A DNA stretch of 64,000 nt from Verrucomicrobiota bacterium (lineage in GTDB: Bacteria; Verrucomicrobiota; Kiritimatiellia; CAIQIC01). The notes under the pieces are model-generated. The model saw only the letters and a list, made by a program, of their open reading frames with translations. It was not told where the DNA came from and ran no database searches. Shown here one piece after another: positions 1-64,000 of this stretch. The first letter of the stretch is position 1. Each line of letters opens with the position of its first letter. The stretch covers positions 27,344 to 91,343 of the forward strand of contig SCQF01000048.1 in NCBI GenBank assembly GCA_004321905.1, written 5' to 3'. Made by a program: the position numbers and the translations under genes.

Positions 1-137
1 CGAGCATCGCCCCGGAAAGTCCACATTGCTTCCGGTGTAACGCACTCCATTGCGCCAGCAAATTTGTGGTCATACGACGGCTCCACTTGACTAGGCCCAT
101 TGATACTCCAAACCGCCGCCGTGCTCAAGCGCAGCTT

Positions 138-152
138 TTCCAAGGCTTGGAA
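138..152. repeat. single palindrome TTCCAAGGCTTGGAA
   Basis: Direct reading; possible degenerate partner CTCCAAACC at 106 (32 bp upstream). Confidence 0.9.
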
Positions 153-216
153 AAATTGCGCCCGACGTTGCGCCGCACCGCCGCATCTGCTAGATTTTCT
201 GCGGCATGGTAAAGTC

Positions 217-792
217 ATGAAAGACCATTCCCATCTGAATGTGAACCGGCCCGTGCACTTGGCGCGCCGCGACGCGTATTATGAATACGCCGTCGAGTTG
301 CTTAACCGCCCAATGCACGGCATGGACTTGCGGGAGCGCATCCGCCATGCCGAACGGGCAGCGGCGCTATTCAAAACGGCGTCCCAACATGCGCGTTTTG
401 CGAGCCGCTCGCCGCAGGCCGGGCCGAACGAGCGGGATTTTCTCCGCTTCCTGCAACTCATCATTGACCAAGTGGAATCGCTGCTGGCGATGAATCAGCA
501 GCAGACGCATTTCGTATTGGAAGAATGTTTTCTAGGCCGCTTCCTACAGGCGCAGCCGGAACAGTTGCAACTGCTGCCGGGGCATTACCAGCGTCGCGCG
601 GAGGATATTCAAGACGGCTTATGTCACCTGCTGCAACTTGCTTATCCACCTCATCACGAGCTGTATGAGGCGAATTTGCAAAGTCTGAACGAATCCGAGC
701 GCGTCCGCTATAGTCAAGCCTACGCCTGTTTCCGCGAAGATCTCACCCGCTCCGATCTGGAGCAGGTCAAGTCCGTCCAAACTTCCGGTTGA
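217..792 (+). CDS. hypothetical protein
   Basis: Open frame; internal ATG at 217 preferred over 100 because the upstream part contains the dispersed palindrome. Confidence 0.55.
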   Translation: MKDHSHLNVNRPVHLARRDAYYEYAVELLNRPMHGMDLRERIRHAERAAALFKTASQHARFASRSPQAGPNERDFLRFLQLIIDQVESLLAMNQQQTHFVLEECFLGRFLQAQPEQLQLLPGHYQRRAEDIQDGLCHLLQLAYPPHHELYEANLQSLNESERVRYSQAYACFREDLTRSDLEQVKSVQTSG

Positions 793-2587
793 GCTCGGGA
801 TAGCTGGTAAAAATGATCGTGGGCCGACCGTGCGGGCAGGTGTAGGGCATTTCGGCGCGCGCCAACGCCACCACCAGTTGTTCAATTTCATCCAATCGCA
901 ACACATCATTGGCTTTGACCGCCGCCTTGCACGCTGCTTGTGCCACGGCCTCTTCCGCCCAGCGCTCTGCACCGCCCCGCGAGCCGCCGCGCGCCAAAGT
1001 CTCGGCCACCGCCGAAAGCACAGTCGCTGGAGCCGCGCCGCCCAAACAGGCCGGCAGCGCATCCACAATGAACGCAGCGCCGCCAAAGTCGGCCACGCCA
1101 AAACCCATCTCGCGCAGCAGCGGCAGATTCTCGCGCACCGCTTCCGCCGCGGCAGGCAGCAAATCCACCGTCTCCGGCGCGAGCAACCCCTGACTCTTGA
1201 CGGCATGGCTCGTATATTGCCGCAGAAATTGCTCGAAAAGCACACGCTCGTGCGCAGCGTGCGGGTCCATCAGCACCAGTCCGTCCTCAGTTTCCAGCAC
1301 CACGTAGAGTCCGCCCACCTGCCCCAACACGCGACACCACAGCCACGGTGCCTTGCTTGATTCCGGCGATGGTACGGCTGGCCGCGTCTTCGACTGCGTC
1401 GTATCGGCTTCCGTCGGCGCGGGTGGAATCATCGGCAAACCCGGAAAGGAGAAAGTCCGTGGCGCAGGCAAATCGGGGATCAAAAGCCGTGGTGTTTCCT
1501 GCGCCGGCGCGTCCGGAGAACGCGCCCTACCATCTGCATTTGTAGGGGAGGCGGTTTCTCCGAAGCCGCCGCTTCCGTCTGTCATCGCCGCCGCCGGTTG
1601 CAACGCGCGCCGGATTGCCTCGATCACGGCATCGCGCACCGGGCCGGGCTGCCGGAAACGCACTTCCTTCTTCGTTGGATGGACATTGACGTCTACCTGC
1701 TCGGGATCAAGCTCGATGAACAGGAAAAGCGGCGCATGGCGACCCGGCGGCAGCAGCGTGTGATAGCCCTGGTTGATTGCGTGATAGAGCGCCGGCGCGC
1801 TCGCCGGACGTCCGTTGATGAAAATATATTGTTCCGTCCGGTCCTGTCGCGCCACCGCCGGCAAACCTGCATAACCGCGCACGGCGACATCCGCCGCGTG
1901 ATAATCCAGCGGACGCAACTGCCGTGCGAGTTCCGCACCGGCCACATCGCGCAGACGGTCGGCCAGTTCCGCGCCCGCCGCCAGCCGATAAACTTCGCGC
2001 CCATCCACCACCAGCCGCCAACCGACTTCGGGATGCGCGAGCGCATAGACCACAAAAATCTGCCGGATATGGGAAAGTTCCGTTTGATCGGAACGCAAAA
2101 ATTTACGGCGCGCCGGCACGTTGAAGAACAATCGGCGCGACTCGATGCGCGTGCCGATCGGCGAGCCGACATCTTTCACGTCCACCAACTTGCCGCCGAC
2201 CATCGTCAGTTCCGTACCGGCTTCGTCCACCATCGCCCGGGTTGTCAGCGTGAAGTGACTCACCGCGGCAATCGCCGCCAACGCCTCGCCGCGAAAGCCC
2301 AGCGTCGCGATATGTTCGATGTCGTCCACGTCCTCGATCTTGCTGGTCGCATGGCGTTCGATGGAAAGCAACGCGTCGTCGCGCCCCATGCCACAACCGT
2401 TATCCGCCACGGCCACGAGTTGCCGGCCACCGCCGACCGCCTCGACTTCGATCTGCGTCGCCCCGGCATCCAGCGCATTCTCGACCAGTTCCTTGATGAC
2501 CGACGCCGGGCGCTCGACGACCTCGCCCGCCGCGATCTTATTGATCACGTGGTCGCTCAAAACATGAATAGGCCTCGTCTGCGCCAT
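767..2587 (-). CDS. mutL: DNA mismatch repair protein MutL
   Basis: Protein starts MAQTRPIHVLSDHVINKIAAGEVVERPASVIKELVENALDAGA; GFRGEALAAI; C-terminal CHGRPT. Confidence 0.97.
   Translation of the reverse strand: MAQTRPIHVLSDHVINKIAAGEVVERPASVIKELVENALDAGATQIEVEAVGGGRQLVAVADNGCGMGRDDALLSIERHATSKIEDVDDIEHIATLGFRGEALAAIAAVSHFTLTTRAMVDEAGTELTMVGGKLVDVKDVGSPIGTRIESRRLFFNVPARRKFLRSDQTELSHIRQIFVVYALAHPEVGWRLVVDGREVYRLAAGAELADRLRDVAGAELARQLRPLDYHAADVAVRGYAGLPAVARQDRTEQYIFINGRPASAPALYHAINQGYHTLLPPGRHAPLFLFIELDPEQVDVNVHPTKKEVRFRQPGPVRDAVIEAIRRALQPAAAMTDGSGGFGETASPTNADGRARSPDAPAQETPRLLIPDLPAPRTFSFPGLPMIPPAPTEADTTQSKTRPAVPSPESSKAPWLWCRVLGQVGGLYVVLETEDGLVLMDPHAAHERVLFEQFLRQYTSHAVKSQGLLAPETVDLLPAAAEAVRENLPLLREMGFGVADFGGAAFIVDALPACLGGAAPATVLSAVAETLARGGSRGGAERWAEEAVAQAACKAAVKANDVLRLDEIEQLVVALARAEMPYTCPHGRPTIIFTSYPELNRKFGRT
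1507..1576. repeat. two REP-like hairpins (CGCGCCCTACC / TGTAGGGGAGGCGG...CCGCC) inside mutL linker
   Basis: GTAGGGG/CCCTAC-ended hairpin sequences shared with other loci in the window. Confidence 0.7.
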
Positions 2588-2616
2588 GCGCGGGACTCTA
2601 CCACACGCCACCCGGT

Positions 2617-2631
2617 TTCCAAGGTTTGGAA
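2617..2631. repeat. single palindrome TTCCAAGGTTTGGAA between the WalJ-like gene and mutL
   Basis: Direct reading. Confidence 0.9.
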
Positions 2632-2639
2632 AATGATCG

Positions 2640-3422
2640 TCAGGCCGCGTGCCAGACATCGCTGATCTGATTGGGGTAACTCAAACTGACGCGGACGTGG
2701 CGATGACCCAGCTTTTCCAGCCGCTGTACGGCGGTTTTCAGCGCAAGTTCGGCGCAGTTACATTCCGAGCTCAAATGCGCGAGGAAGATATGTTCCAGAC
2801 CGGGGCCGGCAATGTCCGCAATCAGGTCGGCGGCGTGTTCGTTGGAGAGATGGCCCTGCCGTCCGAGTATCCGTTGCTTGAGCGACCACGGGCGCTCCGA
2901 GTCCTGCAACATCGCCACATCGTGATTGGCCTCCAGCACGATGGCGCGACAGGAGCGCAGGCGCTCGCGGATGAGGTGCGTGGCGCTGCCCATATCGGTG
3001 ACCACGCCGACACGCGTGGCACCATCGCCGACAACGAAGCCGACGGGATCGCTCGCATCGTGCGGCACACTGAACGGCTCGACGCGCAAGCCGCCGATGG
3101 CAAACGGGCTGCCCGTTTGAAAAACGTTCCACGCCAGTTGCTCATTCGCGTCGAGGCGCAACCCTGCGATGGTGCCGCTATTGGCAAATAGCGGAATTTT
3201 GTGGCGGCGGTGCAAGACGCTGACACCGGCGGTGTGATCGCTGTGCTCGTGACTCAAGCAGATGGCGCGGATGTGCGCCAGCGGACAGCCGACGCTTTCC
3301 AGCCGGCGCGTGGTTTCGCGCGCGCTCAACCCGGCATCCACCAGAATGGCCGTCTCGGCTGAACGCACCAGCGTACAGTTGCCGGAACTACCGCTGGCCA
3401 AAACGCAAATTTGCAGACTCAT
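2640..3422 (-). CDS. MBL-fold metallohydrolase (WalJ/YycJ-like)
   Basis: LASGSSGNCTLV...ILVDAGLS...LSHEHSDH motif. Confidence 0.88.
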   Translation of the reverse strand: MSLQICVLASGSSGNCTLVRSAETAILVDAGLSARETTRRLESVGCPLAHIRAICLSHEHSDHTAGVSVLHRRHKIPLFANSGTIAGLRLDANEQLAWNVFQTGSPFAIGGLRVEPFSVPHDASDPVGFVVGDGATRVGVVTDMGSATHLIRERLRSCRAIVLEANHDVAMLQDSERPWSLKQRILGRQGHLSNEHAADLIADIAGPGLEHIFLAHLSSECNCAELALKTAVQRLEKLGHRHVRVSLSYPNQISDVWHAA

Positions 3423-3543
3423 GCAAGCTCCTGCGCCATCCTACAGCGCGAGGTGACTCTAACACGCACACCCCACCCCCGCAATGCAACGAACTGGCGA
3501 TTGGAACGACGTGCGGTATAGTAAAAAAGAAAAGGAGAAAAGC

Positions 3544-4017
3544 ATGAGCACATTGGAAGGCAAACAGGCGCCGGACTTCACCCTGGCAGGATCGGACGGG
3601 CAGACGTATTCGCTGCGGAAGCTCAACGGCAAGGTGGTGGTTTTATATTTTTACCCCAAAGACGACACGCCGGGCTGCACCAAGGAAGCCTGCGGATTTC
3701 GCGATCGAAATGCAGCGATTGCTGATACCGGCGCCGTGGTGCTGGGCGTCAGCCGCGACGGCGGTGATGCACATCGCACCTTCCAGGACAAATACAAATT
3801 GCCGTTCGTGCTGCTGACCGATGCCGATGCCGCGGTGCATCGGGCGTATGGCGCGTGGGGCAAGAAAATATCCTACGGCAAGGAAAGCGAAGGCGTCATT
3901 CGCTCGACGGTCATCATCGGTCCCACCGGCCAGGTGCTCAAACATTGGCCCACGATCAAAAACGCCGAGGAGCACCCCGCCGAAGTGCTGGCGTTTCTGC
4001 AGACCCTACTGCCGTGA
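3544..4017 (+). CDS. bcp: thioredoxin-dependent thiol peroxidase (Bcp/PrxQ)
   Basis: GKVVVLYFYPKDDTPGCTKEACGFRD. Confidence 0.93.
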   Translation: MSTLEGKQAPDFTLAGSDGQTYSLRKLNGKVVVLYFYPKDDTPGCTKEACGFRDRNAAIADTGAVVLGVSRDGGDAHRTFQDKYKLPFVLLTDADAAVHRAYGAWGKKISYGKESEGVIRSTVIIGPTGQVLKHWPTIKNAEEHPAEVLAFLQTLLP

Positions 4018-4100
4018 CATAAGCACAGCACGCGCTGCGGACTGGACAGCCGTCCGCGGCGGGTGCATGATGGTGACGGATTAGCGATGGAGGTGATGCC

Positions 4101-4943
4101 ATGATCAAAAGTATTTTGGTTTGCACCGATGGCTCCGCATACGGTGATACCGCCTGCGAATACGCCATCCATATCACGCAGCGCCTGAAGGCGCAGTTGG
4201 CCGGACTGCATGTGCTGGATTCCCGGATGCTGGAAGGACCGATGCTTTCCGATATTTCCGGGATGCTCGGTGCACAGCCCTTTAGCACCCAGTTGCAGCA
4301 GTTTCGGGAATTGATGGAGGAAAAAGGCGAAAGTGTGCTCCAGGCGTTGGCCGAGCGCGGCGAGCGTGACGGCTTGGATATCGAGACCCGCGCGCGGATG
4401 GGGCATCCCGCGCGCATCATCTTGGAAGAAGAGGTTGGCGAGGAACTCCTGATCCTCGGCCAAAAGGGCGAACATGCGGAACTGATCGGTGACTTACTCG
4501 GCTCCAATGTCGAACGCATCGTACGGCGCTCTTCCAAGCCATGTCTCGTCACACCGGTGGAATTCCAACCCATCACCAAAATCCTGGCCGCCTTCGACGG
4601 CAGCTCGGTGGCGGGTAAAGCCCTGCACGAAGGCATCGAACTGGCTCAGGCGTTGAACGTGCCGCTGCTGATCCTCACGGTGCGCGCGCCATCTTCCAAT
4701 CAATCCGCCGAAGACATCGCTGAAACCGGCATCAAGCTCGCCCGCGCGCATAACTGCGCCGCGGCACGGTTGGTGGTCGAAGGGCGGCCCTCGGAACAAA
4801 TCCTCGAAGTCGCGCATCATCACGGCTGCAACCTCATCGTCCTCGGGGCCTACGGTCACAGCCTCATCCGCGAATGGATCATCGGCAGCACCACGGCACA
4901 TTTGATTCATCAAACCGACCTGCCGGTCATGTTGGTGCGGTGA
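4101..4943 (+). CDS. universal stress protein, two UspA domains
   Basis: ILVCTDGSAYGDTA...; second domain ILAAFDGSS...LIVLGAYGHS. Confidence 0.92.
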   Translation: MIKSILVCTDGSAYGDTACEYAIHITQRLKAQLAGLHVLDSRMLEGPMLSDISGMLGAQPFSTQLQQFRELMEEKGESVLQALAERGERDGLDIETRARMGHPARIILEEEVGEELLILGQKGEHAELIGDLLGSNVERIVRRSSKPCLVTPVEFQPITKILAAFDGSSVAGKALHEGIELAQALNVPLLILTVRAPSSNQSAEDIAETGIKLARAHNCAAARLVVEGRPSEQILEVAHHHGCNLIVLGAYGHSLIREWIIGSTTAHLIHQTDLPVMLVR

Positions 4944-4944
4944 C

Positions 4945-5991
4945 ATGGAAGCCGCACTGATTATCAGCGCGCTTTTGCTCGGCCTGGCCGGATTCGGCTG
5001 GTGGTTGAACGGCAAACTCTCTGTACGACGCGAAGACCAAGCCTTAACGCTGCTCCAGAACCAAGTGCAGGCCACCGTCGCGCAGGTGGAAAAATTGCGC
5101 GACGGCGTCCAGCAAATCGCCGGACAGATGAACTCATCGCTTGCCGAAACGCGCCAGGCAATGGATACGCGACTCGACAACGCCACGCGCGTCGTCGGCG
5201 AGGTTTCCAAGCATCTCGGTCAACTCGATGAATCCGCCAGGCGTATTTTTGATGTTGGCAAAGACATCGCAGGCTTGCAGGAAATTCTGCGCGCGCCCAA
5301 ATTGCGCGGTGGCTTGGGTGAGTTGTTCCTCGGCGACTTGCTGGCGCAGATTCTGCCGCCGGACCACTTCACCCTGCAACACACCTTCCGCAGCAACGAA
5401 AAAGTGGACGCCGTCATCCGCCTCAAAGCCGGCCTCGCGCCGGTGGATGCCAAGTTTCCGCTCGAAAACTTCCAACGTCTGGTGCGTGCCACTGGCGACG
5501 ATGAAAGAGCTGCTGCCCGGCGCGTGTTCGTTAAAGACGTGCAGACTCACATTGACGCCATCGCTAAAAAATATATCCGCCCCGACGAAGGCACTTTTGA
5601 TTTCGCGCTGATGTACATCCCCGCGGAAAACGTCTATTACGAAGTCATCGTCAAGGACGACGAGTTCGGCGGTGAAAGCAAGCTCTTCAACTATGCCCTC
5701 GCCCGCCGCGTGATCCCTGTCTCGCCCAACAGCTTCTACGCCTATCTGCAAACGATTCTCCTCGGCCTCAAAGGCCTGCGCGTCGAGGACAGCGCGCGAC
5801 AAATCATGGGTAATTTGAGCCGGCTACAGAAAGAGTTCGCGACGTTCGGCGAAAGCTTCCAACTCATCGGCAAACAACTACGCGCCGCGCAAAACAACTT
5901 CGACGACGCCGACAAGCGCTTCGGAAAAATCACCAACAAACTCGACCAAATCGCCGCCGAAACACCCGCCGCGCTGCCGCCGCCGACCTAA
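4945..5991 (+). CDS. rmuC: DNA recombination protein RmuC
   Basis: KLRGGLGELFLGDLLAQILP...VDAKFPLENFQRL...YIPAENVYYE. Confidence 0.93.
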   Translation: MEAALIISALLLGLAGFGWWLNGKLSVRREDQALTLLQNQVQATVAQVEKLRDGVQQIAGQMNSSLAETRQAMDTRLDNATRVVGEVSKHLGQLDESARRIFDVGKDIAGLQEILRAPKLRGGLGELFLGDLLAQILPPDHFTLQHTFRSNEKVDAVIRLKAGLAPVDAKFPLENFQRLVRATGDDERAAARRVFVKDVQTHIDAIAKKYIRPDEGTFDFALMYIPAENVYYEVIVKDDEFGGESKLFNYALARRVIPVSPNSFYAYLQTILLGLKGLRVEDSARQIMGNLSRLQKEFATFGESFQLIGKQLRAAQNNFDDADKRFGKITNKLDQIAAETPAALPPPT

Positions 5992-6055
5992 CTTCGTCGC
6001 AATTTTTTGCGCCCTCTGCCTATGTTCGCAGGAGGCGCAAAATTTGTGGCGAAAG

Positions 6056-6102
6056 TTCCCAGGCTTGGAAAAATCTTCCGATCACCTTTCCAAACCTTGG
6101 AA
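6056..6102. repeat. paired palindromes, 32-bp dyad spacing
   Basis: TTCCCAGGCTTGGAA (6056) + TTCCAAACCTTGGAA (6088). Confidence 0.93.
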
Positions 6103-6155
6103 AAACTTGAAACCGTCGCCCACCGCGGCGTATGCTGGCGCAACTTTTAGGCACC

Positions 6156-7046
6156 ATGGCACACAATCGCGTCATCGCAATCGCCAACCAGAAAGGCGGC
6201 GTGGGTAAAACCACGACGTCGGTCAACCTCGCCGCCTGCCTTGCAGAGCGTCATCAGCAGGTCTTGCTGATTGATCTGGATCCGCAGGCGAACGCGACCA
6301 GCGGACTGGGTGTGGAAAAACGCGAAGGCGGCAGCATCTATCGCGCGCTGCTGGGCGAGGCGCACACACCTGATTTGGTTGTTCCCACCACGGTGGAACA
6401 TCTTGCCTTGATTCCTTCGGAGGTTGATCTTGCCGGCGCGGAAATTGACGTGGCGCGCGCCGACCGTTATTTGCACCGTTTTTCGGAAGCCATTGCACCG
6501 TTGCGCGCGGCGGCAAGGTACGATTTTATTTTGGTGGATTGCCCGCCATCGCTCGGCATCCTGACCATGAACGCGCTCTGCGCCGCTGATGCGATTCTGA
6601 TTCCGATTCAGAGCGAATATTACGCGCTGGAGGGCTTGAGTGTGATCCAGCGGGTGATCCGCCAGTTGCACGAGAGTGGCGCGAACCCGAAGCTGGAAAT
6701 CGAAGGCATCGTAATGACGATGTATGATGCGCGCACCAACCTGGCGCAGCAGGTGGTCTCAGAAGTGATCCAGCATTTTGGCGACAAGGTTTATGAGACG
6801 CTGATTCCGCGTAGCGTGCGTTTGAGCGAGGCACCGAGTTATGGACTGCCGATCATCGTCTATGACAAGCACTGCACCGGCGCCGCCGCCTATCGCCAAC
6901 TCGCTCGCGAATTTTTGAAACGGCGTAAAACTGAAGATATTCCGCAAACCGTCACCATTGCTGAACCGGCGCCAGCAACGGTACCGGAAGTTCAGGAGCC
7001 GCAGAGCGGCGCCGATGATACACAGATTGCGCCTGCTGCCGTCTGA
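6156..7046 (+). CDS. parA: ParA/Soj family ATPase
   Basis: MAHNRVIAIANQKGGVGKTTTSVNLAACLAE...DCPPSLGILTMNAL; no parB adjacent. Confidence 0.94.
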   Translation: MAHNRVIAIANQKGGVGKTTTSVNLAACLAERHQQVLLIDLDPQANATSGLGVEKREGGSIYRALLGEAHTPDLVVPTTVEHLALIPSEVDLAGAEIDVARADRYLHRFSEAIAPLRAAARYDFILVDCPPSLGILTMNALCAADAILIPIQSEYYALEGLSVIQRVIRQLHESGANPKLEIEGIVMTMYDARTNLAQQVVSEVIQHFGDKVYETLIPRSVRLSEAPSYGLPIIVYDKHCTGAAAYRQLAREFLKRRKTEDIPQTVTIAEPAPATVPEVQEPQSGADDTQIAPAAV

Positions 7047-7052
7047 AGCAAT

Positions 7053-8225
7053 TTACGCTGCGCCCATCGGCGTCTCGATGCGCTCTTGTGCCCATTCCAA
7101 TTCCCGACGGATGCACTCGACCACCCCGCCGGCGCGCATGGCTTCCGGTAGCACCGAGAAGGTATAGGTTTCCACCTCCAGATGCTCCGTGGCGGCACAC
7201 GCCGCGCGGAAAAAAGGCTCGTCCAATTCTGCCGCCGTGGAGTGCAAACTCGCACTGCCCGGCCAGAACAGGGGTACGTGAAAATGAACGTGTAGTCGCT
7301 CGATGTCCGTGCGCGCATCGGTGGCGTCGAGCGCAAAGGACAAATCCGGCCAGGCGAGCAAGCTGCGGTCACGCAGGCGCGCCTTGGTTTGGTGCAAATA
7401 GACCGGTTCATCAAACGGTCGCAAGGCGGAACAACTCCACCCTTTCACATCGAGCGCCGCGCTAAGCTGAATTTTGGAGACGTGGATGCCGGCTGCGCGA
7501 TAACGGCGCAGGGCCATCAAAGGCGACTCAAACTGCACCGCGGCGTGGCACGTATCCAAGCAGACACCCAAATGACGGCGCACGCCTTCACATTCACGGC
7601 CGCCAACACAAGCGGCCCGTAGTGGTTCGCCAAAAAAACGCAGGGCTTCGTCGGTCGTCTCGATCCAGCACCAAGGTTCCGGTTCCAGCCCAAGCTGAAT
7701 TTCTCGTCCAGTACGCGCTTCAATTTCGATCAGATGCCGCGCACAGGCGACCAAATTTTTCGTCATCGTTTGTTCGTCGTCCGCCCCATGAATCCACGGT
7801 TTGAACGAGCCGGGGAGCGTACTGATGCTGCCGCTGACGCCGTCCGGTAATAGATCGGCGAGGATATCCGCCAGCAAGCAGGTATATTCGAGCCGCTCAC
7901 GCGTCCGCCAATCCGGCGCATAGACCTGCTCCTTGACGCGCGTGCCGTGAAACTGGCCAAACGGGAAACCGTTGATGGTAAAAACATAAAGCCCCAAGGC
8001 GTCCAGTTCCGTCCGCAAGGCTCGTCGCACGGTCGGCACACGCAATGTTTCCGCCGCCGCCGCACTGAGCCGCAAGCCCAACCCGAACGGTTTAGCCGGC
8101 GCAATCCGTTGCTTCACAGCCACGGCATATTGCCGGATGGCCGCAAGATTCTCCGCCCACGTCTCGCCCGGATGGATATTGAGACAGTAGGTCAGGTGCA
8201 ACGGCGGATTTTCGCGCAGCTTCAT
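7053..8225 (-). CDS. eboE: EboE-like metabolite traffic protein (xylose-isomerase-like TIM barrel)
   Basis: LTYCLNIHPGETW... TIM-barrel protein adjacent to EboD/EboF/EboC-like genes. Confidence 0.82.
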   Translation of the reverse strand: MKLRENPPLHLTYCLNIHPGETWAENLAAIRQYAVAVKQRIAPAKPFGLGLRLSAAAAETLRVPTVRRALRTELDALGLYVFTINGFPFGQFHGTRVKEQVYAPDWRTRERLEYTCLLADILADLLPDGVSGSISTLPGSFKPWIHGADDEQTMTKNLVACARHLIEIEARTGREIQLGLEPEPWCWIETTDEALRFFGEPLRAACVGGRECEGVRRHLGVCLDTCHAAVQFESPLMALRRYRAAGIHVSKIQLSAALDVKGWSCSALRPFDEPVYLHQTKARLRDRSLLAWPDLSFALDATDARTDIERLHVHFHVPLFWPGSASLHSTAAELDEPFFRAACAATEHLEVETYTFSVLPEAMRAGGVVECIRRELEWAQERIETPMGAA

Positions 8226-8228
8226 GGG

Positions 8229-9404
8229 TCAATCCGTCACCATGTGCGTGTGCAACTCTTTCAGTTCCAGCAAGCATTCTTCCATCAGCTTGAAATCAAC
8301 GGCATGCAACTCGGCACAGCACCCCACCCCCCGCGGCATCGTCAACGTAAGCTCACCACCGAGGTGTTCACGGAATTCTTCCAACCCTTGGAAAATGGCC
8401 CGCTGCCCTACACGTGTACGCCGCGCCAATGGGGGATACCAGACCGCTAATCCAGCTTGCTGCAACCCCTTCACCAGTGCAGAAAAATCCTCGGCGGCTA
8501 TCCAGCCGAGGCGGACGGCATAGGCGGCATCGAGCGCGATGCCCGCCGCAACGGCCTGCCCATGACCGATGCGATATTTCGACAAAACCTCCAGCCGGTG
8601 GGCTGACCAATGCCCAAAATCCAGCGGGCGCGCCCGCCCCATCTCAAACGGATCACCGCTGCGGCGAATATGATCCAGATGCAACTGGGCACAGCGTTGA
8701 ATCATCCGGGCCATGGCCTGCGGGTCTCGTCGCCGCAGTGTGCTGGCCTGTCGGCACAACCAACGAAAAAATTTGGCATCCTTAATCAAGGCCACCTTGA
8801 ACGCCTCGGCCACCCCGCCACGCCAGTCGTCATCGCGCAGGGCCCCAAGCAGATCAAAATCATTCACGACGGCAAACGGCGGCGCAAAGGTTCCAACCAG
8901 ATTCTTGGCCGTACCGAAATTGACCGCCGTCTTCACGCCCACGCCGGAATCGCATTGCGCGAGCACGGTGGTCGGCACACGCACCACGCGCAACCCGCGA
9001 TGCACCAGCGACGCCGCGAAACCGACCAAATCCTGCACGGCCCCACCACCGATGACGACTACCGCCGCATGACGATCAAGACGCCGTTCCAATAAGCCGC
9101 GCACAATTCGTAACGCGTGGGTGAAGGAATTCTTGGCGGCTTCGCCACCCGGCACGAGCTGTGGTGGCGCGACGAGCGCCAAGCGATGCCGATAATGGAT
9201 AAAATACTTCGTGATCCGATCCGACAAACCGGGGCGCGCTTGCGCCAGACCTGCATCCACAAAAACCATGGCGCGGCGACTTTCCGGTTCTTTGAGCCGA
9301 TCCAAGGCCCACCCCAACGACAAATTTTTGGGGTTCAACGCATCGCGCGTGAAAATCACCGGAAACTCAAAACCCACCGCGATTTTCTGGTTAATAATTT
9401 TCAT
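8229..9404 (-). CDS. eboD: EboD-like 3-dehydroquinate synthase family (sugar phosphate cyclase)
   Basis: VVVIGGGAVQDLVGFAAS...HRGLRVVRVPTTVLAQCDSGVGVKTAVN. Confidence 0.85.
   Translation of the reverse strand: MKIINQKIAVGFEFPVIFTRDALNPKNLSLGWALDRLKEPESRRAMVFVDAGLAQARPGLSDRITKYFIHYRHRLALVAPPQLVPGGEAAKNSFTHALRIVRGLLERRLDRHAAVVVIGGGAVQDLVGFAASLVHRGLRVVRVPTTVLAQCDSGVGVKTAVNFGTAKNLVGTFAPPFAVVNDFDLLGALRDDDWRGGVAEAFKVALIKDAKFFRWLCRQASTLRRRDPQAMARMIQRCAQLHLDHIRRSGDPFEMGRARPLDFGHWSAHRLEVLSKYRIGHGQAVAAGIALDAAYAVRLGWIAAEDFSALVKGLQQAGLAVWYPPLARRTRVGQRAIFQGLEEFREHLGGELTLTMPRGVGCCAELHAVDFKLMEECLLELKELHTHMVTD
8379..8393. repeat. single palindrome TTCCAACCCTTGGAA inside eboD-like CDS
   Basis: Direct reading. 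Confidence 0.9.
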
Positions 9405-9437
9405 TATATGTTTCGGCGGCCCGTGGTCGCCGACTCT

Positions 9438-10694
9438 TTATACTGTGTTCAGCCTTATCTTCAACTGCTGCGCCAAGTCGAGCAACGCTGCCGGTTTTGA
9501 AAACGGCAGCGACGAGGCCCACGCCACTTCACGGCCCGCGCCGACGAGGCCATGCGTGCCGCGAATACGCGCGGCATCCTGACTGATCCCGCCAAGGCGG
9601 GACCAGCCCCAGAAAAGCTCGCACGGATCATAGCCCGGTTTGTTGTGAATATCCACGTGCCCGGCATAGTCCGGCGCTTCGCGTTTGCTCTCCCACCACG
9701 GATAGGCGAACCAGCGCCCCGGCTTGGCCGTGACCAGACAATCAGCACCACGTTCAATGATTTCATCAACCCCATCAAGTTTTTCGAGCACCGTACGCAC
9801 CGCCGCGCGACGAGCGCCATCGAGCACGATGACGTGTGCACCCTGATGGTCACACACCGCGAACGCCACGCTCGTAAACAAGTCGTGATAAGTCCGTCCG
9901 CCAACCTGCCGGACTTGAAGTAAATTCGCAGCACGCAGCACACGATTGGGGAAGATCGGTGCCCCGGTAACTGCTTCGATCGCGTAATCACCGAAAATCA
10001 CGACGTCATAGCCGGTGGCAGCGGCAGTTTTCCAAAGCTTGGAAAAGTGAACATAGCTTTTTTCCAAGGCTTGGAAAGCCTGCGAACTTTCCGGGCCGTA
10101 GCGCTGCAAATCGTAGTCGAGATGCGGCAAATAGGTCAGCAGCAAGTCCGGCGCAAGGTCGGGCGCGGCCATCACCGCGCAGGTCGCGTCTGTGATCCAG
10201 TCCGACGCTTTGTGCGAGGCGAGCGGCCCCCAGTAGTGCATCAAATTGAATGGCCGACCGACTGCGGCAACGAGGCGCGAATAGAGGTCGTGCGGTTGTG
10301 AGTAGCAGTCTTGAATCATGCCGCCGTGATGTTTATGGATTGGTTTGGGCGAGAGCAGCAAATCGGCCTGCTCGCCGAGACTTTGCTGCCAAAACATCAG
10401 GCCGACTTTTTTGCCGCGTGCGCGAAATTGCTCCCAGATGCGCGGACCTCGCACCAACGCTGCGGATTGTTCCCAAAAGGAAACCTTGCGAAGGTCGCGC
10501 AGAAACAAGCCGTTAGATTCCGCACCGCAAGCGGCAGGCGACAGGCCGGTACGGAATGCGGCTTGCGCCGGACAGGTCACCGCCGGGAAAACGGATTCCA
10601 AGGGTTGGAAAACCAGCGGCGCGGGTGGCGGCTGACGTTGCACCAACCGCCAGCCGAGTGCGGCGGCATTCACGATTAAAAGTTTTTGCGTCAT
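9438..10694 (-). CDS. eboF: alkaline phosphatase/nucleotide pyrophosphatase-fold protein (EboF-like)
   Basis: LIVNAAALGWRLV...FPAVTCPAQAAFRTGLSP...GLFLRD; in ebo context. Confidence 0.75.
   Translation of the reverse strand: MTQKLLIVNAAALGWRLVQRQPPPAPLVFQPLESVFPAVTCPAQAAFRTGLSPAACGAESNGLFLRDLRKVSFWEQSAALVRGPRIWEQFRARGKKVGLMFWQQSLGEQADLLLSPKPIHKHHGGMIQDCYSQPHDLYSRLVAAVGRPFNLMHYWGPLASHKASDWITDATCAVMAAPDLAPDLLLTYLPHLDYDLQRYGPESSQAFQALEKSYVHFSKLWKTAAATGYDVVIFGDYAIEAVTGAPIFPNRVLRAANLLQVRQVGGRTYHDLFTSVAFAVCDHQGAHVIVLDGARRAAVRTVLEKLDGVDEIIERGADCLVTAKPGRWFAYPWWESKREAPDYAGHVDIHNKPGYDPCELFWGWSRLGGISQDAARIRGTHGLVGAGREVAWASSLPFSKPAALLDLAQQLKIRLNTV
10030..10076. repeat. paired palindromes, 32-bp dyad spacing, inside CDS
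   Basis: TTCCAAAGCTTGGAA (10030) + TTCCAAGGCTTGGAA (10062). Confidence 0.95.
10596..10610. repeat. single palindrome TTCCAAGGGTTGGAA inside CDS
   Basis: Direct reading. Confidence 0.88.
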
Positions 10695-10707
10695 TTCGCG
10701 AAAATTT

Positions 10708-11466
10708 CTAACTCATGTAAAACCGCCTGGCCAACCTACCGCTGACGGGCCAGAGCGCCAGCAAGCCGGCGGCGGCGAGCCAACCGGCCCAACCGGCATT
10801 GGCGATCAGACAAAACAACGCTTGCAGAGGCAGCAAGCCGCGTAACAGCGCGCCGATCAAACCGGCGCGACCGGTTTCCACTTCGCGCCGTGCGAGTGTG
10901 GTGACACCCGCGACATAAAGCATCAGCACCAACGCGGCCGCCAACGCCCACCGCAGACCGCCCGGCGGCAACTGTTGTCCCGCAAACACACTGGCAGAAG
11001 CGGCCACGCCGAGCAAAAGGTTCAGTCCGCGACACAAGCCCATCGTGAGTGGGCCGATCACCGGCGCGGGCTTGAGCATGCTGTTATAGAGCGCGCTGAT
11101 GAGGAACAGTAGGATACCCACGCCCATCGCCGGGCGGCCTGCCAGCCAAGCCAAAACCAAAGCAGCCGCAAGCAACAGCACAGCCGCGTTCACGGCGGCG
11201 ATGGGCGTGATGCGTTTGGCGGGCAACGGGCGAGTCGGGCGTTCCCTGAAATCGGTTTTAAAATCCAAAATATCATTGGTCACCAAACCAAAAGCATAGC
11301 AGCAGAGGCTCGCCGCTAACGCCGCGAGCAAGGCGGGATGCCACTGCGCACCGGCCACCAACAACCAGCCGGCGAGCACATCGCCCGGAACCGTCAATAG
11401 ATTGGGCACGCGCAGCAGCTCCAACCAAGCCGGTAGAGATTCGGTCGTTTCAGCACGCATCGTCAT
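10708..11466 (-). CDS. eboC: UbiA-like prenyltransferase (EboC-like)
   Basis: LLRVPNLLTVPGDVLAGWLL...NDILDFKTDFRERPTRPLP. Confidence 0.85.
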   Translation of the reverse strand: MTMRAETTESLPAWLELLRVPNLLTVPGDVLAGWLLVAGAQWHPALLAALAASLCCYAFGLVTNDILDFKTDFRERPTRPLPAKRITPIAAVNAAVLLLAAALVLAWLAGRPAMGVGILLFLISALYNSMLKPAPVIGPLTMGLCRGLNLLLGVAASASVFAGQQLPPGGLRWALAAALVLMLYVAGVTTLARREVETGRAGLIGALLRGLLPLQALFCLIANAGWAGWLAAAGLLALWPVSGRLARRFYMS

Positions 11467-11579
11467 GGCGGGCGACTATAGACCGCCCCACCCCGCCGAG
11501 CAACTTGGAATAGACCGCGCGGGGGTTTCCGGTATAATTTGCCCGCCTAAACTAAAGGATGAGCCTACGCAGGAAAACC

Positions 11580-12440
11580 ATGAATAAAATCATCAAGAAG
11601 ACGCAACTTTCAAGCGACGTTTTTCAACTGCGCGTGGCCGCCCCGCTGATTGCCGAAGAGCGGAAGCCGGGACAGTTCGTCATCTTGCAGCTCGACAACG
11701 AATTCGGCGAACGCATCCCGCTGACCATCGCTGACGCCGATCAAAAAGCAGGTTCCATCACGTTGATTTTCCAAGTCGTCGGCAAAACGACGCGGCGCCT
11801 TGCCGCGCTCAAGGAAGGCGAAAACATCGTGAGCATCCTCGGCCCGCTGGGGCAACCGACGCATATCGAAAAAGTCGGCACCGTGGTTTGTGTCGGCGGC
11901 GGTATCGGCGTCGCGCCGCTGCATCCGATTGCGCAAGGCATGAAGCAGGCCGGTAATCGCGTCATCATCATTATGGGTGCCCGCACCAAAGACCTCATCA
12001 TTCTTGAAAAGGAGATGCGTGTCATCGCTGATGAACTGATCCTTTGCACCGATGATGGCTCGGCTGGCCGCAAATGCCTCGTCACCGAACCGCTCAAGGA
12101 ACTTTGCCAGCGCGAACCGAAGCCGAACCTCGCCGTCGCCATCGGCCCGCCGATCATGATGAAGTTCTGCGCCGCGACCACGCGCCCGTTCGCGGTGCCC
12201 ACGGTCGTCTCGCTCAACACAATCATGGTAGATGGCACCGGGATGTGCGGCGGCTGCCGTGTTACGGTGGGCGATAAGACGAGGTTCGTCTGCGTGGATG
12301 GCCCGGAGTTCGACGGCCATCTTGTGGATTTCGACAATATGATGCAGCGCTTGAGCGCCTATAAGGATTTGGAAAAAGATGCCCATCACAAATGCCGGAT
12401 GGAAATGGAAATCAAAAAATTGAAGGCCACCACACCATGA
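11580..12440 (+). CDS. sulfide/dihydroorotate dehydrogenase-like FAD/NAD-binding subunit (NfnA/SudB-like)
   Basis: VVCVGGGIGVAPLHPIAQGMKQAGNRV...DGTGMCGGCRVTVG...CVDGPEFDGHLVDF. Confidence 0.92.
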   Translation: MNKIIKKTQLSSDVFQLRVAAPLIAEERKPGQFVILQLDNEFGERIPLTIADADQKAGSITLIFQVVGKTTRRLAALKEGENIVSILGPLGQPTHIEKVGTVVCVGGGIGVAPLHPIAQGMKQAGNRVIIIMGARTKDLIILEKEMRVIADELILCTDDGSAGRKCLVTEPLKELCQREPKPNLAVAIGPPIMMKFCAATTRPFAVPTVVSLNTIMVDGTGMCGGCRVTVGDKTRFVCVDGPEFDGHLVDFDNMMQRLSAYKDLEKDAHHKCRMEMEIKKLKATTP

Positions 12441-13951
12441 GTCACCCCACCCCGGAAGAACTGAACGCCAAGGCGCACGCCGCGCTCGCCCAACTTGAAC
12501 CGCGCATCACGCAGCTCAAGCCCAAGGATCGGCTCGCGATTCCGGTACAGGAGATGCCGGCGCAAGACCCGCACGTGCGGCGGCACAATATTCAGGAAGT
12601 GGCCGTCGGTTATACCGCCGAACAGGCGCGCGCCGAAGCGCTCCGCTGCCTCCAATGTAAAAACGCGCCGTGCATCGCCGGCTGCCCCGTACGCATCAAC
12701 ATCCCGGCCTTCATCCAAGCCATCGTGGATGGCGACTACCAAAAGAGCGTGGACATCATCAAAGAAGCCAGCTTGCTCCCCGCCGTCTGCGGTCGCGTCT
12801 GCCCGCAGGAAGAGCAGTGCCAGAAACCTTGTACTGTCGGCAAGGCGTTGAAAGATTGTAACCAATCGGTCTCCATCGGGCGGCTGGAGCGTTTCGTGTC
12901 CGACTGGGAACGCGAACAGGGCAAGATCAAGATTCCGACCGTCAAACTGGAGACCGGCAAGAAGGTGGCCATCATCGGCTGCGGCCCGGCGGGCATCACC
13001 GTCGCCGCCGACGTCCGCCGCGAAGGCCACGCCGTGACGATCTTCGAGGCTTTCCATCGTCCGGGCGGCGTAATGCTCTATGGCATCCCTGAATTCCGCC
13101 TGCCGAAGGTCATCGTACAGCAGGAAGTGGCGACGCTGGAAAAGATGGGCGTCAAAATTCAAACCAACTTTGCCGTGGGCCGCACCCGCAAGCTGCTCGA
13201 CCTGATCAAAAAGGACGGCTACGACGCCATCTTCGTCGGTGTCGGTGCAGGCCTGCCGAAATTCATGAACATCCCCGGCGAAAACCTCGTCGGCGTGTTC
13301 TCTGCCAACGAATATCTGACGCGCGCCAACTTGATGCGCGCCTATGATTTCGAGCGCGCCGATACCCCGATCTTCCGTTCCAATAAAGTCGCCGTACTCG
13401 GCGGCGGCAACGTGGCGATGGACGCCACCCGCATGGCCATCCGGCTCGGCGCGCAGGAAGTCCACCTCGTCTATCGCCGCACCGAAGTCGAGATGCCGGC
13501 GCGTATCGAAGAGGTCGCCCACGCCAAGGAAGAAGGCGCGATTTTCCACCTGCTCCAAAACGCCAAGCGCATCATCGGCGACGACAAAGGTCGCGTGACC
13601 GGTATGGAATGCCTGCGTTACGAACTCGGCGAGCCCGACGCCTCCGGTCGCCGCCGCCCCGTGGAAGTCAAAGGCAGCGAATTCATCATGGACGTGGATA
13701 CCGTCATCGTCGCCATCGGCAACGACTCCAACCCTCTGATCCGCCAGACCACGCCCGGTCTCGAACACAACAAATGGGGCAACATCATCACCGACGACGC
13801 GCAGAAGACCTCGCTCGACGCCGTCTATGCCGGCGGCGATATCGTCCTCGGCGCTGCCACGGTGATTTTGGCTATGGGCCAAGGCCGCACCGCCGCCGCC
13901 GCGATCAATAAGTTGCTCGCCGAAAAAATGACGCAGCCCGCCGGAAGGTAG
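12437..13951 (+). CDS. glutamate synthase small-subunit-like NADPH oxidoreductase (NfnB/SudA/GltA family)
   Basis: ATGA overlap with preceding CDS; CLQCKNAPCIAGCPVRI, CGRVCPQEEQCQ, VAIIGCGPAGITVAADVRREGH. Confidence 0.93.
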   Translation: MSHPTPEELNAKAHAALAQLEPRITQLKPKDRLAIPVQEMPAQDPHVRRHNIQEVAVGYTAEQARAEALRCLQCKNAPCIAGCPVRINIPAFIQAIVDGDYQKSVDIIKEASLLPAVCGRVCPQEEQCQKPCTVGKALKDCNQSVSIGRLERFVSDWEREQGKIKIPTVKLETGKKVAIIGCGPAGITVAADVRREGHAVTIFEAFHRPGGVMLYGIPEFRLPKVIVQQEVATLEKMGVKIQTNFAVGRTRKLLDLIKKDGYDAIFVGVGAGLPKFMNIPGENLVGVFSANEYLTRANLMRAYDFERADTPIFRSNKVAVLGGGNVAMDATRMAIRLGAQEVHLVYRRTEVEMPARIEEVAHAKEEGAIFHLLQNAKRIIGDDKGRVTGMECLRYELGEPDASGRRRPVEVKGSEFIMDVDTVIVAIGNDSNPLIRQTTPGLEHNKWGNIITDDAQKTSLDAVYAGGDIVLGAATVILAMGQGRTAAAAINKLLAEKMTQPAGR

Positions 13952-14033
13952 GGCGCGTACGCCGTGCGCGCCGCAAGAACGAATCCAACGTGTGGGATGA
14001 TTTCGCGGACGGCGATGGCGCGCCGTCCCTACC
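13947..14033. repeat. REP-like element, GGTAGGGCGCG...CGCCGTCCCTACC
   Basis: Terminal inverted GGTAGGG...CCCTACC with internal hairpins; between convergent genes. Confidence 0.8.
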
Positions 14034-14496
14034 TCGCGGCAGTCACGGCTTTTTGGTAGCGCTCCAGCAACGCCGGGTCTTCGATGGAGCCGTGGTGATG
14101 GATTTGCTTCCAGCCCGTCGGCGTCTTGCGGAATATCCGGCTGGTACGGATCGCCAGCGGGATCACCTCGCCCCCTTTGGCGAAGCGCCCGCGTTCACGA
14201 CCGACGACATAGAACACCTCGCCGTGTTCGTGGAGTGTGTAGTCGAAAAACTCCACATAGACCTGCGCCGGCCCACCGAAGATGCGGCAATAGACCGCGC
14301 TGATTTCTTCCCAGCCGCGTTTGATGCCGCCCAAGGGATTATCCATCGCCACGTCGGGCGTGTTTTCCCAGTTCAGTTCCATCTCCGCCAAATCGCGCGT
14401 ATTGAAGGCGTGATAGAACTGCACCAGCGCCGCCAGCGCCGACTGCGGGTCGTCCGGCTTTTCCTGTCCGGTGATCGGAGTTTGTATGGGTTGCAT
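14029..14496 (-). CDS. NTF2-like (SnoaL/YybH) domain protein
   Basis: FYHAFNTRDLAEMELNWENTPDVAMDNPLGGIKRGWEEI...HHHGSIEDP. Confidence 0.75.
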   Translation of the reverse strand: MQPIQTPITGQEKPDDPQSALAALVQFYHAFNTRDLAEMELNWENTPDVAMDNPLGGIKRGWEEISAVYCRIFGGPAQVYVEFFDYTLHEHGEVFYVVGRERGRFAKGGEVIPLAIRTSRIFRKTPTGWKQIHHHGSIEDPALLERYQKAVTAAR

Positions 14497-14642
14497 AAGT
14501 GGTGGCCGCATTGTGCAAACCGGCAGGTGCGAAGCAAGGTCAAAAGCGGGAGGAACGTCCGTCTTGTTTTGGTGGCCGTCGGCCGCTGGACGGCGGAAAT
14601 CTTGCCCGCGCCCGGAGGTCACAGGCCACCTTGTGTCTGTTT

Positions 14643-14689
14643 TTCCCAAAGCTTGGAAAAACCGGCGCGTAAATTTCCAAGCCGTGGAA
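14643..14689. repeat. paired palindromes, ~32-bp dyad spacing
   Basis: TTCCCAAAGCTTGGAA + TTCCAAGCCGTGGAA (14675). Confidence 0.88.
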
Positions 14690-14692
14690 TCA

Positions 14693-14764
14693 GTAGGGGC
14701 GCAGTCTTGCTGCGCCCGGTTGTGCCTATGCAAAACATCGGTCGCAGCAAGACTGCGCCCCTAC
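14693..14764. repeat. REP-like element with perfect 22-bp inverted repeat
   Basis: GTAGGGGCGCAGTCTTGCTGCG ... CGCAGCAAGACTGCGCCCCTAC. Confidence 0.92.
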
Positions 14765-14848
14765 GCGATCAACAGACAGCACAAGAAGGTTTTCGCAACG
14801 ACGAAGATTGCCAAGCGCGGCGCGCTGGAATAAACTCGCGGCGACGGC

Positions 14849-15826
14849 ATGAATCGCAAAGCTGACATCTCCAAGGACGCGGCGCTGGCCATGTTGCGCT
14901 GTATGCTGCTGGCGCGCCGGATCGAGGAACGCATGGTCCGGCTCTATCATCAGGGTCAGATTTTTGGCGGCGTCTATACCGGCATCGGGCAGGAGGCGAT
15001 TGGCACGGCGACAACGAGCGCGGCCGGGCCAGATGATCTCTTCGCGCCGTGCATCCGCGACATGACGGTGCACGTGGGCCGCGGCACCACCGCCCTCACC
15101 ATTTTCCGCCAGTTTCTCGGACGCGTCACCGGCCCGACGCGCGGACGCGATGGCAACGTGCATTATGGGGAAATAGAGCGTGGCGTCTTTTCGATGATCT
15201 CGCACCTCGGCGCGATGCTGCCGGTGGTCACCGGCGGCGTGATGGCGCGGCGGCGGTTGGGCCGCGACACGATCGGCTTCGCGTATATCGGCGATGGCGG
15301 CACGAGCACGGGCGATTTCCACGAAGCGATCAACTTTGCGGCGGTGCTGGATGTGCCGGTGATCTTCGTGGTCGAAAACAATCAATTCGCCTATTCCACA
15401 CCGACGAGTTACCAATTCCGTTGCAAAAATCTGGTGGAGCGCGCGGCGGGTTACGGCATTGAGGGCTTCACCGCGGACGGCAACGACGCATGGGCCTTGC
15501 GCGAGTTGGTCAGCAAGCTGGCGGCGAAAATGCGACAGCAACCACGCCCGGTATTGCTGGTGTGCGAAACCTTGCGGATGCGCGGACATGGCGAGCACGA
15601 CGATGCCTCGTATATCCCGCGCGAGCTATTAGCGGCGTGGGCCAAACGTGATCCCATCGCGCTACTACGTGAACGCATCACGCAGGCGCAGTTCGCCACC
15701 GCCACGGAGCTGGCCGCGCTCGAACAAGCGGTACAGACCGAGGTGGATGAATCCTATCAGCAGGCTTTGAACGACCCGCTGCCGGATGCGGCGACACTCA
15801 CCGAGGGGGTTTATGCCGACGGCTGA
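14849..15826 (+). CDS. pdhA: pyruvate/acetoin dehydrogenase E1 alpha
   Basis: RIEERMVRLYHQGQIFGGVYTGIGQEAIG...GDGGTSTGDFHEAINFAAV. Confidence 0.92.
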   Translation: MNRKADISKDAALAMLRCMLLARRIEERMVRLYHQGQIFGGVYTGIGQEAIGTATTSAAGPDDLFAPCIRDMTVHVGRGTTALTIFRQFLGRVTGPTRGRDGNVHYGEIERGVFSMISHLGAMLPVVTGGVMARRRLGRDTIGFAYIGDGGTSTGDFHEAINFAAVLDVPVIFVVENNQFAYSTPTSYQFRCKNLVERAAGYGIEGFTADGNDAWALRELVSKLAAKMRQQPRPVLLVCETLRMRGHGEHDDASYIPRELLAAWAKRDPIALLRERITQAQFATATELAALEQAVQTEVDESYQQALNDPLPDAATLTEGVYADG

Positions 15827-16796
15827 AATCACTTTCCTTGAAGCGATCCGCCAAGCGTTGCAGCGGCTGTTGCGCGAGCGAAGCGAGGTTGTGCTCTACG
15901 GACAGGACATCGGCTCATTTGGCGGCGCCTTCAAGGTCACCGCCGGCCTGCAAAAGGAATTCGGCGCGGCGCGCGTCTTCGATACACCGATCAGCGAGTC
16001 GGCCATTTTGGGTTCCGCCATAGGCATGGCCACCCAAGGTTTGCGTCCGGTGGTTGAGATGCAGTTCGCCGATTTCATGATGACAGCGGTGCATCAACTC
16101 TTGAACAATGCCAGCACACTGCACTATCGCACCGGCATCGCCGCGCCCATGACGGTGCGCGCGCCGTGCGGTGGCGGGTTTGGCGGCGGGCCGTTCCACT
16201 CCGAAGAACTCGAAACCTTTTTTTGCCATATGCCCGGCATCAAAGTGGTCTACCCCGCCTTCCCCGCCGACGCCCGTGCGTTGCTGTATAGCGCGGTGAT
16301 GGATCCAAATCCCGTCGTCTATCTCGAAAACAAATATCTTTATCGTCATGTGAAGGAGTGGCTGCCGAACGACTGGATGCCCACGCCGCTGGGCGTGGCG
16401 CGCGTCTGCCGCCCCGGTACCGACGCGGTCGTGCTGACCTATGGCGCGATGGTGCACGAGGCGTTGCGCGCCGCCGAGCAACTTGCTGCCGAGGATGTCG
16501 GCGAGGTCATGGTGCTCGACTTGCGCACGCTCAAACCGCTCGACACCGATGCCATCGTCGCCGCCGTCGCCGCGACCAACCGCGTTTTGATCGTGCACGA
16601 AGGCTGGCATACGAGTGGGTTTGGCGCAGAACTTGCCGCGGTGGTCGCGGAACGCGCCTTCCACCTGCTGGATGCGCCGGTCGGGCGACTGACCGCACCG
16701 GACTGCCCCATCCCATTTGCGCCGGAGTTGGAAAAGGCTTACCGGCCTGACGCTGAAAAAATTCACAAGGCGCTGGTGGAACTGCTGGAGTATTGA
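15813..16796 (+). CDS. pdhB: pyruvate/acetoin dehydrogenase E1 beta
   Basis: EVVLYGQDIGSFGGAFKVTAGL...FDTPISESAILGSAIGMATQGLRPVVEMQFADF. Confidence 0.93.
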   Translation: MPTAEITFLEAIRQALQRLLRERSEVVLYGQDIGSFGGAFKVTAGLQKEFGAARVFDTPISESAILGSAIGMATQGLRPVVEMQFADFMMTAVHQLLNNASTLHYRTGIAAPMTVRAPCGGGFGGGPFHSEELETFFCHMPGIKVVYPAFPADARALLYSAVMDPNPVVYLENKYLYRHVKEWLPNDWMPTPLGVARVCRPGTDAVVLTYGAMVHEALRAAEQLAAEDVGEVMVLDLRTLKPLDTDAIVAAVAATNRVLIVHEGWHTSGFGAELAAVVAERAFHLLDAPVGRLTAPDCPIPFAPELEKAYRPDAEKIHKALVELLEY

Positions 16797-16805
16797 GGGA
16801 TTCGC

Positions 16806-18074
16806 ATGAAAAAACGCGTGCCGATTTTGATGCCGCAAATGGGCCAGAGTGTGGCCGAAGGCACCGTGGTGGCTTGGAAACACAAAACCGGTGAAAACGT
16901 CAAGGCCGACGAAGCTCTGCTGGAAATTGAGACCGACAAAACGAACGTCGAGGTGGAGAGTCCCGCGACCGGCACACTGGTCGCCTGCCTCAAGCACGAT
17001 GGCGAGCGCGCCGCCGCCGGCGAGACCATCGGCTTCATCGAAGTCGAAATCACCGCCGAAGAAGCTGCCAAACCACACGGTGCGGCACCCAAAGCCGAGG
17101 CTGAAACGGTCTCCAGCCAAACGACGTTTCAGATCACCAACGATCTACCAGCCATCAACCGCGATCAGTTTTCACCCTACGTCCTGCGGCTGGCAATGCT
17201 GAACGGCGTCACCATGGAGGAGTTGGAAGGTATCCGCGGCACCGGCCGGGGCGCGCGCGTCACCAAGAGCGATTTACTGCACTACCTCGCCCGCCGGCCC
17301 ATCGTCACCAACGGCGTGCGTGCAGCGCAAGGCGTGGCGGAACCTTCCGCCGCCGATCTCGCTGCGCTGGGCAAAGTGGTGCCGATGACGAGCATCCGCC
17401 GCACCATCGCCGACCATATGGTGCAGAGCATCCACACCAGCGCGCACGTCACGATGGTGCATTTGGTGGACATGACGCATTTGGTACAGCTCCGCGAACG
17501 CATCAAGGACGAATTCGAGCAGCGCTATCATGCCCGCCTCTCCTATACAGCCTTGGTACTGTTCGTCACGGCGCGTGTGCTGCGCGATTTTCCGAGCATC
17601 AATGCCTCGGTGGCTGGGGCGAATTTGGTACTGCGGTCGGAGGTCAACATCGGTTGCGCGGTGGCACTCTCCGACGAAAGCTTGGTCGTACCGGTGGTTC
17701 ATCAGGCTGATAAAAAGAGTTTCCCGGAAATCGTACAAGAACTCGACCGCCTGATCGAACGGGCGCGCAAGAAGGAACTGACCCGCGCGGATGTCGAGGG
17801 CGGCACCTTCACCATCTCCAACTTCGGCGCGTTCGGCAGCATCATCGGCACGCCCATCATCAACCAGCCGCAGGTCGCGATCCTCGGCATGGGCGCCATC
17901 GTGAAGTCCCCGACGGTGGTGGATAACCAGATCGTCATCCGCGATCGCCTCTATTTGAGCTTCACGTTTGACCATCGCGTGATTGATGGCGCGATGGGCG
18001 GACGCTTCCTCAACGCCATCCAAAAAGCGACCGAAAAGCTCGACGAAAAAGCCCTGAACGTCGAAGCACTTTGA
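16806..18074 (+). CDS. pdhC: dihydrolipoamide acyltransferase E2
   Basis: Lipoyl domain ETDKTNVEVESP; E3-binding domain; SFTFDHRVIDGAMGGRFL. Confidence 0.93.
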   Translation: MKKRVPILMPQMGQSVAEGTVVAWKHKTGENVKADEALLEIETDKTNVEVESPATGTLVACLKHDGERAAAGETIGFIEVEITAEEAAKPHGAAPKAEAETVSSQTTFQITNDLPAINRDQFSPYVLRLAMLNGVTMEELEGIRGTGRGARVTKSDLLHYLARRPIVTNGVRAAQGVAEPSAADLAALGKVVPMTSIRRTIADHMVQSIHTSAHVTMVHLVDMTHLVQLRERIKDEFEQRYHARLSYTALVLFVTARVLRDFPSINASVAGANLVLRSEVNIGCAVALSDESLVVPVVHQADKKSFPEIVQELDRLIERARKKELTRADVEGGTFTISNFGAFGSIIGTPIINQPQVAILGMGAIVKSPTVVDNQIVIRDRLYLSFTFDHRVIDGAMGGRFLNAIQKATEKLDEKALNVEAL

Positions 18075-18079
18075 CGGTT

Positions 18080-18126
18080 TTCCAAGGTCTGGAAAAACTA
18101 ACACTCCGCGTTTCCAATCCTTGGAA
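18080..18126. repeat. paired palindromes, 32-bp dyad spacing
   Basis: TTCCAAGGTCTGGAA + TTCCAATCCTTGGAA (18112). Confidence 0.93.
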
Positions 18127-18144
18127 AGCGGTTCGTTTTTTCCG

Positions 18145-18193
18145 CGGGCGTCGGCTTGCGACGCCAGCGGGCGCAGCAAGACTGCGCCCCTAC
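18145..18193. repeat. REP-like element ending GCGCAGCAAGACTGCGCCCCTAC
   Basis: Contains the same 22-bp CGCAGCAAGACTGCGCCCCTAC arm as 14743-14764. Confidence 0.88.
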
Positions 18194-18999
18194 TCTATCG
18201 CAACAACGGCGTGTTTTTCCGGGAAGATACCCTTTGAGGCCCGTTCGACGATATCGCGCGTATCCTGCGGAAAATCAGCTTTGAGCAGCCAGCGCACGAA
18301 ATTGGGCTCTTCGCGGATCAACTCGCGTAGTTTGCGTCCGGCGTAGCGGCCGAAGTTGAGCGTCACTTCGCCCTCCACCCACTTGAGTTTGCCGGTGCGA
18401 TCCACCCATGTCGGGTCGCGCGGATTGCAAAATTCGTCGAGGCCGTCGAGATCGCGCGGCAGATCGGGATAGCGCTCCAACTGCCCTTCCATCACGCGCA
18501 AGGTGGCTTCGACATCGCCGCGCGCACCGTGCGCATCCACGTGCAGTTCGTTGCAATAATAGGACAGCGCGGCGGTCAGATCGCGTGGCACTTTTTTGTG
18601 ATAGACGCGTTGCGCATCGAACACGCGACGAGTCTCGACGTTAAAGGGCACGTCGGCGCGATTGAATTCTTCGATCAACAGCGGGATATCGAAGCCGAGG
18701 ATGTTATAGCCGGCAAGGTCGCAGTCGGCCAGCACCGCGGCGATCTCGCGCGCCTTCTGCGCGAACGTGGGACAATCCTTCACATCAGCATCGGAAATGC
18801 CGTGGATGGCAGTGGCCTCGGCGGGAATCGGACGTTCGGGGTTTACCAGAAACTCGTGCGTTTCGCGCTTGCCGTCGGGGAATAATTTGACGATGGCCAG
18901 TTCAACAATCCGGTCAGTACGCCGATTGATGCCGGTGGATTCGATGTCAAATATGGCTAAAGGTCTATCAAGTTTTAATTTCATGGAAGGTTGTTTCAT
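18190..18999 (-). CDS. DEDD 3'-5' exonuclease (DnaQ-like)
   Basis: LAIFDIESTGINRRTDRIVELAIVKL...GFDIPLL...DARGDVEATLRV. Confidence 0.88.
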   Translation of the reverse strand: MKQPSMKLKLDRPLAIFDIESTGINRRTDRIVELAIVKLFPDGKRETHEFLVNPERPIPAEATAIHGISDADVKDCPTFAQKAREIAAVLADCDLAGYNILGFDIPLLIEEFNRADVPFNVETRRVFDAQRVYHKKVPRDLTAALSYYCNELHVDAHGARGDVEATLRVMEGQLERYPDLPRDLDGLDEFCNPRDPTWVDRTGKLKWVEGEVTLNFGRYAGRKLRELIREEPNFVRWLLKADFPQDTRDIVERASKGIFPEKHAVVAIE

Positions 19000-19952
19000 C
19001 AACCGACTTTTTCCAGCTTCACCCAAGGCAACAGACGCTGTACTTCGGCGCGATTCACCTGACCCGGCACCACCGTCAGCGCATCAGCGGTGCCGCAAGC
19101 GAGACCGAACCGCGTGGCGTCCGGCATGGATTGGCCCTGCCGCAACGCGTAAGCGACCCCGGCGGTGGTCGAGTCGCCGGCGCCGATCGGATTCACGGCT
19201 TGAATCGTCGGCGGTTGGCAGCGCCACAGTTCCTGCGCGCTCACCAGCCAGCCCGTACGCGGGCCTTGCGTCACCAGCGCCCATTGCGCGCCGCGCGCCA
19301 CCAGCCCGCGCGCCGCGCGAATCATATCGTCGTCGGACTCGATCGCGACCTGACAGGTGTCGGCCAATTCGCGCCGGTTGAGTTTGATCATCAACGGCTG
19401 ATAGGGCAGCGTGTTCATCAGCGGCGTCTTCTGTGAGTCAATCAACAAGGGTACGCCCAGCGTGACGGCCTTTTGCGCAATGTTGGCGTAGATATAGTCG
19501 GGTGCCTTCGGCGGCAACGCACCGGAAATGACGACCATGCCGCACTCGACCAGCAAGGCCACCAGTTTACCATCGAACTGACACCAATCGTCCGGCGAGG
19601 GTAGCGCCGCTTCTTCCACCAGTTCGGTCACCTGCCCCGTGGTTTCATCCAAGATCGTGCTGCACACGCGCGTCGGTTGCCGGGTGGCCACAAAATTACA
19701 GCCAATGTTACGCGCTTGCAGATAGGCTTCGACGAGTTGGCCGGTGTCGCCACCGAGAAAACCTGTGACGAGCGGAGCCTCGCCGAGCGTCTGCAATACG
19801 CTCGCCATCGTACAAGCCTTGCCGCCCGCCGAAACGGTTACCGCCCGCGCCCGGTTTACATCGCCCAATTCCAGTTGCGCAAACTGCAAGGTGCGTTGGA
19901 GGCACGGCGTAATGCCCACGCACAAAATAGGTTTTTCCGTTGTTTTGGTCAC
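18999..19952 (-). CDS. 1-phosphofructokinase family sugar kinase
   Basis: GITPCLQRTLQF...VSAGGKACTMASVLQTLG...NPIGAGDSTTAGVAYAL; GTG start assumed at 19952. Confidence 0.85.
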   Translation of the reverse strand: MTKTTEKPILCVGITPCLQRTLQFAQLELGDVNRARAVTVSAGGKACTMASVLQTLGEAPLVTGFLGGDTGQLVEAYLQARNIGCNFVATRQPTRVCSTILDETTGQVTELVEEAALPSPDDWCQFDGKLVALLVECGMVVISGALPPKAPDYIYANIAQKAVTLGVPLLIDSQKTPLMNTLPYQPLMIKLNRRELADTCQVAIESDDDMIRAARGLVARGAQWALVTQGPRTGWLVSAQELWRCQPPTIQAVNPIGAGDSTTAGVAYALRQGQSMPDATRFGLACGTADALTVVPGQVNRAEVQRLLPWVKLEKVG

Positions 19953-20027
19953 AAAAACTCCTGCCTGGCTAGCGCCAAGCGGGTGGATAATCGCCCACCC
20001 TGCCCCGCCTGTCAATGTTGACGCCGT

Positions 20028-20074
20028 TTCCAAGGCTTGGAAAAACCGGTAATTCTTTTTTCCAACCCTTGGAA
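20028..20074. repeat. paired palindromes, 32-bp dyad spacing, divergent intergenic
   Basis: TTCCAAGGCTTGGAA + TTCCAACCCTTGGAA (20060). Confidence 0.95.
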
Positions 20075-20103
20075 AACTGTGCTACCGTCCCCGGCCACGA
20101 CGC

Positions 20104-21519
20104 ATGACCACAGCGCGCAAACTCGTAATCGTGACCAGCGCAGTGCTGCTGTTGCTCGCCACCGGCGTGCTGGTGGATATTTTGTGGAGCGCGCGCACGC
20201 CAACCCGCGCCATCCAAGAGCGCCAACCCGGCATGGATCGGCCGGCCCAAAGCGGAGGACAGGCCGACGAGGCCATGGCGTTCACACGTGGCAAATGGGT
20301 GCCGGGTACGGGCGTGGCGGCGAACAGCAGCGGCGCCTGGCCGAATTTTCGCGGGCCGAATCACGACAATATCGTCACCGATCCGACCCCACTGGCGCGT
20401 CACTGGGGCACCCAGGGGCCAGCAAAACTTTGGTCACTTGATCTCGGTGAAGGTTTTGCCGGTGCGGCGGTGCTGAACGGGCGGGTGTACATCATTGATT
20501 ATGATCAAGCTCATCAAGCCGACGCGTTGCGCTGCCTTTCGCTGGCGGACGGCCAGGAAATCTGGCGTTTCACCTATCCGGTCAAGATCAAGCGCTTCCA
20601 CGGCATGAGTCGCACGATCCCGGCGGTGACCGATAAATACACGGTCTCCATCGGCCCGAAGTGTCATGTGGTTTGCGTGGATACCAGCACTGGAAAGTTC
20701 ATCTGGGGCTTGGATTTGGTGAAGGAATTTGACGCCGAGGTGCCGCAGTGGTACGCGGGACAGTGTCCGTTGGTTGACGGCGACCGCCTCATTCTCGCCA
20801 CCGGCGGCGACGCGTTGATGGTCGCGGTGGAGTTGGCGACCGGCAAGGTGATCTGGAAAGCACCCAATCCGCGCGATTGGAAAATGACGCATTCTTCCAT
20901 CGCGCCGATGGAGCTTGCCGGGCAGCGCATGTATGCCTATTGCGGCAGCGGTGGCGTGGCGGGCGTGGCAGCCAGCGACGGCAAGTTGTTATGGGACACC
21001 GATGCCTGGACGATTTCCATCGCGACCATCCCCCAGCCGCTGCCGGTGGGCGATGGGAAGATTTTTCTGTCGGGCGGCTACAATGCCGGCAGCCTGATGC
21101 TGCAACTCAAACACGTCGAAAATAAAATCGTGGCCGAACCGTTGTTTCGCCTGAAGCCGACGGAGTTTGGCGCGACCCAGCACACGCCGATTCTGCATGA
21201 CGGGCATATCTACGGCGTACGACCGGATGGGCAACTGACCTGTCTGGACTTGAACGGCAAAGTGCGGTGGGCCAGCGGTGGCGGAGCCAAATTCGGCATG
21301 GGATCGTTTATCATGGCACAGGGTCTCATGTTCCTGTTGAACGACGATGGCTGGCTGACGCTGGCGGAAGTCAACTCCGTGGGTTACCGCCAACTCGCCA
21401 AGGCGCGGGTGCTGCCCGGTCAGGACGCGTGGGCGCCGCTGGCCTTGGTTGAGGGGCGCCTTTTGGCGCGCGACATGACACAAATGGTTTGTCTGGATGT
21501 TGCGGGAGCAAAACCGTGA
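20104..21519 (+). CDS. PQQ-binding-like beta-propeller repeat protein
   Basis: WPNFRGPNHDNIVTD...LSLADGQEIWRFTYP; N-terminal hydrophobic segment. Confidence 0.85.
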   Translation: MTTARKLVIVTSAVLLLLATGVLVDILWSARTPTRAIQERQPGMDRPAQSGGQADEAMAFTRGKWVPGTGVAANSSGAWPNFRGPNHDNIVTDPTPLARHWGTQGPAKLWSLDLGEGFAGAAVLNGRVYIIDYDQAHQADALRCLSLADGQEIWRFTYPVKIKRFHGMSRTIPAVTDKYTVSIGPKCHVVCVDTSTGKFIWGLDLVKEFDAEVPQWYAGQCPLVDGDRLILATGGDALMVAVELATGKVIWKAPNPRDWKMTHSSIAPMELAGQRMYAYCGSGGVAGVAASDGKLLWDTDAWTISIATIPQPLPVGDGKIFLSGGYNAGSLMLQLKHVENKIVAEPLFRLKPTEFGATQHTPILHDGHIYGVRPDGQLTCLDLNGKVRWASGGGAKFGMGSFIMAQGLMFLLNDDGWLTLAEVNSVGYRQLAKARVLPGQDAWAPLALVEGRLLARDMTQMVCLDVAGAKP

Positions 21520-22559
21520 AGAAGAATACGCAAGTGAACCGCCGCGGATTCCTGGGTGCCGGACTGCTCGCGGGCAGCAGCGTGGCCAGTTGGTTGACCG
21601 GTTGCGGCGGGCAGAAAAATCTACGCAAGGCCGGAAAGCGCCAACCACTGGATGCGCGCTTCACCTACGATATCAAGGCCTTTGAGCACACCGATCCCAA
21701 GCTCCTGCTTTACACAGAAACGGCGCAAATCCCCACCGATTTTCAGGAGCCCAAACGCATCACCGCCGGATCGAACGGCACGTTCTGGATTGGCGGCGAT
21801 CAAGCCGTGAAACGATTGGGGGCGGATGGCAAGCGCCACTCCACACTGACACTCGCGGCAACGCCCCAAGCGTTGACCGTGGCCGAGCAAGACCGGCTTT
21901 TTGTGGCGCTCAAAGATCACTTCGAAATCTATGATACCGCCGGAAAGTTGCTGCAAAAAAGCGAGTCGCTCGGCCCGAAGACCTATCTCACGGGTATTGC
22001 GGTCGCGGGCGACGTGATTTTTCTGGCTGACGCGGGTAACCGCGAAGTCATCCGCTGCGACATGACCGGCAAGGTCATCGGTCGCTTCGGTCGTCTGGGC
22101 GGCAAAGATGGTACGCCGGGATTTTTAATCCCCAGCCCCTATTTCCACTTGCTGATTGGTGGCGACGGGTTGCTCTGGGTGAATAATTCCGGACGCCACG
22201 CGGTGGAGGCCTACACGCTCGACGGCAAATACGAATTCAGTTGGGGCCAGCCCGGCATGAGCATCGAAAACTTCTGCGGCTGTTGCAATCCGGTGTATTT
22301 CACCCGATTGCTGGATGGACGTTTCGTGACCAGTGAAAAAGGCCTGAATCGGATCAAGATTTACGATCAAAAAGGCCAGTTTGTGGGCGTCGTCGCCGGT
22401 CCCGAACAACTGGTGAAGGATCGCGAACAGGCGGCCAAGGCCTGCGCCAATTGCAACATCGGCTTTGGTTTCGATGTGGCATGTGATTCCCAAGGTCGCG
22501 TGCTGGCTCTCGATCCCGCCTCGCGCACCATCCGCATCTTCAGCCCCCAAGCCACATGA
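21516..22559 (+). CDS. Tat-exported NHL-type beta-propeller protein
   Basis: VKKNTQVNRRGFLGAGLLAGSS (Tat-like RR motif); repeated propeller blades; GTG start overlaps the upstream stop. Confidence 0.75.
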   Translation: MKKNTQVNRRGFLGAGLLAGSSVASWLTGCGGQKNLRKAGKRQPLDARFTYDIKAFEHTDPKLLLYTETAQIPTDFQEPKRITAGSNGTFWIGGDQAVKRLGADGKRHSTLTLAATPQALTVAEQDRLFVALKDHFEIYDTAGKLLQKSESLGPKTYLTGIAVAGDVIFLADAGNREVIRCDMTGKVIGRFGRLGGKDGTPGFLIPSPYFHLLIGGDGLLWVNNSGRHAVEAYTLDGKYEFSWGQPGMSIENFCGCCNPVYFTRLLDGRFVTSEKGLNRIKIYDQKGQFVGVVAGPEQLVKDREQAAKACANCNIGFGFDVACDSQGRVLALDPASRTIRIFSPQAT

Positions 22560-22729
22560 ACGCACCAACCGAAAATCGTCGCTCGTTCTTCCGCGCCCTG
22601 CTACTCGGCGCGTTGGGATGGATCTGCGTGACGCTCCTGCGGCGACCGCGTCTGTGCCTGCGCTCCGGCTGTGGGGGCTGCACGGCATATGCCCGTTGTG
22701 CCCTGCCCCAAAAGGAGCCCTCGCGATGA
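22556..22729 (+). CDS. small 57-aa Cys-rich membrane/Tat-like protein (not in supplied ORF track)
   Basis: Read directly: MNAPTENRRSFFRALLLGALGWICVTLLRRPRLCLRSGCGGCTAYARCALPQKEPSR; ATGA overlaps with both neighbours. Confidence 0.7.
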   Translation: MNAPTENRRSFFRALLLGALGWICVTLLRRPRLCLRSGCGGCTAYARCALPQKEPSR

Positions 22730-23277
22730 ACCGGCGCAACTTCATCAACGGCGTAGCACGCGTCGCCGCCTTGCTCGGCTTGGGCGGCTTGGCCGCTCGC
22801 TTGTTGCAACACGCGCAAGTCGCGCACACCGTCTGGCAGATTGATCCTTGGAAATGCACCTACTGTGGCAAATGCGCGACCGAGTGTGTGCTGGAACTAT
22901 CCGCCGTCAAATGCGTACAGTTCTATGACATCTGCGGTTATTGCGATTTTTGCACCGGCTACTTCGAACCACAACCCAACAAGTTGAGTACGGGCGCGGA
23001 AAACCAGCTCTGCCCCACCGGCGCCATCGTGCGCAAATTCATCGAAGACCCCTACTACGAATACACGATCAACGAACCGCTCTGCATCGGTTGCGCCAAG
23101 TGCGTCAAAGGCTGCACGTTGTTTGGCAATGGCTCCTTTCACCTCCAAATCAAGCATGACCGTTGTGTGAACTGCAACGAATGTTCGATTGCCAAAGCGT
23201 GCCCCGCCAACGCGATCCACCGGATTCCATCCAACAAGCCTTATCTGTTCAAAACGCGCGAAGGGAAGCCGTCGTAA
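22726..23277 (+). CDS. Tat-exported 4Fe-4S ferredoxin-type protein
   Basis: MNRRNFINGVARVAALLGLGG; CTYCGKCATEC, CIGCAKCVKGC, CVNCNECSIAKACP. Confidence 0.88.
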   Translation: MNRRNFINGVARVAALLGLGGLAARLLQHAQVAHTVWQIDPWKCTYCGKCATECVLELSAVKCVQFYDICGYCDFCTGYFEPQPNKLSTGAENQLCPTGAIVRKFIEDPYYEYTINEPLCIGCAKCVKGCTLFGNGSFHLQIKHDRCVNCNECSIAKACPANAIHRIPSNKPYLFKTREGKPS

Positions 23278-24557
23278 TGGCCACCGCCCTCGCCCAACGC
23301 TTCCCACCGCCGGAGTTCACCGAGACCGGGCACCAAATGCCCACGCTCACCGGTTTCCCCTCACGTGCACTCGCTTGGGATTACGTGGATGTCGTCGTGC
23401 TCTTCGTGGCCCTCGCCTTGGCCGCATGGCTGGTGCTCCGACGACGTTCGCGGCGCGGCGTGATTGCGCTGAGTATCTTCTCGCTGCTCTACTTTGGATT
23501 CTGGCGCAAAGGCTGCGTCTGCTCCATCGGCAGCATGCAGAACATCACACAAGCGCTCTTCGATTCCGCCTACGCCGTCCCGCTGACCGTGCTGGCTTTC
23601 GGCGTCTTGCCGCTCGTCTTTGCTCTGTTCTTTGGCCGCGTATTCTGCGCCGCCGTCTGTCCGCACGGCGCTTTTCAAGACTTGATGCTGCTGCGTCCGT
23701 TACACACACCCACCTGGCTGGAGCACGGCCTGCGCCTGCTGGCCTACGTCTACCTTGGCTTGGCCGCCATCTTCGCGGCGACGGGCGGCGGCTACATCAT
23801 CTGCCAATATGACCCCTTCATCGCCCTTTTTCGGTTGAGCGGTAGCCTGACGATGATCCTGCTCGGCGTTGGCTTTCTCGCCGCCAGCCTGTTCATCGGA
23901 CGCCCCTATTGTCGCTTTCTTTGTCCCTACGGCGTCTTGCTTGGGCTGGCCGCGGCCGTCGCCCGCTGGCGGCCCAGCATCACGCCCAGCGCTTGTACGC
24001 AATGCAGCCGCTGCGAAGATTTCTGTCCATTCAATGCGATCAACATTTCCACACCCAAGCCAGCCCCGTTGCAGCCGCCCTCACCCATGGCCCAGAAAAT
24101 TCGGCTGACCGTGTTACTGCTGCTCATCCCCATCTTCGTGGGCCTTGGGCTGTGGCTTGGCGACGCGGCGGGCGCGGCGTTGGCGCGCAAACACCGCGTC
24201 GTCAATCTGGCCGAACGCGTTCATCTGGAGACAAGCGGCACGGTTCAGGGCACCACCGAGGCTTCGGAGGCTTTTCACGCCGCAGGCACGCCGCAGGAAA
24301 AACTTTTTGGCGAGGCCCATACGTTGCGCGAGCGCTATGTGCGGGCCGGTCGGCTGGGCGGCATCTGGGTGGGACTGGTGGTCGGCATCAAATTGCTGAC
24401 ACTGGGTTTCCGGCGCAAACGCGAGCGCTACGAAACCGATGCCGAGCATTGTCTGGCTTGCGCACGCTGCTTTGAATTCTGCCCGCAAGACCAGAAGTGG
24501 AAACAGATTTTGGCCCAAGCGCCGCATCCGGTGCACGCAGCGGACGCCACGAAATGA
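23277..24557 (+). CDS. NosR/NapH-like polytopic 4Fe-4S membrane protein
   Basis: GRVFCAAVCPHGAFQD, GRPYCRFLCPYGVLLG, CTQCSRCEDFCPF, multiple TM segments. Confidence 0.87.
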   Translation: MATALAQRFPPPEFTETGHQMPTLTGFPSRALAWDYVDVVVLFVALALAAWLVLRRRSRRGVIALSIFSLLYFGFWRKGCVCSIGSMQNITQALFDSAYAVPLTVLAFGVLPLVFALFFGRVFCAAVCPHGAFQDLMLLRPLHTPTWLEHGLRLLAYVYLGLAAIFAATGGGYIICQYDPFIALFRLSGSLTMILLGVGFLAASLFIGRPYCRFLCPYGVLLGLAAAVARWRPSITPSACTQCSRCEDFCPFNAINISTPKPAPLQPPSPMAQKIRLTVLLLLIPIFVGLGLWLGDAAGAALARKHRVVNLAERVHLETSGTVQGTTEASEAFHAAGTPQEKLFGEAHTLRERYVRAGRLGGIWVGLVVGIKLLTLGFRRKRERYETDAEHCLACARCFEFCPQDQKWKQILAQAPHPVHAADATK

Positions 24558-26263
24558 AGGAAGAGCAAAAACAACTTTTCCACCCCATCGTGGTGGCCGT
24601 CACGAGTATCGCCGCACTATTCATTCTCGCACTGGGCGGGCTGCTGCTCTGGAACCAAGCACGGGGCAAGGTACCCATGCTGGTGAATTCCGTGGAACTG
24701 AAAAATCTGCATGAGGAACTCCGTCATCATCCGAAGGACGAGGCGCTGAAACTGCAAATTCGTCGGCTCGATTTCCAATTGCGACAGGCACTTTTCGCCC
24801 GCCTACAACTTTCGCGCAACGCCACCCGCGCGCTGGCCGTCGGCGTTTTTATTTTTCTGGTTGGCGCACATTTTTCTCGCGTCACCCGCCTCCAGCGCCC
24901 CGCTCCACGCCGCCGCCCACGCCATACCCACGAATCGGAAACTCGCAAGCACCGCATCGCCAGTCTGGTGCTGCTCGGTGTATTTGCTGGCGTGGCAATA
25001 GCAGCGTTGCTGCTTTCCCGAAACCCCGTCCAACTTCCGCCGCGTGGCGCGGCAACGCCCACCGCAGTCGCCGTACCGGATTTTCCCACGCCGGAGGAAA
25101 TCCGCCAAAACTGGCCCAGCTTCCGCGGCCCCAACGGCGCGGGCATCGCCAAAACGGCCAACATCCCGCTGACTTGGGACGCCAAGACCGGCCAAAACAT
25201 CCGCTGGAAAACCGCTATTCCTTTGCACGGCATGAGTTCCCCGATCATCTGGGGCAACCGCGTGTTTCTGACCGGTGCGAACGCTCAATCCAACTGCGTC
25301 TTCAGTTTCGCCGCCGATACCGGCCAGTTGCTCTGGACATCCAACATCACCATCCCCGGCGGCGTGCGCGCTCCAGCGCCCAGACTCGGCGACGACACCA
25401 GCCTCGCCGCGCCCACGCCCGTCACTGACGGACGCCGCATCTACGCCATCTTCCCCAACGGCGAGATTGCCGCCTTCGACTTTGCCGGGAAACAAATTTG
25501 GGCACGTAACATCGGGCCACTGGAAAATTCTTATGGCTACGCCGCATCGCTCGCCATCTATCAGGATTACCTGTTCATCCAGATTGACCGCGGTGCGCCA
25601 GAAGACGGCCAATCCAAGATGCTCGCGCTCGACACCCAGACCGGACAGGAACGCTGGGAAAAACCACGCGCGGTGAACGGTTCATGGAGTTCGCCAACGA
25701 TGATCGAAGTCAACGGCCAGCCGCAACTGTTGACCGCCGCCGCGCCATTGCTCATCGCCTATAACCCGCTCGATGGCACCGAGCTTTGGCAACTGAAATG
25801 CCTGGAAAGCGATGTTGCGCCCACGCCGATTTTCGCCGCCGGCATGGTCGTGACCATCGCGCCCAACACCGCCATCTACGGCGTGCGCCCCGGCGCGGCG
25901 AACTTCGCGTGGAAGATCGAGGACGGCGTGCCGGAAGCCACCAGCCCGATCAGCGATGGCCAGCGCGCCTACATCATCAGCAACGAAGGCCTGCTCAACT
26001 GTTGCGATTTGCAAACCGGGAAGCGGATCTGGCAGCACGAAATCGAAGGTCAATTCTACGCCTCGCCGAGCATCGCCGGCAATGCGCTCATCGTGCTCGA
26101 CCGCGCCGGCACGGCGCATGTGCTCGCGCTGGGCGATAAATTCGAGGAACGCGGCCAAGGCTCCATCGGCGAAGAATGCGGCGCCAGCCCCGTCCCACAC
26201 GGCAACCGTCTCTATCTGCGCGGCAAAGAACACCTCTTCTGCATCGAAGCCGCGCAAAAATAA
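24554..26263 (+). CDS. membrane-anchored PQQ-like beta-propeller repeat protein
   Basis: TM segments then NWPSFRGPNGAGIAKTANIPLTWDAKTGQNIRWKTAIP propeller blades. Confidence 0.85.
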   Translation: MKEEQKQLFHPIVVAVTSIAALFILALGGLLLWNQARGKVPMLVNSVELKNLHEELRHHPKDEALKLQIRRLDFQLRQALFARLQLSRNATRALAVGVFIFLVGAHFSRVTRLQRPAPRRRPRHTHESETRKHRIASLVLLGVFAGVAIAALLLSRNPVQLPPRGAATPTAVAVPDFPTPEEIRQNWPSFRGPNGAGIAKTANIPLTWDAKTGQNIRWKTAIPLHGMSSPIIWGNRVFLTGANAQSNCVFSFAADTGQLLWTSNITIPGGVRAPAPRLGDDTSLAAPTPVTDGRRIYAIFPNGEIAAFDFAGKQIWARNIGPLENSYGYAASLAIYQDYLFIQIDRGAPEDGQSKMLALDTQTGQERWEKPRAVNGSWSSPTMIEVNGQPQLLTAAAPLLIAYNPLDGTELWQLKCLESDVAPTPIFAAGMVVTIAPNTAIYGVRPGAANFAWKIEDGVPEATSPISDGQRAYIISNEGLLNCCDLQTGKRIWQHEIEGQFYASPSIAGNALIVLDRAGTAHVLALGDKFEERGQGSIGEECGASPVPHGNRLYLRGKEHLFCIEAAQK

Positions 26264-26296
26264 TCCCAACCGGGACGCGAAGACACTGTAATTTCT

Positions 26297-26342
26297 TTCC
26301 CAACCTTGGAAAAATCAGTTCGTCACTTTTCCAAGGCTGGAA
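26297..26342. repeat. paired palindromes, 32-bp start spacing, convergent intergenic
   Basis: TTCCCAACCTTGGAA + TTCCAAGGCTGGAA (26329). Confidence 0.9.
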
Positions 26343-28050
26343 AAGTCGCAACACGTTCGAGCGCACCGACAAGAAAAATCAGCGGATAGAGCCGCTCGAA
26401 ATACCAGAGTTTGGCAAAATAGAGACCGATCGGCGCGGCAGGTGTTTCGCGACCTTGCGCGGTCGCGGCGATCAACCAGTCCACGCCGCGCAGGACAGCG
26501 TCGCGGGCGCGCGGAACCACCGCCAACGTATTCACCGCCAGCGCAGTTTCTTCGATGGATGGCGGCGTTTGCGTCGCCCCACCCCAACTGCCATCAGAAT
26601 TTTGCGCGGCGAGCAGCCAGTCCATCGCGCGATCCTGCAACCCCTGCGTTTGTGGATCGTTGAGCGCCTGTAAACCAAGCAACACCTGTGCAGTGCCACA
26701 AGTCAAATTCTCGTCATTGGGTGCATGTTGATTGCCAAACCAAAGCGGTGACCACGCGCCATCAGCACGCTGTGTTTGCGTAAGGAAGGCAATCGCACGC
26801 CGAGTGGCGCGCTTGATCCGGCCCTGCAACGGCGGCGGCATATCGTCGCGCCACACGGCCCAAGCGCGCAAGGCGTGAGCTGTGATGTCGGGCGTACTGC
26901 GGTCGAATGGCAACGCGCCCCACCCTTTGCAAAACGTCGGCATCCCGCCATTGCGATTCTGCAAATCCAATAGCCATCCTATTCCTTTCTGAATCGCATC
27001 TGTGTTTAATCCGCGTTCATCTGCGTCCAAGGTTTTTAAAGCGAGCAAAGCACCGGCGGTATCGTCGGCGTCGGGTACGCCGCCCGGCAGATCAGTCCAC
27101 GCCCACCCGCCGGGCGCGGCATGGGTGAAGGGATGTTCATTGCGATACTGCTGACCAAGCAGCCAATCGCCGATCGGTGCGCGTTCTGCCACGGGTAGCA
27201 CTGGCCCCAGTGCATTGACCGCGAGTGTGGCCAGCCACGTCGCCAGATTGGTATCAATCGGCCAACTCCCATCGGCACGCACGGACTTCACCAAAAACCG
27301 CACACCGCGCACCGCCACCGGATGCCGACCTTGTCCCATGCCGGCGAGCGCCATCACGACAAAGCTCGTCAATGGTGCAGCCTCTAAAAATCCTCCATTC
27401 ACTGGCTGAATTTTTTCCAGCACGCGCAACGTCGCCGCGCGCACGCCATCACGCAGCCAACGTCGCTCCGGTAGATGATGATGCCGCACCTGTCCGATGG
27501 CGATCAGCGCAGGCAAGGCGTAGCTGACCACCGGCAGCCGCAACCACCTGAAGAGTTGATGCGGCAACACCGTGAGTTCAAACGGCAAAGGTAAAACGTC
27601 CTTCCACGCAACTCGGCCTGCCAACGCACATGCAGTCAAGATCGGCACGGAAAAGGTTCGGTCCTTGCCATAGCCCGCAATGATCGTCTGCGCTAACTGC
27701 TCCGGCTCTACGCTGCCGGCTTCACGAACCAACCAAGCTTCCGCCGCAGGTGCGGGTTTGTTCAGCAGGCCGAACGCGGCCCAACAGAGCGTCGTGGTGC
27801 TGATGTTGCTGCGGCTCAGCACCGTGTCGCCCCACCCGCCATCGGCATTCGCATGCGCCGTGAGCCATGCGAGTCCGCGTTGAATCAACGCGGCATGTTG
27901 GCCACGGTCCACCAGTGCCAGCGCGATCACCGCCGTCGCCGTGGAAAGCGCACTCGAAGAAAGTTCGCCCTCCCAATGTCCATGCGCCCCGCGTTCGGCC
28001 AGCAGTCGCTCGCGGACACGCACCAAGGTTTCTTGGAAGGCCGGATTCAT
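26323..28050 (-). CDS. class II terpene cyclase (squalene-hopene cyclase-like)
   Basis: DxDD-type motif PDADDTAGALLALKT; QW-like repeats; ADGAWSPLWFGNQHAPNDENLTCGTAQVLLGL. Confidence 0.85.
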   Translation of the reverse strand: MNPAFQETLVRVRERLLAERGAHGHWEGELSSSALSTATAVIALALVDRGQHAALIQRGLAWLTAHANADGGWGDTVLSRSNISTTTLCWAAFGLLNKPAPAAEAWLVREAGSVEPEQLAQTIIAGYGKDRTFSVPILTACALAGRVAWKDVLPLPFELTVLPHQLFRWLRLPVVSYALPALIAIGQVRHHHLPERRWLRDGVRAATLRVLEKIQPVNGGFLEAAPLTSFVVMALAGMGQGRHPVAVRGVRFLVKSVRADGSWPIDTNLATWLATLAVNALGPVLPVAERAPIGDWLLGQQYRNEHPFTHAAPGGWAWTDLPGGVPDADDTAGALLALKTLDADERGLNTDAIQKGIGWLLDLQNRNGGMPTFCKGWGALPFDRSTPDITAHALRAWAVWRDDMPPPLQGRIKRATRRAIAFLTQTQRADGAWSPLWFGNQHAPNDENLTCGTAQVLLGLQALNDPQTQGLQDRAMDWLLAAQNSDGSWGGATQTPPSIEETALAVNTLAVVPRARDAVLRGVDWLIAATAQGRETPAAPIGLYFAKLWYFERLYPLIFLVGALERVATFPALEK

Positions 28051-29039
28051 GCCAGATGTCCCAGCGCCAGCAATCCATAAAAGGTGTATTCAACGTCGAG
28101 CGCATCGTCGGCCCAGTGCCCATGAAAACCGCCAGCGTTATCCCAGAGCGAATCAATGAAGTTCAAGCACGGCTCACGTAGCTCAGCCAGCGGCGCACCG
28201 AGTGTGGCCAACGCATGGAGCGCCGTCGCGGTGGAGAGCAGATCGGGCAACGGCGTTTGCGGTGTGGCGACGAATCCTCCGCGCGCGTGGCAGCGCGCCA
28301 GCAACCACGGCACAATCTCCGGCGGCACCGGCGCGCCAAGTTCGTCAAGCAAGGCAACGGCGGCGGCGGTCGCGGTGGTCGAACCAAGCGGCAGACCCGG
28401 CGCGTTGCCATACGCGCCATCGGCGGTACGCAGCTTTTCCAAGGTTTGGAAAACCCGCTGCCGGGACTTTCCAAGGTTTGGAAAAAGCTTAACGCCAAGG
28501 CGCAGAGGAAAAGGCAAAGACGCGAAGAAAACGGTCAGCTTTGCGCCTTCCGTCTTTCCTTTGCGCCTTTGCGTTAACTCCGCTGCTTTGACATCCACGG
28601 CCTGGAAAGCCTCGCCAGCCAGCAGGCAGGCATAGATGGTGGCATGAGGCGCGCCAGCTTGCTGGTTATAGCCGTCATCGGCCGTGCGCCAGTTTTCCAG
28701 ACGCTGCAGTAGTGCGACCCGCGAGACGTCCGACATATTTCCCGGTAGCGCCGACCAACAACGCGCGAGGCAGGTCAAATGGACAAAATCAAGTTGCGCG
28801 TCAGCGCCAAAGGTCAGCAGATATTTTTTTAGCGCGGCGGTATCACAAGGCGCGGCGAGCGCCTCCAAGGCATCAAGACCGAAGACGGTGTAATAAAGAT
28901 CGCACTCGCCGGCCCGATTCTTAAACCCGCCGTCGGCATGTTGTTGCCGCAGGACAAACTGGCGCACGAGTCCGGTGGCGTCACCCAGCAGCTTCGGCGC
29001 TCGTCGCGCGGCGGTCTGCATTGCGCGCTTCAAACTCAT
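28047..29039 (-). CDS. prenyltransferase/squalene-oxidase-repeat (alpha-alpha barrel) protein
   Basis: QQHADGGFKNRAGECDLYYTVFGLDAL; terminal DNAGGFHGHWADDALDVEYTFYGLLALGHL. Confidence 0.8.
   Translation of the reverse strand: MSLKRAMQTAARRAPKLLGDATGLVRQFVLRQQHADGGFKNRAGECDLYYTVFGLDALEALAAPCDTAALKKYLLTFGADAQLDFVHLTCLARCWSALPGNMSDVSRVALLQRLENWRTADDGYNQQAGAPHATIYACLLAGEAFQAVDVKAAELTQRRKGKTEGAKLTVFFASLPFPLRLGVKLFPNLGKSRQRVFQTLEKLRTADGAYGNAPGLPLGSTTATAAAVALLDELGAPVPPEIVPWLLARCHARGGFVATPQTPLPDLLSTATALHALATLGAPLAELREPCLNFIDSLWDNAGGFHGHWADDALDVEYTFYGLLALGHLA
28437..28483. repeat. paired palindromes, 32-bp dyad spacing, inside CDS
   Basis: TTCCAAGGTTTGGAA twice (28437, 28469). Confidence 0.95.
28490..28577. 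repeat. AACGC-CAAAGGCGC type inverted repeat embedded in CDS
   Basis: TTAACGCCAAGGCGCAGAGG...CCTTTGCGCCTTTGCGTTAA. Confidence 0.82.
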
Positions 29040-30690
29040 GACACCAGCCTTTGAATTCCACCTCATTGAAGATTTTGCCGATCACGCGGCGCAACAGACC
29101 TTTCAGCGTGGGGTTGTCGAGATCGCGCAGCACGCGAATCGCCGTGTTTTTATAGGTCTCCAGCAACTGATGCGCGTGTTCATGGGCCTGTACCTCGGCG
29201 AAACGCGCGTGCAACTGGACGGCGTTGATATCGGCGGGCGGACACCGCCGCCAGAGCGCATCGAGCAAGGTTTGCTGGCCGCCCCGCGCACGTTCATAGG
29301 CGATGGCCAGCAGCAAGCTCGGTCGCAGGCCCTGCAAATCGTCGGACTCTGCGGCGGCGCCGAAATCATCGAGATCATCATGAATCTGGTAGGCGATGCC
29401 GAGCGCCTCGCTGTAGGCGGCGAGTACCGTACCGATAACCGCCGCACCGCCGGCGCATAGCGCGCCCAGATGCAAGGCCACCTCGAAGGCGGGTGCGGTT
29501 TTCTGGCGGAAAATATTCAACACCTCGGTCGGGGACAACGGCGCGGGCTTTTGCGCCCACGCAAGCTCCGCGCCTTGGCCGCGACACAACTTGCGATGCC
29601 CCGCCACCGCCACACGTAACATCTCCACGCGGACATCCGCCGGTAATGGACATTCCTCAATCATCCGATAGCCTTCGCCGATCAGAAAATCACCGACGTT
29701 AAGCGCCACGGGAATGCCATGCTGGGTATGGAGGGTCTTCTCGCCGTAACGAAGCGCGTCGCCATCCTCAATGTCGTCATGCACCAGCGAGGCTTTGTGA
29801 AAACATTCCACCGAGACCGCGATCTTGCGCAGCGCGCTGGGCAGCTCTGCTGCGGGATCGTTGCGCATGGCCTGAAAAGCCGCCACCGCCAGAAAGGGCC
29901 GCCACCGTTTGCCGGCGCGCGCCAGCCATTCGCGGGCCAACCGCTCCGTATCGTCCGCCGTCGGACCCATAATCTGATCGAGCATCACGGGCGCGAACCA
30001 ACCCTCCACCTCGCGTTGCAACGCCGTGAGGTCAAGGCGGCGGGTACGGTCGGCGCTGGTCAGATGAATCGCCTCCCAGACCCAGTCCATATCCACTGCG
30101 GTGTTGGCGCAATCCGACTGCAACAGCGGAATCGCCAGCCCCGGAATGGCGGCAGCCTCCATATAAGGAAACGCGCGTTCCAGCACATTCATGCAGGAGA
30201 CGCCAACAATTGCGTCAATTTTCCCGGCTTGGATCAATTGCGTCACCACCGCTGAACCTTCGGCGACCAGCACGACATAGCCCAACCGTTCGGCCTCGCT
30301 CTGGAGTTCGGGGATCGTACAGCCGCCGCACTGTGCACAGAGCAGGCCGAATTGATCGAACGTGGCTTGGCAGTTTTCCGCATGCCGCAGACATTTGGGC
30401 AGCAAGAGCAAGCGGCGTTCATAGGGCACCGCTGCCAGCGGTTCGCGCCACAGCTCGTTGTTGATCAGAATCGAGATGTAGTCGCGGTACTGCACCGCGA
30501 CGCCGGTCAGGGCAATCATCCGCTCGGCCAGTTGACGCAAATCGGCGGACGAAAGTGGCGGCACCGGCGCCCACTCCCGGACGAAGCCGCGCACGAATTG
30601 GGCGAACAACTCCCGCTCGGCGCGCGTTTGCGGCACACGCTCCTCCGGCGGACGAAAATGCGGCGGCAAAATTGAGGACGGTTCGTTCAT
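28981..30690 (-). CDS. DUF116-like N-terminus fused to trans-polyprenyl diphosphate synthase
   Basis: N-term LLLLPKCLRHAENCQ...CAQCGGCTIPEL...AIVGVSCMNVLE; C-term two DDxxD motifs (VHDDIEDGD, YQIHDDLDDF). Confidence 0.85.
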   Translation of the reverse strand: MNEPSSILPPHFRPPEERVPQTRAERELFAQFVRGFVREWAPVPPLSSADLRQLAERMIALTGVAVQYRDYISILINNELWREPLAAVPYERRLLLLPKCLRHAENCQATFDQFGLLCAQCGGCTIPELQSEAERLGYVVLVAEGSAVVTQLIQAGKIDAIVGVSCMNVLERAFPYMEAAAIPGLAIPLLQSDCANTAVDMDWVWEAIHLTSADRTRRLDLTALQREVEGWFAPVMLDQIMGPTADDTERLAREWLARAGKRWRPFLAVAAFQAMRNDPAAELPSALRKIAVSVECFHKASLVHDDIEDGDALRYGEKTLHTQHGIPVALNVGDFLIGEGYRMIEECPLPADVRVEMLRVAVAGHRKLCRGQGAELAWAQKPAPLSPTEVLNIFRQKTAPAFEVALHLGALCAGGAAVIGTVLAAYSEALGIAYQIHDDLDDFGAAAESDDLQGLRPSLLLAIAYERARGGQQTLLDALWRRCPPADINAVQLHARFAEVQAHEHAHQLLETYKNTAIRVLRDLDNPTLKGLLRRVIGKIFNEVEFKGWCHEFEARNADRRATSAEAAG

Positions 30691-31574
30691 AACGCGTTTT
30701 CGTCCACGCGATCGGCTTTCTTTTTCATCCGCTCCAGAATGGCAGCGGAGGTGGATAATGATTGCAGGACTGCCGGCAGAATGTCGAGTTGTTGCTGCAA
30801 CTCGGCCAGACATTTCCGACGCTCGGCCGCGGCCAATTCAGCATTACGCCCCACATCGAATCGAGTCTGAACCTGCGTCCGACGCTCGCGGAGTGCCTGA
30901 TATACGTCGCCACCCAGCAACGCAGAAATATCCACCTTGGCCGGACCACGCTGCCGGTCAGCGTCACGGATTTCTGCGCCGTTGATCGGGGCCTCGCCAT
31001 GTTTGGGGAAGATGATCGCCAGTTCGGGGCAGACACGGGCACACGCGGGACACCCTGGTTTGCAGTTATCCGGTTGGCGAACCTGTAGTTGGCCATCCGT
31101 TCCCATGGCGTAAACGCCAAACAGACAGAAACTCAGGCATTGCTGGCAGTGCGTGCACCGCGCGAAATCAATCACCGGAAACCACGCCGAACTTTCCACC
31201 GCTTGGCCGGCCAAGTCCGCCGCCAGTTGCACCGGATCGCGTGGTGCGGCAGAGCCGCCGGCCAGACTTGTGAGCACGGCGTGATCCACAGGTGCGCGCA
31301 AATCCACGATCTGCGCCGCGTCCGACAAGGGCGCATCCGCCGCCGCAAAGAGAGCACGTACCGCGCGAGGATGACACGCCAGAATAGTGACGGCACCGCT
31401 GCCAGCCAAGGCGTGCAGCAACGGATCCTTCCGCGCCGCCAGCACGCATAAATCCGGCACGGCGACAAAATCCGCGCCACGGCAGAGTTGCTCCAGCGCC
31501 GCATTGCGTGTTGCCCACGGCAATACCTGCGCTTGCGCGCAATGACAGTACAAAACTTTAGGCGTCGCGGTCAT
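30687..31574 (-). CDS. 4Fe-4S ferredoxin-like protein
   Basis: CTHCQQCLSFCLFGVYAM...NCKPGCPACARVCPELAIIFP. Confidence 0.8.
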   Translation of the reverse strand: MTATPKVLYCHCAQAQVLPWATRNAALEQLCRGADFVAVPDLCVLAARKDPLLHALAGSGAVTILACHPRAVRALFAAADAPLSDAAQIVDLRAPVDHAVLTSLAGGSAAPRDPVQLAADLAGQAVESSAWFPVIDFARCTHCQQCLSFCLFGVYAMGTDGQLQVRQPDNCKPGCPACARVCPELAIIFPKHGEAPINGAEIRDADRQRGPAKVDISALLGGDVYQALRERRTQVQTRFDVGRNAELAAAERRKCLAELQQQLDILPAVLQSLSTSAAILERMKKKADRVDENAL

Positions 31575-31608
31575 GAGACGAGATCAACTATGCCACGAAA
31601 TCCGTGAT

Positions 31609-31655
31609 TTCCAAACCTTGGAAAAAAGTTTGTTTACGTTTTCCAAGGTTTGGAA
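31609..31655. repeat. paired palindromes, 32-bp dyad spacing
   Basis: TTCCAAACCTTGGAA + TTCCAAGGTTTGGAA (31641). Confidence 0.95.
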
Positions 31656-31668
31656 GAAGAACAATAAA

Positions 31669-32772
31669 TCACTCCGGCTGACTGATTCGATGCGTCGGAT
31701 TCGGCTGGCCGGGACGGAAACTTTCCAGATGCGTAAGCGCGAGCTGCTCACCGGCCCACCGGCCGACCACCTGCCGCGTCACCTTTTCCAAAACATCCGG
31801 CGCGGCCTCGGCCCGTAGATTCAGCATCAATGTCCCTGCGGCCAGCGCGGCCTGAAGCTGATGCGAAAATTCGGGCCGTTGGTCGTTCCGCACCAGATGT
31901 ACGGCACCGATATCGAAGCCCATTTCATCCGGCGTGAGAGTCATCTTCAAGTGGGCCACCTCGGCGCCGGCGTGTTGCAATTCGGACTGCAAGGCTTCGG
32001 CCAGGCGCACAAGCAAGGCATTGCCATCGAATGGCGCGGATGCGCTGACGCGCAAGGCGGCGTTGAGCCAACCCATCAGCGCCTCGCCCTGTCCATACAG
32101 TTGATAATCCACATCCATGGCCCGATGCGGTTGCAATTCCGTGGTCGTGATCCGCGTGAACCAGTCAGCCAAGCCTGTACCGGAACGGGCGGAGCACTCG
32201 AAAACCTCGGCACGCGGAAACCGCATTTGCAATGCTTGGCGCAATGCGACGCGATGGACGTCATCCAGCAAATCGCATTTGTTGATGACGATGATATCCG
32301 CTTCTTCGAGCTGCTTCTCGTAGATATAGCGCACCTTCTCCGAAAACTTCGGCCCGGCTTCGAGCCCCAGTACGCGCGCGGCGCGGATGGGATCAACGAG
32401 CACGCTGAAGGGTGCGATGCGATAGTCCGCGTCGTACATTTTCCGCAACGGAAAACCAACGGTCGCCACCAGGTCGGTGCAACTGCCGACCGGCTCGGCC
32501 AGAAAGACATCCGGCCGCGCGGTCGCCGCGAGTTTCTGTGAGGCCTCGACCAGCGAGTTGAAGCGGCAGCAAAAACAACCGCCCGCAATCTCCTCCACCG
32601 GCCACTGCGCCGCACGCACGCGCGCGGTATCCACCAACCCGCCGGCTTGGTCGTTGGTAATCAAACCAACGCGCCGCCCTTGCACTTTGAGTTGATCGGC
32701 CAGCCGGAGCATCGCCGTCGTTTTGCCCGCGCCGAGAAAGCCGCCGATCAGGATGTATTGCGCTGGTGCCAT
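31669..32772 (-). CDS. CobW/P47K-family GTPase (metallochaperone-like)
   Basis: ILIGGFLGAGKTTAMLRLADQL...GCFCCRF...VINKCDLL. Confidence 0.92.
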   Translation of the reverse strand: MAPAQYILIGGFLGAGKTTAMLRLADQLKVQGRRVGLITNDQAGGLVDTARVRAAQWPVEEIAGGCFCCRFNSLVEASQKLAATARPDVFLAEPVGSCTDLVATVGFPLRKMYDADYRIAPFSVLVDPIRAARVLGLEAGPKFSEKVRYIYEKQLEEADIIVINKCDLLDDVHRVALRQALQMRFPRAEVFECSARSGTGLADWFTRITTTELQPHRAMDVDYQLYGQGEALMGWLNAALRVSASAPFDGNALLVRLAEALQSELQHAGAEVAHLKMTLTPDEMGFDIGAVHLVRNDQRPEFSHQLQAALAAGTLMLNLRAEAAPDVLEKVTRQVVGRWAGEQLALTHLESFRPGQPNPTHRISQPE

Positions 32773-32774
32773 AT

Positions 32775-33269
32775 TTATTCTTCGTTATTTTTCGCCGCCA
32801 GTTTGTCAATGATGGAGTCCAAGGTGCCGATATAACCAAAAACATCCAACTGCGCCGGATCAGGCGTGCCGCGTGCTTCATAGAGCCAGCCTGCGGCATA
32901 GGGATCGGCTTGCGCGAGTTCGCCATCCCGTTCCAAGGCGGGATTGGCCCGCAGAAAAAAGCCCTCCATGACGCTGTATAAAGCGGTCACCGCCTTCAGC
33001 CCCTCGTAGGAACCCAACTCCTGCCCGAGCTGCAAACGGTCGCCGGTGCAAACATGCGTCTGTAACTCCACAAAATCCCCCAACATCCGCACCGCAAATT
33101 TGGTGAAACCGATGCGCCAAAGATCGGGTTCACCCATCGACATCAACCAGAAGTGCGACGTGGTATAGCGATAGGTCTTTGGCAATTCGGTCATGAAGCG
33201 GCAACGGCGATAGGCCACCGCCGCGCCCAAGTCGGCCACCACGCCTTTGAATTCGAGATGCGGTTCCAT
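32775..33269 (-). CDS. GcvH-like lipoyl-carrier protein
   Basis: TSHFWLM...WRIGFTKFAVRMLGDFVELQ...GQELGSYEGLKAVTALYSVMEGFFLRANPALERDGELAQADPYAAGWLYEA parallels GcvH including the candidate lipoyl-Lys (EGLKAV). Confidence 0.8.
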   Translation of the reverse strand: MEPHLEFKGVVADLGAAVAYRRCRFMTELPKTYRYTTSHFWLMSMGEPDLWRIGFTKFAVRMLGDFVELQTHVCTGDRLQLGQELGSYEGLKAVTALYSVMEGFFLRANPALERDGELAQADPYAAGWLYEARGTPDPAQLDVFGYIGTLDSIIDKLAAKNNEE

Positions 33270-33278
33270 CGTTGCCGT

Positions 33279-34475
<1,197 letters not shown>

Positions 34476-34521
34476 CGCGTCTCGTTTGGTGGCCGCTAAA
34501 TATGCCGCACTCGCCCCGCTT

Positions 34522-34568
34522 TTCCAATCCTTGGAAAAATTGATCGCACACTTTTCCAAACACTGGAA
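34522..34568. repeat. paired palindromes, 32-bp dyad spacing
   Basis: TTCCAATCCTTGGAA + TTCCAAACACTGGAA (34554). Confidence 0.93.
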
Positions 34569-34579
34569 ACGCGTGCGGG

Positions 34580-37500
34580 CTATTCGGTCCTCAACGCCGC
34601 AAGCAGCGGGCCACGCAGAGCCGCGCGCATAGCGAGCCACGTCCAAAGCAGACCGCTCACCAGCAAGCCGCCCAAGGCGCTGCCCAGTAGCGCCACCGGC
34701 ACCGCGCTGCCTGCCGCCGTCCACGTTGGCCAGATGGCAAGCACGGCAGAAATCAAACCAATGACCAAACCGAGCACAATCAGCAGCCAGTGTTCATGGA
34801 GCACCATCCGCTGTACGTCGCGGCGGCGAAAGCCAAGGGCCAGCAACAGCGCCAATTCGCTGCGCCGTTCGAGAACGTTGCGCAGAACGACCAACCCCAA
34901 TCCGATACTGCCCAGTAGCAGACCCAAACCGCCGAGCACCTGGAAAATGCCGAGATACGTGTTTTCGACAGCCATGAACTGCGCCAGTCGTTGCCACGCG
35001 GGCACGACTTCCAGCCCACGATCTTGCAGCGCACGCGACAACGCGGTGGAAACTTCGGCAGCACGTGCCGGTGGCGCATCGATCAAGAACATGCGATAGC
35101 CGCCGGTGGCGGGAAAGTGCGCAACAAAATTTTCCGCCGAAATCAGCAAGCTGCCTTGGAGTACGGAATTGGCCAACACGCCGACGATACGTAGCGTGAA
35201 GGTGCGGCCACGCTCATCGGTATACGGCAAGGTGTCACCCAGCTTCTTACCCAACCCCCAGACAACGGTTTGCTCGTCACCCATCGCTGGCACAGTCTCA
35301 TCGGGCGTATGCTCGTTAAGCAAGGCCCAATGCCCACTTTTATCGGTGAATGAAAATGCATGACACCACTCCAACTCATCCGGCAACACGCCGAGCAGGC
35401 GCGGCTGCTGTGCCCGGTTCAAGTTCAAGCAACTGGCATCATCACCCTCGCGCAGGCGCAGTGACACGATGTTCACATCGCGCAGTTCTTCGGCGGAAAG
35501 TCCGAACACTGCACGCCCGGCTGGGCTGTTCAGGTCGTCATAAATTGGCAACGTGGACTGTGCAAAAAGCGCAAAGCCGCCGGTGCCGGAATGCCGCTCC
35601 TGCGCGGCTTGCCGGGGATCGCGCTGAAACGCACTCACCGCAACGAACAGAAACACACCGCTGGCCAATACACTGATGGTGGCCAGACTGCGGCGGCGAC
35701 GGCGCGACGCGTTGCGGCGGCCCAGTTCGGCTAACGTGCCTGTTAGTTGAGTCGCGCTAGAAAACGTTGCCAGCAACACCTGACTGAAGCCCAGTCCCGC
35801 AAGCAGCAGACACGCGCCAGAACCGAAGAAAATTTCCGCAGCCTCTTGATCGCGTCCGTGATGTGCACCCAACAACGAGGCGATGGCCCCGCCCAAGCCC
35901 AACAAAACCAGCCACCAACCGAGGCGACCGCGGGCCGACGCAGGACCCTGTTCCACTGCCGCGCCACCGGCCAGTAGATCGGCAGGTGCACGCCGGGTCT
36001 GTCCCCGCTGTACCAGCGCCATTGCCGTACCAGCCGCCAAGAGACTCAAGGCCACACCGAGCACCAAGCTGATGGGGTTGGCATGATAATGAATCGCGAT
36101 GTTGCCCACCGCATCGCGCCAGATGCCGGCCAGTCCCAGCAAGGTCAAGCGAGTATAAAGCGCCCCCAACACCACACCCAGCAACGCGCCCAATCCGGCG
36201 ACGGCAAAGCCCTCCCACCAGAGCAGCCGACGAACCTGCCGGGGCGTAAATCCAAGCGCGCGCAGCAATCCAGCCTCGGTATTGCGCTGTTCAAGATTAA
36301 AGGCAAATAGCAATGCGGTCAGGAGCAAGGCCGCGACGATCAGGAAGAAACTGAAGCCGATGAATAGCTGGCCGAAATCCAAGGCTTGGACACTGGCCGC
36401 CAACGCTTGCGCACGCACCGGCACAACGAATAAACCCAACGTGGCCGAATCAAGCCTAGCTTTGAGCGCTCGTTCAACATCCGCCACTTTATCTGCCGCA
36501 TTCGGAAAACGAACAGCTGTCAACCGGCCAAACCGATTACTCCAGAGTTGCTGACCAGCGGCCAGACCGAGAAACAGCTTCGGCGTACCGCGATAGGCGC
36601 TCCAATATTCTTCATCTTTCGGACGGATGCGTTCCGTGGCAATCGGAATGCCCGGTGTCCACTCGCGGCAATTATGGGCGTCCGCCAAGCCGGGATACGC
36701 CGGCATCCACGAGTCGTCTTTCGTCAGCGACACAATCGCACCCACCCGGAATTGCGCGTTAGTTTCGCGCAACTCCCGCCGCTCGCCCATCACGAAATAG
36801 CGCAACGTCACCACATCCTCCACCTGCGCGCCGAGGTCGTCCGCCAGCCAACCGTTGATCGTGACTACGTCACTCTGCAACGGCTGGCCCACCGCCGTAA
36901 CAAAGGAATAGGGCGTGGCATTTGTGCCTCGCCGGATTTCGTTTGCAAAATAAGTCAGCACACCCATCGCGTTGGAGGAAAGCGATAGCGCCACCGCTTC
37001 GACCGCCGGGTCGAGGAAAACGCGTGCGGTACGCAATTCAGCCGTCCGCCCATCCGCCAAGCTGTGCAATTCGAGGCCGACATCTGTCAGGGTCCAGTTG
37101 CGACGCAAAGCAGCCGCAACCCCTTGCTTGGCATCGGTGAGTAACACATTGGCCTGCCCAGCCCGTTTGAGCTGTGTTTGTAACGTGGATAGCGGAATAA
37201 ACACCGACAGCGGCGGAACCTGATTCGCCTGCAAACCAAACCGACCAAAATCGCTTTCCTCCGCAATGGCACGCACCTTCACACGCACGGCAACTGCGGC
37301 ATCACTACGCCCGGATAACGGGGCATCGCGCGAGATCAAGGACGGTTCCTCAACCCGGACCACAAGACTATCACCAACGCGTATCCCCAGTTGCGCGGCC
37401 AAAGAGCCATTGATAACCGCTTCGTCAGCGCGACTGCCTGCCAGTAGATTTTTATCCGCGCCCAACTTCCAAAAACGATCTTCAACGCCTACCACCTGTG

Positions 37501-37807
37501 CGTTATTAGCCCGAGCCCGTCCATCAGGAAGCGCCACAGAACCTCGCAGCAGCATAACCGGCGCGACCGTCGCCTTGAGATCGCCAGCCAGATCATCGGC
37601 TAACTTGGCGCGGAAGTAATGCTCGGATGAGGTCAGCGCCCACTCTGTTTTGCCGAGCCGCGCCAACACCATATGCCGCAACGTGGCGCGCATCGAGTCC
37701 CCGACGACCAGCGCACCGGTTAGGATGGCGCATGCCACCGCCGTCCCCAGCAAGACGCCAAGATGCGTCCGCCAATAGAACCGTAGACTGCGGACAATCA
37801 AACCCAT
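34580..37807 (-). CDS. ABC transporter permease (FtsX/MacB-like, two FtsX domains)
   Basis: LRFYWRTHLGVLLGTAVACAILTGALVVGDSMRATL; two sets of TM helices. Confidence 0.88.
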   Translation of the reverse strand: MGLIVRSLRFYWRTHLGVLLGTAVACAILTGALVVGDSMRATLRHMVLARLGKTEWALTSSEHYFRAKLADDLAGDLKATVAPVMLLRGSVALPDGRARANNAQVVGVEDRFWKLGADKNLLAGSRADEAVINGSLAAQLGIRVGDSLVVRVEEPSLISRDAPLSGRSDAAVAVRVKVRAIAEESDFGRFGLQANQVPPLSVFIPLSTLQTQLKRAGQANVLLTDAKQGVAAALRRNWTLTDVGLELHSLADGRTAELRTARVFLDPAVEAVALSLSSNAMGVLTYFANEIRRGTNATPYSFVTAVGQPLQSDVVTINGWLADDLGAQVEDVVTLRYFVMGERRELRETNAQFRVGAIVSLTKDDSWMPAYPGLADAHNCREWTPGIPIATERIRPKDEEYWSAYRGTPKLFLGLAAGQQLWSNRFGRLTAVRFPNAADKVADVERALKARLDSATLGLFVVPVRAQALAASVQALDFGQLFIGFSFFLIVAALLLTALLFAFNLEQRNTEAGLLRALGFTPRQVRRLLWWEGFAVAGLGALLGVVLGALYTRLTLLGLAGIWRDAVGNIAIHYHANPISLVLGVALSLLAAGTAMALVQRGQTRRAPADLLAGGAAVEQGPASARGRLGWWLVLLGLGGAIASLLGAHHGRDQEAAEIFFGSGACLLLAGLGFSQVLLATFSSATQLTGTLAELGRRNASRRRRRSLATISVLASGVFLFVAVSAFQRDPRQAAQERHSGTGGFALFAQSTLPIYDDLNSPAGRAVFGLSAEELRDVNIVSLRLREGDDASCLNLNRAQQPRLLGVLPDELEWCHAFSFTDKSGHWALLNEHTPDETVPAMGDEQTVVWGLGKKLGDTLPYTDERGRTFTLRIVGVLANSVLQGSLLISAENFVAHFPATGGYRMFLIDAPPARAAEVSTALSRALQDRGLEVVPAWQRLAQFMAVENTYLGIFQVLGGLGLLLGSIGLGLVVLRNVLERRSELALLLALGFRRRDVQRMVLHEHWLLIVLGLVIGLISAVLAIWPTWTAAGSAVPVALLGSALGGLLVSGLLWTWLAMRAALRGPLLAALRTE

Positions 37808-37836
37808 ACTGGAGACGCGTGTCGTCATCGGATTTG

Positions 37837-38261
37837 AAACCGCTGATGCACACAGATGAACGCAGATTTAGAAGTGGAGCACCACACGGCGCACCTCCAC
37901 TCTAGGATTACCAAAATTGATCAATAGACATAGTTGAAGTCCAGTAGCTTTGAGATAATTCAAACACTGAGCCAGATGAATATCGTCCAACGCCTTAACC
38001 GCCTTTAGTTCCACCATCACGCATCCCTCCACCAATAGATCGGCGATATAATCACCGATCACCACCCCGTCATAATTCACCTTAACGGGATGCTGCTGAA
38101 TCACCTTCAAACTGACTTTGTGTAATTCATGCGCCAGTGCATTTTCGTAAACTTTCTCTAAAAACCCACAACCAAGTTGATTACCAACGGTATAGGCACA
38201 ACCAATGATTTGTTCCGTAATTTGATTCAACCTGTGTTTATCTGTGTTCATCGGCGGTTTC
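37837..38261. mobile_element. putative GxxExxY cassette bounded by 33-bp imperfect inverted repeats
   Basis: GAAACCGCTGATGCACACAGATGAACGCAGATT (37837-37869) vs reverse complement of 38229-38261 GAAACCGCCGATGAACACAGATAAACACAGGTT, 28/33 identical. Confidence 0.7.
37868..38251 (-). CDS. GxxExxY protein (PDDEXK-like family)
   Basis: IIGCAYTVGNQLGCGFLEKVYENALAHEL; LLVEGCVMVELKAVKAL. Confidence 0.88.
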   Translation of the reverse strand: MNTDKHRLNQITEQIIGCAYTVGNQLGCGFLEKVYENALAHELHKVSLKVIQQHPVKVNYDGVVIGDYIADLLVEGCVMVELKAVKALDDIHLAQCLNYLKATGLQLCLLINFGNPRVEVRRVVLHF

Positions 38262-38936
38262 CAACAGCTTTCCATTACGTAATTCAAGGATACGCGGCAG
38301 GCGCGCGGCGAGTTCGCGCGAGTGCGTGACGAGGACCAGCGCAACGCCTTCCTCACGGTTGAGTTCCAACAGTAACTGGCCAAGATTCACCGCGGTAGCG
38401 TGATCGAGCGATCCGGTCGGTTCATCGGCGAGCAGCAACTTGGGGTGATTGATCAACGCACGCACCACCGCCACACGCTGGCACTCGCCACCTGAGAGTT
38501 GACCGGGCCGATGTGTGAGTCGCGCCTGTAACCCCACACGCACCAACAGACGCGTCGCACGTTGCCGCGTGGCCTCCGTTTGGAGTTTGGCGGGCGCGGT
38601 CAACGTAGGCAGCAACACGTTCTCCAGAATCGTACATTGCGGCAGGAGGTGATGCTGCTGAAAGACAAACCCAATCTGCCGGTTACGAATCGCGGCTAAT
38701 TCATTTTCCGGTAGTGCCGCCAAGTCGCGGCCCGCCAGCAGCACCTGCCCCGCTGTTGGCTGATCGAGCGTGCCCATAATATTGAGCAATGTGCTTTTGC
38801 CGGAGCCGGAGGGACCAATGATCGCGACGGCTTCACCGGCGGACAGCATCAGGTTGACGCCAGCCAACACCGAGACGGGGTCTGCCCCGTCCGGCGCGAC
38901 ATATGTTTTCTGCACCTGTTTGAGTTCCAGAAGCAT
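38238..38936 (-). CDS. ABC transporter ATP-binding protein (MacB/LolD-like)
   Basis: AIIGPSGSGKSTLLNIMGTLDQPTAG...LSGGECQRVAVVRALINHPKLLLADEPTGSLD. Confidence 0.94.
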   Translation of the reverse strand: MLLELKQVQKTYVAPDGADPVSVLAGVNLMLSAGEAVAIIGPSGSGKSTLLNIMGTLDQPTAGQVLLAGRDLAALPENELAAIRNRQIGFVFQQHHLLPQCTILENVLLPTLTAPAKLQTEATRQRATRLLVRVGLQARLTHRPGQLSGGECQRVAVVRALINHPKLLLADEPTGSLDHATAVNLGQLLLELNREEGVALVLVTHSRELAARLPRILELRNGKLLETADEHR

Positions 38937-40225
38937 TAGCGACTCCTTTGGATAACTCTGGCAAAAACTTCTTCGGTTTTGCGGGCCATAGCCGCGACAC
39001 TAAACTGCTCCTGTACCACCCGACGACCATTTTCGCCCAGTCGCCGCGCTGTCGCCGGATCGAGCAACAGAGATTGTAGCGCCGTGGCCAAGGCGGCAGC
39101 ATCATTCGGCTCATAGAGTACGCCACCGCCGGTCAGTTGGACCACTTCAGGAAAAGCGCCGTGACGTGGCTGCACGACCGGCACACCGGAAGCCAAGGCT
39201 TCGAGCAGGTAGAGGCCAAAAGCTTCGCCGTAGGTTGCCGGCACGGAGAAAACGGTCAGGCGACGCAGAAAATCGGCCTTGGCACGATGCTCCAGATTGG
39301 GCAGGAAATCCACCGCATTGAGCAATTGCTCCGCCGCGAATTTTCGTTGCAGAGTCTTGACATAGTGCTCGTCGGCGTTGGTCTTCGCACCGGCAATGCG
39401 TAGGCGTAGGCCGGCCACTTTATTCCATTGCTTGAGATGGATGAACGCATCCACCAAAATGCCGAGACCCTTGCTCGGATGCATACGCGCCAGATAGCCG
39501 ATGGTCGGAGTCGGAGGTGTTACACCTACTGCAAAATCCTCCGTAGCAATGCCGGGATGCACCACGGTCAGCCGGGCCACGTCGAGGTCGAGCCGGGTAT
39601 GCATCACAGCGCCAAAGTATTGGCTGACGGCGATGAAGTGATCCACATCGGCGCACCGTTGTCGCAGCAAATCCCACGCTTTCCGTCGGAACGGCTCCGG
39701 CAGGCCATCAAGAAAAGAATCTTCGCCTTGCAGCGTACAAACAACCGGAACCCGCAATTCTTCTTTCAGGCGACGCGCCATGCCGCTAAGCAGCGAGTTG
39801 GAGAGACAAATCAAATCCGGTGGCGGTTGTGTCCGCAGCCAAGCTACCAGCCGGGCCAATTCGCCGGTCTGGCGGCCGTTGTCATTTTGCAACATGGACA
39901 CCGTGGCTTCGCCGAGGCTCCTGGCACTGGTCATACTGGCCCGCCGCGCCGCCAATTGCAGCAGCCGCGGCGAACGCAGGATGCGTTGCAACCATTCCGG
40001 CAAACGCAGGCTGGGATATTTCTGCTCCAAAAATACGCTGATGCCGCTCAAAAAAATCGGCGCGTTGGCGTCGCTCGCGTCTGCGTCGGTGACGAGCGGC
40101 AAATAGAGCGGCACCATCAGCACATCGTGGCCGCGGGCGCGCAGGGCGCGCACCAGCGCGCTGTCGCGTAGACAACTCCCACAATAAAAATTACCGGTGC
40201 CCGGCGTTAACTGGATGATACGCAT
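38936..40225 (-). CDS. GT4-family glycosyltransferase
   Basis: MRIIQLTPGTGNFYCGSCLRDSALVRALRARGHDV...TYGEAFGLYLLEALASGVPVVQPRHGAFPEV. Confidence 0.92.
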   Translation of the reverse strand: MRIIQLTPGTGNFYCGSCLRDSALVRALRARGHDVLMVPLYLPLVTDADASDANAPIFLSGISVFLEQKYPSLRLPEWLQRILRSPRLLQLAARRASMTSARSLGEATVSMLQNDNGRQTGELARLVAWLRTQPPPDLICLSNSLLSGMARRLKEELRVPVVCTLQGEDSFLDGLPEPFRRKAWDLLRQRCADVDHFIAVSQYFGAVMHTRLDLDVARLTVVHPGIATEDFAVGVTPPTPTIGYLARMHPSKGLGILVDAFIHLKQWNKVAGLRLRIAGAKTNADEHYVKTLQRKFAAEQLLNAVDFLPNLEHRAKADFLRRLTVFSVPATYGEAFGLYLLEALASGVPVVQPRHGAFPEVVQLTGGGVLYEPNDAAALATALQSLLLDPATARRLGENGRRVVQEQFSVAAMARKTEEVFARVIQRSR

Positions 40226-40229
40226 AAAC

Positions 40230-41354
40230 TCAGCGCTCTTTTTCGGGGCCGAAGGCGTACACCACGCCGTCCTCGGCGCCAATCACCACCCATCCGCCAA
40301 CCACTGCGGGTGCGGTGGAGAGTTCCTTGCCAATTTCATAGCTCCAGAGTTGCTTGCCCGTGGTAAGGCTCAGCAAGTAAAGGCGGCCATCTGCGGAACC
40401 GAAGATTACTTTGTCACCGCAAACCACCGGTGAACCATCCACGTCGCCTTGCGTCGCGAACAGCCATATCGTTTTACCCGTGGCACGATCCAAGCAATGC
40501 AGTCGTTTGTCGCGCCCACCAATGAGCACGCGTGAGTCCGTGACCGCCGGCGAGGAAAAGAACGGGGCGTTGCGCCCCCTGGAGCGCCAGATGATCTTGC
40601 TTGTCGCCAAATCCATGCATAGCACTTCGTTGCCATAGTCCCCGGCGAAGACGCGTGCACCACTCACGGCCGCCGAACCGGCGATATACGCGCCCACCTC
40701 GACCGCAGCACGCTCGTGACCACTGACTGCGTCCACCACGTGTAGCTTGCCATCACATCCGCCGAAGACCATTTGTCCCGCAGCCATCGCGGGCGTACCA
40801 TTGACATAGTTGGCGGTCTCGAAAGTCCAAACCGGCTTGCCGCTGCCCGCGTCCACGCAATGCACCTTGCAGTCATAGCTGCCCACCACCACGCGCCAAG
40901 CCGGCGGATCGCCCACACAAAACCCGTTGGCCGACCCCAAAATTTTGTCCTCGGTTTTGTACTTCCATTTCAATGCGCCGGTGGCCGCATCAAGAGCATA
41001 GAGGCATCCATCGGTTCCGCCAATATACACGCGGCCATCCAACACCAACGGCGACGCTTCCATTCCGTCATCCGCCTTGAATGACCAGCGTTTGGCCCCG
41101 GTGTCGGCCGCCAAGGCATAGACGTTGCTATCCGTGGAACCAATGAAAACGGTGCCGCCGACCAGTGCCGCGGAGGACTTGATCGCACCGCCGGTTTTGA
41201 ACGTCCACCGCAACTCGAACGCCATCGGCAACGGCTCCGTCCGGACCCCGCACAACGCGGAATCGCCGCGAAAAATCGGCCAATCCTGCGCGGCCAACAC
41301 GTTGAGCGGCAATAAAACCGCCAGCGCGACGGCAAGCCGGGAGAAACAATACAT
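40230..41354 (-). CDS. secreted PQQ-like beta-propeller repeat protein
   Basis: Signal peptide MYCFSRLAVALAVLLPLNVLAAQ; repeated VYIGGTDGCLYALDAATGALKWKYKT blades. Confidence 0.88.
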   Translation of the reverse strand: MYCFSRLAVALAVLLPLNVLAAQDWPIFRGDSALCGVRTEPLPMAFELRWTFKTGGAIKSSAALVGGTVFIGSTDSNVYALAADTGAKRWSFKADDGMEASPLVLDGRVYIGGTDGCLYALDAATGALKWKYKTEDKILGSANGFCVGDPPAWRVVVGSYDCKVHCVDAGSGKPVWTFETANYVNGTPAMAAGQMVFGGCDGKLHVVDAVSGHERAAVEVGAYIAGSAAVSGARVFAGDYGNEVLCMDLATSKIIWRSRGRNAPFFSSPAVTDSRVLIGGRDKRLHCLDRATGKTIWLFATQGDVDGSPVVCGDKVIFGSADGRLYLLSLTTGKQLWSYEIGKELSTAPAVVGGWVVIGAEDGVVYAFGPEKER

Positions 41355-41449
41355 ACGAGCATTAAACCACCCCCGCTCAGCCCGCGCAACTGCGCGCGTT
41401 CGTCCAACCACCAAGCCGAATTGTCTATATGCACACATTTGCATATTGT

Positions 41450-41497
41450 TTCCCAAGGGTTGGGAAAAGAAGGGGATGCCGTTTCCGAGGCTTGGAA
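41450..41497. repeat. paired palindromes, 32-bp dyad spacing
   Basis: TTCCCAAGGGTTGGGAA + TTCCGAGGCTTGGAA (41483). Confidence 0.88.
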
Positions 41498-41511
41498 ATG
41501 ACGCGCCAAAC

Positions 41512-42720
41512 TTACGTCAGCGTCTGATTCATCGAGAGAATCGGCAATAAAATCGCCAGCGCGATCAGCAACACGAACACGCCCACCAACAAAATCAGTG
41601 CCGGCTCGATCAAGCTCATCGTGCGCGTCATCAGGCGATCCCATTGTTGTTGATAACGCTCGGCGGCATGTTCGAGCAGCGCCGCCAAATCGCCGCCGGC
41701 CTCGCCCGCCTGCACCCATGCCGGCAAGGAGGTATTGAGCGGTTCGATGGTGCGCAGCGTGGCGGCCAAACTGGTGCCGTGCTTGACGCGCTCCGCGCCC
41801 AACGTCGTACCGTGAGTCGTCCAGGCGCTGCCCGTGGCGCGTCCGGCGATGGCCAACGCTTCGACCAGCGGTACGCCACCGCGCAGCAGCATCGCCAGCG
41901 TTCGCGCAAAACGCATATTGATCAGTGCCGCGTAACCACGGCCGATCAGCGGCCAACGGAGCAGGCGTTGATCGAAACGTTGCCGGGCTTCATCGCTGGC
42001 TTGTAGTGTGCGGCGGAAGCGTAGCCAGCCCAGCGTGCCCAATATGATGGTTAGTAAGACGACCGGCCCCAGCCACGCGCGCAATCCCAACATCCCGCGC
42101 GTCAGGCCGGAAAGTGGCACGCCGGCTTCCTGCATCATGCGCGTGACCCACGGCAGCAGAAAGCCGAGCAGGGCGATGGCGACGAGAATCGCCAACGTCA
42201 ATACGACGGCGGGATAAAGCAGCGCGGTCAGAATGCGTTCGCGCAGTTTTTTCTGCTCATCCAAAAATTGCGCCAACCGCAACAGCACCTCCGGCAACGT
42301 GCCAACGCGCTCGCCGACCTCGATCACCGAGCGTTCGAACGCGGTGACCTCGACGCTATTTCCGGCCAGCGCGCGCGCCAAGCCCTGGCCTTCACGCAAG
42401 CGGTCACGGACACCCGCCAAACGCGCCAAATTCGAGCCGAGTTCCGGGGACTGGATCAAGATGTCCAAGGCTTGGACCAGCGGCAGGCCGGACTGGAGGA
42501 GCGAGGCCAGCTCGCGATAACACATCGCACGCTGATCAAGATTGAAGGCCAAGCGACGCGATGCGTGGCCACCGGGCGCGCCTTCGACGGGTGCGACGCG
42601 CTCCGGCAAGACACCGCGCACCTGAAGTTTTTCGCGTGCTTCCTTGAGGTCGAGCGCCTCGATCAAGCCTTGGCTCGCGCGACCCGCAGCGTCATAGCCT
42701 TTGTAGGCAAAGGTTTTCAT
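41512..42720 (-). CDS. gspF: type II secretion/type IV pilus inner-membrane protein GspF/PilC
   Basis: FAYKGYDAAGRASQGLIEALDLKEAREKLQVRGVLP...repeated GspF domains. Confidence 0.92.
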   Translation of the reverse strand: MKTFAYKGYDAAGRASQGLIEALDLKEAREKLQVRGVLPERVAPVEGAPGGHASRRLAFNLDQRAMCYRELASLLQSGLPLVQALDILIQSPELGSNLARLAGVRDRLREGQGLARALAGNSVEVTAFERSVIEVGERVGTLPEVLLRLAQFLDEQKKLRERILTALLYPAVVLTLAILVAIALLGFLLPWVTRMMQEAGVPLSGLTRGMLGLRAWLGPVVLLTIILGTLGWLRFRRTLQASDEARQRFDQRLLRWPLIGRGYAALINMRFARTLAMLLRGGVPLVEALAIAGRATGSAWTTHGTTLGAERVKHGTSLAATLRTIEPLNTSLPAWVQAGEAGGDLAALLEHAAERYQQQWDRLMTRTMSLIEPALILLVGVFVLLIALAILLPILSMNQTLT

Positions 42721-44411
42721 GGCGTGGCATCGGGATGCCCCACGGCGCGCAATAATTCCGTCAAACTGGTGACGCCTCGTTGCACTTTTTCCAGTCCATC
42801 TTCCCAGAGCGTGCGCATACCGCCCGTTCGCGCCAGTTGTTGAAGCTGGTTGAGATCGGCCCCGGTGCGAATGGCGTTGAGTAAGGCGGTGTCGGCCGTC
42901 ATGAATTCATAGATGCCGGTGCGTCCCCGGTAGCCTTCGAGGCAATTAGCGCAGCCGCGCGCCTGCCAGACGCCTTTTGGCAGATGCGCCGCCCACGGCC
43001 CCAACAGCGCGCGCTCCTCCGTCGTGAGCGGCGACAACTCGCGACAGTCGGGACACAGACAGCGCACCAACCGTTGGGCCAGCGCCGCCTGAAATGCCGA
43101 GGCCAATAAATAAGGTTCGACGCCCATATCCGCCAGCCGCATCACCGCGCCGACCGCATCGTTGGTGTGGAGTGTACTGAAAACCAAGTGACCGGTGAGC
43201 GACGCACGCACGAGGATTTCTGCGGTTTCGAGATCGCGCGTCTCGCCGACCAAGATTACGTCCGGGTCCTGGCGTAAGATGTGGCGCAAGCCGGCAGCGA
43301 AGGTCAGCCCGATCTTCGGCTTGACCTGAATCTGTCCAATGCTTGGAAGTTGGTATTCAATCGGGTCTTCGATCGTCATCACGTTGAGCCGTTGCGTGTC
43401 CACTTCGCGCAATGCGGCATAAAGCGTGGTCGTTTTGCCGCTGCCGGTGGGGCCGGTGACAAGAATCACACCGTGCGGTTCGCGCAACACGCGGCGAAAA
43501 CGATCCAACGTCCCCTGCCCCATGCCTAAATCCGTCAGCGGTAACAAGGCCGCTGAACGATTCAGCAAGCGGAGCACCACGCGTTCGCCTTCGGCGACGG
43601 GGATCGTTGAGATACGGATATCAATCTCGCGCTCACCCACCCGCACCCGCGCCGAGCCATCCTGCGGCAGACGTTTTTCGGCGATGTCGAGTTTGGCCAT
43701 GACTTTCAGACGTGAGACCAACGCGGCTTCCATATGTTTGGGCGGCGAGGTCTGTTCGTAGAGCAGACCATCCACGCGGTAGCGCACGGCCAGTTGCCGC
43801 TCGAAAGGTTCGATATGGATATCCGAGGCACGCGCCTTGAGTGCCTCGATCAGAATCAGGTTGACCAGTTGTGTGACGGGCGCCTGCTCTGCCACATGGA
43901 GCAGATCATCGCTGCGTCGAATTTCAACAGCTTCCTCCGGGCGTTCCTGGGCCAAATCGCGGAGCAGGTCCTTGGTGGTATCGCTCTTGCTAAAGTAACA
44001 CCGCTCGATGGCGCGCAAAATTTCTGCGCGGGGCGCCAGCACGAGATGAATTTCCTGCCCCAGCAGCAGGGCCAAGTCGTCGCGCGCGGCCACTTGTGCA
44101 GGATCGGCGGTTAACACACCAAGGGCACCTTGCCAGCGGATCGGCAGCGCCAGATTGGTCCGCGCCCATTCCACCGGCAAATCCTTGACCAATAGGGGAT
44201 CAAGCCACGTCTCGTTCACAATGCGCTGCATCGGCAGCCCGAATTGCTCGGCCAAAGCCTCCAGCACGTCGCATTCCACCACCCAACCATGAGTTTCCAG
44301 GATTTGGCCCAGCAAGCGCCGGGGCTGTTCCTCGCGCTGCGCCTGCAACGCGGTAGTCAATTGCGCTTCGGACAGTCGTCCGCGCTGTATAAGAATTTCG
44401 CCTAGGCGCAT
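42717..44411 (-). CDS. gspE: type II secretion ATPase GspE/PilB
   Basis: GPTGSGKTTTLYAALREVDT...EDPIEYQLPSIGQIQV...RQDPDVILVGETRDLETAEI. Confidence 0.95.
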   Translation of the reverse strand: MRLGEILIQRGRLSEAQLTTALQAQREEQPRRLLGQILETHGWVVECDVLEALAEQFGLPMQRIVNETWLDPLLVKDLPVEWARTNLALPIRWQGALGVLTADPAQVAARDDLALLLGQEIHLVLAPRAEILRAIERCYFSKSDTTKDLLRDLAQERPEEAVEIRRSDDLLHVAEQAPVTQLVNLILIEALKARASDIHIEPFERQLAVRYRVDGLLYEQTSPPKHMEAALVSRLKVMAKLDIAEKRLPQDGSARVRVGEREIDIRISTIPVAEGERVVLRLLNRSAALLPLTDLGMGQGTLDRFRRVLREPHGVILVTGPTGSGKTTTLYAALREVDTQRLNVMTIEDPIEYQLPSIGQIQVKPKIGLTFAAGLRHILRQDPDVILVGETRDLETAEILVRASLTGHLVFSTLHTNDAVGAVMRLADMGVEPYLLASAFQAALAQRLVRCLCPDCRELSPLTTEERALLGPWAAHLPKGVWQARGCANCLEGYRGRTGIYEFMTADTALLNAIRTGADLNQLQQLARTGGMRTLWEDGLEKVQRGVTSLTELLRAVGHPDATP

Positions 44412-44425
44412 GGCGGCCTCCGTGA

Positions 44426-46348
44426 CTAACGACCCGGCGACAGGATGGAGTTGGTCGCCGCATTGATGCCGGTCTTGCTTTCCAACGCCTGTTGCAATTC
44501 AAGGGCCCGGTGCATGTCGGTAACAATATGCGGCGTGACGAAAATCAGCAAATTGGTCCGCTGTACTTTTTCGCTCGTTGAGCGGAACAGGAAACCCAAC
44601 AGCGGAATATCGCCCAACAACGGAATTTTATTTTCGGTTTTGAGGCGATCCTGCCGGATAAGACCGCTGATGACGATCGTCGCCTTGTCCGGTACCGTGA
44701 CCGTGGTCGTGACGTCACGCGCGGAGATGGTCGGCGCAAACTGGCCGGACGGCCCTGCATCCGTAATGGATTTGATGCTCGGATTGAGCTTCATCATCAC
44801 TTGCTTATCCGGGTTGACCTGCGGCGTGAGTTTAAGCTCAATGCCGACATCCATGCGGTCAATATTCTGGATCACATCGCGCGCCGTACCGGCGCCGCCT
44901 TCGATGGTGGATTTCAGCACGGGAATATTATCCACGACTTTGACGGTGGCTTCCGTGTTGTTTTGCGCCCACAACGGAACGTTGGAGAGAATCTTGATGT
45001 CGTTACTGGAAGCCAGCGCCGTGATCATGGCGAGCACGTTGGGGAAGATATTGCTGCCGCTGGTGAAATTACCGTGCGCAATGCCAAAGGCCAACCCCTG
45101 CGGAAAGCTACCGGATAGCGCACCGGCCAGCGGATCCGTGCTATTACCGTAGAAGCGCCCCACCGCCTTGGTCTGCCCATCCGCCGGCACGGCCGACTGA
45201 TTCCATTCCACCCCCAGATTAAGTCCGCGATTCAACGAAACTTCGGCGATCAGCACTTCCACCATCACCTGTTGCGGCTTCAGGTCCAACTTGGCGACCA
45301 TGGTCTTGACCAACTCAAAATCCGCGGGCGAAGCCTCTACCATCAGCGCGTTGTTGGCCACACTGGCCTCGATGGAAATCCGCTGACGCTGATCTTTATC
45401 CACGGTTTTCGCCAACAACGCGGTTAGATTTTTGGCGGCATCCGTGGCGGGCAAATATTTGAGGAAAATCGCGTTCAAGCGTCCGGCGTTGGCGCTCGTT
45501 TCCACATCCATCGCCTTGATAAGCGCCTTGATATCGGCCAACTGCGATTGCCGCCCCGCCAGCAACAACGTATTGGCTTGCGCCGCCGCCACGATCACAA
45601 TATCCGACGGCAAACCGCCACCCGCTCCGGCAAGTTGCTGTACTTGACGGGCAATACGGTTGCCGGAAGTGTCGCCGCCCCGCAACGCGGCATTGATCTG
45701 TGCGGCCACCTCATCGGCGGCAGCATGTTCCAGATGCATGATTTCAATGGCGCGCGTGGCACCCGGCCGATCCAACTCGGCCATGATGCGTTCCAAACGC
45801 GTAATATTTTCACGGGTGTCGGTGATCAATAGATGGTTACTCTGCTCCAACGCGGCCAAGGCTCCAGACTTTCCGCCGCGCACCATCGGCTCTAAAATTT
45901 TACGAAGCTCCAGCGCGCTGACGTTTTGCAACTGAATGACCTTGGTGACGATGCCCTGCGGCGCTGAGCCAGTCATCGCCAGTGGCGCCGCCAGCAGCGC
46001 ACGCTCTGGCAAAGCGACGATATGAAACAACTGGTCGTGCTCCACGACGGAATAGCCGGTGGATTCCAACACGCTCAAAAACAACGGATAGACCGTGCTC
46101 TGCGGGATTTGCGTCGGCGTCACCACCGTCACGCGTCCCGTCACGGTGTTATCCACCAGAAAACGCTTGCCGGTCATCTCGCCGACCAGCCGCGCCAGCA
46201 TCCGAATTTCGACCTGATCGAAGTTGAAGTTGACCGTGGCCGTGCCGCGCGGCGGCAGACCATTGGTCTGGGCAACGGCTTGCCGCAGCACGCCACCGCT
46301 CAACAAAACGACAGCGCCCAACGTCAAGCCGATCACGAATCGCTTCAT
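44426..46348 (-). CDS. gspD: type II secretin GspD
   Basis: NFNFDQVEIRMLARLVGEMTGKRF...VMVEVLIAEVSLNRGLNLGVEW...PLLGDIPLLGFLFRSTS. Confidence 0.94.
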   Translation of the reverse strand: MKRFVIGLTLGAVVLLSGGVLRQAVAQTNGLPPRGTATVNFNFDQVEIRMLARLVGEMTGKRFLVDNTVTGRVTVVTPTQIPQSTVYPLFLSVLESTGYSVVEHDQLFHIVALPERALLAAPLAMTGSAPQGIVTKVIQLQNVSALELRKILEPMVRGGKSGALAALEQSNHLLITDTRENITRLERIMAELDRPGATRAIEIMHLEHAAADEVAAQINAALRGGDTSGNRIARQVQQLAGAGGGLPSDIVIVAAAQANTLLLAGRQSQLADIKALIKAMDVETSANAGRLNAIFLKYLPATDAAKNLTALLAKTVDKDQRQRISIEASVANNALMVEASPADFELVKTMVAKLDLKPQQVMVEVLIAEVSLNRGLNLGVEWNQSAVPADGQTKAVGRFYGNSTDPLAGALSGSFPQGLAFGIAHGNFTSGSNIFPNVLAMITALASSNDIKILSNVPLWAQNNTEATVKVVDNIPVLKSTIEGGAGTARDVIQNIDRMDVGIELKLTPQVNPDKQVMMKLNPSIKSITDAGPSGQFAPTISARDVTTTVTVPDKATIVISGLIRQDRLKTENKIPLLGDIPLLGFLFRSTSEKVQRTNLLIFVTPHIVTDMHRALELQQALESKTGINAATNSILSPGR

Positions 46349-47121
46349 CGTGCAATGCCCCGTTCCGATGCCCGCACAAAACTCACCAAATGTTTCACCT
46401 CGTCGCTTTGCTCTACTTCTTCTTCAATCTTGGCCAGCGCCTGCTTGGCCGTCAGATTCTCGCGATACAGAATGCGATAGGCCTTTTTGAGTGCCGCCTG
46501 CCCGGCCTCGTTCACGCCGCGCCGCTTCAGCCCCACGGCATTCAGTCCATGCACGCTGATCGGATTGCCGTCGGCCGTCATGAACGGCGGCAAATCCTGC
46601 GTCACCTTCGAGCACCCACCGGTGATGGTTAGCCGCCCGATCCGCACAAACTGATGCACCCCACAGAGTCCGCCAATAATGACCTGATCTTCCAAAATCA
46701 CGTGTCCGGCCAGCGTTCCGCAGTTGGCCATGATGACTTCGTCGCCAACGATACAGTCGTGCGCGATATGCGCATAGGCCATGATATGGCAGCCATTGCC
46801 GACGCGCGTCACATCGCCATCGTTCGTTGCCGCATTGACCGTCACGTACTCGCGCAACGTGGTACGGTCGCCAATGACCACGCGCGGCGCGCCGCCTTTG
46901 AACTTCAAATCCTGCGTTTGTTGACCGATGCTGGCAAATGGAAAAATTTCACACTTGGCACCAATCGTCGTATGGCCCGCGATCACCACATGCGGATGAA
47001 TCTTCGTGCCCGCGCCAATTTTCACATGTTCGCCCACGATGCTGTAGGGACCAATTTCGACATCGGCACCGAGCTGCGCGCCCGGTGCCACAATCGCCGT
47101 GGGATGAATCAGATTAGCCAT
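46345..47121 (-). CDS. lpxA: acyl-ACP--UDP-GlcNAc O-acyltransferase LpxA
   Basis: IHPTAIVAPGAQLGADVEIGPYSIVGEHVKIGAGTKIHPHVVI hexapeptide repeats; GLNAVGLKRRG. Confidence 0.96.
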   Translation of the reverse strand: MANLIHPTAIVAPGAQLGADVEIGPYSIVGEHVKIGAGTKIHPHVVIAGHTTIGAKCEIFPFASIGQQTQDLKFKGGAPRVVIGDRTTLREYVTVNAATNDGDVTRVGNGCHIMAYAHIAHDCIVGDEVIMANCGTLAGHVILEDQVIIGGLCGVHQFVRIGRLTITGGCSKVTQDLPPFMTADGNPISVHGLNAVGLKRRGVNEAGQAALKKAYRILYRENLTAKQALAKIEEEVEQSDEVKHLVSFVRASERGIAR

Positions 47122-47122
47122 A

Positions 47123-47557
47123 TCAGTCCGTCTTCGCCCCGAACATCATCTCGGCCTCGCTCGCCGGCTCGCCATCCACCGTGGCCACACCCTTGACTTT
47201 GTACATGTTCAGCCGCGCCTTGAGGATCGTGACTTCCATCCGAAGCTGATCGCCCGGCCGCACAATCCGGCGGAAGCGCGCGTTATCAATCGAAATGAAG
47301 TAGGAAATCTGCCCTTCGCGGTGCAGCATCTTGTTCAGCAGGATGCCCGAAAGCTGCGCCATTGCCTCCAGTTGCAGCACGCCCGGCATGATCGGATCAC
47401 TCGGGAAATGGCCGATGAAGAACATCTCATTAAAGGAGACGTTCTTGATACCGACGATCCGTTCCTTCAAGTCGCATTCGAGTACCTTGTCCACCAGCAA
47501 CATCGGGTGACGATGCGGGAGGATATGCGGGATTTCTTCCGATTTGATTTTATGCAC
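47123..47557 (-). CDS. fabZ: 3-hydroxyacyl-ACP dehydratase FabZ
   Basis: [19 protein letters not shown]...[23 protein letters not shown]. Confidence 0.96.
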
Positions 47558-47657
47558 GGTTTTGCTGCTCCTATTTGAACTTATTTTGCGGCCAACCGCC
47601 GCGAACCGGGTTTATACCAAACCGCGCTCCGCCTGCAAATTGTAATCCGCATCGATT

Positions 47658-47703
47658 TTCCAAGGCCTGGAAAAACAGCAGCGGCGTTTTCCAACCTTTG
47701 GAA
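47658..47703. repeat. paired palindromes, 31-bp dyad spacing
   Basis: TTCCAAGGCCTGGAA + TTCCAACCTTTGGAA (47689). Confidence 0.92.
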
Positions 47704-47728
47704 AACGCCGCACAGGTTTTGAACTCAA

Positions 47729-48313
47729 TTATTGGACTGCTTCGATATTGAGGCTGATCTTGACGTCGTTGCCAATCATCAAGCCGCCCTTATCCAGCGT
47801 CTTGTTGAAGGTGAGTCCATAATCTTGGCGATTGAGCGTAGTCGCCGCCGTGATACCAATCCGGGTCTTGCCCATGGGGTCTTGAATCGGCCCAGCCAAT
47901 TCGCCATGCAACTCAATCTCCTTGGTCACGCCATGCATCGTGAACTGTCCTTTGACCACCCAGCCGGACGCTTCTTTCTGCACGGAGCTTACCGCGAATT
48001 TGATCTCCGGGAACTTGGCCGCATCAAAAAAATCCGGGCTGCGCAAATGGTCATCGCGCATTTTATTACCGGTATTGATGCTGGCCACCTCCACCGTGCC
48101 GCTGGCCTTGAACTCCTCCGGTTTGGCGGCATCGTATTCAATCGTTCCGCTGAACTTCGTGAAGTCGCCATGGACTTCGCTAATGCCGAGGTGCTTGATG
48201 GCGAACCCCACCGTGCTGTGCACCGTATCCACCTGATAGCTCGCCGCCGATACCGCGATCGTGACCAGTGCCAGTGCACTCGCCACACCCAACATGATTC
48301 GTTTTGTTTGCAT
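47729..48313 (-). CDS. YceI-family lipid-binding periplasmic protein
   Basis: YQVDTVHSTVGFAIKHLGISEVHGDFTKFSGTIEYD; signal peptide. Confidence 0.93.
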   Translation of the reverse strand: MQTKRIMLGVASALALVTIAVSAASYQVDTVHSTVGFAIKHLGISEVHGDFTKFSGTIEYDAAKPEEFKASGTVEVASINTGNKMRDDHLRSPDFFDAAKFPEIKFAVSSVQKEASGWVVKGQFTMHGVTKEIELHGELAGPIQDPMGKTRIGITAATTLNRQDYGLTFNKTLDKGGLMIGNDVKISLNIEAVQ

Positions 48314-48392
48314 ATCTATTTCTCCCTTGTTATGGGAGGAATATCTACGCATACGCTGGGAAATCAAGTTTTCGGCGAGTTCGGAATTTTAT

Positions 48393-48446
48393 GGTAGGGC
48401 GGGCACGCCGTGCCCGCCGCGGCGCTCGCGGCGCGAGCGCCCTACC
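48393..48446. repeat. REP-like double hairpin GGTAGGGCGGGCACGCC...GGCGCGAGCGCCCTACC
   Basis: Terminal inverted repeats and two internal GC hairpins. Confidence 0.85.
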
Positions 48447-48452
48447 GCAAAC

Positions 48453-49526
48453 CTACGCATTGAACCGGAAATCAATCACGTCGCCGTCTTGCACGATGTA
48501 TTGCTTGCCTTCCAGCCGCAGCAGCGCCTGCTCGCGGCACGCGGCGTGGCTCTTCAACCGCAGCAGCGGTTCCCACGCCACCGTCTCGGCGCGGATGAAG
48601 CCGCGCTCGATATCCGAATGCACTTTGCCCGCCGCCTGCGGTGCGAGCGTGCCGCGCCGGATCGTCCACGCGCGCACTTCGTCGGGGCCGACGGTAAAGA
48701 AGCTGATGAGTTCCAGCAAGCGATAGGCTGCTTGCACCAGTCGCACACGCGCCGGCTCGGCAATGCCATAGTCCTTGAGAAAACTCGCCTGCGCCTCGGC
48801 ATCGAGTGTGGCGATCTCCGCTTCCAGAGGTGCACAGAAAACCAAGACTTCGAGCTGATGCGCGGCAGCAGCGGCGCGCAACGGATCAAGGCCCTTGCCG
48901 TCGAGGCCGCCTTCGCCCACGTTGGCGATCACCAGCGCGCGCCGCTGTGTGAGAAAACGAAAGCTGCTGATGCGCTTTTCGTCCTCGGCGGAAAATTCCA
49001 GATCGCGTAACGCCTTGCCGGCATCGAGTTGTTCTTTGCAGCGCGCCAGCACCACCCGCTCGGCCTCGTTGCCTTTGATGCCGCGCTTGAGTTCTTGGTC
49101 AATTTTTTCGATGCGCTTCTCAACCTTCTCCATGTCAGCAACGATCAACTCCAGCAACAGCGACTCCAGTTGCTTCGCCGGGTCCGGCGTCTGGCCTTGA
49201 TAATCCATCTCGCCGAACGCTTGCACCACGATGGCGAAGGCATCGGCGTCACCCAGAAACGCGTTGAGTTGGCTAAAGGAATTGCCCTGCCCCGCCGTCG
49301 GCGGCGGCAAAGCGACATCCACGAACGTCACCTCGGCGGGCGTAAACTTCTTCGGCTGAAACAGGTCGCGCAAACCTTCCAACCGCACATCCGGCACCTT
49401 GACGGTACCGAGCCGGTGCGCGCCCTTGACGAAGCAGTGTGGCCCCTGCGGCGTATTCGTCAGCGCATCAAATACCGCCGTTTTCCCTGCGCGCGGCGCG
49501 CCGATCAGATAAAGCATAAGTGGCAC
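48453..49526 (-). CDS. ychF: YchF/Obg-family ATPase
   Basis: LIGAPRAGKTAVFDALT...ALVIANVGEGG...ISFFTVGPDEVRAWTIRRGTLAPQAAGKVHSDIERGFIRAE. Confidence 0.88.
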   Translation of the reverse strand: MPLMLYLIGAPRAGKTAVFDALTNTPQGPHCFVKGAHRLGTVKVPDVRLEGLRDLFQPKKFTPAEVTFVDVALPPPTAGQGNSFSQLNAFLGDADAFAIVVQAFGEMDYQGQTPDPAKQLESLLLELIVADMEKVEKRIEKIDQELKRGIKGNEAERVVLARCKEQLDAGKALRDLEFSAEDEKRISSFRFLTQRRALVIANVGEGGLDGKGLDPLRAAAAAHQLEVLVFCAPLEAEIATLDAEAQASFLKDYGIAEPARVRLVQAAYRLLELISFFTVGPDEVRAWTIRRGTLAPQAAGKVHSDIERGFIRAETVAWEPLLRLKSHAACREQALLRLEGKQYIVQDGDVIDFRFNA

Positions 49527-49595
49527 GATAGTTTCTCCTAAAAAAGCGCGGCGAGACTACACACCACTAACGCTACGGTCAACTTGAACCGCGTT

Positions 49596-49785
49596 ATTCT
49601 GGGGAGCACACGCGCCTCGCGTGTGGCCAACCGCGCCCTCGCGGTCGGCGATCTAGAACAGAATTGCCCACCGGAGCATGAGGCGAGTCGCCTCACGCCG
49701 CACGCGGGGGCGCGTGCGCTCCCCAGACAAAACCAATATTGAAATTCAGGTGCCCGCGGGCGTCGCAAGCGACGCCCCTACGGAA
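49596..49785. repeat. composite REP-like region (CTGGGGAGC...GCTCCCCAG plus GCGTCGCAAGCGACGCCCCTAC)
   Basis: Nested inverted repeats in non-coding sequence. Confidence 0.75.
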
Positions 49786-49851
49786 CAACTTGGCAAGCTT
49801 GCCGAGGAGCAGCTATCGGATTACGCTGTCTCATGTTCATTAAGGATGTTT

Positions 49852-50034
49852 ATGAAGGCTACGCGAGAACTCATTAACCGGATGCGCCAAGCCTCGCAAA
49901 GCAAACAAACACTGCGCGCCGAACTTGCTGCGCTACCTTTTTCCGAAAAACTCAAACTGTTGGAAAAATTGCGTGAGCGCAGCCTGGTGCTGGCTTCTAA
50001 TCCGCTCCGCCGACCAGCATCCCAGCGTAGCTGA
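49852..50034 (+). CDS. small hypothetical protein (orphan antitoxin-like helix protein?)
   Basis: 61-aa frame MKATRELINRMRQASQ...LPFSEKLKLLEKLRERSLVLAS; coding status uncertain. Confidence 0.4.
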   Translation: MKATRELINRMRQASQSKQTLRAELAALPFSEKLKLLEKLRERSLVLASNPLRRPASQRS

Positions 50035-50045
50035 CCGCCAGTTGA

Positions 50046-51866
50046 TCAACTCGGAACTTCTTCGACTGGCTCGGCGGGTTCGGGGCCGTTGTTGAGGCCG
50101 ACGGGTTCGCGGGTTTTGAGCAGCTTGAGCCAGACGCGGACGTTATCCACCACGACCACCGCTACCAACACCAAGATGGCGACACTCAAGCTGACATTGA
50201 GCCAGTTACCCTGCGCCGCGAAGTCACGGATATTCAACACGTCGGCGGAGAGTGTGACGGCCACGAGAAAGACGCAGGGGATGAAGGCGATGAGCGCATA
50301 GCTCTTCTTGCGCGCGACGCGCAGGAGCAGCGTCGTGCCAATCGCCAACGCGAGCGCGGAGAGCGTCTGGTTGGCGGCGCCGAACATCGGCCAGATGGTG
50401 GAGATATTACCGTGGTAGAGCAGATGGCCCCACGCGCCGGAGACAAACGCGCCGGCCAGCAACATGCCGGGCTTCCAATTGACGTCGCGGAACTTCGGCC
50501 ACGCGTAGCCGAGCACATCCTGTAGAATGTAGCGGCCCACGCGCGTACCGGCATCAATCGTGGTCAGGATGAAGAGCGCCTCGAACATGATGATGAACTG
50601 GAACCAGTACTTCATCGAATGCCGCAGCCCTTCGCCGAGGCCGCCGAAGATGTGGGCCATGCCGACCGCGAGCGAGACCGCGCCGCCGGGCCGGTGCGAC
50701 ACGTCGAGACCGACCCACGCACTCAATTGCGCCAAGTCCACAGGCTTGAAGCCGAGTGTGGCGAAAACTTCGGCGCTGGAGTTGATCGCGTAGTAATCCG
50801 CCGGCACGAGCGTGACGGCCGCCAGCAGCGCCATCAGCGAGACGAACGCCTCGGTCAGCATTGCGCCATAGCTGATGAGCGGAAGCTGACTTTCGCGTTC
50901 GATCAGCTTGGGCGTGGTGCCGGAGCCGATCAGCGCGTGGAAGCCGGAGATCGCGCCGCAGGCGATGGTGATGAAGACGTAGGGCCACCACGGGCCTTTG
51001 ATGATCGGGCCGCCGCCGTTGATGAACCCCGTCAAAAACGGCATCTTGATGTCGGGATGGATGAACACGAGGCCCAACGCCAAGGCGAGCACGACGCCGA
51101 TCTTCATGTAGGTGCTCAAGTAGTCGCGCGGCGCGAGCAGCATCCAGACCGGCAGGATGGCCGCGAGGAAACCGTAAATCGGGAGCAAGATCGCAAGCGT
51201 CTTCCGCTCCAACGAGAACCAGTGCCCGCAGCTCGACCCGGCCACCAGCGGGCCGAGGAACACCGCGGCGCAGACCATCGCCACGCCAATCAGCGAGCCG
51301 GAGAGAATCGCGCCGGGCCGCAGCCGGAACATATAGACGCCCACGCCCATCGCAATCGGGATCGTCATGCCGATGGAAAATACGCCCCACGGATTTTGAT
51401 AGAGCGCATTGACCACCGCGACCGCCAAGCCCGCCAACGCAACGATGATGATGAACAAAATGCTCAACGCGGTCATGAACCCGGTGACGCGCCCCACATC
51501 ACGTTTGGCGATGACCGAGAGCGAATGACCGTCGTGGCGCACGGAACCGAACAGGATGATCATGTCGTGGACGCAGCCGGCGAAAACCGAGCCCAGCAGT
51601 ATCCAGAGGAAACCCGGCCCCCAGCCATATTGCGCGGCGAGTGTCGGCCCGATCAGCGGCCCCGCACCGGCGATGGCGGCAAAGTGATGGCCGAAGACGA
51701 CCCACTTGTTGGTCGGCTCATAGTCGCTCCCGTTTTTGAGGCGATAGGCGGGTGTCACATGCGCATCGCTCAACATCAGCACGCGCGCCGCGATGAAGGC
51801 GGCGTAATAACGATAGGCCAGTGCAAAAACGCACAAAGCTACCGTCAGCAAGACCAATGAATTCAT
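50046..51866 (-). CDS. cstA: carbon starvation protein CstA family (pyruvate/peptide transporter)
   Basis: YRLKNGSDYEPTNKWVVFGHHFAAIAGAGPLIGPTLAAQYGWGPGFLWIL. Confidence 0.95.
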   Translation of the reverse strand: MNSLVLLTVALCVFALAYRYYAAFIAARVLMLSDAHVTPAYRLKNGSDYEPTNKWVVFGHHFAAIAGAGPLIGPTLAAQYGWGPGFLWILLGSVFAGCVHDMIILFGSVRHDGHSLSVIAKRDVGRVTGFMTALSILFIIIVALAGLAVAVVNALYQNPWGVFSIGMTIPIAMGVGVYMFRLRPGAILSGSLIGVAMVCAAVFLGPLVAGSSCGHWFSLERKTLAILLPIYGFLAAILPVWMLLAPRDYLSTYMKIGVVLALALGLVFIHPDIKMPFLTGFINGGGPIIKGPWWPYVFITIACGAISGFHALIGSGTTPKLIERESQLPLISYGAMLTEAFVSLMALLAAVTLVPADYYAINSSAEVFATLGFKPVDLAQLSAWVGLDVSHRPGGAVSLAVGMAHIFGGLGEGLRHSMKYWFQFIIMFEALFILTTIDAGTRVGRYILQDVLGYAWPKFRDVNWKPGMLLAGAFVSGAWGHLLYHGNISTIWPMFGAANQTLSALALAIGTTLLLRVARKKSYALIAFIPCVFLVAVTLSADVLNIRDFAAQGNWLNVSLSVAILVLVAVVVVDNVRVWLKLLKTREPVGLNNGPEPAEPVEEVPS

Positions 51867-51931
51867 AGTTCGTTTCCTTCAGCGCGTACGCAAAACCTAT
51901 CGCAAATTGGGCCGATGGCAATGCCCGAACT

Positions 51932-51978
51932 TTTCAAGGTTTGGAAAATAATACTCGCTGGTTTTCCAAACGCTGGAA
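51932..51978. repeat. paired palindromes, 32-bp dyad spacing
   Basis: TTTCAAGGTTTGGAA + TTCCAAACGCTGGAA (51964). Confidence 0.9.
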
Positions 51979-51981
51979 AAG

Positions 51982-53568
51982 TCACCACCGCTTCAACTCA
52001 AAAATCCAGAAGTCACCGCTGAGCGGGAATTTTTCGGCGCGCCAGCCGTCATGTCGCAACGCGGCGACCAGTCCATCCGCCGGCGCGTTGGTCGTGGTGA
52101 TGAAAACGCGGTTGGTCTCCGTATTGCACTTGGAGATGAGGTCGTTCGCGGGCGTGCCCCACCCCGTCATGCCGAGCGGTTGCAGCAATTCAAACCGCAC
52201 ATCGGGCCGCTGGTCGTAGTGCTGCTGCACAAATTGCGCCTGATAGAAAATGGCGACATCATCCAACACCAACGCGCGCGGTGGCAGTTTTTCAAACAGA
52301 CGGTGAATACATTCCTCGACCGTGCCGTGGTCGTGGCCCACCGTGTCGGTGTAGAGGCCTACGAGATCATAGCGACCGGCATAGGCAACCTGCGCCGCGT
52401 GATAGCGGCGGCTCCAGTAGCCGGAATCAGCCGCAACCCAGCAGGAAATTTGCGGATAGATCAGCGGGGGCAACAGCACGCTTATCCCCAGCAGGGTGCC
52501 AACGGCGAAGCGGCCAACTTGATTGAATTTTTGCCAACCCCACGCCGCGCCGAGCGCACCGAGCACGGCGAGGCAGACGAACAACTCCAGATAGAACGCA
52601 AATTGATCCCACGTTTCATAGCCGATAAAAAATGCGAGGTTGGTCGCCATCACCGCGACTAAAAACATGGCGAAACCGCGTAGGTAGGGCGACGCCTCTG
52701 GCGGAGCCGCAAGGCCCACGGCTCGGTGGGACGCCTCGCCCCACCACCTAATGATTGGAATCCAACCTAAGAGAATGAAAATCAGGAACGGCGACGGAAA
52801 CTGCTGGAACATCCAATCAACCAGCCGCGTCAAAGCGCGTACCCAGTCATACTTGAACATGATCGTGGTGAATCCGCCACCCACGGCCCAATGCAGCGTG
52901 TCTTGCCAATTTTCACTGCGCAACAAATCTCTCACGAGTATGGCTAAGAACGGTGCGGAGCCAAGCAGGTAGAGCGCCAAACCACGCCAGAGCAACGACC
53001 AGCGGCGGCCCGCCCACCGCGGCGCACTGGCGAGATAGAACACAGCCAAGCCGATGGCCAGCGCGCCGTTTTGCAGGTGATTGAACATTGCCAAGCCGGC
53101 GAGAAAACACATCCCATACCAACGGCGCGGCGACTCTTCCGCGCGCACGGCCAGCAGGAGGCAACCGACCAGCATCGCATTGCTCAACGCATAATTTTCC
53201 ACAATCGTGCTGTGCCACCAGAGCGAGTGCGAGACCATGAGCACCAGCGCGCCGAGCACGGCGACGGCGCGCGGAACCGCAAGCGCCCGAAGCAGCGCGT
53301 GAAACAAACCAATCACCACCGCGCCGCAAAAAACGGAAACAAGGTTGCCCTTTAGCGCCAGATTATCGAGTGGCACTTGCTGGAAAAGCCAACCGAGTAG
53401 TTGCGTCAGATTGTGACTACAGACGTTGCTGCTGATCTCGGCGTTGCGCATCGCATCAATCAGGATCGCGGAATCCGGCAGCAGCAGATGATGCGACACC
53501 GTCGCGCCATAGAAAAGCAACGCCACTCCTGTAAACAACAATGATTCAAATTTTTGAAGCGTATCCAT
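51982..53568 (-). CDS. polytopic membrane protein, DUF2723/GT-C glycosyltransferase-like
   Basis: Multiple TM segments; MVSHSLWWHSTIVENYALSNAM typical of DUF2723-type GT-C proteins. Confidence 0.65.
   Translation of the reverse strand: MDTLQKFESLLFTGVALLFYGATVSHHLLLPDSAILIDAMRNAEISSNVCSHNLTQLLGWLFQQVPLDNLALKGNLVSVFCGAVVIGLFHALLRALAVPRAVAVLGALVLMVSHSLWWHSTIVENYALSNAMLVGCLLLAVRAEESPRRWYGMCFLAGLAMFNHLQNGALAIGLAVFYLASAPRWAGRRWSLLWRGLALYLLGSAPFLAILVRDLLRSENWQDTLHWAVGGGFTTIMFKYDWVRALTRLVDWMFQQFPSPFLIFILLGWIPIIRWWGEASHRAVGLAAPPEASPYLRGFAMFLVAVMATNLAFFIGYETWDQFAFYLELFVCLAVLGALGAAWGWQKFNQVGRFAVGTLLGISVLLPPLIYPQISCWVAADSGYWSRRYHAAQVAYAGRYDLVGLYTDTVGHDHGTVEECIHRLFEKLPPRALVLDDVAIFYQAQFVQQHYDQRPDVRFELLQPLGMTGWGTPANDLISKCNTETNRVFITTTNAPADGLVAALRHDGWRAEKFPLSGDFWIFELKRW
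52683..52748. repeat. REP-like element embedded in CDS
   Basis: GGTAGGGCGACGCCTCTGGCGG...GGTGGGACGCCTCGCCCCACC. Confidence 0.75.
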
Positions 53569-53582
53569 CTCGTATTGCTCTT

Positions 53583-53660
53583 AACCACATTAATTTTGCG
53601 CAAAGAACGCAAAGCCCGCCAAGGTTCCCCTTTGCGATCTTAGCGTCCTCCGCGCGAAAC
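53583..53660. repeat. degenerate AACGCAAAG/CTTTGCG inverted repeat upstream of DUF2723-like gene
   Basis: GCGCAAAGAACGCAAAGCCCGCCAAGG...CCTTTGCGATCTTAGCG. Confidence 0.6.
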
Positions 53661-53667
53661 TCTTCTT

Positions 53668-54645
53668 CTAACCTTCAACCTGCCCAACCTCGAAGCCGGC
53701 TTGTGTCAACATTTCCACATCGCGATTGCTTCCCTGCCCCAGCGTGGTCAGATAGCCCTGCGTGAAAATTGAATTCGCCGGATAGAGCGCCAGCGGCTGC
53801 ATCGCACCCAGCACCGCCTCGCGGCCACCGGCGGCGCGCACTTCGGCGCGCGGATTCACCAAGCGAAACATCGCCAGCGCTTTCAAGCCCTCGGCAGGCG
53901 TCATGACCTTGCGTCCCGCGAGCGGCGTGCCGGCGCGCGGATTGAACAAATTGACCGGCATCGCCTCGACTTCCAGTTCGCGCAAGGTCAGCGCCAAATC
54001 CACGCGATCTTCCAGCGTCTCGCCCATACCCAGCAGACCACCGCAACACGCTTCCAGCCCCGCCGCACGCGCCCGGCGGACAGTGGCCACGCGTTCGTCC
54101 CACGTGTGCGTCGTGCAAATCTCTGGGAAAAAACGCCGCGAGCTTTCGAGGTTGTGATTATAGCGCTTGACGCCCGCCGCTTTGAGCCGCTGCGCCTGTT
54201 CGTCGGTCAGCGTACCGAGCGAAACACAGAGCCGCACCTTGAGTTCCTTCGTGATCCGCTCCGCCGCGAGGCAAACGGTATCCATCACGCGCGGCGAAGG
54301 GCCGCGGCCCGCCGTCACCATGCAATACTTCACCGCGCCCGCGCGCGCCGCCTCCTGCGCGCCCGCAAACAACTCATCAGCCGACTGCATCACATAGCGC
54401 TCGATCGGCGCCGTGGAAACCGACGACTGACTGCAATAGGCGCAATCCTCGCTGCAATTACCGCTCTTCGCATTCCGAATCAGATGCAAGTTGACTTTGC
54501 GTCCAAAATATTTACGCCGGACGCGAAACGCCGCATCGAGCACCGCCAAAAGTTCGTCATCCGGCGCGTTCAGCACCACCAACGCGTCTTCGCGCGTCAC
54601 CGCGCGCCCCGCCAACACATCATCCGCCAGTTTGTTCCAGTTCAT
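53668..54645 (-). CDS. bioB: biotin synthase
   Basis: NLHLIRNAKSGNCSEDCAYCSQSS...RYNHNLESSRRFFPEICTTHTWDERV...NPRAGTPL. Confidence 0.95.
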   Translation of the reverse strand: MNWNKLADDVLAGRAVTREDALVVLNAPDDELLAVLDAAFRVRRKYFGRKVNLHLIRNAKSGNCSEDCAYCSQSSVSTAPIERYVMQSADELFAGAQEAARAGAVKYCMVTAGRGPSPRVMDTVCLAAERITKELKVRLCVSLGTLTDEQAQRLKAAGVKRYNHNLESSRRFFPEICTTHTWDERVATVRRARAAGLEACCGGLLGMGETLEDRVDLALTLRELEVEAMPVNLFNPRAGTPLAGRKVMTPAEGLKALAMFRLVNPRAEVRAAGGREAVLGAMQPLALYPANSIFTQGYLTTLGQGSNRDVEMLTQAGFEVGQVEG

Positions 54646-57600
54646 GGTTCCGTGATCCTCTTGTAATATTTCGCCGCGTGATCGGAAAGTTTCTTTTGCC
54701 GAATCTGCTCGGTGATTTTTTTCATCGCCGCCGGGTCGGTGGGTTTCAGCTTACCGCCGCTGGCCGATTTTTCCAAAGCTTGGAAACCGAAAGCACCTGT
54801 TTTTCCAAGGCTTGGAAACTCGCGCACGACCACGCCAAGCACCATTGCCACCAACAGGAGAAAAACCCATTCACGCGACAACAAACGCTTGGCGCTGGAT
54901 TCCCTGTTCGGCACAGCAACCGCCCGGCGGCAGCGGTCGCACTGCAAACAATCGAGATCGCGGTGGTGCCGCACGCCGTAGTCGCACAAGCCGGGTGCGG
55001 TTTGCGGTGCGAGACGATGGAACGGACGCCACGCACCGAGCCACCCCAAAAACGCACCGGTCGGACACAAATTGCGGCACCAGAAGCGACCGAAGAAAAT
55101 TGAAGCGATCAGCACGGCCACGGCTAAAAACAAAATCGGTTTTTCGGCGAAGCCGCTAAAAATCGTCGCCAGTGGATCGGCGCGCTGCACCGGTTCGGCA
55201 AGCCCCAAGCCAATCGCCAGCGCGGCGGCGGCCAGCAGTGCGAACTTCAGCCAGCGCGTCCAACGCCAGACATGCTTGCGCGGATCAAGCTGCCAACGGC
55301 GCGGCCAAAGCAGCCTGGCAAATTCCTGCGCCGCGCCAAAGGGGCAGAGCCAACCGCAGTAATAGTTGCCGAACAATGCGACCAGCAGCGGCACGGCGAC
55401 CGCCAACAGAAACGGCGTACTCAAAGCTGGCGGCGGCAACTCACCGCGCAGTAGCAGCGCCAAATGATGCAGTGAATATTGCGCGTTGAGATGGAAGCCG
55501 ACAAAACCCAGTACGATCGCCAGCCAGAGCCAGCGCACCGCCGCGAGCGTGCGACGCGGCCACCAACGCAAAATCAGCGGCACCAGTAAAACCACGCCGA
55601 GCAAACCATCGCACCAAAATAACGCCGACGAGGCGGACGCGCGACCGGCAGGCGGTTGGTATAAAATTTTCTCCGCGAAAGCCGGCCCAGCCTGCCGCAG
55701 CGTTTGTAAAATCGCCCGTGTGGTATAGGTCGCGCCGCTTACGGCATCCACATGGGCGAGCGCATTGGAACTCGTCAGCGAGCGCGTCTTGAACTTTTCC
55801 AGCCACGGCGCGATGCGCTGCACATAGGACGGGGTTTCGTGACTATGGATAAGACGAAAATCGGTCAGCGTGCCATCGGCGCGCAACAACAACGCGAACC
55901 GTATCGCACCGCCGTAGCCGTTGACCGGTTTGGCCAAGAGATCGGAATTGACGAGATAGGAAACTTGTTCGCTGCGATGCAAAATCAAAAACGGGCGCTC
56001 AACGCCATCGGGTGCGGCCAGCAGTTGTGGTTCGATTTTGGCATCGGGCGCCAGCTCATGCGCCAGCGCGGTGAGTTCGGAAGCATCCGTCGCCTGACTG
56101 CGCGTGCGAACCTCTTGGAGGTGCCGTGCATACCATGCCGCGACGAGCCACCAGAGCAACAGCCCCACGACTACATAGCCGATCCGCCGCATCATTCGAT
56201 CAGCAGCGTCGCTCTGGGCGGGGATGGGACGCGTCTGCGCCCGCGGCACAACGGCGAGAAAATTGAGCGCGACAAAGCCCAATAGCAGGTAGAGCGTGCC
56301 ACTAATGCCGAGCAATGGCAGCAAGACGATACCGGCGAGTAAACCGCCCATTGCGCCACCGAGATTATCCAGCGACTCCACCGCCGCCCCGGATGCCGTC
56401 GCCGTGGCGCCGCCCGACTGCAGACGCGCCACCGCCAGCGGGACATAGAGGCCTTGGAAACAACCGGCTAAAAAAAACAGTCCCCAAAAACTATGTGTTG
56501 TGAACACTCCGCACCACTGAGCAACGGCCAGCAGCAGACCGAGGTGCGCCAGTAACGTCAGCAGCAGCAGCCCGCGCACTCGCTCGGGCCAACGTCCACT
56601 CAAGGCCGCGCCGCCGCAACCGCCCAGCGTCAGCCCCAGCATGAACAGCGCGGCGATCAGGCCGACGTGCAAAAAAAGCGCACCGAAGCGGAATTGATAG
56701 AGCGCCATCAGCAACAGACTCGTCGCCATGCCAACCAAACCCGTATTAAAAAGCAACAGACACGGCTCGAACGCGCTGGTCGCCAATACGGTGCGCGGCC
56801 CCGGTGGACGCCGGACAAAAATTAGGCGCAGTGCGGCGACCAACAACAAGGCCCATAACGATACCGGACCGAGCCACGCGCGTCCAAACTCCATCAAAAA
56901 CTGTGCCGGCAAATTCCAACCCGCTTGTTTACCCAACAGCAGAAGGTTAAACACCAGCGCCAACGGACGATCGTCGGTGTTGATGAGCGCCGGCGCGCCG
57001 AGCCGCGCGACAGCGGCACGATAGGCGCGCCACTGAAAGCGAATCCGATCGCCCGGCATCGCCGCCAACAGACCTTCCAACGGATAAATTTTCTCTGCGC
57101 CGGGGATGGCCATCCAGCGCTGGCCCAGCTCCCACGCATCCTGACTCACCGGTGCGGCGGCGGAAGCAAAGAACCAGCTTTCGTCGCCGGGTTTCATCGC
57201 CAGCCGCGGAAACACGCGATTGAGCGTTGCAAAACAGGACGCGCCCAAATGCACCAACTCGCCACCGAGAAAATTTTCGCCACCCGCCACGCGCACACCG
57301 ACCACCCCATTCGTCGGCAACCGCGTTTTTAACAGCCGGAAAAATTCTTCCGTCAGATAGCGATTAGCGACGAGCGTGGTCGCGTCGGGCACATTGAGCA
57401 GCGCGGCATCGAATTCTTCAGGATCGCGCTGCAAGTGAACCCGTACGTCATCCACCGGCGCATAAAACCGCGTATCGTTCATCCGCAACTCTGAAGGCAA
57501 CGCCGCCAGCACGTGTTGCGGATAGGCCGGGTCGGGATGCAGCCAGACGACGCGCTCGATCTGCGGCAAGAGCAACAGCCGTCGCACCATCGCCAACGCA

Positions 57601-58490
57601 TCCGGCCCAATCAACAGGACGCGCCGCGCCTGCGGCTGCTGCGCGAGCAAAAGCGCGATGCGTTCAGAAGCTGGTTCGTCATTGGGCAAGGTTTCGACCA
57701 CGCTCTCGCCGGCAACAACGTGAAATTGGCCGCGCGCACTACCGCAAAGATAGCGCGCCTGCGGCGTAGTAAACGCGCCCTGAAAAGATGCCGTCGGCAA
57801 CAACCGCTGCCAACGCATCAGATCATGCGCATGCAACCAAGCGCGTCCGTAACCCAACCATACCGCGGCAACGAGTAACACGGCGGCGAACAACAATAAA
57901 CCGCGTCCAAGCATGGCGCGACGCGGCGCGATGGCGAGCAACAACACCGCCGCGCAGATCAGGAATGCCGATTCCTCGGCCCAGCCGGCGGCGAGCCAAA
58001 GCGTGATGGCCACGCCGCCCACCGCGCTGCCCAGCGCTTCCCAGACATAGACGCGCGCCACCGGCAACGTCGGCTCACGGCAGGCGAGCGTGAACAAAAA
58101 GCCGGTGACGAAACTCACCGGCGCATTGGCCAGTCCCGCAATACCGAGCATCGGCAGCCACGGAAAGATTTCATAGGCGGCAACGCCGGTCAGCCCGCGC
58201 GCCTGCAGCAGCAAAGTTTGCTGCAGCAGAAACGCCGGCACATAGAGCAAGAGCAACAAATCGAAGCGCGCCGCGAATTTGTCCAGCCACATGCCACGTC
58301 CACGACCGCACAGCGCGCCGAGCGCGATCCAGCTCAGCCACGCACAGAAAAATAGGCCCAGCGCAAATTCGTGGCCCTCGAAAACCGTCAGGAAAGTTCG
58401 CAGCAGTAGCGTCTGCGATGCGAGCGCAAAAAAACCGAGCGCGAAAAGCGCGCCCTGTTGCGACCAACATTGCAATCGCACGGAAGACAT
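54642..58490 (-). CDS. giant fusion: MFS/spermidine-synthase-like membrane region + FMN-binding domain + NosR/NapH-like 4Fe-4S membrane region
   Basis: N-term polytopic; middle DAVSGATYTTRAILQTL (flavinylation-type motif); C-term NYYCGWLCPFGAAQEF, GRFWCRNLCPTGAFLG, CLQCDRCRR; ATGA overlap with bioB. Confidence 0.8.
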   Translation of the reverse strand: MSSVRLQCWSQQGALFALGFFALASQTLLLRTFLTVFEGHEFALGLFFCAWLSWIALGALCGRGRGMWLDKFAARFDLLLLLYVPAFLLQQTLLLQARGLTGVAAYEIFPWLPMLGIAGLANAPVSFVTGFLFTLACREPTLPVARVYVWEALGSAVGGVAITLWLAAGWAEESAFLICAAVLLLAIAPRRAMLGRGLLLFAAVLLVAAVWLGYGRAWLHAHDLMRWQRLLPTASFQGAFTTPQARYLCGSARGQFHVVAGESVVETLPNDEPASERIALLLAQQPQARRVLLIGPDALAMVRRLLLLPQIERVVWLHPDPAYPQHVLAALPSELRMNDTRFYAPVDDVRVHLQRDPEEFDAALLNVPDATTLVANRYLTEEFFRLLKTRLPTNGVVGVRVAGGENFLGGELVHLGASCFATLNRVFPRLAMKPGDESWFFASAAAPVSQDAWELGQRWMAIPGAEKIYPLEGLLAAMPGDRIRFQWRAYRAAVARLGAPALINTDDRPLALVFNLLLLGKQAGWNLPAQFLMEFGRAWLGPVSLWALLLVAALRLIFVRRPPGPRTVLATSAFEPCLLLFNTGLVGMATSLLLMALYQFRFGALFLHVGLIAALFMLGLTLGGCGGAALSGRWPERVRGLLLLTLLAHLGLLLAVAQWCGVFTTHSFWGLFFLAGCFQGLYVPLAVARLQSGGATATASGAAVESLDNLGGAMGGLLAGIVLLPLLGISGTLYLLLGFVALNFLAVVPRAQTRPIPAQSDAADRMMRRIGYVVVGLLLWWLVAAWYARHLQEVRTRSQATDASELTALAHELAPDAKIEPQLLAAPDGVERPFLILHRSEQVSYLVNSDLLAKPVNGYGGAIRFALLLRADGTLTDFRLIHSHETPSYVQRIAPWLEKFKTRSLTSSNALAHVDAVSGATYTTRAILQTLRQAGPAFAEKILYQPPAGRASASSALFWCDGLLGVVLLVPLILRWWPRRTLAAVRWLWLAIVLGFVGFHLNAQYSLHHLALLLRGELPPPALSTPFLLAVAVPLLVALFGNYYCGWLCPFGAAQEFARLLWPRRWQLDPRKHVWRWTRWLKFALLAAAALAIGLGLAEPVQRADPLATIFSGFAEKPILFLAVAVLIASIFFGRFWCRNLCPTGAFLGWLGAWRPFHRLAPQTAPGLCDYGVRHHRDLDCLQCDRCRRAVAVPNRESSAKRLLSREWVFLLLVAMVLGVVVREFPSLGKTGAFGFQALEKSASGGKLKPTDPAAMKKITEQIRQKKLSDHAAKYYKRITEP
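54771..54817. repeat. paired palindromes, 32-bp dyad spacing, inside CDS
   Basis: TTCCAAAGCTTGGAA + TTCCAAGGCTTGGAA (54803). Confidence 0.95.
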
Positions 58491-58509
58491 GGGGAGAAGT
58501 ATACCCGGT

Positions 58510-58556
58510 TTCCAAGGCTTGGAAAATGCCATCCACACTTTTCCCCAACCTTGGAA
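58510..58556. repeat. paired palindromes, ~32-bp dyad spacing
   Basis: TTCCAAGGCTTGGAA + TTCCCCAACCTTGGAA (58541). Confidence 0.92.
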
Positions 58557-58569
58557 AAACAGGAATTTT

Positions 58570-58627
58570 GCCACAAAAAAGCACAAGAACCACAAAGTTT
58601 CTTATGAATTTTGTGCCTCTTTGTGGC
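58570..58627. repeat. GCCACAAAAAAGCACAAGAACCACAAAG...TTTGTGCCTCTTTGTGGC inverted repeat
   Basis: Direct reading; adjacent to the paired palindromes at 58510. Confidence 0.8.
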
Positions 58628-58631
58628 TACA

Positions 58632-59369
58632 TCAGTCGTTCGGCATGATGGTGTATTCCAGCGTTACCACGGCTTTGGCGGTTTTTTCGATGGTCGAGGT
58701 GTCATACATGCCGCCGCCGGAGGTATCGGTGGAATGCGGGCGGGTGATCTGCAAGACGCCCTGCTCCGCCGCCACCAGCGCGCCGACCTTGGCGCGGCTA
58801 TTCGCGGCCAGCGCCTGCGCGCGGCGGTAGCCATCTTCGGTGGCCTTGGCTAAAAGCTGCACTTTGACGTCCTTGAGATCGCTCACCAAAAATTCCGGCG
58901 GCGAGACCACGAGGTCGAGGCCATCTTTGATGAGGTCGGTGGTGCCCAAGGCGGCATCGCGAATCAACGCGACGTTGGTGGAGGTGACGCCGATGGTTTG
59001 GTGGGCATCGAAAAATTCTGTCTCGTTCAATTCAACGCCTTTTTCGTTCCGCTTGTTGATGCGGAGCGTATCCATGATTTCCGGTCGGATTTCTGCCGCG
59101 CCGAAGCCCTGCCGCTTGAGATAGTCCAGCACGCGGTTCCGGCTGTCCTGTAACTTGGCGTAGGCTTCTTGCAGGCTTGCGCCACGCACACGGCAGGTAC
59201 AAGCAAAGCTGCCGATGTCGGAGGCAATGTCGCGCTCCGCATAGCCCTTCACGGTGATCGGCTTTTCGTGCTTCACCCTGACGAAGAATTTCGACAGTAC
59301 GCCTGCCGAAACCACCATCCCCAACGCCAAAATCACCGTCGCCGTCGTAAATTTGATTGTGGTGTTCAT
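58632..59369 (-). CDS. SIMPL-domain protein
   Basis: ITVKGYAERDIASDIGSFACTCRVRG...VVTLEYTIMPND. Confidence 0.82.
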   Translation of the reverse strand: MNTTIKFTTATVILALGMVVSAGVLSKFFVRVKHEKPITVKGYAERDIASDIGSFACTCRVRGASLQEAYAKLQDSRNRVLDYLKRQGFGAAEIRPEIMDTLRINKRNEKGVELNETEFFDAHQTIGVTSTNVALIRDAALGTTDLIKDGLDLVVSPPEFLVSDLKDVKVQLLAKATEDGYRRAQALAANSRAKVGALVAAEQGVLQITRPHSTDTSGGGMYDTSTIEKTAKAVVTLEYTIMPND

Positions 59370-59397
59370 TTGACTCTTTCAAAAATTTATTTCATCT

Positions 59398-59823
59398 CTA
59401 TTTCTGTGGTGCATCTTCTATTACATCAGTGTATTCAAATGCTGTATTTTTTAACCGAGTCGTCCCGTAAAGGTCACGCCGCATAGCCAAAACCACATTA
59501 CCAATAAGCTCCATGCCATTCTTTACCTTTTGCCCGGTGCTCGCCTGTTTTATGGAATCAATTAATCGTTTTATAGCCAGAACAACTTCATCCGAGCTGT
59601 AGAGCCATGATTGATAGTACTCGGTAAAAAACATTCGTTTACTTTCCGCATTAGCTGTTTTACCAACAAAGCCTTGGAGATGAATAAGTAGTTTACGATA
59701 TTTCTCCTCTTTAGCGGCAAGCTGTGCCTCAAGCTTCTTGGAGCGGATGGCGAAGTAGTACGTACCATATGAACCGCCTAGTGCTGACAGCAACGAAATA
59801 AGCAAACTTAACATTGGGTCCAT
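59398..59823 (-). CDS. hypothetical single-TM protein
   Basis: N-terminal TM MLSLLISLLSALGGSYGTYYFAI then coiled-coil-like region; locally lower GC. Confidence 0.6.
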   Translation of the reverse strand: MDPMLSLLISLLSALGGSYGTYYFAIRSKKLEAQLAAKEEKYRKLLIHLQGFVGKTANAESKRMFFTEYYQSWLYSSDEVVLAIKRLIDSIKQASTGQKVKNGMELIGNVVLAMRRDLYGTTRLKNTAFEYTDVIEDAPQK

Positions 59824-59847
59824 TACTATCCTCCTTGTTGATCTTAG

Positions 59848-61386
59848 CTATTCATGAAAAACGATGGCCTCGAAGACGAGGTACTCGGCGCCTTCTTTCC
59901 AAGCATCGGAAGGCAGACCGGCCTTCATCGAAAGATGCGTCAGCGTGGTCGCAATATCCCAGCCTTGCTCCGGCGCGACCTGCGGCAGGAAGACCGCCGA
60001 GCGACCGTTTTTGGAGAGCACCATGCCGTGTTTGCCGATGATGATGTCGCGCCACGAATTCACCGGCACCGGCGGCGTCAACGCGGAAATCTCGACGTGG
60101 ATGCGCGGCAGTTCCGCGGCGGCCACGGGCGTAAAGCGCGGGTCCTCGAACGCGGCGTTGAGCGCCTGTTCCATCACCGCCTCGACGAGCGGACGGCGCG
60201 GGAAGATTTCGCCGATGCAGCCGCGCAGGTCGCCGTTTTCGTGGAGCGTGACGAACGTACCCATCACTTTTCGCATCGCGGGCGTGATGGTGACGCCCAA
60301 GTCCTCCGGCGTGGCGCGCTTGCCGGTCTGAAGCTGATGCTCAATCATGCCGCGCGCGAGTTTCAGTAGCGCTTTTTTATCAGCGGCGGAAAGCACCTCT
60401 TCTGCTAGCGCGGCGGCGGGCTGGCCGCGCTCCCACGCGCCGGTGAAGGCGATGCAGAGGTAGCTGACGGAATTCGCGAAGTCTCCGGTGATGTGGCCGG
60501 AGGTGTCGTATTGCACCAGATGCGTCTCGGCCTGCAGCGGCAGCATCGCCAGCAGGATGCCGATGGGATCATGGCCGCAAATCGTCGCGCCGGTTTTCTC
60601 ACAATAGCCGCGGAACGCCGGCAAATCCTTGGCGGCGATTGTCTCGTAGGCGCCCATGTCCAACTTTTTCAGATTGGCCGCCACGTTGGTGCGGAACGGC
60701 TGATAGCCATAGTTCGGGCCATAGTGCGTGAAGTCGGAACTGATGACCACGAGCGTATTGGCGTCCACCAAGCCCTTGAGCACCCCGGCGATCAAGCGCG
60801 TGGCGGGTTCGGTCAGTTGGCCGACGACGATGGGCACCAGCTTGAAATCGCCCAAGGCCATTTGCAGTAGCGGCAACTCGATGTCCACGCTGTGCTCGCC
60901 GTGGCCAAACGCGGCGGTGTTGACGAACGGTTGCAACCGCAAGGTCGCGAGCGCCTCGGTATCCAGCGGAAGCTCGCCCAACGGCGTGGCCAGATGGGTG
61001 CCATCCGGCACGGCGATGGCGTTGGGCAGATTTACACGATGGGCAGGCCCCAGTACGATGACGCGGCTGAATTTCCGCCCTTGCACCAACTTCGCGCCGT
61101 GCGCCGCGACCGTGCCGGAATATTGATAGCCGGCGTGCGGCTGAATCAACGCGCAGATATTCGTCAGCGGTTCCGGCTTGGCGGCATCGAAATAGCCCGT
61201 CAGTTCGCGCTGCAACGCCCCCACATTGGCCGTGTACCAACTGCCGGCGATCTCCGACGGCAACACTTTGCGCGCTGGTTCGGTCTTTGAAGTCGTTTTC
61301 GTTTTCATATCCCCTCCTCCATCGCACGAGACCATCAGCCCCGCGCCGGTGATAGCCACCAACAACCTGATCGTTTTCACTCGCAT
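59848..61386 (-). CDS. AmmeMemoRadiSam proteins B (MEMO1) + A (AMMECR1) fusion, predicted lipoprotein
   Basis: LLVAITGAGLMVSCDGG lipobox-like; PSEIAGSWYTANVGALQRELTGYF...QPHAGYQYSG; C-term GTFVTLHENGDLRGCIGEIFPRRPL. Confidence 0.88.
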   Translation of the reverse strand: MRVKTIRLLVAITGAGLMVSCDGGGDMKTKTTSKTEPARKVLPSEIAGSWYTANVGALQRELTGYFDAAKPEPLTNICALIQPHAGYQYSGTVAAHGAKLVQGRKFSRVIVLGPAHRVNLPNAIAVPDGTHLATPLGELPLDTEALATLRLQPFVNTAAFGHGEHSVDIELPLLQMALGDFKLVPIVVGQLTEPATRLIAGVLKGLVDANTLVVISSDFTHYGPNYGYQPFRTNVAANLKKLDMGAYETIAAKDLPAFRGYCEKTGATICGHDPIGILLAMLPLQAETHLVQYDTSGHITGDFANSVSYLCIAFTGAWERGQPAAALAEEVLSAADKKALLKLARGMIEHQLQTGKRATPEDLGVTITPAMRKVMGTFVTLHENGDLRGCIGEIFPRRPLVEAVMEQALNAAFEDPRFTPVAAAELPRIHVEISALTPPVPVNSWRDIIIGKHGMVLSKNGRSAVFLPQVAPEQGWDIATTLTHLSMKAGLPSDAWKEGAEYLVFEAIVFHE

Positions 61387-61395
61387 ATTTTTATT

Positions 61396-61468
61396 AGCCA
61401 CGGATTAACACAGATTTTCACGGATTTGAAAGAATCTATCCGTGTTTCATCCGTGTCAATCTGTGGCT
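61396..61468. repeat. inverted repeat of the CACGGATTAACACAGAT family
   Basis: AGCCACGGATTAACACAGATTTTCACGGAT vs reverse complement AGCCACAGATTGACACGGATGAAACACGGAT. Confidence 0.85.
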
Positions 61469-61470
61469 TC

Positions 61471-61665
61471 CTATCCGATCCATTTGCCCGGTTGTTTCAT
61501 TTCGCACTCGTCTAGCGGTCGAATCGGACCGGAATAATGCCCAACGCGCACAGCCACGAGCCAGCGCACCGGCGGACGCTGACGCAGCCACACCCACGCA
61601 CCCGTTCCTGCGGCGGCGAGCGCGGCCAAACCCACCGCGATGAAGTTGCGCCGTTTCAGTTCCAT
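61471..61665 (-). CDS. small membrane/Tat-like protein between the two AmmeMemoRadiSam genes
   Basis: MELKRRNFIAVGLAALAAAGTGAWVWLRQ...; overlaps the end of the upstream CDS. Confidence 0.65.
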   Translation of the reverse strand: MELKRRNFIAVGLAALAAAGTGAWVWLRQRPPVRWLVAVRVGHYSGPIRPLDECEMKQPGKWIG

Positions 61666-62633
61666 ACACCGTAAATCCTCGTTCCACAATCAGGACATTT
61701 TCCGGCACGCACACGATTCTCCAATACGCTGAAGCCTGTGCGCCGCACGAGCACCTTTTTGCACTTCGGGCACTGCGTATGCGCCGCGTCCTCTTCCAAG
61801 ATGTTGCCGAGATAAACGTAGTACGAACCCGCCGCCTGCGCGATGTCCCGCGCACGATGCAGCGTCTCGATTGGCGTCGGCGGCAGATGCGCCAATTTGT
61901 GCTGTGGAGAGAATCGTGAGAAGTGCAAGGGCACATCGCGCCCAACGTTCTTCACCACCCAATCGCATAGTTTTTTCAGATCGGCATCGCCGTCGTTGAG
62001 TGTGGTGACGATCAGATGAACGATCTCCACCTCCAGCGCCATTTCCTTGGCGAGCAGAATGGTATCCAATACCGGCTGGAGCGTGGCTTCACAAACGTCA
62101 CGATAGAAATCCTCGCTCATCGCTTTGAGGTCAATGCGCGCCACGTCCGTCACGCGAAACAGCTCCCGTGCCGGATCGGGATTGATGTAGCCGGCGGTGA
62201 TGAGGATGTTCTTCAAGCCTGCGACGCGCGCCGCCATCGCGGTATCGAGCACATACTCATAGAAAATGATCGGGTCGGTGTAGGTATAGGAAATCGAAGG
62301 GCAGCCGTTTTGCCGCGCCAACTCCACGATTTTCGCCGGCGGCAGTTCCATCGCCTCGACGTCTTCCGGGTTACGCTGCGAAATCTCCCAGTTTTGGCAA
62401 TTTTTGCAGTGCAGATTACAGCCGACCGTCGCCAGCGAAAGGGTCGGCGTGCCGGGCAAAAAATGAAACACCGGCTTTTTTTCCATCGGGTCAATATGGA
62501 GGCTGCACGGATAGCCGTAGGTCAGCGCGGTTAGTTTGCCATCAAGATTGACCCGCACCCGGCAGTCGCCCCGTCCGTCGGGCGCAATTTCGCAACGACG
62601 TGGACACAACTCGCATTGGACAACCGCGGCCAT
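61656..62633 (-). CDS. AmmeMemoRadiSam system radical SAM enzyme
   Basis: CELCPRRCEIAPDGRGDCRVR...TLSLATVGCNLHCKNCQNWEISQ. Confidence 0.93.
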   Translation of the reverse strand: MAAVVQCELCPRRCEIAPDGRGDCRVRVNLDGKLTALTYGYPCSLHIDPMEKKPVFHFLPGTPTLSLATVGCNLHCKNCQNWEISQRNPEDVEAMELPPAKIVELARQNGCPSISYTYTDPIIFYEYVLDTAMAARVAGLKNILITAGYINPDPARELFRVTDVARIDLKAMSEDFYRDVCEATLQPVLDTILLAKEMALEVEIVHLIVTTLNDGDADLKKLCDWVVKNVGRDVPLHFSRFSPQHKLAHLPPTPIETLHRARDIAQAAGSYYVYLGNILEEDAAHTQCPKCKKVLVRRTGFSVLENRVRAGKCPDCGTRIYGVWN

Positions 62634-62655
62634 GATTCACCGCCACAGCATACGC

Positions 62656-63918
62656 CTACTTCGGCAGTGCGCCAGCAGCGGCCAAGCCGGCCAGCCAACC
62701 GCTGGCGAAGGCCCATTGCAGATTAAAACCGCCGCACGGACCATCAATATCCACCACCTCGCCGGCGAAATAGAGACCCCAGAGTTTTTCGCTTTCCAGC
62801 GTCTCCGAGATGATGTCGCGCAACGCGATGCCGCCGCGCACCACCATCGCGCGCTTGAAGCCTTCCGTATCGCGCGCGGTCAACGGCAAATGGTGAATCA
62901 GATTGGCGAGATGATCGCGCGCCTCGGCGGAAAGTTCCGCCGCGATCACTTCCGGCTCCGCGCCAGCCAACGTCAGCAGTTGACGGCCCAATGCCTGCGG
63001 CAAGCCTTCGGCGACGAGCAGCTTGGCGACGCTCTTTTTCCCAGCCTTGGAACGCCAGCCGTTGAGTTTTTCCAAGGTTTGGAGAACCGTTTCCTCCGGC
63101 AGCAAATCCAGCCGCAGTTGCACGGCAAACTGCTTGGTCAACAGCCGCGCCACCGCGCCGGAAAGATTGAGCACCGCCGGCCCGGAGATACCGTGATGTG
63201 TGAACAGCAGGCCACCACGCATTCCTTCCTTGGACTGGCCCGGCACATCCATCCACACGCGCACATCCGCCACCGAAACACCCGCGAGTTCCGCCGGCCA
63301 ACGCTCGCGCGTGACCACCGGCACCAGCGAAGGCGCAACGGGCACCAGCGTGTGTCCCACCGAGCGTGCCAAGGCATAACCGGAATCATTGCCGCCGAGC
63401 GCGGGATAGCCACAACTGCCGGTGGCGATGATCACGGCATTAGCTTCTATATGCCCCTTGCTCAACTTGACGCCGCACACGCGCTCGCCGTCGCGGATCA
63501 GCTCCACCACTTGCATGCCGGTGAGCAGCTTCACTTTGAGCCGCTGCACCTCGGCCAAAAGTGCATTGAGCACATCGCTGGACTTCTCGCTGACGGGATA
63601 GACCTGAAAACCGTTGGGTGCATGCGTCGGCACGCCAAGCTTTCCCAAAAACTCGCGAAGGTACGGAGCGCCCATCACGCGCAAGGCCGGCTCGGCGAAG
63701 CGACCCTGGCGACCCAACTTTTCCATGAACGCTTCCGACGCCAAGGTATTGGTCACATTGCACCGTTCGCCGCCGCTCGCGCGCAGCTTGAGCGCCGGCT
63801 CCGGCATTCGTTCCAAAACGGTCACTTTCGCGCCGTGACGCGCCGCTGCAATCGCGGCCATCAGGCCCGCTGGTCCCGCGCCCAAAACCAATATTTCTTT
63901 TTTCGCTTTTGGTGGCAT
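62656..63918 (-). CDS. BaiN/HI0933-family flavoprotein
   Basis: ILVLGAGPAGLMAAIAAARHGAKVTVLERMPEPALKLRASGGERCNVTN...GEVVDIDGPCGGFNLQWAFASG. Confidence 0.93.
   Translation of the reverse strand: MPPKAKKEILVLGAGPAGLMAAIAAARHGAKVTVLERMPEPALKLRASGGERCNVTNTLASEAFMEKLGRQGRFAEPALRVMGAPYLREFLGKLGVPTHAPNGFQVYPVSEKSSDVLNALLAEVQRLKVKLLTGMQVVELIRDGERVCGVKLSKGHIEANAVIIATGSCGYPALGGNDSGYALARSVGHTLVPVAPSLVPVVTRERWPAELAGVSVADVRVWMDVPGQSKEGMRGGLLFTHHGISGPAVLNLSGAVARLLTKQFAVQLRLDLLPEETVLQTLEKLNGWRSKAGKKSVAKLLVAEGLPQALGRQLLTLAGAEPEVIAAELSAEARDHLANLIHHLPLTARDTEGFKRAMVVRGGIALRDIISETLESEKLWGLYFAGEVVDIDGPCGGFNLQWAFASGWLAGLAAAGALPK
63038..63084. repeat. paired palindromes, 32-bp dyad spacing, inside CDS
   Basis: TTCCCAGCCTTGGAA + TTCCAAGGTTTGGAG (63070). 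Confidence 0.9.
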
Positions 63919-64000
63919 GTCCGAGTCACTCGGCTATCAAATTTAAGCCAAGTTTATACCCTGTTTTCAAAAAGTGCCAGCAAGAATAGCGTATGGCATA

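Follow-up and report, generated by a model that had tools for sequence, protein, structure and literature searches.

We assign the GcvH-like gene analysed here, found in a 64,000-nucleotide stretch of a Verrucomicrobiota genome (the window), to a new subfamily of such carriers, one whose genomic context is also new; its placement in an isoprenoid pathway is well supported. Its product has an H-protein fold with an invariant lysine and falls in a clade of its own; the gene lies in an operon with isoprenoid genes, and the two co-occur among genomes. We tentatively propose that it is a dedicated lipoyl-type carrier, a GcvH paralogue with its own clade, acting in an accessory NifS/GcvH/CobW module that would supply sulfur or dithiol chemistry to the Fe-S enzymes of the isoprenoid pathway.

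Lipoic acid is taught as the cofactor of a handful of complexes. LbpA showed in 2018 that new pathways can lie behind GcvH-like orphans. Here, a single clade, its lysine invariant, is linked to a conserved isoprenoid cluster in three or more phyla, which suggests that lipoic-acid carriers have a role not recognised so far. The idea is testable, since the clade includes cultured species such as Chthoniobacter flavus. DUF116, to our knowledge a domain without assigned function and scarcely named in the literature that we searched, is now linked to isoprenoid synthesis. Annotators are also given a reason against labelling the genes of this clade as glycine-cleavage H proteins.

The open reading frame, which encodes 164 residues from an ATG start, runs from 33269 to 32775. 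The coordinates of the original prediction were right, and the gene lies on the minus strand, the plus strand over 32775-33269 being broken by internal stops. The GcvH layout that had been noticed is present (TxxHFWL, YEGLKAVTALYS and NPALERDGELAQADPYAAGWL), and Pfam GCV_H (PF01597) matches residues 34-132 with 53.5 bits for a cut-off of 22.2, which excludes a chance match. Structure prediction likewise gave the lipoyl-carrier fold of H proteins: the AlphaFold2 model, built with 55 relatives, has a mean pLDDT of 95.5, and its best PDB matches in Foldseek are glycine-cleavage H proteins, among them E. coli apoH (3a7l; TM 0.88 by target, 1.7 Å). A C-terminal helix (143-163) extends the protein past the H-protein core.

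The candidate lipoyl-lysine is K92, in EGLKA, located in the turn that joins strand 84-90 to strand 94-98 of the model. In H proteins, lipoate is attached at the corresponding turn. K92 and the Glu at -3 are invariant in all 81 aligned relatives, as expected if the lysine had been correctly singled out, and G76, G90, A93 and G103 (K+11) are among the other invariant or near-invariant residues. In the bovine H protein, lipoylation is sensitive to the Glu at -3 and to the Gly residues at -16 and +11; all three are found around K92 in the window protein. No conserved cysteine was found in the clade, no Cys column exceeding 52% in the 81-sequence alignment. Thirteen planctomycete proteins end in a cysteine (KKC, KTC, KSC or GKC; loci L072, L073, L074, L076, L077, L080, L081, L086, L088, L089, L091, L106 and L116), and their clusters also encode a toroid resembling protein prenyltransferases. 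This C-terminal Cys is confined to a mostly planctomycete subset of the 81 aligned proteins.

Table 1. Genes of the window discussed in the text, with the evidence for each assignment.
Feature	Position	Strand	Evidence
2-oxoacid dehydrogenase E1 alpha, E1 beta and E2 with lipoyl domain	14849-18074	+	
Squalene-hopene-cyclase-like (SHC-like) enzyme, 575 aa	26323-28050	-	Pfam SQHop_cyclase_C, 137 bits
Prenyltransferase/cyclase-type alpha-alpha toroid protein	28047-29066	-	Pfam Prenyltrans, 49.4 bits
DUF116-polyprenyl diphosphate synthase fusion	28981-30813	-	Pfam DUF116, 120.7 bits; polyprenyl_synt, 136.2 bits
Fe-S protein	30687-31574	-	Two 4Fe-4S motifs (C140-C182); ferredoxin-type Pfam and PDB matches
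CobW/COG0523-type GTPase	31669-32772	-	Pfam cobW, 87 bits; P-loop and CxCC (C66, C68, C69) conserved
GcvH-like protein, 164 aa	32775-33269	-	Pfam GCV_H, AlphaFold, Foldseek, lysine alignment
Radical SAM protein	33279-34724	-	CNLRCQGCW motif; Pfam Radical_SAM, 61.7 bits

The genes around this ORF form an operon with it (Table 1). Between the radical SAM gene, conserved from about 34484 onward, and the GcvH-like start there are 9 bp, and 2 bp separate the GcvH-like stop from the CobW gene downstream. The radical SAM protein aligns with its family (24 members, 41-75% identity), and its PDB relatives are SkfB and BlsE. The Fe-S protein has 12 invariant cysteines overall, four of them (C10, C12, C43, C67) in its N-terminal domain; an HdrA-like identity for this N-terminus was considered and set aside, the PDB matches being weak and limited to the ferredoxin region. 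The DUF116-polyprenyl synthase, which likely starts near 30690, has DDIED and DDLDD-type motifs. Its DUF116 part contains 7 invariant Cys in the alignment and is modelled with low confidence, the Foldseek matches (GGPP and polyprenyl synthases) concerning the synthase part only. In the SHC-like enzyme, the DxDD protonation motif (VPDADDTA) is present, and DxDD is kept in 23/23 relatives. These five proteins (Fe-S protein, radical SAM, DUF116-polyprenyl synthase, toroid and SHC-like enzyme) form the core of the isoprenoid cluster. No match to a desulfurase gene was found in the window.

We then looked at the distribution of the clade. Scanning 84,980 species genomes, we obtained 226 relatives and fetched the loci of the best 80 of these; as they were chosen by their similarity to the query, the neighbour counts below describe near relatives best. 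All the evidence consists of sequence and predicted structure, and most genomes are metagenome-assembled and incomplete. The fetched relatives come from Verrucomicrobiota, Planctomycetota, Acidobacteriota and lake metagenome-assembled genomes labelled Lentisphaerae, the lineage of the window being itself of Lentisphaerae type. In a tree of 29 GcvH-like proteins and 16 canonical GcvHs, the two sets split with 100/100 support.

Among the 81 loci examined (drawn from the best of the 226 relatives), CobW was directly downstream of the GcvH-like gene in 42. The radical SAM and Fe-S genes were each present in 36, the DUF116-polyprenyl synthase and the toroid each in 25, and the SHC-like gene in 24. 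A NifS/IscS/DndA-type cysteine desulfurase (above 150 bits) was found in 20 fetched loci, directly upstream of the GcvH-like gene in 10 of them, and the two NifS proteins tested scored 326-452 bits against the IscS/NifS/DndA models. The recurrent cluster is composed of cysteine desulfurase, GcvH-like, CobW, Fe-S, radical SAM, DUF116-polyprenyl synthase, toroid and SHC-like genes; in Acidobacteriota and Planctomycetota, the full order encountered most often is GcvH-like, CobW, Fe-S, radical SAM, DUF116-polyprenyl synthase, toroid, SHC-like. The original prediction had described the neighbourhood as CobW and radical SAM: both do recur beside the gene in relatives, and what it missed was the isoprenoid cluster and the cysteine desulfurase of the relatives. 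We found no published description of such a GcvH-like/isoprenoid cluster in the open-access literature. Some loci carry other genes directly upstream of the GcvH-like gene, namely an HpnD-like squalene/phytoene synthase in 8 Akkermansiaceae-type loci and a PQQ-type beta-propeller in nine others. No partner gene was present in the fetched flank of 26 of the 81 loci, the partner synthase being usually encoded elsewhere in the genome. Indeed, a DUF116-polyprenyl synthase was detected in 27 of the 30 GcvH-like genomes searched, many of which have a split cluster.

Co-occurrence was analysed in the 346 genomes of the window's class. The GcvH-like gene is present in 6 of them, and a CobW with at least 50% identity is found in exactly those six; four further genomes have a remote CobW (~40%) and no GcvH. 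The radical SAM gene occurs in 59 and the DUF116-polyprenyl synthase in 72 of the 346 genomes, and all six GcvH-like genomes hold both. The six belong to three families, so that these counts overstate independence: they are separate lineages sharing the GcvH-like/CobW pair, though not six independent events. In one distant GcvH-positive member of the class, NifS, GcvH-like and CobW genes are contiguous. About 53 genomes of the class have the radical SAM and the DUF116-polyprenyl synthase and no GcvH-like protein, which indicates that the core chemistry does not depend on the carrier everywhere. Nine of these GcvH-less clusters were inspected: they contain the Fe-S protein, radical SAM, DUF116-synthase and toroid genes, often with the SHC-like gene, and none of the nine has a GcvH-like or CobW match. 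As a minor observation, a MIP/aquaporin-family gene directly precedes the cluster CobW in one genus-mate (L171:4798-5799), and an aquaporin-like gene precedes the remote CobW in a genome without GcvH-like gene (L177:7475-8356).

How could a lipoyl carrier serve such a pathway? The accessory module would comprise the GcvH-like carrier, CobW and, in many relatives, the NifS-type cysteine desulfurase. K92 would be lipoylated by the ordinary LipB/LipA or LplA-type machinery of the genome, and the dithiolane arm might then deliver sulfur or reducing equivalents, taken up on the side of the desulfurase, to the cysteine-rich radical SAM, Fe-S and DUF116 proteins, while CobW would supply metal. This delivery could serve either product chemistry or cluster maintenance. 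A carrier shifting sulfur or dithiol reducing power from the trio to the core enzymes appears to us the most economical account. Beyond glycine cleavage and Hdr-like sulfur oxidation, such carriers may even have a third role when free-standing, acting with a cysteine desulfurase, CobW and radical SAM/DUF116 proteins in an undescribed isoprenoid pathway of Verrucomicrobiota, Planctomycetota and Acidobacteriota, possibly leading to a sulfur-containing or reductively modified terpenoid; we hold this broader proposal slightly more loosely still.

Two other explanations are each unlikely and still deserve consideration. According to the first, the lipoyl arm holds a pathway intermediate, a C1/aminomethyl or acyl unit used by the radical SAM enzyme for isoprenoid tailoring, in place of sulfur or electrons. 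The H-protein fold with its lysine is in keeping with this, as is the linkage to radical SAM, polyprenyl synthase, SHC-like and HpnD-like genes, but the association with NifS and CobW points to sulfur or metal. Moreover, the presence of the core enzymes in ~53 genomes without the carrier makes an obligatory substrate carrier unlikely, unless the product differs. The second, to which we give a similarly low probability, sees in the NifS/GcvH/CobW trio a module for Fe-S or metal maturation and repair, mainly in oxygen-exposed lineages, with the carrier as a dithiol scaffold and not a metabolic carrier. The co-variation of GcvH and CobW around a core that can stand alone speaks for it, together with the NifS adjacency and the many invariant cysteines of the DUF116 and Fe-S proteins (7 and 12). 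As regards oxygen, COX1 was detected in 3/6 of the cluster genomes with GcvH and in roughly 8/53 of those without it, a difference suggestive at most; three GcvH-positive members of the window's genus do not have it.

That the protein belongs to ordinary glycine cleavage, as its H protein or as a redundant copy, is far less probable. The GCV_H domain and the fold are shared, down to the lipoyl-lysine hairpin, ExxKA and the conserved Gly after the lysine, but HEW is replaced by H[YF]W (77/81) and ESVKA by EG[FL]KA in the GcvH-like clade, which also differs by its C-terminal helical extension. The protein stays under both gcvH cut-offs, with 62.9 bits instead of 115.85 for the equivalog (TIGR00527) and 66.4 instead of 117 for the NCBIfam subfamily. 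The host assembly (2.53 Mb, 94% complete) contains three GCV_H genes, namely the window gene, a copy on contig 18, and a canonical gcvH (158.7 bits) lying directly before lipB on another contig than the window gene. The contig 18 paralogue scores 112 bits with GCV_H and 101.7 against the gcvH cut-off of 115.85; it is located beside CcdA-like, thioredoxin-like and ArsR-like genes (L029:4396-4938, minus strand). As had been stated, neither gcvT nor gcvP is found among the ORFs of the window, and the genome-wide search placed gcvT, gcvP, lipA and a second LplA/LipB-family (LplA-type) gene on other contigs, so that the whole set of true glycine-cleavage and lipoate genes lies elsewhere in the genome, unlinked to the window gene. 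An ordinary gcvH identity was therefore rejected on the cut-offs, the clade and the separate canonical gcvH, and the same facts, together with the recurrence of CobW and radical SAM beside the gene, support the original idea of a divergent carrier outside glycine cleavage. With lipA, lipB and the LplA-type gene, the machinery required for lipoylation is present in the genome. The radical SAM protein was also considered as a dedicated lipoyl synthase for the GcvH-like protein and discarded: it resembles SkfB, BlsE and NirJ-type proteins, LipA is encoded elsewhere, and it occurs in the ~53 genomes without the carrier.

The comparison with the sHdr system made in the original prediction holds as regards a carrier for non-glycine pathways, and fails as regards membership in the LbpA family. 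LbpAs, the published case that we found, are GcvH-like carriers outside glycine cleavage, clustered with Fe-S and radical SAM proteins (PMC6067878, PMC10332631), and they are of the same carrier class with an invariant lysine (PMC6067878). Most LbpAs, however, have a pair of conserved Cys, one N-terminal and one C-terminal (PMC6067878), and the genes of those studied belong to hdr-like clusters or adjoin them, with dedicated ligases and with sLpl(AB)/LipS1/LipS2 (PMC6067878, PMC10332631). The clade described here lacks this Cys pair, and its recurrent neighbours are isoprenoid genes, with no Hdr-like or lipoate-ligase genes seen among the recurrent families considered. The radical SAM protein of the window is of the MoaA/SPASM-like kind and also occurs without a carrier. 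On the missing Cys and the gene linkage, we rejected an LbpA of Hdr-like sulfur oxidation as most improbable.

The GcvH-L of Streptococcus and Staphylococcus (PDB 5a35) has a similar small lipoyl-carrier fold (TMt 0.78), but identity is 15%, and no macrodomain or sirtuin family is found among the recurrent neighbours of the GcvH-like genes. It is the absence of conserved Cys and of Hdr-type recurrent neighbours, together with this 15% identity, that leads us to define a new subfamily instead of a member of LbpA or GcvH-L. The NCBIfam family NF045810 (GcvH_rel_desulf) is likewise GcvH-related, but the window protein scores 27.1 bits for a cut-off of 150. Likeness to the hopanoid pathway concerns the SHC-like enzyme with its DxDD and, in Akkermansiaceae-type loci, the HpnD-like synthase next to the GcvH-like gene; the SHC-like enzyme of the window is nevertheless far under the hopene-cyclase equivalog cut-off (107.9 versus 431.1 bits).

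The window holds a second lipoate user, the 2-oxoacid dehydrogenase E1/E1/E2 set, whose E2 (16806-18074) is 15 kb from the GcvH-like gene. A lipoyl relay passing octanoyl or lipoyl groups to E2 domains, like Bacillus GcvH with LipL, would fit this proximity, but it is most improbable given the recurrent linkage to isoprenoid genes, the lack of an E2 among the most recurrent neighbour families, and the presence of LipB and an LplA-family gene in the genome.

Other genes of the window deserve mention. At 20104-26263 on the plus strand, two genes for PQQ-type beta-propellers, one for a NapH-like Fe-S membrane protein and one uncharacterised gene converge on the isoprenoid operon. GcvH-less relatives (L162, L163, L164, L166) have similar propellers beside their clusters, and propellers directly precede the GcvH-like gene in the nine loci mentioned above, which suggests an envelope redox partner. 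Further away, a UbiA prenyltransferase is found with putative phosphatase-type, dehydroquinate-synthase-like and TIM-barrel-like genes (7053-11466, minus strand), a set that looks like an ebo cluster. Finally, short repeats translating as FQTLEK, FSKVWKK or FPSLGK are scattered in intergenic DNA and at gene ends (for example at 28200-28500 and 31573-31800).
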